DNA of 41,801 nt, from the NCBI GenBank assembly GCA_003696955.1, contig RFGU01000062.1:1-41801 (forward strand), written 5' to 3'. The translations under genes were made by a program, and so were the position numbers. A model generated the notes under the pieces. The model searched no databases and was not told the DNA's origin. It saw only the letters and a program-made list of their open reading frames with translations. Within the stretch, counting starts at the first letter, position 1, and the number at the start of each line of letters is the position of its first letter. Positions 1-41,801 of the stretch are shown here, in pieces. The stretch comes from Deltaproteobacteria bacterium. Its GTDB lineage: Bacteria; Myxococcota_A; Polyangia; Nannocystales; Nannocystaceae.

Positions 1-330
1 GCGACGAAGCTGTGGTTGCGCCTCGGCAAGCCGAAGACGGCGCTGCTCATCGCACGGCAGCTCACGGATCGACTGCCGAACCGCGCCGACGCCTGGCTCT
101 TGCGCGCCCAGGTGGAACTCGGGGCGAACCACGCCCTCGAGGCACGGTCGAGTGCCGAGCGTGCCGTCGAACTCGCCCCGGAAGATCCGGAGGCCCACGC
201 CGTATTGGGCCATACCCTGCTGCGCTACGGCCACCGGGAGCGAGCGCGCGACGCCTACGAACGCGCCGTCGAACTCGCCCGCGGCACCCCGCTCGAGGCC
301 CGGATGCGCGAACACCTCTCGCGCCTGTGA
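1..330 (+). CDS. TPR-repeat protein, C-terminal fragment
   Basis: This frame is open from the first base of the window and ends at TGA 328-330, so only the last 109 residues of a longer protein are present. The visible part is helical and contains at least two tetratricopeptide repeats. One has an ALEARSSAERAVELAPEDPE segment and the next has AHAVLGHTLLRYGHRERARD, with the usual small-residue/Ala/Pro spacing of TPR helices. TPRs are protein-protein interaction scaffolds, so a catalytic role cannot be inferred. The gene converges with the HMG-CoA synthase gene, whose stop lies 57 bp away. What the missing N-terminal part carries (kinase, glycosyltransferase or only more repeats) cannot be seen. 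Confidence 0.8.
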   Translation, partial: ATKLWLRLGKPKTALLIARQLTDRLPNRADAWLLRAQVELGANHALEARSSAERAVELAPEDPEAHAVLGHTLLRYGHRERARDAYERAVELARGTPLEARMREHLSRL

Positions 331-358
331 GCCGGTCGACGTCGGGACGGCACCCGGA

Positions 359-396
359 CCACGTTACCCGTCCGGCCGTGGCCCCACTCAACGTGG
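359..396. terminator. possible hairpin between convergent genes
   Basis: Arms CCACGTT (359-365) and AACGTGG (390-396) are exact complements. A competing pair, CCCGTCC (367-373) with GGACGGG (395-401), overlaps them. The structure sits between the end of the TPR gene and the end of the HMG-CoA synthase gene, overlapping the latter's stop codon. There is no T-tract, so a terminator role rests on position and pairing only. Confidence 0.25.
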
Positions 397-1932
397 ACGG
401 GACGAAGGTCGCCGCGGCGCCTCGTGGAACTCGAAGTAGGGGATCCCCACGTCGACGAAGGCCCCTTCGCCCGTCCGCCCCCGCCGCGCGACGAACCACG
501 CCCGTGGCCGCGACTTGAGCGCCCACGGCTCCCAGCGCTTGGCATGCAGTGCGGCGTACTCGTCCTTACCGAGATCCCGCGACCGCGCGAGCACGTCGCC
601 GAGCCGAATCGCGGTCGCACGTTGCGTCGCGCCCGGTGCCACCGCGAGCGGCACGATCTCGGCCGCGTCGCCGCTGCCGTAACCCACGGCGAGCCATCGC
701 TCTCCGTCCACGGACACGCCCCCGGTCGCAGCCGCGTCGAGACCCGCGCCGAGGCACGCGGGCAACGACGCCGCATAGAGGTTGCCGAAATTTCGCATCG
801 ATGCCTCGCCGAGGGCCATCTTGTCGCGAACCCATGCGGCGAACTCCGGCTGACGGCGCAGTGCCTTCGCCACGGCGTCCACCATCGGATGAAACGGCTG
901 GTCGACGGTCTGCGGTCCCACGTCACGGTGGCGCGGGACGGGACGCCGGGCACAGGCCTCGACGTCTTCGTACGACACCTTGGCCGCCTCCGCCGCCTTC
1001 CGCCACCACGCGGGGCGTCCCCCCGCCCGTGCGGCGACGTAGGTCATGGCGAAGGCGAGCCCCTGGACGGGCATGTGGGCGTACGGGCGATGGAAGTAGA
1101 ATCGGTCGTATGCGTCGAGGATGCGCCAGGGATCGCAGCCGTCGCCGTTGCCGTCGCAGAACGCCTCGAGGGCGGCCGCGACCGCCTCGCTGTAGCATGC
1201 CGTGGAATAGCGACCGTTGAACACGGGCACGTCCTGCCCGGCCCCGATCCGTTCGAGGTACGCGGGGTCGAACCACCTTGCCATGGGCTTGCGAAAGTCG
1301 ACGCCGCGATACCACGACGATCCCCGAGCCTTGTCGAGGTCCACGCCGAGCAGCCGGGCCTCGGACTCCACGAGCATGGCGACGGCTCCGGCCCCCTGGG
1401 TCGGCTCGCCACTGCTCCCCCGGGCGTACACGGCCAGATCGCTCGCCACGACGATGGCCACCCGCCCGCGGCCGTCCGTCGCGACGAAGCGTACGGCCTG
1501 CTCGATGCCGTAGACGCCGGCGAGGCACGCATGCTTGATCTCGGGCACCTCGCAGTCCCGGGCCAGGGGCGGACGGCCCGCCATCTCGAGGGCCTCGTCG
1601 ACGAGGCCGCGGACGATGACCGCTCCGGCCGCGTTGTCCTCGCTCGACTCCGTGGCGAGCACGAGCATCCCCACGTCGGACGGGTCCACGTCGAACGCGT
1701 CCAACAGACGCAGCACCGCGCCCGCGGCCAACGTGTAGGCGTTCTCGTCGGGCCCCGCCAACCGGAAGCTGTCGCCGACGACGGCCCTCGTCTTCGCCTG
1801 GTCGGCCCCGGTCCAGGTACAGAACCGTCCGAGATCGACGCGAAACACAGGCAGTTCCACGGCGATGCCGCTGATCCCGGGACGTCGGTCACGTCCCCCG
1901 TTCGGCTGGTGCTCGATGCGCGTTTCGTCCAT
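388..1932 (-). CDS. hydroxymethylglutaryl-CoA synthase
   Basis: This 514-residue protein is a thiolase-fold enzyme that condenses acetyl-CoA with acetoacetyl-CoA to give HMG-CoA. The three catalytic residues of the family can be placed: Glu95 in LATESSEDN, the nucleophile Cys136 in EIKHACLAGVYG, and His281 in FHRPYAHMP. The length is closer to eukaryotic enzymes (about 520) than to short bacterial ones such as that of S. aureus (about 390), because of a longer C-terminal half. The frame stays open upstream to 1995, but ATG 1932 is preferred: a TAGGCT hexamer lies 7 nt before it and homology begins soon after. No other mevalonate or leucine-pathway gene is adjacent. The product may feed mevalonate-type isoprenoid synthesis or, as reported for myxobacteria, an HMG-CoA route to isovaleryl-CoA. 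A polyketide beta-branching HMG synthase is less likely without ACP or PKS neighbours. Confidence 0.88.
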   Translation of the reverse strand: MDETRIEHQPNGGRDRRPGISGIAVELPVFRVDLGRFCTWTGADQAKTRAVVGDSFRLAGPDENAYTLAAGAVLRLLDAFDVDPSDVGMLVLATESSEDNAAGAVIVRGLVDEALEMAGRPPLARDCEVPEIKHACLAGVYGIEQAVRFVATDGRGRVAIVVASDLAVYARGSSGEPTQGAGAVAMLVESEARLLGVDLDKARGSSWYRGVDFRKPMARWFDPAYLERIGAGQDVPVFNGRYSTACYSEAVAAALEAFCDGNGDGCDPWRILDAYDRFYFHRPYAHMPVQGLAFAMTYVAARAGGRPAWWRKAAEAAKVSYEDVEACARRPVPRHRDVGPQTVDQPFHPMVDAVAKALRRQPEFAAWVRDKMALGEASMRNFGNLYAASLPACLGAGLDAAATGGVSVDGERWLAVGYGSGDAAEIVPLAVAPGATQRATAIRLGDVLARSRDLGKDEYAALHAKRWEPWALKSRPRAWFVARRGRTGEGAFVDVGIPYFEFHEAPRRPSSRPR

Positions 1933-1939
1933 GGGCCGG

Positions 1940-1945
1940 AGCCTA
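1940..1945 (-). promoter_or_regulatory. candidate -10 (TAGGCT), HMG-CoA synthase
   Basis: On the minus strand TAGGCT is followed by 7 nt and then ATG 1932. There is no Shine-Dalgarno-like purine run and no clear -35. The spacing would put the transcription start at or next to the start codon. Confidence 0.4.
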
Positions 1946-2087
1946 GGCGGCCTCGCCCCCGGCACGGGTGATTCCGCGCACACGCGGCGCGACACCGCTC
2001 CCCGTCACGCCCGACCGGTTTCCCGCGGGATGGGACATCGTTCGGGACGGCGGCGCCCGAGCCCTTACGGTGTTTCGGGTTCGAGCG

Positions 2088-2093
2088 TAGGGT
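2088..2093 (+). promoter_or_regulatory. candidate -10 (TAGGGT), SDR gene
   Basis: TAGGGT is followed by 6 nt (TCCGTC) and then ATG 2100, with no ribosome binding site between. A weak -35-like TTACGG lies 17 bp upstream (2065-2070). This is consistent with a leaderless transcript. Confidence 0.4.
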
Positions 2094-2099
2094 TCCGTC

Positions 2100-2960
2100 A
2101 TGACCAATCCTGCCCCACCAGCGGTGGCATGGATCACAGGCGCCTCCGGCGGGATCGGCCTCGCCACGGCCGAGCGCCTCGCGGACGCCGGGATGCGCCT
2201 CGTCCTCCACGCCGGGCGCCGGCCCGATGGCGCCGATACCCTGGCGCGTCGCTTCGGCCCCCTGGCCGAGATCTACGTCGCCGAGATCACCGACGCCGAT
2301 GCCCACCGGGCGGCCCTCGACCGCGCCGTGGCGCGATTCGGCCGCATCGACGTGTGCGTTCCCAACGCCGGCATCTGGCCCCACGAGGATCGTCCACTCG
2401 TGGACATGCCCACCGAGCGGATCCGCCGCGTGCTCTCGACGAACCTCGAAGGCGCCCTCGTGACCGCGCGGACCTTCCTCGAGTGCTTGCGTCGATGCGG
2501 CCCTCGATGCGACGGCCGCGGCGCGAGCCTTTGCTTCGTCGGGTCGACGGCGGGCCGGTTCGGCGAGCCCTACCACGTGGCCTATGCAGCCAGCAAAGGG
2601 GCGCTGCGCGCCATCGTCGGGTCGCTTGCGCGCGAGATCGTCGATCTCGATCCCAGAGGCCGCGTCAACATGGTGGAGCCGGGTTGGACGGCCACACCCA
2701 TGGCCGCCGCGGGCCTCGGCGACGACGACGCCGTGCGCCGCGCGGTGGCCACCATGCCCCTTGCACGGGTGGCCCGTCCCGAGGACGTCGCCCACGCCAT
2801 CGCCTTCCTGTGCGACCTCGACCGCGCCGCCCACGTCACCGGCGAGATCCTCACCGTCGCAGGTGGCATGCAGGGGCGGCTCGTACGCGCCCCATCCGAC
2901 GTGGACCCGGCCGCGATACGCGGCGAAGCCACGAAAACGCCCACATCGCGAAGCTCCTGA
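2100..2960 (+). CDS. SDR-family NAD(P)-dependent oxidoreductase
   Basis: This 286-residue Rossmann-fold enzyme is a classical short-chain dehydrogenase/reductase. It has the cofactor motif TGASGGIG (residues 13-20), the NAG motif (89-91), and the catalytic Ser149, Tyr162 and Lys166 in the order S-(12)-Y-x3-K. The segment after beta-strand 2 reads HAGRRPDG, with Arg residues at the place that contacts the 2'-phosphate in NADPH-preferring enzymes; that preference is inferred. The substrate is unknown. FabG-like 3-oxoacyl reduction or a sugar/alcohol dehydrogenase are both possible. The C-terminal 25 or so residues are longer than usual and low in secondary structure. The gene is divergent from the HMG-CoA synthase (167-bp spacer) and lies 71 bp before the phosphatase gene, which seems to have its own promoter. 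Confidence 0.88.
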   Translation: MTNPAPPAVAWITGASGGIGLATAERLADAGMRLVLHAGRRPDGADTLARRFGPLAEIYVAEITDADAHRAALDRAVARFGRIDVCVPNAGIWPHEDRPLVDMPTERIRRVLSTNLEGALVTARTFLECLRRCGPRCDGRGASLCFVGSTAGRFGEPYHVAYAASKGALRAIVGSLAREIVDLDPRGRVNMVEPGWTATPMAAAGLGDDDAVRRAVATMPLARVARPEDVAHAIAFLCDLDRAAHVTGEILTVAGGMQGRLVRAPSDVDPAAIRGEATKTPTSRSS

Positions 2961-3018
2961 CCTCCGGCGGCGGTCCACGCGGCCCATGGTCCGCATCGCG
3001 GGACCCCGACGGCTCCGA

Positions 3019-3024
3019 TATCCT
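3019..3024 (+). promoter_or_regulatory. candidate -10 (TATCCT), PP2C-cNBD gene
   Basis: TATCCT is followed by 7 nt (CGCGCAA) and then GTG 3032. No Shine-Dalgarno sequence is present. The element supports GTG 3032 as the start and suggests a leaderless mRNA. Confidence 0.4.
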
Positions 3025-3031
3025 CGCGCAA

Positions 3032-4276
3032 GTGGAGATCTCCGCCAGCGGTTTCACCCTTCGCGGCGCGGGCCGTCCTCGCAACGACGACGCCTACCTC
3101 GTCGACGAATCCCTCGGGCTGTTCGCGGTGTGCGACGGCCTGCCACACGCGGGCCCAGGCCCCGCGGCAGCCGAGCGCGCCCTCGACGCCATCGCCCACC
3201 ACGTCCGCAGCGAACCCCACCGCGACGACGCGACGGAGGCAGCCGGCATCCTGCGCCGGGCCTTCGAAGCGGCGAACGAGGTCGTGTATGCGGCTGGACG
3301 CCGCGCAGGGCAACCCTATGCCACCACCTGTACCGCCGTGCTCGTGCAGGGGGACACCGCGACCCTCGCCCACGTCGGCAACGGCCGCGTCTACCTGTTT
3401 CGCAACGATCGACTCGATCTCCTGACGGACGATCACGACTACCGGCACGAGGCCGTGCGCAACGGGATCTTGACGCCCCACCAGGCCCTGCGATCCCCCT
3501 TCGCCCGTCGCCTGACCCGCGCCGTGGGTATGCGGGACACGGTGGCGGTGGACACCCTGCGGATCCCTCTGCTCGACGGCGACCGCCTGCTGCTTTGCAC
3601 CGACGGAACCTACGGTTGCCTGGATCGGATCGACCCGCGGGGGCTTCTGCTCGGGGCGCACGCCGATCCGGCCGAGGCGCTCGTGCGCATCGCCATCGAG
3701 CACGACGCATCCGACGACGCCACCTCCGTGGTACTCACCGTGCGGGCCGACGCCCCCGACCAACGCACCCGCAAGACCCGGGTGGGGCTCGCCCTCAGGG
3801 CCATCGAACACGTGCCCCTCTTCGCCGACCTCACCTTGCGCGAGCGCTACGCCATCTTGGACCTCTTCCGGCCCGTGACCGTGGGCCCAGGTCACCCCAT
3901 CGTGCGCCAAGGGGATCCGGGCGACAGCCTCTACGTGGTGCTCGACGGATTGGTGGACGTCCGCCGCGGCAGCAAGCGCGTGGCCAGCCTCGGCGCCGGG
4001 GCCCACTTCGGCGAGATGGCCCTCCTTTCGAAACGCCCGCGCTCGGCCACCGTCACGTCGAGGGCTCCCACCCACCTGCTCGAGATGAGCCGAAGGGATT
4101 TTCTCGATCTCGTGGCACGGGACGCCACCTTGGGAGCGAAGGTGCTGTGGCGGCTGGCCCAGATGCTCAGCCTGCGACTCGACGACCTCTATGCCCTCGT
4201 CCCCGACGAGGGGCGGGACACGGCGGCGCTGTCGATCCTGTCCCCGTTCGGCGACGACGATCCGGACGCCACGTGA
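3032..4276 (+). CDS. PP2C-like phosphatase fused to cyclic-nucleotide-binding domain
   Basis: This 414-residue cytoplasmic two-domain protein starts at GTG 3032; no in-frame ATG fits and homology begins within ten residues. Residues 1-240 form a PP2C-type Ser/Thr phosphatase domain. Metal-site acidic residues are kept at NDD (18-20), Asp35 in CDG, Asp191 in CTDG and Asp228/229 in SDDATS. The usual GDSR motif reads GNGR (116-119), so the Asp that binds the third metal in bacterial PP2Cs is Asn117. Residues 255-385 form a cyclic-nucleotide-binding domain with a phosphate-binding cassette, FGEMALLSKRPRSATV (326-341), complete with Glu328 and Arg337. The arrangement suggests a phosphatase controlled by cAMP, cGMP or another cyclic nucleotide, countering Ser/Thr kinases, which are abundant in myxobacteria. 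The partner kinase and the ligand are unknown. The domain assignment is firm; full catalytic activity is not. Confidence 0.85.
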   Translation: MEISASGFTLRGAGRPRNDDAYLVDESLGLFAVCDGLPHAGPGPAAAERALDAIAHHVRSEPHRDDATEAAGILRRAFEAANEVVYAAGRRAGQPYATTCTAVLVQGDTATLAHVGNGRVYLFRNDRLDLLTDDHDYRHEAVRNGILTPHQALRSPFARRLTRAVGMRDTVAVDTLRIPLLDGDRLLLCTDGTYGCLDRIDPRGLLLGAHADPAEALVRIAIEHDASDDATSVVLTVRADAPDQRTRKTRVGLALRAIEHVPLFADLTLRERYAILDLFRPVTVGPGHPIVRQGDPGDSLYVVLDGLVDVRRGSKRVASLGAGAHFGEMALLSKRPRSATVTSRAPTHLLEMSRRDFLDLVARDATLGAKVLWRLAQMLSLRLDDLYALVPDEGRDTAALSILSPFGDDDPDAT

Positions 4277-4313
4277 CGTAGACCCCCGTCGTCGCCTCGC
4301 GCGGCGCCGGCGA

Positions 4314-5711
4314 TCACCTGACGCCGCGACGCCAGCTTCCCGCGGCGAAGGCGGCGGCGAGCACCGCCGAGCGCACGGCCCAGTCGGCCGTCGAGGCCCA
4401 CCAGATCCCGCGCAGCCCCCATCCCAGCCCCAGGGCCAGGCCGTGGGCTGCGCCCACCCGCACGAGGAGGCTCCCGGCCGCGGCCGCCACGAAGGGCGTG
4501 CGGGTGTCCCCTGCCCCGCGGAGGGCCTGGGCGAGCACCACGGCGAAGGCCATGACGGGTTGGGCGATGGCGAGGATCGGCAGGCACTGCTCGGCCAGTG
4601 CCAGGAGCGGCGCGGCATCCACGTCGGAGGCCACGAATCCCGTCACGAGTCGCGTTCCCGTCCACCAAAGCGCGATCCCGAAGACGGTGAGGGTCGCGCA
4701 GGCGGTCCCCACGGCCACGAACGTCCCGCGCCGCGCGCCTTCGACCCGCTCCGCGCCCAGATGCTGCCCCATGCTCGCGGCCGCCGCGACGGCGAATCCA
4801 TCGGCGGTCAGGAAGCAGATGGACTCGAGGGTGATGAGCGCTTGGTTGGCGGCCATCGCGGTGGCGCCGAGGCTCGAGATCACCCGTACGAACTCGAGGA
4901 AGCCCACGTGCACCGCCAGCCGATCCAGCACCGCCGGCCCGGCCAGACGTCCGAGGCGCTCGAGGATCTCCCGGTCGGACAGGTCGCACGGGTCCGGTGC
5001 CGGCTGCGACAAGAGCCCGTCCTTCGAACGAAGCATCGCCACGAGGATCGCCGCCTCGAGCAGGAACGCCACGGTCGTGCCCGTGGCCGCCCCGGCGACG
5101 CCGAGGGCGGGCACCTCGCCGACGGGCGTCGCCATACCGAAGATCAGCACGGCGTTGAGCGCCACGTTGAGGGTGTTGGCGACGAGTCCCGCGACGAGGG
5201 GTGACCGCGTGTCGCCGGTCCCCTGCAGGATCATCGCAGCGGTGCTCGCGACGAAGAGACCGAACATGCCCGGCCCCGAGATCCGCAAGTAGGTCGTGGA
5301 CAGCTCGACGAGCGCGGCGTCGTCCGGGCCGAAGAAGCGGGCCACGGGGGCGGCCGCGGCGGTGATGCCGACGCCGACGGCGACGCCGATCCCCGCACCG
5401 GCCCCGAGGGCGATCCGCGCCACCCGACCGGCGCGCGCGAGGGCCCCGGCCCCCACGGCCTGAGAGACGAGGCTCACCGTACCCACCAGCCCGGCGAAGA
5501 AGACGCTGAACACCGACCACAGGACGGGCCCTTGGACCTGCATGCTGCCGAGGGCCAACGGGTCGTAGCGCCCGAGCATGACCCGATCGGCCAGGAACAC
5601 GAGGGTCTGCACCAGGCTGGCGAGGACGGCCGGCCACGAAAGGCGCAGCACCACCGCGACGAGGGTGGTCCACCGATCGTCGGGGGCGACGGCGGAGGCT
5701 GGAGCCTTCAC
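4314..5711 (-). CDS. MATE-family efflux transporter
   Basis: This 465-residue inner-membrane protein has about 12 hydrophobic segments in two homologous halves. The first half has the family pattern LSWPAVLASLVQTLVFLADR with VMLGRY after it, then QAVGAGALARAGRVA. The inner half-repeat begins near LERLGRLAGPAVLDRLAVHV. MATE proteins export cationic drugs or metabolites in exchange for Na+ or H+; the substrate here cannot be predicted. It starts at GTG 5709-5711, with a TATGCT hexamer 9 nt upstream and no ribosome binding site. The gene is divergent from the DUF2062 gene (49-bp spacer) and convergent with the phosphatase gene (37 bp between stops). Confidence 0.87.
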   Translation of the reverse strand: MKAPASAVAPDDRWTTLVAVVLRLSWPAVLASLVQTLVFLADRVMLGRYDPLALGSMQVQGPVLWSVFSVFFAGLVGTVSLVSQAVGAGALARAGRVARIALGAGAGIGVAVGVGITAAAAPVARFFGPDDAALVELSTTYLRISGPGMFGLFVASTAAMILQGTGDTRSPLVAGLVANTLNVALNAVLIFGMATPVGEVPALGVAGAATGTTVAFLLEAAILVAMLRSKDGLLSQPAPDPCDLSDREILERLGRLAGPAVLDRLAVHVGFLEFVRVISSLGATAMAANQALITLESICFLTADGFAVAAAASMGQHLGAERVEGARRGTFVAVGTACATLTVFGIALWWTGTRLVTGFVASDVDAAPLLALAEQCLPILAIAQPVMAFAVVLAQALRGAGDTRTPFVAAAAGSLLVRVGAAHGLALGLGWGLRGIWWASTADWAVRSAVLAAAFAAGSWRRGVR

Positions 5712-5720
5712 GGCAGGCGC

Positions 5721-5726
5721 AGCATA
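5721..5726 (-). promoter_or_regulatory. candidate -10 (TATGCT), MATE gene
   Basis: TATGCT on the minus strand is followed by 9 nt and GTG 5711. It shares a 49-bp divergent spacer with the DUF2062 promoter. No -35 is recognisable. Confidence 0.35.
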
Positions 5727-5748
5727 GGCGCAAGGCGCCGCAGGTGGC

Positions 5749-5754
5749 TATGTT
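5749..5754 (+). promoter_or_regulatory. candidate -10 (TATGTT), DUF2062 gene
   Basis: TATGTT is followed by 6 nt (CCCTCC, the opposite of a Shine-Dalgarno) and GTG 5761. A leaderless transcript fits. Confidence 0.4.
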
Positions 5755-5760
5755 CCCTCC

Positions 5761-6270
5761 GTGCCGCGTCCTTCCACCTGGTTGCGCACGCTCCTGACCC
5801 AACACGCGAGCCCGGCCCGGATCGCGGGCGGCGTGGCGCTCGGGCTCGCCCTGTCCTTGGTGCCGATCCCGTTCGCCGGCATGACCGTCGCCCTGGCGCT
5901 CGCACCGCTCCTTCGCCTCAACCTTCCGGCGACCTATGCCGGCAGCGCCATCGTCAACCCCGTGACCGGCCCATTCTTCTACTTCGCCGAGTACTGGGTG
6001 GGCACGCGGGTGCGGGGGCGTACCCCGCCGTCGTGGAGCGACCTCGCCGCCCTCGACGCCGCGGGTTGGTGGACGGTGTTCCGCCAGGCCGTGCCCGACT
6101 TCCTCGCCGGCGCCGCCGTGGTGTGCCTGGCGGCGGCCCCCGTCGCGTTCGCCCTGACCTACGTCGCGGTGCGGGTCGGTCGCACGCTTCTCGGACTCGA
6201 GCCCGCCGGCACCGAGGCGGACTTGTCGTCTCCCCACGAAGAAGGCCGCGACCCGCCCGAGCCGGGCTGA
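5761..6270 (+). CDS. DUF2062 family membrane protein
   Basis: This 169-residue protein has about three transmembrane segments. The N-terminal half carries the DUF2062 pattern: GVALGLALSLVPIPFAGMTV, then LRLNLPATYAGSAIVNPVTG and FFYFAEYWVGTRV. The VNP motif and the Asn before LPA are hallmarks. The molecular function of the family is unknown; it is often found next to glycosyltransferase or cell-envelope genes. It starts at GTG 5761. The hydrophilic C-terminal tail of about 20 residues is rich in Glu, Pro and Gly, and its coding end contributes one arm of a hairpin at 6244-6278. Neighbours give no functional hint, since the divergent MATE gene is transcribed separately. Confidence 0.8.
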   Translation: MPRPSTWLRTLLTQHASPARIAGGVALGLALSLVPIPFAGMTVALALAPLLRLNLPATYAGSAIVNPVTGPFFYFAEYWVGTRVRGRTPPSWSDLAALDAAGWWTVFRQAVPDFLAGAAVVCLAAAPVAFALTYVAVRVGRTLLGLEPAGTEADLSSPHEEGRDPPEPG

Positions 6271-6278
6271 TCGCGGCC
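6244..6278. terminator. hairpin at convergent gene ends, likely terminator
   Basis: Outer arms GGCCGCGA (6244-6251) and TCGCGGCC (6271-6278) are perfect complements. An inner stem GCCCG (6255-6259)/CGGGC (6263-6267) nests inside. The DUF2062 stop codon lies within the structure. There is no T-run, but the position between convergent genes fits a bidirectional terminator. Confidence 0.4.
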
Positions 6279-6320
6279 TCGTCCCGCGCCGAAACCTACA
6301 CGGTCGGCGAGGGCCGGGTG

Positions 6321-7691
6321 CTAGGCGCGACGCCGACGGCGCACCAAGCCGGCGAGCAGGAGCGCGCCGAAGCCGAAGGCGGCGTCGGACGGACGCGCCG
6401 ACGTGCTGCAGCTGCACCCGCCGGAGTCGTCGCCGTCGGTCATGTTGCCGCCGGACTCGATGCCGCCCGTGGTGTCACCGCCACCCGAGGTGGAGGATCC
6501 AGCCGAGGTCGGCCCGCCCGTCGTGGCGCCACCGGAGGTGCTGCCGCTCGACCCCTCGACGGTCACCGTAATCTCCTGGGAGGCCGTGTTGCCGGCCATG
6601 TCCTGGACGGTGAAGCGGAACTTGTAGGTGCCCGGCGGCATCCCGTTGGCGGCGAAGAAGTCCCACGGCTCGCCGGTGGCACCGTGGCCGTTCTCGAACT
6701 CCTGGGGGCATGCACGGTTCGTGGCCTTGCAGAACCACGAGTCGGCGATCTCATCGGGGATGCCCTCGACCCAGTCCCAACGGGCGACCAGGTAGCCGGA
6801 GTCGTCGCTCGCCGTGGCCGAGACGGTCCAGGCGTCGCTCGTCGTGAACGTGGCGCCGTCTTCCGGGAAGATGGAGTCGATGGTGGGCGCCGTGGTGTCC
6901 GGTTCGGCCGGACGCGCCCCGTACACCCCGAGCAACTCCTGGTGGCTGTTCTGCACGCCGTCCATGTCGTTGCAGTACAGCTTGTGGATGGTGGAGATGC
7001 ACTGCAGCATGTCGGGGCTGGCGAGCGCGTTGCAGTTGTCGTCGTACATCGTCTCGGGCGCCATCGGATCCTGCGGCACCTTCATCGGGTCCATGGCGTC
7101 GGCGAGGGGCTCGAGGCCCGAAAGGCGCCCGAAGGCGTAGAGGGCCGCCGCGAGCGGATCCCGGCCCGCGCAGTTCATGGTCGATCCCACGACCAGCGCG
7201 GTGCGGTTGCGGGGCAGGCCGTCGCACCCGATGGCAGCGAAGGCACAGACGTCGGCCTCGCTTTCGGGCACGTCCATGTCCGACATCAGCAGCATGTGGT
7301 AGGGCACGTAGTCGTCGGGGCGCTCGGTCGTGATCCGGACGTTGTACGGAGCGAGCGCGTTCTCGAGACCGGTGATGAGGTCCATCTGGGCCTGGGCATC
7401 GCCCCACGGCGGCACCGTGGTCTCCTCCGACACGACGTTGGTGCAGTTCTTCGCCGAATTGGCCTGGGTGGTCCCGTCCTTGCAGGGCGGCGGGTTCACC
7501 GTGACCTCCTCGAGGGGCACGTAGAGGATGCCGGGCCGTGGGTCGTAGCTCTCGGCGGGGATCGGGGGCTCGGGCACGGGCTGGATCCATGTCGGGCCGC
7601 CTTCGGGTGCAGCGGCAGCGGCCGGCGACACGAGGGCGGCGACGGCGAGCGGCGCAGCGAGCAACGGAAGTGCGAGACGTTTCGAGGTCAT
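6321..7691 (-). CDS. secreted MYXO-CTERM protein, degenerate metalloprotease-like core
   Basis: This 456-residue exported protein has, in order: a signal peptide (1-28, cut near AAAAA/PEGG); a 240-residue globular domain; an Ig-like or bacterial surface domain (about 267-385, from DTTAPTIDSIFPEDG to ITVTVEG); a Gly/Ser/Thr linker (about 386-420); and a MYXO-CTERM-like tail with CSCS, a hydrophobic stretch and a terminal RRRRRA. That tail type is cleaved by myxosortase to give surface-anchored proteins. The globular domain contains LYAFGRLSGLEPL (184-196) followed by DP and a TMYDDNC segment. The spacing resembles the HExGHxxGLxH...DxM signature of metzincin-like proteases, but all zinc ligands are replaced. 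I therefore infer a pseudo-protease or binding protein. A good ribosome site, AGGAG, lies 9 nt before ATG 7691. The gene follows rodA on the same strand after 243 bp with no clear further gene, and is probably transcribed separately. Confidence 0.78.
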   Translation of the reverse strand: MTSKRLALPLLAAPLAVAALVSPAAAAAPEGGPTWIQPVPEPPIPAESYDPRPGILYVPLEEVTVNPPPCKDGTTQANSAKNCTNVVSEETTVPPWGDAQAQMDLITGLENALAPYNVRITTERPDDYVPYHMLLMSDMDVPESEADVCAFAAIGCDGLPRNRTALVVGSTMNCAGRDPLAAALYAFGRLSGLEPLADAMDPMKVPQDPMAPETMYDDNCNALASPDMLQCISTIHKLYCNDMDGVQNSHQELLGVYGARPAEPDTTAPTIDSIFPEDGATFTTSDAWTVSATASDDSGYLVARWDWVEGIPDEIADSWFCKATNRACPQEFENGHGATGEPWDFFAANGMPPGTYKFRFTVQDMAGNTASQEITVTVEGSSGSTSGGATTGGPTSAGSSTSGGGDTTGGIESGGNMTDGDDSGGCSCSTSARPSDAAFGFGALLLAGLVRRRRRA

Positions 7692-7934
7692 GGAAGCATT
7701 CTCCTGGTTGGAAAGCCGCCGGACGATCCCCCGGCGGCACCCGACCTGTCAAGCGAGACGGTCTGCGTGGTGCGGTTTCGTCCCCCCGGCGTGGCGTCGA
7801 GCGGGCCGGACCGATACGACCGCGTGGGATTGGCCCATCGCCCGTCCCCCCGCGGGCAGCACCTCGGAAACCGGTCCGCCGGCCGGAAACCGGGTCTCGC
7901 CCCGCGTTCGGCGCAAGCTCGGGCGAGCCGGCCC

Positions 7935-9062
7935 CTACCCCGGCAGGCGGGAGCGCGACACGCTCATGAGGATCCCAAGGGCGATCAGCATGGTCAGCAG
8001 GTTGCTGCCGCCCAAGCTGAAGAAGGGCAGGGTAATCCCCACCACGGGAAAGAGCTGCAGCACCATGCCGACGTTGATCACCACGTGCCAGAAGAAGAGG
8101 GCGCCGACGCCGATGGCCAACAGGGCACGGAATCGATCCCGAGCGCGGCTGGCGAGGTGTAGGCTCCACAACACGAGGCTCGCATAGAGCAACAGCACGA
8201 CGGCGCATCCCACGAACCCCCACTCCTCGGCGAAGATCGCGAACGGGAAGTCGGTCAGGCGCTCGGGCAGGAACCGCAGCACGTTCTGGGTCCCCTCCCC
8301 CACGCCGCGGCCGAAGAACCCGCCGTTGCCCACGCTGATCATGGCCTGGATCGTCTGATAGCCCTCGTCGTCGGCATAGAGTTCGGGATCGAGCCATACG
8401 TCGATCCGCAGACGCTGGTAGTTCAGCATGCCGTAGCGCCACATGAGGGCGAGGGCGAGTACGCCCGAGGAACCGATGGCCAGCAGGCTCTTGAGCCGCA
8501 ACTCCGTGACCGCCAGCATCGAAAGCGCTACGAGCGACAAGAAGATCCCGGTCCCGAGGTCGGGCTGCCGCACGACCAGCACCACCGGTACGGCGACCAT
8601 GGAAAGCGCCTGCAAGAGGTTGCGCCACGGCGTGTGACGGTGGCGCGGCAGTCCGTGCAGGTACCTGGCGAGCGCCAAGATGAGCAAGATCTTCATCAGT
8701 TCCGACGGCTGGAAGCGACTCGAACCAATCACGAGCCATCTCCCCGCCCCCTTGGCCGTGTAGCCCAAGAACGCCACCATCACCAAGAGGGCCACCCCCA
8801 CACCGTAGGCGGCGTAGGCGACGGTGTAGAGCGTGCGCGGATCCACGAGGGACACCGCGAACATGGCCGTAACCCCCACCGCGCACCAGCCGAATTGGGT
8901 GACGATTCGACGTGAGAACGACACCGGGGCCGCACTGTTCAGGTTGATGAACGCCAGCACCAACAGGGACAGGGTGATCACGACGATCACCCAATCCACG
9001 TTGCGCGACAGGCGGCCGAGCAACGTGCGGGGTGGACCGACCGTGGGCCCGCGCGGCATCAT
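7935..9062 (-). CDS. rodA: rod-shape peptidoglycan glycosyltransferase RodA
   Basis: This 375-residue SEDS-family inner-membrane protein polymerises lipid II into glycan strands for side-wall elongation, with PBP2 as its transpeptidase partner. About ten transmembrane helices can be seen. SEDS hallmarks are GAGRWLVIGSSRFQPSELMK, VVRQPDLGTGIFLSLVALSM (containing the Asp that is essential in the family) and the C-terminal FPVVGITLPFFSLGGSNLL. The start ATG 9062 overlaps the mrdA stop as ATGA; a second ATG follows at 9059. AGGGGG lies just upstream, better spaced for 9059. The frame is open far upstream inside mrdA, but that part is a shadow. This is the last gene of the five-gene mre operon. 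Confidence 0.93.
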   Translation of the reverse strand: MMPRGPTVGPPRTLLGRLSRNVDWVIVVITLSLLVLAFINLNSAAPVSFSRRIVTQFGWCAVGVTAMFAVSLVDPRTLYTVAYAAYGVGVALLVMVAFLGYTAKGAGRWLVIGSSRFQPSELMKILLILALARYLHGLPRHRHTPWRNLLQALSMVAVPVVLVVRQPDLGTGIFLSLVALSMLAVTELRLKSLLAIGSSGVLALALMWRYGMLNYQRLRIDVWLDPELYADDEGYQTIQAMISVGNGGFFGRGVGEGTQNVLRFLPERLTDFPFAIFAEEWGFVGCAVVLLLYASLVLWSLHLASRARDRFRALLAIGVGALFFWHVVINVGMVLQLFPVVGITLPFFSLGGSNLLTMLIALGILMSVSRSRLPG

Positions 9063-11050
9063 GGTCCCCCTTTCGTGGCCCGCTGACCGGGCAACGGCGG
9101 CGGCACGCCCGCCGGACGCCCCGACGCCATGGCATCGACCGTACCGAGCCGGTGCTCGATCACCCGCATGACGATGGGCGCGGCCGCGTCGGCACCGACG
9201 CCGCCGTGTTCCACGAGCGCAACCACCACGATCTGGGGATCGTCGGCGGGAGCGTAGGCCGCAAACCAGGCATGGTCCTTGGTCGTATCCCAACCGGGGA
9301 TCTCGACGTCCGTCTTGCGTTGCTCCTCGCGGCCCACCTGGGCCGTGCCGGTCTTCCCGGCCACCAGGATCCCGCGGGGACGCTCCGAGTAGGCGGTGCC
9401 CCGCTCGTCGTTGACGACGCCGAAGAGCCCTCGCCGGACGCGTTCGAGGTCGGCGGGATCCACGTCGGGTCGCGGCTTGGCCAGCGGCTCCGTCTCGAAG
9501 ACCAAGCGACCGTCGTGGGTCGTAATGCGGTCGACGATGTAGGGGGTCCAAACCGTGCCACCGTTGGCCACCGCCGCGTAAAGGACGGCGATCTGGAGCA
9601 CCGTGGACTTGACGTTGCCCTGCCCGATGGCGCTGTTGAGCTGCACGCCCCGCTGGTAGGTGCCCGTCCGCGCCTCGAAGGCCTCGGTCGGAATGCGCCC
9701 CCCCACTTCACCGTTCAATCCGAGCCCGGTGCGCTCACCGAGCCCGAAGGACCGCGCCACCTCGGCCATCCGCTCGAGGGTGAGGATCTCCTCGATGGCG
9801 AGCGTATAGAAATAGACGTTGCACGACTGCACGATGGCCTGCTCGAGGTTCATCGGGCCGTGGGCATGGGTGTCGCGAAACCGACGGCCGCCGTAGAGCA
9901 CGTACCCTTCGCACTCGATCTCCCGGTTGGGATCGAAGTTGGGATCGCGCAGGGCGGTCAGGGCCGAGACGACCTTGTACGTAGAGCCCGGGAAGAAGTG
10001 CTCCTGGACCGTCTTGTCGATGAACGGCTTGAGGGGGCTTTGCGTCCATGCGTCCCACTGGGCCCTCGGGATCGGCTGCTCGTAGAGGTTCGGGTCGATG
10101 GCGGGCACCGAGACCATGGCCAGGATCGCCCCTGTGCGCACGTCCATCGCGACGAGGCCCCCGGCGAGCACGCCTTCGAAGGCGTCCCACGCCGCCTTCT
10201 GCAGGTCGAGATCGAGCGTCAAGTGGATGTCCTGCCCGGGAATGGGGTCCCGGTTGGGCGGCAGCGATGCGACGGCCGCCTTCGGGGGATCGGCCACCTC
10301 ACGGTTGCGCACGTCCACGACCCGCGATCGGGCGCCGGGCCGACCACGCAGGTAGTTCTCCCACTGCCGCTCGATGCCGGTGTGCCCGACGCGATCGCCC
10401 GGGCGGTAGCCGGCCCCGTCGCGACGTTGCAGGCGTTCGGGGGGCACGTTGCCCATGTGCCCGGTCACGAAGGCCGTGACCTGGCCTTCGGGATAGAAGC
10501 GCCGGGCCGACTCCCGGACCTCGATCCACGGCCCGAGGTCGTCGAGCCGGGCCTGGATCCGCGCATTTTCCTCCCACGAGAGGTTGTTGCGAACCCGCGT
10601 GGCATACCGTCCTTCCCGCTCGTCCGTCACGAGCTTTCGGATCTTGTCACGGAACGCGGCACGATCCTCGTCGTCGGCGAAGTCGATGAGGGACTCGAGC
10701 AAGGCGACGGCCTCGTCCGGAATCGGTTCGCGCTGGCTCGTCACGGCCTTCGCCCCGGCGCCAACTTCCTTCGGCACGCGCACCCAAGCCGTCACGTAGA
10801 GGCTGTACGTCGGCCGATTCGTCGCCAGGGGGCGCCCGTCGGCATCGAAGATCCGCCCGCGGGGGGCTTCCACCGGCACGACGTCGACGAAGTTCTGCTC
10901 GGCTCGCCGGGCGTAGTGGGCCCCTTCGAGCACCTGCAGCTGACACAAGCGTCCGAGCAACACGGCGAAGAAGAGCAGCGCAACCGACGCCATCACCTGC
11001 AGTCGCGGCCAAAGGATCCGCGGATCGTCGGGAGCGCGCAGGTCCATCAT
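9059..11050 (-). CDS. mrdA: penicillin-binding protein 2 (elongation transpeptidase)
   Basis: This 663-residue class B PBP cross-links peptidoglycan during elongation. It has a short cytoplasmic tail, one transmembrane anchor (about 18-37), a pedestal domain with EAPRGRIFDADGRPLA (61-76), and a transpeptidase domain. The active-site motifs are S356TYK, S409CN and K566TGTA. Other family landmarks are GHTGIERQWENYLRG and TLDLDLQKAAWDAFEGVLAG. It starts at ATG 11050 (or the adjacent ATG 11047), overlapping the mreD stop in an ATGATGA junction, with GGAGGGG about 8-9 nt upstream. The insertion after ATNRPTYSLYVTAWV, with about 80 charged residues, is typical of the head subdomain. Its stop overlaps rodA, so the PBP2-RodA pair is translationally coupled. 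Confidence 0.93.
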   Translation of the reverse strand: MMDLRAPDDPRILWPRLQVMASVALLFFAVLLGRLCQLQVLEGAHYARRAEQNFVDVVPVEAPRGRIFDADGRPLATNRPTYSLYVTAWVRVPKEVGAGAKAVTSQREPIPDEAVALLESLIDFADDEDRAAFRDKIRKLVTDEREGRYATRVRNNLSWEENARIQARLDDLGPWIEVRESARRFYPEGQVTAFVTGHMGNVPPERLQRRDGAGYRPGDRVGHTGIERQWENYLRGRPGARSRVVDVRNREVADPPKAAVASLPPNRDPIPGQDIHLTLDLDLQKAAWDAFEGVLAGGLVAMDVRTGAILAMVSVPAIDPNLYEQPIPRAQWDAWTQSPLKPFIDKTVQEHFFPGSTYKVVSALTALRDPNFDPNREIECEGYVLYGGRRFRDTHAHGPMNLEQAIVQSCNVYFYTLAIEEILTLERMAEVARSFGLGERTGLGLNGEVGGRIPTEAFEARTGTYQRGVQLNSAIGQGNVKSTVLQIAVLYAAVANGGTVWTPYIVDRITTHDGRLVFETEPLAKPRPDVDPADLERVRRGLFGVVNDERGTAYSERPRGILVAGKTGTAQVGREEQRKTDVEIPGWDTTKDHAWFAAYAPADDPQIVVVALVEHGGVGADAAAPIVMRVIEHRLGTVDAMASGRPAGVPPPLPGQRATKGGP

Positions 11051-11592
11051 CGATCCGCCCCTCCGGTTCGGGGCACGAGGGTCACCCGATCGAGACCGAC
11101 ACGGCGCGCCGCCGCCTCGGCCACGAGCCACACGGCCGGGCCCGCCAAGGCGGTGGCCGCGACGTGCCATGCGACCGCGTCCCAAGCGTGGGGATCCCAG
11201 ATCCGCCGCCCCGGCACCGAAGGCAGCGCCGCCACCATGCCGACCAACACGACGAGGTCCACGAACGCAACGAAGGCGGCACAGACGAGGAGCCTTCCGA
11301 CCGCCCCCGGGACGGCAAAGCGACGAGCGAGGCGCGCAAGGACGACGAATCCCACACCGTAGGCCAGGGCCCCGAGTCCGGTGACGCCGCCCGCATCGAG
11401 GTCCTGCACGTACCCCGCCAGTACGGCCAGTCCGACCCCGAGGGGCATCGTCACCCCCGACCAGGCGAGTTGCGCCGTCAGGATCGCCGGCACCTCGGGG
11501 GCGAAGACGGTAAGGCCGAAGGCATCGGCGAGCCCGCCGGCCAGGGCCAGCCCGGCGATCAGCAGCAACACGAAGAGGGCGACGCGAGCCAT
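11047..11592 (-). CDS. mreD: rod shape-determining protein MreD
   Basis: This 181-residue integral membrane protein has about five hydrophobic segments and belongs to the elongasome with MreC, PBP2 and RodA. Sequence identity in MreD is low across the family, so the call rests on the segment VGLAVLAGYVQDLDAGGVTG, which matches the family's G-x-x-x-D-x-x-x-G loop, on the length, and on the position between mreC and mrdA. The spacer from the mreC stop is 7 nt and the stop overlaps the mrdA start. Confidence 0.87.
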   Translation of the reverse strand: MARVALFVLLLIAGLALAGGLADAFGLTVFAPEVPAILTAQLAWSGVTMPLGVGLAVLAGYVQDLDAGGVTGLGALAYGVGFVVLARLARRFAVPGAVGRLLVCAAFVAFVDLVVLVGMVAALPSVPGRRIWDPHAWDAVAWHVAATALAGPAVWLVAEAAARRVGLDRVTLVPRTGGADR

Positions 11593-11599
11593 GGTCGAA

Positions 11600-12484
11600 C
11601 TACTCCACGGCGGAGAACCCAGCCGCCGGTGGATCGGCGGGCGGGCGCTCGGCGAGGGGATCGGCAGCGGGCGCCGGCGCCAGGACGACCCACATGACGA
11701 ACGCGCGATCGAAGGCCACGAACGGTGAAACCTCGAGATGCTTGGTACCGTCGGGACGCACCTCGATGGCCGTCACGGCGCCGACCGGCTGTCCCTTGGG
11801 GAAGATGTCGTCCACCCCACTGGTCTGCACGAGGTCGCCTTCACGCACGTCGAACTCCTCGGGCACCGACACCTCGCACAGATCCTCGCCCACGCCGAAG
11901 AGAATCCCCTGGGCGCGGGTCCGAGGCAGTTCCACCGCGACTCGGCTGCGTGGGTCGGTGACCAGCATGACCTCGCTGTAATCGTCGTAGACGCGGTCGA
12001 TGCGGCCGACCACCCCGTCGGCCGAGATCACCGGCATGTCCTCCCGTACTTGGCCGCGCCCCCGGTCGATCCGGATGCCGATGACCCGAAAGTGGGGCGA
12101 CTGCTCGATCCCGACGCGCTCGGCGACGAGCAGATCCTCGGTGGCCTTCTCGCGCATCTGCAGGGCCCTTCGCAGTTCTTCGTTCTCCTCGGCGAGCGCG
12201 CGCAGACTTCGCACTTCTCGCTCGAGCTCGCGCATCTGCCCTCGTAGCACGGCGTTCTCCTCCTGCAACTTCGCCTGCAGGATCCACCGCTCGAAGAAGG
12301 CGCCGACCATGCGCGTCGCGTAGGACACGCCGGCCTCGAGGGGCACCGTGATGCGCCGGATGGCCCGGTCGAACGGACCGAGACGCTCCGGGGTCCGCAG
12401 GAACGAGACCACCAGCAACAAAGGCACCACGAGCAGCCCCACCACCACGAGGGCGTCGCGGATCTTGCGCCAGGACGTGGCCAT
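11600..12484 (-). CDS. mreC: rod shape-determining protein MreC
   Basis: This 294-residue bitopic protein has a short N-terminal cytoplasmic stretch, one transmembrane helix (about 11-28), a periplasmic coiled coil (about 65-112, rich in Leu and Glu heptads such as REVRSLRALAEENEELRRAL) and two beta-barrel subdomains. The family motifs are VISADGVVGRIDRV, VMLVTDPRSRVAVELPRTRA and EGDLVQTSGVDDIFPKGQPV. MreC links the MreB filaments to PBP2. The C-terminal tail of about 30 residues is Ala/Pro-rich. It starts 13 nt after the mreB stop, so it is clearly in the operon. Confidence 0.93.
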   Translation of the reverse strand: MATSWRKIRDALVVVGLLVVPLLLVVSFLRTPERLGPFDRAIRRITVPLEAGVSYATRMVGAFFERWILQAKLQEENAVLRGQMRELEREVRSLRALAEENEELRRALQMREKATEDLLVAERVGIEQSPHFRVIGIRIDRGRGQVREDMPVISADGVVGRIDRVYDDYSEVMLVTDPRSRVAVELPRTRAQGILFGVGEDLCEVSVPEEFDVREGDLVQTSGVDDIFPKGQPVGAVTAIEVRPDGTKHLEVSPFVAFDRAFVMWVVLAPAPAADPLAERPPADPPAAGFSAVE

Positions 12485-12497
12485 CGGTGCCCCCGCC

Positions 12498-15537
<3,040 letters not shown>

Positions 15538-15563
15538 CGAAGGAGCCGGCGGCGCCGAGCCCA

Positions 15564-15577
15564 CCGCCGAGCGGCGG
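15564..15577 (+). terminator. weak hairpin after PpiD-like gene
   Basis: Arms CCGCC (15564-15568) and GGCGG (15573-15577) with a 4-nt loop are followed by GCGTCTTA. The stem is short and the T content low, so it may only attenuate transcription. Confidence 0.25.
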
Positions 15578-15654
15578 GCGTCTTAGGCCCCTCGGGACGG
15601 CATCGGGCCACGCGAACGTTCGGTTCGACGTCCGGGTGCAATCGCCGCGCGTGA

Positions 15655-15660
15655 TACGAT
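15655..15660 (+). promoter_or_regulatory. candidate -10 (TACGAT), giant repeat-protein gene
   Basis: TACGAT ends at 15660. It overlaps the first possible ATG (15659), which argues for the next in-frame ATG at 15683, 22 nt downstream, as the true start. Confidence 0.35.
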
Positions 15661-15682
15661 GGTGCGGGCCGGACCCCGCACG

Positions 15683-18600
15683 ATGGCCCGTCTCCACCCA
15701 CGAGGAAGCCACTGGCTCCCCGAGGCGCCGCCGCGGTTCTCCCTGTGGTTGGAGCGCGGCAGCCTGGGCCTTTCGGTGACCGACGTTCCGTTACCCTCGG
15801 GCGCGCACGTCCGGGCGTACCGCGCGCGCCTTTTGGTACCGCGCCCCTCCGGACGCGTGGAACTGCGCCCTTCGGCCTACCGGACCGCGCGGACGGCCGC
15901 CGAGAGCCTCGCGGTGGAACTCGGCCGAACCGATGACGGGCCGTCGAACGCCGCCGGGACGCCCTACGCCCCCTGCTTCGTCGCCCGCCCGGGACGGCCG
16001 CCGCTCGTCGCCGGCTTCGAGGTCGCGGCCGGCGGCCGGGCCACCGTGCACGTCTGGTGGGTCGACGTCACCTGTCGCGCGTTTCGCTTGGAGGCGTCCT
16101 TGCGCCACGTGCTGTCGTGCGACGGGTGCTCGGTGAGCTACCGCGAAGACGGCGGCGCGCCAGCCGGCACCGCCGTCTTCATGGGCCTGTTCGGTGACGA
16201 GCGCGGCCCGTGGCGGATCGGGGACGCTGGCCGTCCGGTGGTGGATCTGCGCCCCCTCGTGGCGGCGCTCCACGTCCGCGCCGGCTTTCGCCCGCCCTCT
16301 TCCTTCGATGCGGGGCTCGGTGGGGTCACGGTCGCGGGCGACCGGTTCGTGGCATCCGTCGGCACCCGCGCGGCCGTCGTACCCGACACCTCGGCGGACG
16401 CCGACGCGATGGCATCGGAGCTTGCCGGTCACGTGCGCCGCATGATCGGCGGAGACGTTCGGCCGGTGGCGCGGCACATGGCCCGCGACGGGCTCGGTCC
16501 CCTCGCCGTCCGCTTCGCCCAAGTGATCCTGTGGGCGCAAGGCGGACGGGCCTCGCCGAAGGCCCACGAGGCCGCCGAGGCCCTCGCCGAGGGGGACGCC
16601 CGGCAAACCGCACACCTCCGCCGCCTCGAGCTGGCCGGCGGTCACCTCGAGGCGGCGGCCTCGCGCCTTTCGGACTTCGGGCGCCGCGCAGACCGCGAAC
16701 TTGGGGTTGCGGCGAGCGCAGCGCGCGTGTCGTTGCTCGCGCGGACGGGACGAGACGACCGCACCGCCGAGGCCCAACTCGCCGAAGCGATCGAGGACGG
16801 CGCGCTGTCCAACGCGACCCGCTCCATGGCGGCACGCGCCCTGGCGGCCGCGTACGCCGACACCAACCCCGTCGAAGCCGCACGCTTCGCCCTCGAGGCC
16901 CTGCGCCTCGCCCCCGAGCGACGCCTCGAACCGACCATGGCGGGCTTGGTCGTGCGCGCCGGCGTGTCCGACCGGCAGGTCGCCGAACGCCTCGCCGACC
17001 CCGACGTGTGCGAGGCGACCCTCACCGCCGCGAGCGACGTCGCGCCCGCCGATCTTGCGGCCGTGGTCCGCGCCGTCGCCCGGTGGGCGAACGATGCCGT
17101 GGTGCGCCGGCTGGCCGGATGCCTGCCGCAATCGCAGGAGGTCGCCTCGGCCCTGTGGGACGCCGTCGAGGCGCGAGGCCTCGATGCCGCCCCCCTCGCC
17201 CCCTGGCTCGATCTGTTGCCGGGGACCGAGCGCCCACGGGCGGCCGCGGCGGTCGCCCGAGCCCTGCTGGCCCACGACGATCCCCGGGCAGCCGCAGCCG
17301 TGGCCGACGCCCACGGTGACGCGCACGACGACTGGGGCCCCCTCGCTCGGGACATCGCCGAGGCTTGCGTGGCAGCCGGAGCTCCCGACGTGGCCTGGCG
17401 CGTCGTCGAAGGACACCTGCAGCCGTACGAGACCCTCACCGCACCCCTCGTGCGCCTCGCCCTCGAGCGCCTCGAGCACCCTGCCGAGCCCCTGTTGGCC
17501 CGCGCCGACGCCCTCGGGGTGGTCACCGAGGCCTACGCGCTCGAGCGCATGGACGCCAGCCGCAGCCTGCCGCCGGCCGAGCGCGTGGGCGTCCTACTCG
17601 ATTGGGCGGACCGACTCGCGCCGGGGGCCGGTGCGATCGCCACGGCACGACGCCACCTCGTCGAGGCGCTCGGGGAGACGGGCGCCGACCTCGCTCCGGC
17701 CACGGCACGACGGGCCGCCGCGTGGTTGGTGGTTCACGTCGATCCGAAGACCCCGGCCTCCGAAGCCCTGGCGGCCCTCACGGCGGCAGCCGACCTCGGC
17801 GCCCTCGAGGATGCAGCGCGTGCCGCGGCCACCTGGTCGGCCCACCCCTCGTCGGAAGGACCTGCCGCGACCGTCGCACTCGCGGGGGCGCGGTGGGCCT
17901 TCGATGCGGGCGCCCTGGAACTGGCGCTGCAACTCGTCGAAGCGCCGGTCACGGATACGGCCGGCGAAGATGCGGCCGTCCTTCATCTGGAGATCGCCGG
18001 TGCCGCCGGCGACGTGGAGGCATTCGTTCGGGCCCTCGCTCGCATCGCGGCCACCGCTCCGCCGCCTGCCCGGTACGTCGAACATCTCGAACCGCTCGAC
18101 CGCCTCGAAGGCGCACACCGCCTGCGCGCGGTGGAGCTCCTGACGGCAGCGGTTTCGAAATCCCTGCCCACCGTCGCCCCCGCCGCCCCGATCTTCGACC
18201 GCCTCGCCGATCACCTCTCGGCGTTCTTCGCCTCGACGAAGGACCTGCCGGAAGGCGCAGGCGCCGTGCTCGCGCACCTGTGCCCCCTCGACCGCGACGT
18301 GGCCTGGCCCGCACGGCGCCCCGTCGCATCACGCCTTCGAGTCGCATACCTGGCGGGCGAGGGCGAGGTCCAACGGGCGCTGTGCATCGCGCTTCGGGCC
18401 CTCGTGCACCTCGAAGCGGACACCGAGCTCGAACGCGCCGTCGTCGCCCTGGCCGAGGGCCCGGCCATGACGGCCGACCTCGCCTGGGCCCCGATCCTCG
18501 AAGCCGTGGCCTCCTTGCCGTCCGCGCGCGTTCGCGACGGGTGCGTCCTCGCCCTCGGGCGCCTGGCGGCATCTCGCGCCGAGCCGGAGGCGTGTTTGCA

Positions 18601-21600
18601 CCTCGCCGACCTCGCCGGCCCCGATGCGGCGTGCCACCCCGACCTGCTCGAAGCCTACGCATGGGCCGTCGAGACCTTGGGGATCGGCGAACGTGCGGTC
18701 GCCGCGTGCATCGATCACCTCTTCGACCGCCGCCGACTGCCGCCAGCCCTCGCCCGGCTCGCACGCCTCGAAGGCGACCCTCGAGCCCTCGGAAAACGCA
18801 TCGGCCGAGCCGTCGAGGCCCGCGGCGACGGCGGGGCGGATGCGCTGGCGGAGATCCTTGGAACCGCTCGACGGCTGCTCGGCCCACCGGATCACGCCGA
18901 GTTGCTGCTCGGCGTCGGCGATGCGCTGCCCGGTGCCGCCGTCGATCCGCACCTCGAAGCGTGCCTCGAAGCCCCACGAAGGCTCGCACCGCGCACGCTG
19001 GCGGACCTCGCCGTCGAGCTGCAACGACGGGGCCGGCTGCCCGCGGCGGCCCGTGGCGAACTTTCGACGATCCTGGCCGAGTTCGTCGCGCAGATGCCGA
19101 CGGAGCGCCACATCCTAAGGGCCCTGTGCGCCCTCTCCGACGGCACGCGTCCATCGACGGACGTCCGTGGCGTCATCGAGGCCATCGAACGACGCCGCCC
19201 GCTCGGCACGCTCGGCGCCCCTGCGGTCACGCAGATCCTGCTCGCCTGCTTCGAACGCGCACCGACACCGCAGGCTGCCGACGCCGTGGTCGATCTTGCG
19301 ACGACCCGGATGGACGACGACGAGGTGGTCGAAGCGTGCCTTTCGGTGCTTCGGGAGTGGAACACCCATCGACACGCCTGCGAACTCCTCGACCGACTCG
19401 CCAAGGCGCGCTCCGGTTCTGCCCGTGTGGACGTGCTCAAACGACTCGCCCACGTCCAACTGGATCTGCTCGGTCGAGAGGATCTGGCCTACGCGACCCT
19501 CGAACGGGCATGGCACGACGCGCCCGACGACCCGGACGTCCTCCTGTCCTTGTTCGACACGGCCGAAGCGTCACAGCGCTTGGCCGACGCCGCGCGTTGG
19601 ACGACGGAGATCCTGGAGCGTCTGCCCCTCGGTGCGGACGCGGCGTCGGACCTGGCCGGCCGGGGGTTCGACGCCGCCATCGCCTGTTTCGACCTGGACC
19701 GCGCTCGGCGGATCGCACGGTCGCTCGCACGGCGCCATCCCGACGCCGCCATGCTCGAGAACCGCGCGCGGGATCTCGCAGCGCTCGACGGTGACGCACC
19801 GGCCCGGCTCGACCTGCTCGAACGGGTTGCGCACCGTGCGTCTGGGGCTGCGGCCCTGGCCGCTCGCATCGAGCGGGCCGTACTGCTCCACGACGTCCGA
19901 GGCGCGACCACCGAGGCCCTTCGCGAGCTCGAGCGCGTCCGCGCCGAAGCCCCGGACCACATCGACGCCTTGACGGCCTCGATCCGGATCCTACGGGACG
20001 TAGGATCCGAGGTGGAACGCTTGCCGTTGCTCGAGCGGCTGGCCCCACGGCAGATGCCGGCCGAACGCGTGGAGACGCTACGAGAGATCGCCCGCATCCA
20101 TCGTCGCTGCCGCATGGACCTGGTGGCAGCCGAACGCACCCTGCGCCTTGCGCTCGACGCCGCATCCCACGGCGGCCTGTCGGACGACCGGACGGACGTG
20201 TTGGTGGAGGAGTTCATCGACGTCCTCGAGGAACAAGGGAGGATCGCCGATGCCGCCGCCTTCTTGGCGGGGCATCTCGCGGCCTTCCTCGACGACGGGA
20301 CCGAGGCGGAACCGGCCGGTGAGGTCCGCATGCGCTTGCTCGGGCGCCTCGCTCACCTGTACGCCCACGCCCTCGAGGACCGCGACCGAGCGGCGGTCAT
20401 CTACGAACACCTTGCGCGACACGGCGCATTGCCCGACGAGGGCTTTTCCGTCCTGGTTCGAAACTACCGCGATCGAGGTCGCTACGAGGACCTCTTGCGC
20501 CTCCTCGACGGCCGCGTCCGCGCGCTCAGGGCCACGGGCGACACCAAGCGGGCGGCGGATGCGGAGCAACTGGTGGCGGACGTACTCGAAGGGCCGCTCG
20601 GTCGTCCCCACGAGGCGGCGTATCGCTGGCTTTCGGCCTATCTCGAAGACCCGCCCGCACGCCAACACGCGGGGCGACGTGCCAGGGTTCTTCTGTCGGG
20701 CACCGATGCGGTGGCGAACGTGGCACGCAACGCCTCGTCCCTCGTGGCAAGCGCATCCAAGGGGTCGCAACCGTGGGGTTGGGCGCTGCTCGGAGACGTG
20801 CTCGCCCCCCACGAAGCCTTCGAGGCAATGGCGGAGACGTGCTACCTTCGGGTGCTCGACATCCATCCGGACTTCGAGCCGGGACGATTCGGTCATGGAC
20901 GCCTGCTGGCACGACAAGGGCGGCTCGACGAGGCGTGGCAATCCCTCGCGCCCCTCGGCCGGCCCCAGGGTCCGGCGGCAGCCCGCCTTGGCGACCACGA
21001 TCGGGCTCAAGCCGTCGCCCTGGCGGCCCGCATCGGGGTTCGGATCGGCCGTCTGGCGGATGCGGAGGCCCTGCTGCGCGCTCACCTCGATGCCTACGGC
21101 CCGTCGGAACGCGTGCTGTGGGAACTTTTGCGCATCCACGAACGGCAAGGACGACGAAAGGCCCAGGCCGAAGTCCTCGAGCGCCTGGCCGCTTTGCCGC
21201 TTGCGGCCATGTTGCGCGCCGAGGTGTCGTATCGTCGCGCCCGACTGCTCCTCGACGGTGAACCGGACGATTCCACGGCGGAGCGCGCCCGCGTTCTCCT
21301 GCTCGAGGCCGTCACCGCCGATGCACGTCACGCCGACGCCCGCAAGTGCCTGGCCGCCCTCGCCCGGGACCGGCGCGACTGGACCACCTACGCCCAGACC
21401 CTCTTCCTCGGCGTGCGGGAACTCGAGCCCTCCATCGAGCGAGCGCGGCTGCAGGCCGAACTCGCGGAAGTCTACGCCCGGCACCTCGACGACCCCGAGA
21501 GCGCGCGAAGGAACATCGACGCGGCCCTCGCGTCGGCCCCCGACGACGAGGTGGTCCTCGAACGCCTTCACCGCGCGGTCGCCACGGTGGTGCGGCCGGC

Positions 21601-24166
21601 CAAGATGGCCGCGGCCCTCGCCCGCGCCGCCGACGGTCCGAGCGAACGATCGGAACGCAGCCGAGCCGCCATGCTACTGCTTGCCGCGCGCCTGTACCTG
21701 CGGGACGACGACCTCGTGGCGGCAGAGGACGCGGCGCGGCGCGCCCTCGCCCACGTCGAACCCCACGACGTCATCGCCAGGCGGGCCCGAGCGTTGCTCT
21801 CGGAGATCGACCGGATCGACCATCGCGATCTGAGGACCGAACGCGCGACGCTGCGACGATGGCTCGAGACGGAAGACGACCCGGAAGAGCGAGCGAACAT
21901 CCAACTGCGCCTTGCGGAGGTGTGCCTTTCCCTTGCGGACGGGCCCGCGGCGCGTGCCGTGTTGCGTGATGGCATCGCCGAGCACTGGCGCGGCGAGGCC
22001 CCCGGGCGCGCAGCACCACTCGTGCGCCTCTTGGCGGAACACGGCCTCGCGCCCGACGCGGCCCACCACGTTCTGCGCGTGTTCGAGCAATTGGCCGCCT
22101 CCCTGCCCGCACCGGCCGGCGGCCTCGCCCACGTCGAGGCGGCCAAGATCGCCATCCGTCTGCGACGCACCGAGGCCGCAGCCGCCCACGTCGCCGCCGC
22201 CGCCGACGCCGACGACCGGCCCACGCGCCTGGCCGTGGCCTCGTGCCTCGAGGCGTGGGTCGAGGGACTCGACGCCGGCCTCGCTCGGGATCTGATCGTC
22301 GCCATGGGCGACGGCGCCATGGCCGTGGCGTCCTCGAGTCCCCCGGCCGCCGTGGGGATCGGTCGATTGGCATCGGTCGCCGGCCTCCACGACCGAGCCG
22401 TCCGCCTGTTGACCTGCGGTCTCGCAGCGGCCCGCGAGCAACCGACGGCCGTCGACGCGCTGCGGGCCCTCGCCGAGGCCCACCGTGCCGCCGACCGACC
22501 GGGCGATGCCCTCGAAGCGCTGGTGCGGGCCCACGAGACCGCCGCTCGGGCAGCCCCTACGCGCCTCGCCGAGCTGACGAACGCTCTCGTGGGGTTGGCG
22601 AGCGACCTCGGGCGTGACGACGTGGCGTTCGAGGCCCTCGGTCGCGCGTTCGCAGCCGGCGTGGTGGAATATCCGTGGATCGCCTGGCTCGAGCGCCTGG
22701 CCACGCGTCTCGATCGCCCCGTGGAGGCCATCGCGTGGCTCTCGGGCGTCCTCGGGGGCGGGCGCCGCCCCCCGGACGTGACGGCCGAACTGCTCCGCGC
22801 CCGTGCGGAGTGCATCGTCGAGCATCCCGTGGCGTGTGGCGTGTCCGATCCCGTGGGCGAGGCCTACCGGGACCTGTGCCGTGCCTTCGAGATCGACCCG
22901 GCCCACCGCGGGGTCCAGTCTGCGCTGCTCCCCATCGCCTTCCGCCGCAGGGATTGGGCGCGGGTCCAGGCCTGCGCGGTCGGTCGCGCCGTCGACCCGG
23001 CGGACCGCGCCGCCACCGTGCTCGGTGGCCTCGCCATGGCCGTCTTCGAAGGCCGTAGCGAATGGGCCCTTTCCCACCCGCCCCTTCGCGACGAAGAACG
23101 CAGGACCCCGGCGGTGGGAGATGCACTCCTCGACGCCCTCCTGGCCGTGGCGGAGGCCGGCCCCCTCGCCCACCTCGACGCGGTTCTGCGGGCGGCCTCC
23201 CACCTCTTCGGGGGCACGTCGAACCTGACCGCGGAGCTCGACCGACTCGCCCGGCTCCACCCGGATCACGCCGGGGCCATCCTCGCCCTGGCACGGATCG
23301 ACGAGACGAAGCAGGCGACGGCCCGAGCCCATCTGCGCTATCAGTGGGCGGCGTTCTTGGCGCCCTCCGGTCCGTTGCCCGCCTGGGTGCGCACCCTCCC
23401 CACTCCAGGCCCGGGCCCATGGCCGCCCCAGCCCTACGCCCACACGGCCAATCTCCCCGGAGCACTCCTCGCGGCGATGGCCCATGCCCCCGGTCTCGGG
23501 CGCACGGACGAGGGGCGGACCGCCTCGGCCGCACGACCGCGGTACCCGGACCTCGTCGACCTCGCCCGTCAGCTCCTATCCGCCCTACGTGGCCAGCAGG
23601 CACCGCCCGACGTCCGCGTCGTCGAACGGGCCGGCCCACGCCCCGTCGACGTGCCGTTCGGCCGGCCAAGCCCGATCTTCGTGGACGTCCGGGCCGCCGA
23701 TCTTCCTCCCGAAGCGTTCCAAGCCGCCCTGGCGGTGGCCTCCGTGGCCGCCCGAACGGGGCTCGGCCCCGTGATCTCCGCGGGTTCCCCCGCCCTCGTG
23801 GACGTCCTCGACGCCTTGAACCACGTCCTCGATCCCCGGTACCGACCAGCCTCCGAGGCAGCCGCCGAACTCGCACGCCGTTGGTCGGCGGATCCCACCT
23901 TCGTCAAGCGGATCGCGGGCACGCCCGATGCGCGTCGGCGACTGACCGACGAGATCCTGGCCGTTCTCGCGTCGCCCGAGACTCTCGACGACACCGTCGG
24001 TCGTTTGCGGCACTACGTCTGGGTGGAGGCGATCCGCGCGGGCGCCCGCCTCGACGGTCTCCTCGCCTGGATCCTCGGCCGAACCCCGCAGGACCCCGGT
24101 GCGGCGCGACGCGCTTCCCACGCGCCCCCCGTCGCGCCCCTCGTCCGAGCGCTGGACCTGCTTTGA
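15683..24166 (+). CDS. giant helical-repeat (TPR-type) protein of about 2,827 residues
   Basis: A single uninterrupted gene of 8.5 kb. The first 220 or so residues are beta-rich, with SLWLERGSLGLSVTDV, VHVWWVDVTCRAFRLEASL and two close Cys in LSCDGCSV. From about residue 260 to 2600 the protein is almost wholly paired Ala/Leu/Arg/Glu-rich helices, recognisable as degenerate TPR-like repeats. Clearer units are EDLAYATLERAWHDAPDDPD, RRNIDAALASAPDDEVVLER and DRPGDALEALVRAHETAARA. The last 200 or so residues are a distinct domain from RPVDVPFGRPSPIFVDVRAA to the Leu-Leu end. No signal peptide or transmembrane segment is seen, so it is probably cytoplasmic. Start choice: ATG 15683, with 15659 possible. 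Very large TPR proteins occur in myxobacteria and most are uncharacterised. A scaffold role is inferred; I do not recognise a specific family. Confidence 0.72.
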   Translation: MARLHPRGSHWLPEAPPRFSLWLERGSLGLSVTDVPLPSGAHVRAYRARLLVPRPSGRVELRPSAYRTARTAAESLAVELGRTDDGPSNAAGTPYAPCFVARPGRPPLVAGFEVAAGGRATVHVWWVDVTCRAFRLEASLRHVLSCDGCSVSYREDGGAPAGTAVFMGLFGDERGPWRIGDAGRPVVDLRPLVAALHVRAGFRPPSSFDAGLGGVTVAGDRFVASVGTRAAVVPDTSADADAMASELAGHVRRMIGGDVRPVARHMARDGLGPLAVRFAQVILWAQGGRASPKAHEAAEALAEGDARQTAHLRRLELAGGHLEAAASRLSDFGRRADRELGVAASAARVSLLARTGRDDRTAEAQLAEAIEDGALSNATRSMAARALAAAYADTNPVEAARFALEALRLAPERRLEPTMAGLVVRAGVSDRQVAERLADPDVCEATLTAASDVAPADLAAVVRAVARWANDAVVRRLAGCLPQSQEVASALWDAVEARGLDAAPLAPWLDLLPGTERPRAAAAVARALLAHDDPRAAAAVADAHGDAHDDWGPLARDIAEACVAAGAPDVAWRVVEGHLQPYETLTAPLVRLALERLEHPAEPLLARADALGVVTEAYALERMDASRSLPPAERVGVLLDWADRLAPGAGAIATARRHLVEALGETGADLAPATARRAAAWLVVHVDPKTPASEALAALTAAADLGALEDAARAAATWSAHPSSEGPAATVALAGARWAFDAGALELALQLVEAPVTDTAGEDAAVLHLEIAGAAGDVEAFVRALARIAATAPPPARYVEHLEPLDRLEGAHRLRAVELLTAAVSKSLPTVAPAAPIFDRLADHLSAFFASTKDLPEGAGAVLAHLCPLDRDVAWPARRPVASRLRVAYLAGEGEVQRALCIALRALVHLEADTELERAVVALAEGPAMTADLAWAPILEAVASLPSARVRDGCVLALGRLAASRAEPEACLHLADLAGPDAACHPDLLEAYAWAVETLGIGERAVAACIDHLFDRRRLPPALARLARLEGDPRALGKRIGRAVEARGDGGADALAEILGTARRLLGPPDHAELLLGVGDALPGAAVDPHLEACLEAPRRLAPRTLADLAVELQRRGRLPAAARGELSTILAEFVAQMPTERHILRALCALSDGTRPSTDVRGVIEAIERRRPLGTLGAPAVTQILLACFERAPTPQAADAVVDLATTRMDDDEVVEACLSVLREWNTHRHACELLDRLAKARSGSARVDVLKRLAHVQLDLLGREDLAYATLERAWHDAPDDPDVLLSLFDTAEASQRLADAARWTTEILERLPLGADAASDLAGRGFDAAIACFDLDRARRIARSLARRHPDAAMLENRARDLAALDGDAPARLDLLERVAHRASGAAALAARIERAVLLHDVRGATTEALRELERVRAEAPDHIDALTASIRILRDVGSEVERLPLLERLAPRQMPAERVETLREIARIHRRCRMDLVAAERTLRLALDAASHGGLSDDRTDVLVEEFIDVLEEQGRIADAAAFLAGHLAAFLDDGTEAEPAGEVRMRLLGRLAHLYAHALEDRDRAAVIYEHLARHGALPDEGFSVLVRNYRDRGRYEDLLRLLDGRVRALRATGDTKRAADAEQLVADVLEGPLGRPHEAAYRWLSAYLEDPPARQHAGRRARVLLSGTDAVANVARNASSLVASASKGSQPWGWALLGDVLAPHEAFEAMAETCYLRVLDIHPDFEPGRFGHGRLLARQGRLDEAWQSLAPLGRPQGPAAARLGDHDRAQAVALAARIGVRIGRLADAEALLRAHLDAYGPSERVLWELLRIHERQGRRKAQAEVLERLAALPLAAMLRAEVSYRRARLLLDGEPDDSTAERARVLLLEAVTADARHADARKCLAALARDRRDWTTYAQTLFLGVRELEPSIERARLQAELAEVYARHLDDPESARRNIDAALASAPDDEVVLERLHRAVATVVRPAKMAAALARAADGPSERSERSRAAMLLLAARLYLRDDDLVAAEDAARRALAHVEPHDVIARRARALLSEIDRIDHRDLRTERATLRRWLETEDDPEERANIQLRLAEVCLSLADGPAARAVLRDGIAEHWRGEAPGRAAPLVRLLAEHGLAPDAAHHVLRVFEQLAASLPAPAGGLAHVEAAKIAIRLRRTEAAAAHVAAAADADDRPTRLAVASCLEAWVEGLDAGLARDLIVAMGDGAMAVASSSPPAAVGIGRLASVAGLHDRAVRLLTCGLAAAREQPTAVDALRALAEAHRAADRPGDALEALVRAHETAARAAPTRLAELTNALVGLASDLGRDDVAFEALGRAFAAGVVEYPWIAWLERLATRLDRPVEAIAWLSGVLGGGRRPPDVTAELLRARAECIVEHPVACGVSDPVGEAYRDLCRAFEIDPAHRGVQSALLPIAFRRRDWARVQACAVGRAVDPADRAATVLGGLAMAVFEGRSEWALSHPPLRDEERRTPAVGDALLDALLAVAEAGPLAHLDAVLRAASHLFGGTSNLTAELDRLARLHPDHAGAILALARIDETKQATARAHLRYQWAAFLAPSGPLPAWVRTLPTPGPGPWPPQPYAHTANLPGALLAAMAHAPGLGRTDEGRTASAARPRYPDLVDLARQLLSALRGQQAPPDVRVVERAGPRPVDVPFGRPSPIFVDVRAADLPPEAFQAALAVASVAARTGLGPVISAGSPALVDVLDALNHVLDPRYRPASEAAAELARRWSADPTFVKRIAGTPDARRRLTDEILAVLASPETLDDTVGRLRHYVWVEAIRAGARLDGLLAWILGRTPQDPGAARRASHAPPVAPLVRALDLL

Positions 24167-24221
24167 GCCACGCGCGGCGACGCTCGCCGGACGACTCCCA
24201 CGCCGCCGGAGTGGACGACGT

Positions 24222-27200
24222 TCAGAAGCGAAGCTGCACGTCGAACTGGGCCGCCATGGGGTTCTGGAACTGGGTCTCGACCCCGAAGTTGCCCTGGGGC
24301 GCGAGAATCGTTCGCTGGAAGAACTCCGTAGGCGACGAGGACGACTGGATCTTGGCGTGCTTGAGATCCGAGAGATCGCCGCCGGCAATCGGCCGGGACT
24401 GCTGGAAGGAGTACACCTCGTCCACCCGCAGCACGGCCTTGGCGTTGGTCACGTTGAGCAGCCGCGCCGAGATTTCGAATTCGAGATCCTTGGGCAGCGG
24501 ATAGGCGTAGCCGACGCTGAGGTTCCACTGATAGTTCGGCTGGATCCGACCGGCCGCCCCGCGGGGCAGCACGTAGATGAGGTACTGACCGCTGTAACGG
24601 TTGTTGTCGGCCCGAAGGGAGACCGGATAGCCCGAGCTGAAGTTCAGGCTCGTGCCCACGGTGAGGCGCCCGGCCTCGCGCAGGTCGAAGGTGTAGAAGC
24701 CGTTGAGGCGTACGCGGTGGCGCTGATCGGTCGGCAGCGGACCGAAGGAGTTGCGCACGAGTTCGGGGATGTCGTACTGGGGATCCACGCCGAGGGTGAC
24801 CTGCCCCGTGATGGGGTTTACGATCCCGACGTAGTTGCCCACCAGGCGGCTGTAGGTGTAGCTCGCGAGCAGCATCCAGTTGCGGGCGAAACGCTTTTGC
24901 ACCTCGAGGGTGAAGGCGTCGTAGTTCTGGGTGGGCTTGGAGAAGAGCTCGTTGATGCGCTCGAACGCGTCCGCGAGGAACTGGCACTGCTTGAGCTCCC
25001 GGGCGATGGGCGCGAAGTTCTCGTCGTCCATGGGCAGCATCTCGAGCTGCGCCTCGAGATCGGCGCACTCCTTCTGCTTCTTCTCGATGTCCTTATCGTC
25101 GATCTTCTCACCCGGGTTGGCGACGATGAAGTTCAGGCCGCCGTCGGTGGAGACGTCCTCGACCGCGCGGCCGAGATCGGTGTGCAGCCAGGCCACGCGC
25201 ACCAGAAGGTCCTCGACGATCTCCTGCTGGTAGCCGATCTGGAACTGCTGGCGGTACATGCCCTTGAGCCGGGGGACCACCGAGCCCGCCGTAAGGCCCG
25301 TCGTGGAGGACGGAAAGTCCACGCACCACTCGGTCGGCTGACCGTTCTCCACCTTGGGGAAGGTCCCGTCGGCGGTCTGCACGAACTGGCCTTCGCAGTC
25401 CGAGTTGCGATAGGTTCGTTGGACGTTGATGAGGCCGCCGAACACCCGGCTGGTCAGCTGCAGCGGAAGCGGCTGATAGAACCAGCCATAGCTCGCATAG
25501 AGGCGCGACTTCCCCTCGTCCGTCCAATCGTAGACCATGCCGATCCGGGGTGCCACGTTGTCCCAGATGAGCATCGCGCGGTTGCCGAAGATGTTGCGCA
25601 TGTCCTGAATCTCCCACCGAACACCGGCGTTCAGGTAGAGATTGGACAGGATCGCCCATTTGTCCTGCAGGTAGACCGCGTAGTTTTGGTTGGAGAGCTT
25701 GACGTCGTAGGCGTCGGCACGCAGGCCATCGCCCTTGGCCGTCGCGATGGCGCGCAGGTCGTTCTGCTCGAAGCGCGATCGACCGAAGCCGAACGTCGTT
25801 CGTTGATCGGGGTTGTCCACGTCCACGAGGACGAAGCGATGATTGTTGACCCGGGTGCCGAGGCCGATGCTGTAGCTGTCGGTCGCGGGGTCGTAGCAAC
25901 CCTCGCCGAGATCCTTCTGCCCCGCCGGGCAATCCGCGTAGAACGACGAGAGGTTGCGCCCCGAGTAGGTCGCGTAGGTGTCGCGCTCGATGTGCTCGAT
26001 CTGCGTGCCGTACTTGAGCTGGTGGGAGCCCGCCTTGCCCGTGGTGAAGAAGTGGGTGAGCGAAAGGCGGCCCTCCACGCGCCGGGAGGTGTCCCGCCCG
26101 TACTGGCCGATGCCGCCGGACAACCATCTACGGACCGGACAGGACAGCCCCGGAAGCGATGCCGAGTTGCAGGCCTCCTGCACACCCGGCGCGAGATCGA
26201 CCGCGTTGTCACGATCGAGGAACTCGAAGAGATTCTTGCCCTGGGTGTCCGACTCCTGGGTCGCCGGAAGGTCGTACCAGTCGGGGTTGTCGAGCTTCCA
26301 GGCCTCACGGCTCGCGAACTGCGAGAAGGCGATGCCGGCGTCGATCTCGAGCTTGTCGTCGGCGACGCGGCCGAGGTAGCCCAAAGAGATCGTGAACTGG
26401 TTGCTCAAGTCCCACCCGAAGTGGTCGTTGATGACGCCGCTGGCCACGCGGGAGGCACCGCCCAAGGGATCGGCCGTCGGGTTGCCACCGAATGCGTTGG
26501 GATCCGACGAGAAGGGCAGCCGGTAGGACCTTCGAACGAACCCGGGGCCACCGAGGCCCGTCAGGGTGATCCGGTGCTTGGGGTTGATCGCCCAGTCCAG
26601 GCCGAGCACCCAGCCCGCCCCGATGGCCCGGGTGGGGAACTTCTGCTCGGCGAACTTCTCGGTGGCGATGTAGTTGCCGCCGTCGACGCAGTCGTTGTCG
26701 CCGTTGAGGTACGGACAATCCTCGAACCCGCCGGACCCGTCCTTGTCGATGCGGTGGTAGAACTGCTGGACGAGGGAGTAGCCCGTGCCGCCCACCTGGA
26801 CGCCCGCCGACCAGAACAGCTTGTCCTTGATGATGGGCCCGGACGCCGCGACGACGCCCTGCATGGCGTAGTTGGGCACCTGCGTGACGCGCAGGGCCTC
26901 GTCGGTCTGCAGGATGAACCGCGGCTTCGCGATACGCGGCGTGACGGTGAAGCGGGCGATACCACGCACCTTGTTGCTGCCCGAGATCCGTCGGGCCTGC
27001 ACCTGACCACCGGAGGCGCCACCGAACTCGGCGTCGTACCCCGACTCGGTCACGTTCACGGTGTCGATGAACTCCTGGACGATGGTGGCGCCCACCGTAC
27101 CGAAGGAGGGGTTGTTCACGCTGGCCCCGTCCACCGTGTACTTGGACTCGGCGCCCGACGTGCCCGCCAGGGAGATACCGGCCCCGTCCCGGGTGGCCGT

Positions 27201-27722
27201 CGGCGACATCTCCACGACGTTGGTGAAGTCGCGGCTCGTATCGCCGACCGGAATGTTCCGCGCCTCCTCCATGGAGATCTTCGTGGTCACCTGGGTATCC
27301 GACCGCACCGGGGCGGCATCGACCACGATGACCTTCTTGAACTCGGACTCCGGGTTGATCTTGAAGTTCGCCCGGGCCTTCATACCGCGGGGAAGTTCCG
27401 TGACCTTCGAAACGTCCGCCTTGCCGAAGATCACCTGGATTCGATAGGTGCCAGGGGGAAGATCCCGGAAGACGTAGAGTCCTTGCGCGTTGGTCGTGGT
27501 CTCGCGCTCGCCCTGCAGGCAGGTGCACTGCAAGATGACGATCGCGTCCTTGATCCGCTGGCCGGTCTTGGAGTCGGTGACGACACCACTGATGGAGCCG
27601 TCGTCCGCGGCTTCCGCGCGGGCGGGGGCCCCAAGGAATAGGCCGGCGGCGGCCAGGGTTGGAACGGCAACGGCCAGGTAGCCGGGGAGCGACTTCGAGA
27701 GCAGGGAGCGAGCGCGCGTCAC
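24222..27722 (-). CDS. TonB-dependent outer-membrane receptor with carboxypeptidase-like N-terminal domain
   Basis: This 1,166-residue protein has a signal peptide (about 1-38, ending APARAEA), a CarboxypepD-reg beta-sandwich (about 42-120, GVVTDSKTGQRIKDAIVILQ ... LYVFRDLPPGTYRIQVIF), and a plug domain with YTVDGASVNNPSFGTVGATI and YDAEFGGASGGQVQ. A large beta-barrel follows, ending in an aromatic residue (FDVQLRF), as outer-membrane proteins do. It imports a large or scarce ligand using TonB energy; the ligand is unknown. The start GTG 27722 has AAGGAG 9 nt upstream. Oddities are several Cys pairs in predicted extracellular loops and a charged helical insertion (about 24930-25110) inside the barrel. 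No TonB or ExbBD gene is adjacent. The gene converges with the giant repeat gene (55 bp between stops). Confidence 0.9.
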   Translation of the reverse strand: MTRARSLLSKSLPGYLAVAVPTLAAAGLFLGAPARAEAADDGSISGVVTDSKTGQRIKDAIVILQCTCLQGERETTTNAQGLYVFRDLPPGTYRIQVIFGKADVSKVTELPRGMKARANFKINPESEFKKVIVVDAAPVRSDTQVTTKISMEEARNIPVGDTSRDFTNVVEMSPTATRDGAGISLAGTSGAESKYTVDGASVNNPSFGTVGATIVQEFIDTVNVTESGYDAEFGGASGGQVQARRISGSNKVRGIARFTVTPRIAKPRFILQTDEALRVTQVPNYAMQGVVAASGPIIKDKLFWSAGVQVGGTGYSLVQQFYHRIDKDGSGGFEDCPYLNGDNDCVDGGNYIATEKFAEQKFPTRAIGAGWVLGLDWAINPKHRITLTGLGGPGFVRRSYRLPFSSDPNAFGGNPTADPLGGASRVASGVINDHFGWDLSNQFTISLGYLGRVADDKLEIDAGIAFSQFASREAWKLDNPDWYDLPATQESDTQGKNLFEFLDRDNAVDLAPGVQEACNSASLPGLSCPVRRWLSGGIGQYGRDTSRRVEGRLSLTHFFTTGKAGSHQLKYGTQIEHIERDTYATYSGRNLSSFYADCPAGQKDLGEGCYDPATDSYSIGLGTRVNNHRFVLVDVDNPDQRTTFGFGRSRFEQNDLRAIATAKGDGLRADAYDVKLSNQNYAVYLQDKWAILSNLYLNAGVRWEIQDMRNIFGNRAMLIWDNVAPRIGMVYDWTDEGKSRLYASYGWFYQPLPLQLTSRVFGGLINVQRTYRNSDCEGQFVQTADGTFPKVENGQPTEWCVDFPSSTTGLTAGSVVPRLKGMYRQQFQIGYQQEIVEDLLVRVAWLHTDLGRAVEDVSTDGGLNFIVANPGEKIDDKDIEKKQKECADLEAQLEMLPMDDENFAPIARELKQCQFLADAFERINELFSKPTQNYDAFTLEVQKRFARNWMLLASYTYSRLVGNYVGIVNPITGQVTLGVDPQYDIPELVRNSFGPLPTDQRHRVRLNGFYTFDLREAGRLTVGTSLNFSSGYPVSLRADNNRYSGQYLIYVLPRGAAGRIQPNYQWNLSVGYAYPLPKDLEFEISARLLNVTNAKAVLRVDEVYSFQQSRPIAGGDLSDLKHAKIQSSSSPTEFFQRTILAPQGNFGVETQFQNPMAAQFDVQLRF

Positions 27723-28049
27723 GGGAGGGAACTCCTTCGTGGTGCCGAAGTGCGGGAGGCGGCGCGGGTGGGCGCCGCGGCGAGCGTGCGCGGGTATAAC
27801 ACGACTCGAAGGCCCCGATCACCACCCGCATGCTGCCCCGGCCTCCCGTTCACCGAACACCGTGAATACGACACCGGGACGCCGTGGCCGGGGCAGCGGG
27901 GAGAGGGATCGGACACGTACGCCCAAAACGGGGGCGCACCGACGTGCTTACAGCTCCCGGCGGGGCGCCGACCGCCGCGAAGGGGCCCGCCGATGGTGAG
28001 CCCGCCTTGCGAATCCGGCGCCCAAGGACGGGGCGGGCCGCACCACCGC
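27723..28049. other. 327-bp intergenic region upstream of the TonB receptor gene
   Basis: No convincing gene is seen. On the receptor strand the only AT-rich element is GTGTTATAC (27792-27800), about 70 nt upstream of the receptor GTG and a possible -10 without a clear -35. No cobalamin or other riboswitch core motif was recognised. The rest is GC-rich and includes the 3' flank of the TPR membrane gene. Confidence 0.4.
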
Positions 28050-29108
28050 CTAGAAGCGCCCGGAAAGGCCGATCCCCGCGTAGCCGATACCGATCTGCGG
28101 GGAGATCCGCAACGCCCGGTCACGCGCCGCCGCCTTCGACTTCTTGTTGCCGACGGCGTAGAGGGCTCCGCCCGTGGCCAACAGGGCCACCCCGAGCCCC
28201 CCACCGATGGCGAACCCCAGGGCTGCATAGAGGTTCGCCCGCTTGCCGTTGCGGACGATGGTCGCACGCCTCTCCTTGAGCGTGCAGTACTCCTGACTGA
28301 CCTCGTCCGCATTCTGCGGAAGCGTCTCGCACGTCGCCCCGTCGTAGAACTGTGCGATGTCCGCGTCGGTCAGACCGTTTTCCTCGATCTGGTCGTCGGT
28401 GTCCCGCAGATCCCGGTCGAACTTCACACTGTTGCCGACGTGGATCGCCCCGACGACCACGCCGGTCACCACGGCGACGCCCCCGACGGCCATGGCGGCG
28501 ATGCCGCCGAGCTTGAGCTTTCGCCCCGGATCGGGGCCCGCCGGAGGCACGTCCGTCGGCCCGCGGCTGGCCCCCTCGTCGGGCTCGGCGACCGGCGGGG
28601 GCGGCTGTTTCGCCCGCTGTTCGCCCGTGTCCTGCTCGGCGTGGTCGGCGGTCCGGCGGTCGCGTTCGCGCTGCTCGGCCTCCTCGAGTTTCTGCTCGAT
28701 GAGTTCGAGCTGCGCTTGGGCCTCGGAGGGGTCTCCGAGCCGTTCCGGATTGCGTTGTGCCCGCGCGACGAACGTCTTGAGGACGCTCCGTGCCTTCCGC
28801 AGGTGCTTGATGTCGCCGCTCTCCTCCCACCACCGGTAGTAGGAAAGGCCGATGTTGAAGAGCAGCAACTCGTTGCCGCTCTTGGCATACGACTCCTCGA
28901 AGGCGGCCACCGCATCTTCCCAGCGGCCGACGTCGAAGGCCGTCTTGCCCTCACGGTACAGGCGCTTGGCCTCTTCGACCTGGTCGGCTGCCGGGCCTGC
29001 CGCCGCGTGCGCCACCGGAACCGGCGCCCATGCGAGAAACATGGCCGCCTGGAATGCTGCAATGCGCTGCCGCACGACTGCGGACGGTAGCAGCGAGAAC
29101 TCGCTCAC
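28050..29108 (-). CDS. exported TPR protein with C-terminal membrane segments
   Basis: This 352-residue protein starts at GTG 29108, which overlaps the murI stop as GTGA. An N-terminal signal (about 1-36, ending PVAHA/AAG) leads to a TPR-type helical domain: VEEAKRLYREGKTAFDVGRW, then DAVAAFEESYAKSGNELLLF and a third helix pair reaching about residue 140. A charged Glu/Arg/Gln stretch and a Pro-rich linker with PPPPVAEPDEG follow. Two hydrophobic hairpins (about 200-222 and 290-318) flank a loop with two Cys (ATCETLP and EYCTLKE). This layout, TPR plus two late membrane segments, is frequent in Myxococcota hypothetical proteins. The function is unknown. Coupling to murI suggests an envelope role, but murI could simply be the upstream operon gene. 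An alternative start, ATG at residue 23, would shorten the signal. Confidence 0.75.
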   Translation of the reverse strand: MSEFSLLPSAVVRQRIAAFQAAMFLAWAPVPVAHAAAGPAADQVEEAKRLYREGKTAFDVGRWEDAVAAFEESYAKSGNELLLFNIGLSYYRWWEESGDIKHLRKARSVLKTFVARAQRNPERLGDPSEAQAQLELIEQKLEEAEQRERDRRTADHAEQDTGEQRAKQPPPPVAEPDEGASRGPTDVPPAGPDPGRKLKLGGIAAMAVGGVAVVTGVVVGAIHVGNSVKFDRDLRDTDDQIEENGLTDADIAQFYDGATCETLPQNADEVSQEYCTLKERRATIVRNGKRANLYAALGFAIGGGLGVALLATGGALYAVGNKKSKAAARDRALRISPQIGIGYAGIGLSGRF

Positions 29109-29914
29109 GGCAAGTTCACGATGCGGACGTCCCTTGCGCCGATGGGCCGGGCGAGGAAACGGCTCCCCACCCGAGCGAACCGCTCGGCACCGTCCGTCGC
29201 AAGCAGGACCAAGCCTCCGCTCCCGCGTCTCGCGGCTGCAAGGCCGGTTGCGTGGAGTTCCGCGGAGATCCGGCGGGCGGTGGTCTCGGCCGAATCCACG
29301 AGCCGCACCGCGGGCCCTGCCACCTCGGCGACCACGCCCGAGAGCAGGGGAAAGTGGGTACAGCCGAGCACGATGGCATCCGGCCGCGGGGAAAGGTGGG
29401 CCTGCAGGTAGTGGCGGGCGATTTGCACCGGGATTTCGCCGCAGGTCCACCCCTCCTCGGCGAGGGCCACGAACAGCGGGCAGGCTACGCCGACGACTTC
29501 CACGTCCGGGGCCATGTGCGCGATCGCACGCTCGTAGGCGCCCCCGCGGATCGTGCCCTCCGTCGCCAGCACGAGGACTCGCCGCGCTCCGGTCGCGACC
29601 GCCGCCGCCGCTCCGGGCTCGACGACCCCGACCACGGGCACGGGGGCGAGGGCCCGCCGCACGGCGTCGAGGGCGACGGCCGACGCCGTATTGCACGCGA
29701 TCACGACCATCTTGACCCCCTCGGCCACGAGCGCCCGTGCCGCCGACAATGCGTACCGTTCCACCGTCTGCGGGCTCTTCGTCCCGTAGGGCAGACGGGC
29801 CGTGTCGCCGAGATAGACGATGGACTCCGCGGGCAGGGCGGCCTCGAGCGCCGCCACCACGCTCAGGCCCCCCACCCCGGAGTCGAACACGCCGATGGGG
29901 CGCGGATCGGCCAC
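29105..29914 (-). CDS. murI: glutamate racemase
   Basis: This 269-residue cytoplasmic enzyme converts L-glutamate to D-glutamate for peptidoglycan. Both catalytic Cys are present: MVVIACNTASAVALD (first half) and IVLGCTHFPLL (second half). The family start IGVFDSGVGGLSV (residues 7-19) and VYLGDTARLPYGTKS are also present. The length is normal. It starts at GTG 29914, 12 nt after the acyl-CoA dehydrogenase stop, with AGGGAT about 8 nt upstream. It lies between the dehydrogenase and the TPR membrane gene, and all three are probably cotranscribed. Confidence 0.95.
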   Translation of the reverse strand: MADPRPIGVFDSGVGGLSVVAALEAALPAESIVYLGDTARLPYGTKSPQTVERYALSAARALVAEGVKMVVIACNTASAVALDAVRRALAPVPVVGVVEPGAAAAVATGARRVLVLATEGTIRGGAYERAIAHMAPDVEVVGVACPLFVALAEEGWTCGEIPVQIARHYLQAHLSPRPDAIVLGCTHFPLLSGVVAEVAGPAVRLVDSAETTARRISAELHATGLAAARRGSGGLVLLATDGAERFARVGSRFLARPIGARDVRIVNLP

Positions 29915-29926
29915 GTGCGAAGATCC

Positions 29927-31072
29927 CTAGCTGCGCAGCAGGAAGTTCTTCGCCACGACCATGCGCTGGATCTGCGACGTACCCTCGTAGATCTGCATGA
30001 GTTTGGCGTCGCGCATGAGCTTCTCGACGGGATACTCCTTCGTGTAACCGTACCCGCCGAAGACCTGTACCGCGTCCGTCGTGCACTTCATCGCCAGATC
30101 CGCCCCCATGGCCTTGGCGATGGAGGATGTGCTGCTGCGACGGATCCCCTGATCCACCTCCCAGGCGGCCTTCATGTAGAGCAGCCGGGTCGCCTCGTAG
30201 GCCATGACCATCTCGGCGATCATGAACTGCACCGCCTGGTGCTGGGCGATGGGTTTCCCGAAGGTCTTGCGTTCGAGGGCGTAGGCCTTGCTCTCGTCGG
30301 CCGCCCGGCGGATGAGCCCGGCGCACTGGGCCGCAATCATGGGGCGCGACTTGTCGAAGGTCTCCATGGCGATGGCGAAACCGCCGCCGGGTTCACCGAG
30401 GAGATCGTCGTCGGTCAGGGGCACGTCCTCGAAGATCACGTCGCACGTCTCGGAGGCCCGCTGGCCGAGCTTGTTCTCCTTCTTGCCCACCGAGACGCCG
30501 TCGCGATCGGCCGGGATGACGAACGCCGTGATCCCCTTGTGCCGGGCTGCCGGATCGATGGTGGCGAAGCCCGTGAAGAACGCGGCGTGCCCGGCGTTCG
30601 TGATCCAGCGTTTCTGCCCGGTAAGGCGCCAGCCGTTGCCGTCCCTCGTAAGCCGCGTGCGCATGCCCGCCACGTCCGAGCCCGCCTCGGGCTCGCTGCA
30701 GGCGTAGCTGATGAAGCGAAGGTCCTCGGTCAGTGCCGTCAGATACTTCTGCTTCTGCGCCTCGCTGCCCGCGATGAGCAGCGGCAGCGCCCCGAGATGG
30801 TTGCACATGATGCTCGTCGCGATGGCCGCGCAGCCGTACGCCAGTTCCTCGGCGATCATGCATCCTTCGAGGGTCGAAAGGCCCAGTCCTCCGTAGGCCT
30901 CGGGAATCTCGACGTTCATCAGCCCCACGTCGAAGGCCTCGCGGAACACGTCCATGGGAAACTCCGCGGACTCGTCGTACTTCGGGGCCACGGGGATGAT
31001 GCGCTCGCGGGCGAATCGGCGGGCGGTCTCGACGAAGCCCTGTTGTTCCTCGGTCAAGGTGAGGTCGAACAT
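29927..31072 (-). CDS. acyl-CoA dehydrogenase
   Basis: This 381-residue FAD flavoenzyme introduces the alpha-beta double bond into an acyl-CoA in fatty-acid or branched-chain amino-acid breakdown. Signatures are FISYACSEPEAGSDVAGM, the FAD-binding WITNAGHAAFF, FGKPIAQHQAVQFMIAEM and QVFGGYGYTKEYPVEKLMRD. The catalytic base is the Glu of QIYEGTSQIQRMVVAK, the position used by short- and medium-chain enzymes (isovaleryl-CoA dehydrogenase has it elsewhere). The chain-length preference cannot be settled by eye. ATG 31072 has TATAGC 7 nt upstream and no ribosome site. It heads the murI operon. Confidence 0.93.
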   Translation of the reverse strand: MFDLTLTEEQQGFVETARRFARERIIPVAPKYDESAEFPMDVFREAFDVGLMNVEIPEAYGGLGLSTLEGCMIAEELAYGCAAIATSIMCNHLGALPLLIAGSEAQKQKYLTALTEDLRFISYACSEPEAGSDVAGMRTRLTRDGNGWRLTGQKRWITNAGHAAFFTGFATIDPAARHKGITAFVIPADRDGVSVGKKENKLGQRASETCDVIFEDVPLTDDDLLGEPGGGFAIAMETFDKSRPMIAAQCAGLIRRAADESKAYALERKTFGKPIAQHQAVQFMIAEMVMAYEATRLLYMKAAWEVDQGIRRSSTSSIAKAMGADLAMKCTTDAVQVFGGYGYTKEYPVEKLMRDAKLMQIYEGTSQIQRMVVAKNFLLRS

Positions 31073-31079
31073 CGGGCGG

Positions 31080-31085
31080 GCTATA
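31080..31085 (-). promoter_or_regulatory. candidate -10 (TATAGC), acyl-CoA dehydrogenase operon
   Basis: On the minus strand TATAGC is followed by 7 nt (CCGCCCG) and ATG 31072. It is the only AT-rich stretch in the 77-bp spacer after the ccm microprotein gene. Confidence 0.4.
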
Positions 31086-31149
31086 GCACAGATGCCGCCT
31101 CGGGCGGCCGCCTTCGCCCCCCGGTGGGCCGTCCGGCACGGCCACGGCG

Positions 31150-31323
31150 TCAGGTGCCGTTCGAAGTGGGCCCGTCGGTACCCGCCCGGCGGGCGGCGCG
31201 GCGCCTTCGGGCCGCGGCCCGCTCGTCCTGCGCGATCTCGGCCGCGCGGCCCCCGAGCACGAACCCGATGACGATCCCGAGCAGCAGCACCCCGGGGATG
31301 TAGACGAAGTGGGCCAGAGTCAC
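31150..31323 (-). CDS. 57-residue single-pass membrane protein at the end of the ccm cluster
   Basis: This small gene starts at GTG 31323, overlapping the ccmD stop in a GTGA junction. That coupling is the main reason to believe it. The product begins VTLAHFVYIPGVLLLGIVIG, forming one transmembrane helix (about 5-26) that ends FVLGGRAAEI. A very basic tail with ARRRRAARRAG follows, so the tail should be cytoplasmic. I do not recognise a named family. Its place as the last gene of ccmB-ccmC-ccmD suggests a small subunit or stabiliser of the CcmABCD haem-release complex, in the way CcmD is; this is inference from context. Confidence 0.65.
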   Translation of the reverse strand: MTLAHFVYIPGVLLLGIVIGFVLGGRAAEIAQDERAAARRRRAARRAGTDGPTSNGT

Positions 31324-31595
31324 GACTCGGAGGCTCCGTCGGAGAGGGAGGCGAGGTCTCGCCGCAGGCGCACGACCCGCCGATAGAGGTAGAGCACGTA
31401 GAGGGTCACCACCGTCCACAGGATCCCGTAGGCCCAGACGATGTGGGCGTAGTCCGAGGCCGTCTTGGCGGCGGCGCGGGCCTCGATCTGGCGCTCGAGT
31501 TCGATGGAGGCCAGGTCGCGCCCGACGACCGGCTCGTACGCGTCCTGGCCGCCCGGTGGCGCCGGTTGGGTGGTGGCAACGATGCGGTGGGTCAT
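31320..31595 (-). CDS. ccmD: CcmD-family haem exporter subunit
   Basis: This 91-residue protein has one transmembrane helix at about 52-72 (HIVWAYGILWTVVTLYVLYL) followed by YRRVVRLRRDLASL. That is the CcmD pattern: a helix with conserved Tyr/Ala/Trp followed by a basic, Leu-rich amphipathic tail. CcmD retains CcmC and frees haem-loaded CcmE. The N-terminal extension of about 45 residues is longer than in enterobacterial CcmD. Start choice: ATG 31595, 6 nt after GAGG; the adjacent GTG 31598 is possible. The gene lies 9 nt after the ccmC stop. Confidence 0.78.
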   Translation of the reverse strand: MTHRIVATTQPAPPGGQDAYEPVVGRDLASIELERQIEARAAAKTASDYAHIVWAYGILWTVVTLYVLYLYRRVVRLRRDLASLSDGASES

Positions 31596-31604
31596 CACGA
31601 TCCT

Positions 31605-32279
31605 CTAGGAGCTTGCCGGATCGGACCGGGCGAGGAACAGGTCGTCGAGCTGCTGCTCGGCGCGTTCGACGTGGTAGCGCACGGCCACGAGGCCGGCCAC
31701 GCACGCAGCGATGGGCGCGAGCGCGAAGAACAAGGTTCGCCACATGGACGGCGGCAAGGTCCCGACCACGTCGGTCGTTGGATGGGTCGTCTTCCAGACC
31801 TTGACCGCGTAGTAGATGACGGGCACGTCCAGGGCGCCGAAGGCGGCCAGGCCCGCAGCCAGGCGCTCGGTTCCGGCCGCCCCCTGGGTGCGCAGGAGGA
31901 CGAAGGCGCAGAACACGAGAAAGAGCAGGGCCGTGCTCACCTGCCGCGCATCCCAGGTCCAGGGCGTTCCCCACGTGGCATGGCCCCAGATGGGACCGGT
32001 CAGGAGGACGCACAGCCCCGTGACGAGCACCACCTCGCCCGCGGCCAGGCTCAGCGCCTCGGCACGGCGCGAGTTCCGCAGCAGTTGCACCGCCGCCGCG
32101 ACCCCGGACACGATCGCCGCAAGCATCATGCACCACGCCATCGGGACGTGGAAGTAGAAGATCTTCTGGACGGTCCCCATCTCGCGTTCGATGGGGGTGT
32201 CGAGGAAGACGCGAGCGACGGCCAGCGGAAACCACACCGCGGCCACGCACAACAGCACACTCCAGAGGATCCGGATCAT
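31605..32279 (-). CDS. ccmC: haem-handling protein CcmC
   Basis: This 224-residue inner-membrane protein has six hydrophobic helices. It carries the tryptophan-rich WWD motif, WGHATWGTPWTWDARQVS, that holds haem at the periplasmic face. Two flanking His candidates are present, in FYFHVPMAW and KVWKTTHPTT. CcmC loads haem onto CcmE. ATG 32279 overlaps the ccmB stop as ATGA, so translation is coupled. The frame continues open upstream within ccmB, without homology. Confidence 0.92.
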   Translation of the reverse strand: MIRILWSVLLCVAAVWFPLAVARVFLDTPIEREMGTVQKIFYFHVPMAWCMMLAAIVSGVAAAVQLLRNSRRAEALSLAAGEVVLVTGLCVLLTGPIWGHATWGTPWTWDARQVSTALLFLVFCAFVLLRTQGAAGTERLAAGLAAFGALDVPVIYYAVKVWKTTHPTTDVVGTLPPSMWRTLFFALAPIAACVAGLVAVRYHVERAEQQLDDLFLARSDPASS

Positions 32280-32989
32280 CGGCGCCTCCGTTGGGTCCGA
32301 CCGGACGGGATCGGGACGACGACCGACTCGAACACGAAGGTCGCCATCGATAGCAACAGGACCGCCACGGCCCAGACCTGGCCGACGTAGACCGCCGCCT
32401 TCGCATGGCCCTCGATGAGGGCCCGCGTGGCGACGAGGGCGAAGAGCAGCACGGGCGCCGTCAGCGGATACAGGACGACGCCCAACAGGACGCCCCGGGT
32501 GCGATCGGTCGCAAGGGCCGAGGCGAAGACCGCCCCTACGGCGACGTAGGCCAAGGACGCCCCCACGACGAGGAGCGCGAGCAGCAGGGGGCGATCGAAG
32601 AGGGCGGCCGCTTCGGGGAACAGAAACCGAAGGCCCGCGAGCTGCACGGCGGCACAGGCCACCACGACACACGTCCCCACCAGGGCCTTGGCCCCGTAGA
32701 TCGCCAGGCGTTCGACAGGGGCGACCAGCAGGGCGACGAAGGTCTCGTGCTCCCGCTCGCGCTCGAACAACCGGGTGAGCGCCAGGCTGCCGACGAAGGC
32801 CACGGAAAGCCACAACATGGCCGGCAACGACGCGCGCAACGCCTCGCCGCGCAGGGTGCCGAAGCCCACCCCGAACAGGGCCAGCACGACGACGTCGAAG
32901 AACAGGGCCGTCGCGAGCACCTCGAGATGCCGGACCTCCTGGAGCAGATCGTTGCGGGCGAGCAGCAGCGTTTGGCGGAGGCCGCGCAC
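32276..32989 (-). CDS. ccmB: ABC transporter membrane subunit CcmB
   Basis: This 237-residue protein has six transmembrane segments and is the permease partner of CcmA. Landmarks are LLLARNDLLQEVRHLE (about 9-24), FEREREHETFVALLVAPV and RTRGVLLGVVLYPLTAPVLL, which match the family. Start: GTG 32989 gives an N-terminus like that of known CcmB proteins; there is no ATG in range and no strong ribosome site. A TTG further upstream is a less likely alternative. The gene is divergent from the plus-strand secreted-protein gene and is cut off from ccmA by two opposite-strand genes. Confidence 0.85.
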   Translation of the reverse strand: MRGLRQTLLLARNDLLQEVRHLEVLATALFFDVVVLALFGVGFGTLRGEALRASLPAMLWLSVAFVGSLALTRLFEREREHETFVALLVAPVERLAIYGAKALVGTCVVVACAAVQLAGLRFLFPEAAALFDRPLLLALLVVGASLAYVAVGAVFASALATDRTRGVLLGVVLYPLTAPVLLFALVATRALIEGHAKAAVYVGQVWAVAVLLLSMATFVFESVVVPIPSGRTQRRRR

Positions 32990-33078
32990 GGCGGCCCAGA
33001 TGTAGCACAACCTGCGCCGCGGGGGTGCCCTTCCGAGCCTCCCGCCCCGCGGTGGAAGACGCTCCACGCCGGCCGCGT

Positions 33079-33084
33079 TAGGAT
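33079..33084 (+). promoter_or_regulatory. candidate -10 (TAGGAT), secreted-protein/beta-lactamase-like operon
   Basis: TAGGAT lies 13 nt before ATG 33098 and overlaps the alternative ATG 33083, which favours the later start. It sits in the 108-bp spacer shared with ccmB. Confidence 0.3.
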
Positions 33085-33097
33085 GGTCACGACCTTC

Positions 33098-34330
33098 ATG
33101 CACCGTCCCGTTCGGATCCCGTCTTCGAGTCGTCGCCTGGCCGCCGTGCTGCTTTGCGCGTGTACGTTGGGAGGGCCGGCCCAGGCCGAACCCCAGCCCC
33201 CGCCCCGGGCACCGGTGTCGGCGCCCGATCCGCGCCCCATGGCGGATGGCCGCGTCGAGGTGGGCGACGCGACACCTCCGGCACCGTCCGACGAGGTCTT
33301 GGACCACGCCGCCGTGGAAGGCGTTACCGAGCGCATCGAAGCCGGCGCGGCCCTTCCCCCGTCGTCGCAGCGGCAAGACCCCTCCTCCCATGGTCTGGGC
33401 CCCCTCGACGCGGCCACCCGTCGTTCGTTCGAGGCGATCCCCTCCGACCCGCCGCCCCCGTCGTTGACCCGCAACTCCCACTACTGGGTCTCGAACGAGC
33501 ATTCCCACTTCCTGTGGCACGATGCCATCGCCGGCGTGGGGGGTGGATACGTTGGCGTGGGCACCGACCAGAACTACCTGCTGGCCGCATGGGCGCGCAG
33601 CGAGATCGTGGTCCTGATGGACTTCGACGAAGCGATCTCCGACCTCCATCGGGTCTATGGCCTGCTGTTCTCGGATGCGCAGACCCCCGAGGACTTCGTG
33701 GCATCGTGGCGCCCCGATGCCGCGCCCCACGTCGAGGCCCGCATCGCCCTGGTCTACGCCGACGATCCCCGCCGCGAGGACATCCTGCGCGCCTTTCGCC
33801 GCAGCCGAAAACTCGTCTACGCACGCCTCCGTCGCGTGGTGCGGACCTACCGCAAGCGGGGGATCGGGACGTTCCTCACGGATCGAGAGCAGTACGACCA
33901 CGTTCGCGACCTGTGGCGAAACGGCCGCGTCTTCCCCGTGCGCGGCGACCTGACGGGCGACGCGACCATGCGGGGCATCGCCCGCGCCTTCGCGCAGGCC
34001 AACGTCCCGGTGAACGTCCTGTACCTGTCCAACGCCGAGCAGTACTTCGACTATGGGCCTTCGTTTCGGCGCAACATCGTGGAACTTCCCTTCGGCCCCC
34101 ACGCCGTCGTGCTGCGCACCCTCGGGTGGTCCGGCCACGGATTCGTCGAGGGCGAGGAGTATCACTACAACGTCCAGCCTGGGGACAACTTCGCAACGTG
34201 GATGCGAACGCGACGCGTGCGCTCGGCGGGGTTGATGCTCTCGCGCAAACGCTCGACGGACGTACCGGGTTCGTCGATCCTCGACCACGTGCCCACTCCT
34301 TCCAAGCGCCCGCCCGAACTCGCGTTGTGA
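33098..34330 (+). CDS. secreted protein of unknown function (possible LIC_10091-like family)
   Basis: This 410-residue protein has an N-terminal export signal: basic RIPSSSRRL, hydrophobic AAVLLCACTLGG, then PAQA/EPQ. Either signal peptidase I cleavage or lipidation at the second Cys is possible. A Pro-rich linker (about 25-115) leads to a compact domain. That domain contains NSHYWVSNEHSHFLWHDAIA, GGGYVGVGTDQNYLLAAWAR and SEIVVLMDFDEAISDLHRVY, suggesting a Rossmann/methyltransferase-like start, and later VPVNVLYLSNAEQYFDYGPS. From memory this resembles the uncharacterised LIC_10091-like secreted family; no enzyme activity is known to me. The start ATG 33098 is preferred over 33083. The gene is coupled by a GTGA overlap to the following serine-hydrolase gene. 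Confidence 0.6.
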   Translation: MHRPVRIPSSSRRLAAVLLCACTLGGPAQAEPQPPPRAPVSAPDPRPMADGRVEVGDATPPAPSDEVLDHAAVEGVTERIEAGAALPPSSQRQDPSSHGLGPLDAATRRSFEAIPSDPPPPSLTRNSHYWVSNEHSHFLWHDAIAGVGGGYVGVGTDQNYLLAAWARSEIVVLMDFDEAISDLHRVYGLLFSDAQTPEDFVASWRPDAAPHVEARIALVYADDPRREDILRAFRRSRKLVYARLRRVVRTYRKRGIGTFLTDREQYDHVRDLWRNGRVFPVRGDLTGDATMRGIARAFAQANVPVNVLYLSNAEQYFDYGPSFRRNIVELPFGPHAVVLRTLGWSGHGFVEGEEYHYNVQPGDNFATWMRTRRVRSAGLMLSRKRSTDVPGSSILDHVPTPSKRPPELAL

Positions 34331-35745
34331 TCGGAATTGCACGCGATGCACGACGCGCCCTCGGGCCGTGGGCGGCCGTCGCGATGGCGGCAGCTTGTGC
34401 GCGCCCGCCGCCGCCGCCGGACGCCCCCGCCGCACCAACCGCACCTGCGCCGCAGGCGCGTCGTGTTGTGGCCCATGGTGCCGACACGACGCCGTCACGG
34501 GATCGGGCCGAACCGGCCCGTTCGATCCCGCCGGCCCGCGATGCCGCGGAGGTCCCGGTCGGCGACTTCGACATGGCCCCCCTCCTCGACCGCGTTCGAC
34601 AGCGCCACCCCAAGCTCGCGGCCTCCCCGGAGACGTACCGGTTCGAGATGCTCTTGACCTGCATCGACGAGGACGACGGCGTCCCGCACGTGGCCCAAGG
34701 ACGTTTTCGCACGGACACCGAGTACGTCTACCCGGCCAGCGCGATCAAGTTGTTCGTCACGGCCGCGGCCCTCGCCTTCGTGTCGAAGGCCCGGCGCGGC
34801 GTCCCCGGACTCGACTGGGACGCCCCGTTGGCCCGATGCACCGCCTCGGGCGCATGCACGTTCGTCGAAGATCCCTCGAATCGGCTGCCGCCCCACGCCG
34901 GCATCGCCACCATCGGACACCTGGTGCGACGCGTGCACCTGGTTTCCGACAACGTTGCCTACAACACCCTCTACGACGTGGTCGGCCACGAGGAACTTCA
35001 CCGATGGGCATGGGACGCCGGCCTCGCAAGCTTGCGCGTCCACCACCGGATGTTCTCGTGGGCCCCCGCCGAGGTGCAACGGACGACCCCCGCCTTCCGC
35101 ATCGGTACGCCGCCGCACGTGGTCGCGATCCCACGGCGCACGAGCGACCTCGATCTTCCTCCGCTCCCCTTCGCGTCCACGGCGGTGGGGACCGCGCACG
35201 TCGATCCCCGCACCCGGCGTCGGGTCGCCGCCCCCATGGACTTCTCGACGAAGAACTACGCGAGCCTCGAGGACCATCACCGGCTCATCCTCTCCCTCGT
35301 GCGGCCCGACCTGCGCGCCGCATCGTCCCTGGGCCTGATCGATCCGGGGATCGACGACGATCTGCGCGAGCGCCTGGTGGCCGCCATGACCGAAGATCCG
35401 AACGCCTCCGCCGATCCCGCCTATCCCCCTCCCCATCGTGGAAAGACGGCGTTCAAACCCTTGTTGCCCGGTATCGTGCGCGTGGTGCCGGAGTCGGAGA
35501 TCGCCTACGCCAACAAGGCCGGTCGTGCCTACGGATTCCACGTGGAGAACGCCGTCATCCGGTACCGTGCCAGGACGGCGGCAGTGACGGTCTCGGTGTA
35601 CGGCAACGAAGACGGCGTGGTCAACGACGACCGCTACGACTACGACACGGTGACACGGCCGGTTCTCGCCACGGTGGGCGAGGCCGTGGCGGCCACCTGC
35701 CTCGCGTCCGCCGCCCCTGCTGCAGCGGCTACCCGAGGCCCCTGA
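34327..35745 (+). CDS. beta-lactamase/DD-peptidase-fold serine hydrolase, probable lipoprotein
   Basis: This 472-residue protein starts at GTG 34327 inside the previous stop (GTGA). A short signal with AMAAAC near residue 24 suggests a lipoprotein. A long Pro/Ala linker to about residue 75 follows. The catalytic domain shows class A-like order: S138AIK (nucleophile Ser138 and Lys141, in YVYPASAIKLFVTAAALAF), S207DN in HLVSDNVAYNTLYD, and K397AG in YANKAGRAYG in place of KTG. No ExxLN omega-loop, with its deacylating Glu, is seen between SDN and KAG. The segment between them is much longer (about 188 residues) than in true beta-lactamases. Resistance activity is therefore unlikely; a peptidase, esterase or non-catalytic role is open. 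The gene converges on ccmA and overlaps its 3' end by 17 bp. Confidence 0.78.
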   Translation: MIGIARDARRALGPWAAVAMAAACARPPPPPDAPAAPTAPAPQARRVVAHGADTTPSRDRAEPARSIPPARDAAEVPVGDFDMAPLLDRVRQRHPKLAASPETYRFEMLLTCIDEDDGVPHVAQGRFRTDTEYVYPASAIKLFVTAAALAFVSKARRGVPGLDWDAPLARCTASGACTFVEDPSNRLPPHAGIATIGHLVRRVHLVSDNVAYNTLYDVVGHEELHRWAWDAGLASLRVHHRMFSWAPAEVQRTTPAFRIGTPPHVVAIPRRTSDLDLPPLPFASTAVGTAHVDPRTRRRVAAPMDFSTKNYASLEDHHRLILSLVRPDLRAASSLGLIDPGIDDDLRERLVAAMTEDPNASADPAYPPPHRGKTAFKPLLPGIVRVVPESEIAYANKAGRAYGFHVENAVIRYRARTAAVTVSVYGNEDGVVNDDRYDYDTVTRPVLATVGEAVAATCLASAAPAAAATRGP

Positions 35746-36463
35746 CCGGGGCCTCGGCCGTGCCGAGGGCGTCGGAAAGACGCGCGGCGAAGGATGCCTC
35801 CGGTGCCCGGTCCACCCGTGCCCGCACCCGGCCCTGCTCGAGGCACACGACCCGATCGGCGAGCGAGGCGTGCACCTCGGGATCGTGGGAAGAAAGGAGC
35901 ACGGCGGCCCCCTCCTCGACGAGGCCATGGATCGCAGCGGTCACCAGCCGGCGACCGCTCGCATCGAGGGCCGTCATCGGCTCGTCGAGCAACACGAGCT
36001 GCGGGCGACCGACGAGGACCCGCGCGAAGGAAAGTCGCTGCGCCATGCCCCGGGAGAAGGTCCGCACCGGCTCGGTGGCGCGTTTTTCGAGCCCCACGCG
36101 CTCCAGAGCCGCACGCGGGTCGGCGGACGCAAGTCCCAAGGACCGCCGCAGCCGTACGAGCAGCGCGAGGTTCTCCTCCGCCGAAAGCCACGGGTACAGA
36201 TGGGTGCCATGGGCCATCCAGCCGAGGCCGCCGCGCGCCCGTGGATCGACGAGACGGCGCGGATCGCCGGCCCATGTACAGCACCCGTGGGACGGCACCT
36301 CGAGCCCGGCCGCGATGCGCAACATCGTCGTCTTTCCGGCGCCGTTCGGTCCCCAAAGGCCCACGACGGTGCCGCGCCGCACCTCGAGGTCGATGCCCCG
36401 CAGCGCCCACGTTCTCCCATAGGCTCGACCGACGTCCTCGAAGCGAAGCGGCAACAGGTCCAC
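35729..36463 (-). CDS. ccmA: haem-exporter ABC ATPase CcmA
   Basis: This 244-residue nucleotide-binding subunit powers release of holo-CcmE from CcmC. It has Walker A GPNGAGKTT, signature FSRGMAQRLSFARVLVG (SRGMAQR replaces LSGGQQQR, which is usual for CcmA), Walker B LVLLDEP followed by MTALDASG, and the switch His in LLSSHDPEV. It starts at GTG 36463, 4 nt after the stop of the 701-residue gene, hence in the ccmE-ccmF operon. Its own partner ccmB lies 2.7 kb away beyond two plus-strand genes. It ends inside a 10-bp-stem hairpin shared with the converging gene. Confidence 0.9.
   Translation of the reverse strand: MDLLPLRFEDVGRAYGRTWALRGIDLEVRRGTVVGLWGPNGAGKTTMLRIAAGLEVPSHGCCTWAGDPRRLVDPRARGGLGWMAHGTHLYPWLSAEENLALLVRLRRSLGLASADPRAALERVGLEKRATEPVRTFSRGMAQRLSFARVLVGRPQLVLLDEPMTALDASGRRLVTAAIHGLVEEGAAVLLSSHDPEVHASLADRVVCLEQGRVRARVDRAPEASFAARLSDALGTAEAPVRGLG
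35733..35757. terminator. 10-bp stem hairpin at overlapping convergent gene ends
   Basis: Arms CCGAGGCCCC (35733-35742) and GGGGCCTCGG (35748-35757) pair perfectly across the loop TGACC, which contains the stop codon of the beta-lactamase-like gene. The same DNA encodes the last codons of ccmA. No T-tract follows, but stability and position fit a bidirectional terminator. Confidence 0.5.
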
Positions 36464-36467
36464 GGCG

Positions 36468-38573
36468 TCACGGCTCCGTCGTCGTGCCGCCTTCGGTCCC
36501 CTCCGGGCCGGTCCCGTCGGACGCTCCCCCCTCCGATCCGGCGGCAGATGGATCGCCCGTGGCCCCCCCGCCCTCGCCGTCGCCGCCTTCGCGCCCCGTC
36601 TCGACGGCGGCTCCCGCCGATGACCCGGATGCATCGTCCCCGGCCTGGCGCACCGGCGCGGCAGGCGACGCCGCGGTCGACGAGGCATCCGGGACGCCCA
36701 AGTCCGCCAGGGTCCGTGAGATCCGATCGATGGCGACGAGCAGCTGTTGTCGCTCGGCGGGATCGCTGGAGGCAAGGTACCGTTCGGCCAGCGCCTTGCG
36801 CTGGGCGAGCAACTCGAGTCGCAGATCCCGTCGGCGCCCGGCCATGGCCCCCCACATGGCCCCGCCGAGCAGGATCGCAGCACCGCCCAACGCCACGTTG
36901 CGCCAAATCTTCGGGCGCGTCGGCAGCCCCGCAACGGCGAAGGAGACCTCGGCACCGGCCGGACGCTCCCCGAGTTCGTACAGTCGCACGGGCCGTGCCG
37001 GATCGGGATGGGGCGGTGCCTTGCCGGCCACCTTGGGCGAGGCGAGATCGAGCGCCTCGGGCAGCACCACCGACGCCTGCACCACGCCGAACGGAGGACG
37101 CCACGATAACTGCACCTGTCCGTCATGGGGCAGGAGATAGGCGATGGACAGATCGACGAGTTCCCCCGGGGGCAGCGGGCCCGACACCACGGCGAACGGG
37201 GCGTCCTCGCGCTCTTCGAGGAACCGGCCGGCGGATGGCAGGACCGTCACCGATCGTGCGCCCTCGGGTGCCTCGATGCGAAAGACGCCCGACGACGGCC
37301 AATAGGCCCGGCCGCCTTCCACCATCGCCTGGTACACCTGCACCACCTGCGCCATGTCCTTCTCGCGCGGCAAGATCTCGAACTGCACGGCGCTACGCAC
37401 GACGGCCGGGTCGCTGGTCGTCTCGAACACCCGCAACCCGAGGCGCACCCCGGCCGTCTGCTCCATGCGGAAGAAGGAACTCTGGTAGGGACCGCCGCCG
37501 TAGACCGCGCCCACGAAGTAGAGCGCATCCTCCTGCACGGGGACGCCTTCGATCCGCGCGACGCCGTCGGGGCCGGTTCGGCCGCGGATCTCCTCGTCGT
37601 TGCCGGCCCGATCCTTCTTGAAGACCGACACGGGCAGGTCCGGCACCGGCGCTCCGCTGCCGTCCTCGACGGCCACTCGCACGGTACCCGCAGGAAGGGC
37701 GGGATCGATCCGCGGCGGTTCCACCGGCGGCCGCGTCGCCGGACGAGCCCCGTGGGCCGCCTGGGCGTCGAAGCCCTCGGCGAGGTAGACGGCCTTGGCC
37801 GTCTCCCCCATGCGAAACGTCTGGGAGCGCTGGGGCTCGCCGCCTTCCGCGATCACGGCCTCGACGACGAGTTCGGCCTCGGCGGGCACCTCCGGAGGAC
37901 GCAGGCCCTCGAACGTGGCGCGCCCCTGCGCATCGCTCCTGGCCGTGCGCGTCTCCTCCCGTCCGTCGGGGTGTCGAATCCGAAGGGTGACGACCCGCCC
38001 CTCGGCCCGCCCCTCCTGCCCCTTGCGCAGATCGAGGGTGCCGACCACCAGGGTTCCCGGCGGGCGCCCTTCGAGGTCGAAGGGTTCACCGGGAGCCGGC
38101 ACCCGATCCGGGGCGGCGTGCCCGGGCGAGGCGCCCTGCCCCGCTCCCGCCACCAGCAGAAGGCGCGTCCCGGCGTCCGCACGTAGGGCGAAGGGGCGCG
38201 AGACGACCGGCTCGCCGCCCAAGTCGGCACGGGCCGTCGCCTTGCGACCGACGAAGTCCTCGAGCCCTTCGAAGGTCGCCCGGCCCACCGCGTCGGTCGT
38301 GGCCGTGCGTCGGGTCGCCCCGTCCGGCCCGTCGATCTCCAGGGTGACCTCGGTGCCGACTGCCGGCGCGTCGAAGCCACCGAGGAGACAGCGCACCGTC
38401 ACGACCCCCGGTGCGAGCGCGGGGTCGGGCCGCGCGATCCCGGACATGCGACGCGGGTCGATGGCCGGCCCGGCATGCACCGGCACCGCGAGCGCCCAAA
38501 GGAACACGCCGACGAGCCACCACACCACGGCCCACCGTCCGAGGGGGGATGCCAAGAACCTCGTGCGCGTCAT
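36468..38573 (-). CDS. 701-residue membrane protein with repeated beta-sandwich domains, in the ccm operon
   Basis: An N-terminal signal or anchor (about 12-35, WAVVWWLVGVFLWALAVPVHA) is followed by three carboxypeptidase-regulatory/Ig-like beta domains. Each has a D-x-x-G-R/V-A-x-(F/I)-E-G turn (TTDAVGRATFEGL, RSDAQGRATFEGL, RTGPDGVARIEGV). Next come a larger beta region (about 330-540), one transmembrane segment (about 552-572, NVALGGAAILLGGAMWGAM), and a cytoplasmic helical stretch starting RRRDLRLELLAQRKALAERY. The tail is Gly/Glu/Ser/Thr-rich. Most of the mass should be periplasmic. No catalytic motif or CxxC/CxxCH haem motif is seen. ATG 38573 overlaps the zinc-ribbon gene stop as ATGA, and ccmA starts 4 nt after its stop. 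An accessory role in cytochrome c maturation is inferred from this coupling only. Confidence 0.7.
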   Translation of the reverse strand: MTRTRFLASPLGRWAVVWWLVGVFLWALAVPVHAGPAIDPRRMSGIARPDPALAPGVVTVRCLLGGFDAPAVGTEVTLEIDGPDGATRRTATTDAVGRATFEGLEDFVGRKATARADLGGEPVVSRPFALRADAGTRLLLVAGAGQGASPGHAAPDRVPAPGEPFDLEGRPPGTLVVGTLDLRKGQEGRAEGRVVTLRIRHPDGREETRTARSDAQGRATFEGLRPPEVPAEAELVVEAVIAEGGEPQRSQTFRMGETAKAVYLAEGFDAQAAHGARPATRPPVEPPRIDPALPAGTVRVAVEDGSGAPVPDLPVSVFKKDRAGNDEEIRGRTGPDGVARIEGVPVQEDALYFVGAVYGGGPYQSSFFRMEQTAGVRLGLRVFETTSDPAVVRSAVQFEILPREKDMAQVVQVYQAMVEGGRAYWPSSGVFRIEAPEGARSVTVLPSAGRFLEEREDAPFAVVSGPLPPGELVDLSIAYLLPHDGQVQLSWRPPFGVVQASVVLPEALDLASPKVAGKAPPHPDPARPVRLYELGERPAGAEVSFAVAGLPTRPKIWRNVALGGAAILLGGAMWGAMAGRRRDLRLELLAQRKALAERYLASSDPAERQQLLVAIDRISRTLADLGVPDASSTAASPAAPVRQAGDDASGSSAGAAVETGREGGDGEGGGATGDPSAAGSEGGASDGTGPEGTEGGTTTEP

Positions 38574-39154
38574 GTCGCGAGCTTCTCTCCGCAGTGCTTG
38601 CAGAATCGCGCGTCCGCATCGTTGGCACCGTTGCAGGACGGGCACGCACGCAACGGCGTGGAAGGCTCGGTCGCAGCCGTGCCGCCTTCCGGCTCGCCCG
38701 GGATCCGTCCGGTCTCGGCCAACGCCCGCGCCCACGGGTGCAAGGACGCCGGCTCGTCGAGTGCCCTCAGGACCTCGGCGGCACGCCGCTCGTACCGCGC
38801 CCGGATCGAACGATGATCCGCATCGGACAACTTGCCCATGGCGTGATCGAAATCGAGTTCCTTGATCGCCGCGAGCACCCGCCGCTTCTCCTCGAGCAGT
38901 TCCCGATAGGTCGATCGAGCAAGGCCCGTGCCCGCCATCGCCACGGCCTCGGCCTCGCTGCGGGCGAGGGCCTCGGCCACCGAGAAGAGCCGCGCCACGA
39001 GGTGCACCAGGCTGGCCGCTGCGACCGAAAGTCCCGCCGTCGCCGCGTCGGGGGCCACTCCGCCCACGAGCACCATGCCGGCGAACGTCGCGAGGAAGAC
39101 GACCGCCCCGGCAATCCACCACCGAAGGTCGCGATGGGATCTCCGTTCAGCCAC
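38570..39154 (-). CDS. zinc-ribbon membrane protein with CcmI-like helical segment, in the ccm operon
   Basis: This 194-residue protein has a first transmembrane helix (about 12-31) and probably a second hydrophobic segment (about 38-58). A charged helical region at about 78-130 contains LLEEKRRVLAAIKELDFDHA and MGKLSDADHRSIRARYERRA. The pattern of E-L-D-x-D-x-x-x-G-K-L-S-x-x-D resembles the segment after the first helices of CcmI/CycH-type proteins. The C-terminus is a zinc ribbon with C171PSC174 and C185KHC188. It starts at GTG 39154, overlapping the ccmF stop by 8 nt. No periplasmic LRCxxC of CcmH is present. The topology suggests the ribbon is cytoplasmic. The function is unknown; a link between CcmF and other maturation parts is inferred. 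Confidence 0.7.
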   Translation of the reverse strand: MAERRSHRDLRWWIAGAVVFLATFAGMVLVGGVAPDAATAGLSVAAASLVHLVARLFSVAEALARSEAEAVAMAGTGLARSTYRELLEEKRRVLAAIKELDFDHAMGKLSDADHRSIRARYERRAAEVLRALDEPASLHPWARALAETGRIPGEPEGGTAATEPSTPLRACPSCNGANDADARFCKHCGEKLAT

Positions 39155-41189
39155 GGTGCCCTCCTCCCACGCGGTCGGTGAGTTGTTCCCGGCGCGTGCC
39201 GATGCAGACGAGGCCTCCGATCAACATCACGACGAACCCGATCCACACCCAGTTGACCAGGGGATTGACGAAGAGGGCCAGCCGCGTCCAGCCGGTGGTC
39301 ATGTCGGCGTCCTGCATCGCCGCATAGACGTCCTCTGCGATGGTCATGTAGCGCGCGGCCTCCGTCGTCGGCTGCTCGGGCATCTGGAAGTACCACCAAC
39401 GCGCCGGGTGGAGTTGGGCCACGACCTCGCCGTCCCGCAGGATCGTGAGATCGGCGGTGATCATGTCCTTCTGCCAGTCGGTCGTAGCCCGCAAGCCGTC
39501 GTGGCGCACCTCGTACTTGCCGAGTTGCACCGTCTCGCCCGGGTGAACGGTCACCTTGCGTTCGAGATCGTAGGACTTGCCGGCGAACCCGAGGAACATG
39601 AGGACCACCCCGAGGTGCACCATGTAGCCGCCGTAGCGGCGTCGTGCCCGCACGAAGAGCCCCAACAGGGCCTCCCACACCGGTTGTGGTCGATTGCGGC
39701 GTCGCACCGCCACGCCGCGCACGAACTCCTGGACGATGGTCCAGAACGTAAAGCCGCACAGTCCGAAGCAGGCCAGGCCCCACGGGGAATCGACGCCGAA
39801 GGCGGCGGGCACGGCGATGGTGATCGACCCGACCACCAGGGGCATTCGGAATTGCCGGACGAGGTTCGCCGGCGTCGTACGTCGCCAGGCCACCAGGGGG
39901 CCGAATCCCGTCAGGAAGAGGAGGGCAAGCCCGACGGGGCGCATCCAATGGTTGAAGAAGGGCGGTCCGATGGTGACGCGCGTCGGAGGTTCGATGCCGC
40001 CGAACGTTGCCGGCCATCGCCGGGCCGCCCATTCGACGAACATCCCGGCCCACTCGCGCAGCGTCGGATAGAGGGTGGCGAAGAGCACGAAGAGCGCGGC
40101 CGAGAGGAAGAGCCAGTTGTTCACCAGGAAGGCAAACTCCCGCGAGACGATGCTCTCCATCTCGCCGCGGGAACGAAGCAGGGGAAGGCGCCGAACGAGC
40201 AGGCCGAAGCTCGCCACCACGATGACCAGCATGAACGCGCCGAACGTCCACGCGAGGGCCGGATCCTCGCCGAAGGCGTGCACGCTCTGCACCACGCCGC
40301 TTCGCGTCAGGAACGTCCCCACGATGGTCAGCAGGAACGAGACGATGACGAGCACCAGGTTCCAGACCTTCAGCATGCCCCGTCGCTCCTGCACCATCAC
40401 GGAGTGCAGGAACGCCGTGCAGGTGAGCCACGGCAAGAGCCCGGCATTTTCCACGGGGTCCCACGCCCAGTAGCCGCCCCAGCCGAGTTCCTCGTAGGCC
40501 CAAAGCCCGCCGAGCACGAGCCCAACCCCCAGAAAGAGCCACGAGAACAGCACCCACCGACGCACGCTTCGCTGCCACGCGTCGTCCACCTGCCCCGTGA
40601 TCATCGCCGCCATCCCGAAGGCATAGGGCACCGCCATGGAGACGTAGCCCAGGTAGAGGCTCGGCGGGTGCACGATCATGTACGCGTTCTGGAGGAGCGG
40701 GTTGAGGCCCCGCCCCTTGCTCGGCACCTCGAGCAGGAACGGCTCGAACGGATTCTTCATGAAGACGATGAGTCCGGCGAAGAAGCCCGTGATGATCCCG
40801 AGCACGGCCACCGCGTGGGGGATGAGCTCGCGATGTCGGTGCCGGTTCGCCGCCACGGCCAGGGAGGCGAAGAGGCTCGAAAGCAGCACCCAGAACAAGA
40901 GGCTTCCGTCCAACGATCCCCAGAACGCGGTGACCTTGTAGAAGACCGGCATCGCCGGGTCGCCGTTGTGAGCGACGTACTGGATCGAGGTGTCGCCCAC
41001 CAAGAACGCGTAGACGAGCAAGGCCGACGCGAACGCCGCAGCGGCGAACGTGGCGTGCAGCGCCTGCACGCCCGCCTCGACCCATCGCTCGGAGCGGAGC
41101 AACACGCCCCGCACCGAGAACGCCACGGTGGCGATGCACGACAGAAAGACGAGGACGACCGCGAGGGTGCCGAGGGTGGAGATGGGCAT
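39147..41189 (-). CDS. ccmF: cytochrome c haem lyase subunit CcmF
   Basis: This 680-residue polytopic membrane protein has about 14-15 helices and takes haem from CcmE and attaches it to apocytochrome c. The WWD domain reads ELGWGGYWAWDPVENAGLLP. Flanking landmarks are NAYMIVHPPSLYLGYVSMAV, with a conserved His, and GTFLTRSGVVQSVHAFGEDP, with a second His. A large periplasmic loop lies at about 530-620 (DLERKVTVHPGETVQLGKYE), then a final helix. The start ATG 41189 lies 2 nt after the ccmE stop; the upstream open extension has no homology. The family length is normal. Confidence 0.94.
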   Translation of the reverse strand: MPISTLGTLAVVLVFLSCIATVAFSVRGVLLRSERWVEAGVQALHATFAAAAFASALLVYAFLVGDTSIQYVAHNGDPAMPVFYKVTAFWGSLDGSLLFWVLLSSLFASLAVAANRHRHRELIPHAVAVLGIITGFFAGLIVFMKNPFEPFLLEVPSKGRGLNPLLQNAYMIVHPPSLYLGYVSMAVPYAFGMAAMITGQVDDAWQRSVRRWVLFSWLFLGVGLVLGGLWAYEELGWGGYWAWDPVENAGLLPWLTCTAFLHSVMVQERRGMLKVWNLVLVIVSFLLTIVGTFLTRSGVVQSVHAFGEDPALAWTFGAFMLVIVVASFGLLVRRLPLLRSRGEMESIVSREFAFLVNNWLFLSAALFVLFATLYPTLREWAGMFVEWAARRWPATFGGIEPPTRVTIGPPFFNHWMRPVGLALLFLTGFGPLVAWRRTTPANLVRQFRMPLVVGSITIAVPAAFGVDSPWGLACFGLCGFTFWTIVQEFVRGVAVRRRNRPQPVWEALLGLFVRARRRYGGYMVHLGVVLMFLGFAGKSYDLERKVTVHPGETVQLGKYEVRHDGLRATTDWQKDMITADLTILRDGEVVAQLHPARWWYFQMPEQPTTEAARYMTIAEDVYAAMQDADMTTGWTRLALFVNPLVNWVWIGFVVMLIGGLVCIGTRREQLTDRVGGGHRG

Positions 41190-41191
41190 GG

Positions 41192-41614
41192 TCAGCGGGT
41201 CTCTTTCAGATCGACGCCCTGCTCTTCTTCGTACTTCGAGGGGCACTTGGCCGTCATCTCGTCCGACTCGAACACGGTACCGTCGGCCGAAAGACGCCCG
41301 GTCAGGATGACCTCGCCCCCCTCCTGGAAGGTGTCGGGCACGAGATTCGTGTAGTGGACGGAAAGACGCTTGCCGGCGTGTTCGATGACGAAGCGGTAGT
41401 CCCCCGTCGATCCTCGCTTCTGTCGGATCGTTCCGGGGACGACCGTTCCGTGGACCTTGATCGTCCGGTCGGCAAAATCCTCGGGCCGATCCACCACCTG
41501 CTCGACGTAGACGTATTCGAGCACGCCCTGCCCCGTGTCCGAAAGGGCCAGATAGCCCACCGAGCCTACGAGGGCGAGTCCGAGTACCATCTTCGTGCCT
41601 ACGGATAGGGCCAT
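41192..41614 (-). CDS. ccmE: haem chaperone CcmE, Cys-type (CxxxY) variant
   Basis: This 140-residue protein has one N-terminal transmembrane helix (about 8-25) and a periplasmic OB-fold domain with VYVEQVVDRPEDFADRTIKV, VHGTVVPGTI and GEVILTGRLSADGTVFESDE. The haem-binding site follows: MTAKC124PSKY128. Classical CcmE has HxxxY with the His covalently bound to haem; here Cys takes that place. The CxxxY form is known from archaea and some bacteria whose System I lacks CcmH. ATG 41614 has GGAGG about 6 nt upstream, inside the end of the preceding gene (1-nt gap), so it is not the first gene of its operon. Confidence 0.92.
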   Translation of the reverse strand: MALSVGTKMVLGLALVGSVGYLALSDTGQGVLEYVYVEQVVDRPEDFADRTIKVHGTVVPGTIRQKRGSTGDYRFVIEHAGKRLSVHYTNLVPDTFQEGGEVILTGRLSADGTVFESDEMTAKCPSKYEEEQGVDLKETR

Positions 41615-41615
41615 C

Positions 41616-41801
41616 TCATCCTCCGATGCTGATCATGGCCTTTGCGGGTCCACCCGAGCCGTCGAGGGAGAATCCATGGCGCGGGGGTTTGATTCGAAGG
41701 GCCTCGGCGATGGCCGCACGCAGCCCCGCGGATCCGCCCCGGCGCAGGGCCGTACGCAGATCCACCGTACGATCGGCGGCCAGACACCCATGCAGACGAC
41801 C
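41616..41801 (-). CDS. unidentified protein, C-terminal fragment, upstream of ccmE
   Basis: An open frame enters from the right edge of the window and ends at TGA 41618-41616, leaving 61 residues. It reads DLRTALRRGGSAGLRAAIAE, then ALRIKPPRHGFSLDGSGGPA and KAMISIGG at the end. A mixed helical stretch is followed by a Gly-rich tail. The stop is one nucleotide from the ccmE start and the end of the gene carries the ccmE ribosome site, which supports it as a real coding end. I do not recognise the family. It may or may not belong functionally to the ccm cluster. Confidence 0.55.
   Translation of the reverse strand, partial: GRLHGCLAADRTVDLRTALRRGGSAGLRAAIAEALRIKPPRHGFSLDGSGGPAKAMISIGG

Follow-up and report, generated by a model that had tools for sequence, protein, structure and literature searches.

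Systems with a cysteine in place of the haem-binding histidine of CcmE are known as System I*, the variant Ccm of archaea, Desulfovibrio and others, for which Allen 2006 and Goddard 2010 are said to be the primary papers. According to a 2011 review (PMC3601427), the name covers systems with a Cys-type CcmE, and CPSKY is the commonest form of the motif, found in 25 of 36 genomes, mostly of delta-proteobacteria together with some Chloroflexi and Firmicutes. The same review attributes a CcmH to about one third of the System I* genomes and calls its absence not characteristic, a looser definition than the original one of 2006, by which CcmH is absent (PMC3601427). Two described machines come close to this type. 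The archaeal CcmABCEF machine of Methanosarcina acetivorans has a CXXXY CcmE that is needed for haem attachment and lacks CcmD, CcmH and CcmI (PMC9084895), and the sulfate-reducer variant of D. vulgaris is described as being without CcmH and CcmG.

Here we analysed a window, i.e. one whole stretch of DNA of 41,801 nucleotides, from a Nannocystaceae (Myxococcota) genome, labelled G000 in the following. Its ccm locus shares with System I* the CxxxY CcmE and CcmA, B, C and F, and a candidate CcmD gives a weak match. A CcmH is present in the genome, which departs from the 2006 definition and is compatible with the looser one of 2011 (PMC3601427). Judged by the descriptions that were accessible, the system is set apart from System I* by a CcmH without LRCxxC and by an operon that adds a zinc-ribbon CcmI-like and an Ig-like protein. 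The presence of CcmH also distinguishes it from the D. vulgaris variant, and that of CcmH, CcmD-like and CcmI-like proteins from the machine of M. acetivorans (PMC9084895). We consider it likely that the product of 41192..41614 acts as haem chaperone in a System I* machine with an unlinked, remodelled CcmH and with two accessory proteins replacing CcmI.

The Cys-type CcmE and its operon

The features of the locus are as follows.

41192 to 41614, minus strand: ccmE, 140 aa with ATG start, Cys-type, probable haem chaperone (Pfam PF03100, E 4.5e-23)
41231 to 41245, minus strand: haem-attachment motif C124-P-S-K-Y128, Cys replacing His, read directly from the codons
39147 to 41189, minus strand: ccmF, 680 aa, with the WGGYWAWDP (WWD) segment (PF16327, PF01578, TIGR00353 E 3e-127)
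38570 to 39154, minus strand: zinc-ribbon membrane protein, 194 aa, with a coil like the N-terminal part of CcmI followed by a zinc ribbon (zinc-ribbon profile matches)
36468 to 38573, minus strand: Ig-like membrane-anchored protein, 701 aa (only partial CarboxypepD_reg matches)
35729 to 36463, minus strand: ccmA, ABC ATPase (PF00005, E 8e-26; TIGR01189, E 1e-35, slightly below cut-off)
32276 to 32989, minus strand: ccmB (PF03379, E 3e-13)
31605 to 32279, minus strand: ccmC, with the segment WGHATWGTPWTWDARQ (PF01578, E 3e-17)
31320 to 31595, minus strand: ccmD-like single-helix protein, 91 aa, positioned after ccmC (TIGR04391 CcmD_alt_fam, E 0.019, below cut-off)
31150 to 31323, minus strand: single-helix protein, 57 aa, overlapping the end of the ccmD-like gene (known from sequence only)

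The original prediction that residues 124 to 128 of this protein read CPSKY in place of HxxxY is borne out by the open reading frame, the PF03100 match and the TGC codon of residue 124 (ACG GCC AAG TGC CCC TCG AAG TAC GAA, giving TAKCPSKYE), which all agree. The 140-aa product ends in FESDEMTAKCPSKYEEEQGVDLKETR, and its best match in the PDB is 2KCT (E 1.1e-6), the CxxxY CcmE of D. vulgaris, which belongs to the same OB-fold family and carries a KCPxxx motif at low identity. Alignment of related CcmEs, proposed together with that reading, corroborates it: the KCPSKY motif is kept in G094, a separate assembly from the same genus, and in G099, which belongs to the same family, and KCPS is invariant among 16 diverse Cys-type CcmEs. 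Since the motif is conserved in these same-genus and same-family genomes, Cys124 is not a base error. The peptide AKCPSKYE moreover occurs in 438 stretches across 84,980 species genomes, and 434 of these stretches code for a relative of CcmE, so that a sequencing error at the Cys codon is excluded in practice. On a separate contig (L103:2273-2764), G099 additionally encodes another CcmE-like protein, whose motif is KCPETY.

In G000 (4.36 Mb in 268 contigs, 94.5% complete) this CcmE is the sole copy, and the whole-genome search of this 94.5%-complete assembly revealed no HxxxY CcmE elsewhere; the single Cys-type CcmE thereby differs from the HxxxY protein of classical System I. Its nearest relatives, with 64-79% protein identity, are encoded in metagenome-assembled genomes labelled Polyangiaceae, Nannocystaceae and Myxococcales, followed by those of Nannocystis, Enhygromyxa, Paraliomyxa and Plesiocystis (54-60%) and then of Acidobacteriota (35-44%). 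In line with this, the CcmF of the window groups with Nannocystaceae in the CcmF tree. In 2011 the Myxococcota were still placed in the delta-proteobacteria. As CPSKY CcmEs had by then been reported mostly from delta-proteobacteria (PMC3601427), the Cys-type CcmE described here adds one more member to a known kind. What the original prediction presented as an extension of the variant to Myxococcota thus stands as a Cys-type System I* in that phylum, with Nannocystaceae as the nearest named relatives, and is not clearly an extension of its range.

On the minus strand, the operon runs in the order ccmE, ccmF, zinc-ribbon gene, Ig-like gene and ccmA, all tightly packed or overlapping. After two plus-strand genes it continues with ccmB, ccmC, the ccmD-like gene and the 57-aa gene, the last of which, going by its sequence, may be part of the operon. 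The two plus-strand genes between ccmA and ccmB (32405-35745) encode a class A beta-lactamase-fold domain (PF13354) and a DUF7790 protein. An open frame of 2835 aa without Pfam match extends from 15659 to 24166 on the plus strand of the window and may be either a real giant protein or a spurious frame in GC-rich DNA. The initial reading took ccmA to ccmF as all recognisable, which holds for CcmA, B, C, E and F and only weakly for CcmD, its match staying below the cut-off; neither ccmG nor ccmH is visible inside the window, just as that reading had it, and no CcmH domain is fused to the C terminus of the window CcmF. ResB of System II is absent from G000, the ResB profile matching only the CcmF C terminus. 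A profile search of the genome returned nine cytochrome-c-domain matches, from which it follows that c-type cytochromes are made.

A remodelled CcmH elsewhere in the genome

The whole-genome search found exactly one CcmH in G000, on contig C192 (PF03918 match at 1758-2144, E 4e-14).

C192:1755-2168: ccmH, 137 aa, single-helix protein, unlinked from ccm (PF03918, 54 bits versus a cut-off of 25)

The assumption that the organism has no CcmH is overturned by this protein and by its homologues in 23 of 25 further genomes, reached via named CcmE loci and nearly all from Nannocystaceae or close Myxococcota, with the complete Nannocystis poenicansa chromosome among those that encode one. The retention of CcmH in these relatives, one of them with a complete chromosome, also rules out contamination as the source of the G000 gene. 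The genome search that had been recommended for ccmH (with LRCxxC) and ccmG thus returned a CcmH without LRCxxC, and in the genome profile search no CcmG match rose above the dsbE cut-off.

The active-site region of the G000 CcmH reads ELMSPFCPGRTVASCPS. Among proteins of solved structure, phmmer places E. coli 2KW0 and P. aeruginosa 2HL7 closest to it, and it shares with both the PF03918 family and the position of the conserved second cysteine. The active-site stretch aligns without gaps (elmSpfCpgrtvasCps / elrCpkCqnnsiadSns; counterpart in E. coli 2KW0, ELRCPKCQNNSIADSNS). In contrast to classical CcmH, the first cysteine of LRCxxC is replaced by serine, the serine at +8 from the second cysteine is replaced by cysteine, and the gene is unlinked from ccm. 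The remodelling thus converts LRCxxC...S into LMSPFCPGRTVASC, with LMSPFCPGRTVASCPS at the LRCxxC site, and by motif reading as well as phmmer alignment the CxxC redox pair is absent from the protein. With only the second cysteine and the new one at +8, any intramolecular disulfide must be of the CX7C type. The Nannocystaceae-like CcmHs, that of Nannocystis poenicansa included, are of the LMSPYCPGRTI(A/S)(T/S)CPS or a close type. Their homology and, in G000, the sole-copy status of the gene suggest a role in cytochrome maturation.

In Nannocystaceae, ccmH lies away from the ccm genes and in nearly every genome fetched adjoins a gene for an FHA-domain protein, which in G000 has 569 aa (both genes lie in L003:1755-3947 of contig C192). 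Most of the Nannocystaceae CcmH ORFs (L001:1498-1911, L254-L276) show by inspection no obvious signal peptide before the CcmH domain, so that, provided the start codons are correctly placed, export of the N-terminal domain of CcmH would have to proceed without a cleaved signal. After the membrane helix these ORFs carry an Arg-rich sequence, and their acidic C-terminal tail, LDDALDEVDEF, is strongly conserved.

CcmH forms and accessory proteins across phyla

To place the Nannocystaceae proteins in a wider frame, we compared 142 genomes of the phylum that are at least 85% complete. CcmE was found in 133 and CcmH in 111 of them, and the CcmE residue was typed in 119. His-type CcmEs occur in 28 genomes from seven families, all 28 of which have an LRCxxC-type CcmH. 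Of the 91 genomes typed as Cys, 76 encode a remodelled CcmH, and a canonical CcmH never occurs as the only one. The remodelled forms comprise CX7C only (44 genomes), APCC...H (9), a multi-Cys form (18; LRCMCGDC..L..CAC or a similar motif, frequently as a fusion to the CcmF end) and combinations (5). One of the combination genomes, G119, has an extra canonical copy, located on a proteobacterial-looking contig, beside the remodelled one; a proteobacterial-looking ccmF-G-H-I stretch (L004) exists there besides the Cys-type CcmE and the CX7C CcmH and represents either contamination or transfer.

For 15 of the 91 Cys-type genomes no CcmH sequence is in hand. Five of these gave a match whose sequence was not recovered, one (G110) has a CcmF-fused multi-Cys CcmH domain below the profile threshold, and nine (six from family f13, two from f17 and one from f2) gave no CcmH match in the profile search. 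The CcmEs of f13 and f17 carry VKCPSRY and VKCPSKY, and these families are candidates for a true CcmH-less System I* within the same phylum.

Residue by residue, all 29 canonical CcmHs combine a Cys at -3 with a Ser at +8 from the conserved cysteine, an arrangement found in none of the 151 CcmH domains from Cys-type genomes. At +8, 121 of these domains have Cys and roughly a dozen have His; some few of the His assignments are alignment-ambiguous, and 12 of the 151 domains have another spacing.

The His-type genomes fall into a single clade of the CcmF tree, on which the His/Cys state changes once. Repeated independent co-evolution of CcmE and CcmH is rejected by this single split; CcmE residue, CcmH motif and accessory genes reflect one ancient split followed by common descent on each side. 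Among the Cys-type genomes the CcmH motif is variable, and CcmH occurs free, unlinked or fused to CcmF. The pairing suggests a functional coupling of CcmE residue, CcmH type and accessory genes, although, given the single change, it may also reflect shared ancestry and not mechanistic coupling.

For the two accessory proteins there is no specific family model in Pfam or NCBIfam. Homologues of the zinc-ribbon protein are encoded at 26 of 26 Nannocystaceae-group loci and at 45 of 54 other (Acidobacteriota-group) CcmE loci. Its coil-region model also matches the N-terminal part of the proteins in CcmI position in His-type genomes, and the Metabacillus homologue matches TIGR03142 CcmI with E 0.0013, below the cut-off. 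The protein may thus resemble the membrane-coil N-terminal part of CcmI, a protein from which it differs by having no match to a TPR domain; a zinc ribbon stands at the end instead, where the Bacillota proteins have nothing.

At E <= 1e-10, 83 of the 142 phylum genomes have a match to the Ig-like protein, among them not one of the 28 of His type, and in some families (f9, f30) it is fused to the zinc ribbon. The protein has a hydrophobic helix at its N terminus; its AlphaFold2 model (mean pLDDT 86) predicts three domains of Ig-like type, another beta domain and a long membrane helix, and a CcmI-like coil follows. A fold search gave generic Ig-like, adhesin and pilin matches, with TM-scores below 0.3 among the matches listed, and is uninformative for function.

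Both accessory proteins recur in Acidobacteriota and Bacillota and are thus shared across at least three phyla, other phyla having been sampled via CcmE matches and plasmid records only. At the Acidobacteriota loci with an AKCPSKYE CcmE, a multi-Cys CcmH domain is fused to CcmF. The CcmF-fused forms have five invariant cysteines, and the modelled domain is predicted to adopt a three-helix fold whose sole PDB match is 2HL7. System II is usual in Gram-positive bacteria such as Metabacillus and Cytobacillus. Complete Cys-type ccm operons are nevertheless present on Bacillota plasmids of 330-383 kb from these two genera (L348, L349). The plasmids, Metabacillus pB218 and Cytobacillus p1, encode ccmE-F-H-coil-Ig-A-B-C and tlpA in one run, with a KCPSKY CcmE and a CX8C CcmH (PPGCTDSMTADYC) whose gene sits directly between ccmF and the accessory genes; an annotated ccmD is present in the Metabacillus plasmid. 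In contrast, the Cupriavidus plasmid pHG1 encodes a KHDENY CcmE, a CcmH with LRCLVCQNQTLADS, CcmG and a TPR-containing CcmI. Neither the altered CcmH motifs nor the two accessory proteins are mentioned in the accessible part of the 2011 review (PMC3601427). A search of the accessible literature for CcmF with a zinc ribbon, or for a CcmF/CcmH fusion in Acidobacteria, gave nothing relevant. We therefore regard the remodelled CcmH motif and the two accessory proteins as provisionally new.

Proposed haem transfer and its alternatives

By analogy to the System I* biochemistry of Desulfovibrio and Methanosarcina, CcmABCD would load haem onto CcmE, where Cys124 would bind a haem vinyl group and Tyr128 would serve as axial ligand. 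CcmF, with the remodelled CcmH as likely partner, would then move the haem to the CXXCH motif of the apocytochrome, which the zinc-ribbon and Ig-like proteins would probably hold or present in place of CcmI. Candidate reductants of the apocytochrome thiols in G000 are a DsbD-type protein (DsbD_TM and a C-terminal thioredoxin with WCLPC), ResA/TlpA-like thioredoxins (best E 7.9e-18) and the altered CcmH. Electrons would probably reach CcmH from the DsbD-type protein and a ResA/TlpA-type thioredoxin encoded elsewhere in the genome; the thiols could stay reduced through the action of the DsbD-type protein on a ResA/TlpA-like thioredoxin. As the Desulfovibrio System I* needs no CcmH to function in E. 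coli (PMC3601427), the protein may be dispensable in G000 as well.

The role of the +8 residue of CcmH may be a different one. Possible, if doubtful, is a function of this Cys or His as a ligand and not as a redox partner, the remodelled CcmH coordinating metal or haem and helping to pull haem off the CcmE Cys thioether. The preponderance of Cys at +8, with His in about a dozen domains, and the five invariant cysteines of the CcmF-fused forms fit the coordination of metal or haem better than they fit a simple disulfide, and the Cys-haem thioether is described as hard to break (PMC3601427). The two cysteines of the Nannocystaceae CcmH, however, are too few for a zinc site alone; it is the +8 His of some relatives and the invariant cysteines of others that keep the idea alive.

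We regard it as unlikely that the system is a strictly CcmH-less System I*, in which CcmF alone finishes haem transfer and the CcmH-like protein of contig C192 has another job, e.g. with its FHA-domain neighbour. Such a division of labour would fit the window without ccmH, the conserved position of the Nannocystaceae gene beside the FHA-domain gene and not beside ccm, the G000 ORF without obvious signal peptide (by inspection) and the existence of f13 and f17 genomes that have a Cys-type CcmE without a CcmH match. It is at odds with the retention of CcmH in 23 of 25 related genomes, with the CX7C or CcmF-fused multi-Cys CcmHs throughout the Cys-type genomes and with the Bacillota gene order, where ccmH is directly flanked by ccmF and the accessory genes. 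Improbable as well is that Cys124 carries haem non-covalently, as reported for the closest solved relative, 2KCT of D. vulgaris, which binds ferric haem via Cys (PMC3884852), given that the D. desulfuricans CcmE binds haem covalently (PMC3601427) and that haem attachment to the M. acetivorans CcmE requires the CXXXY motif (PMC9084895).

We thus return to a System I* machine with an unlinked, remodelled CcmH and two accessory proteins. Beyond the single locus, we tentatively propose that Cys-type bacteria possess a separate and ancient type of cytochrome c synthase, in which LRCxxC...S of CcmH became C-x7-C/H and CcmI gave way to the zinc-ribbon and Ig-like proteins, a set which would have been co-inherited across Myxococcota, Acidobacteriota and Bacillota and would be needed for the release of haem from a Cys thioether instead of from His. 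In these bacteria the Cys-type system has CcmH rebuilt and not lost, which corrects the simple picture, and searches that depend on LRCxxC, or that look at the operon only, will not find the remodelled CcmH.
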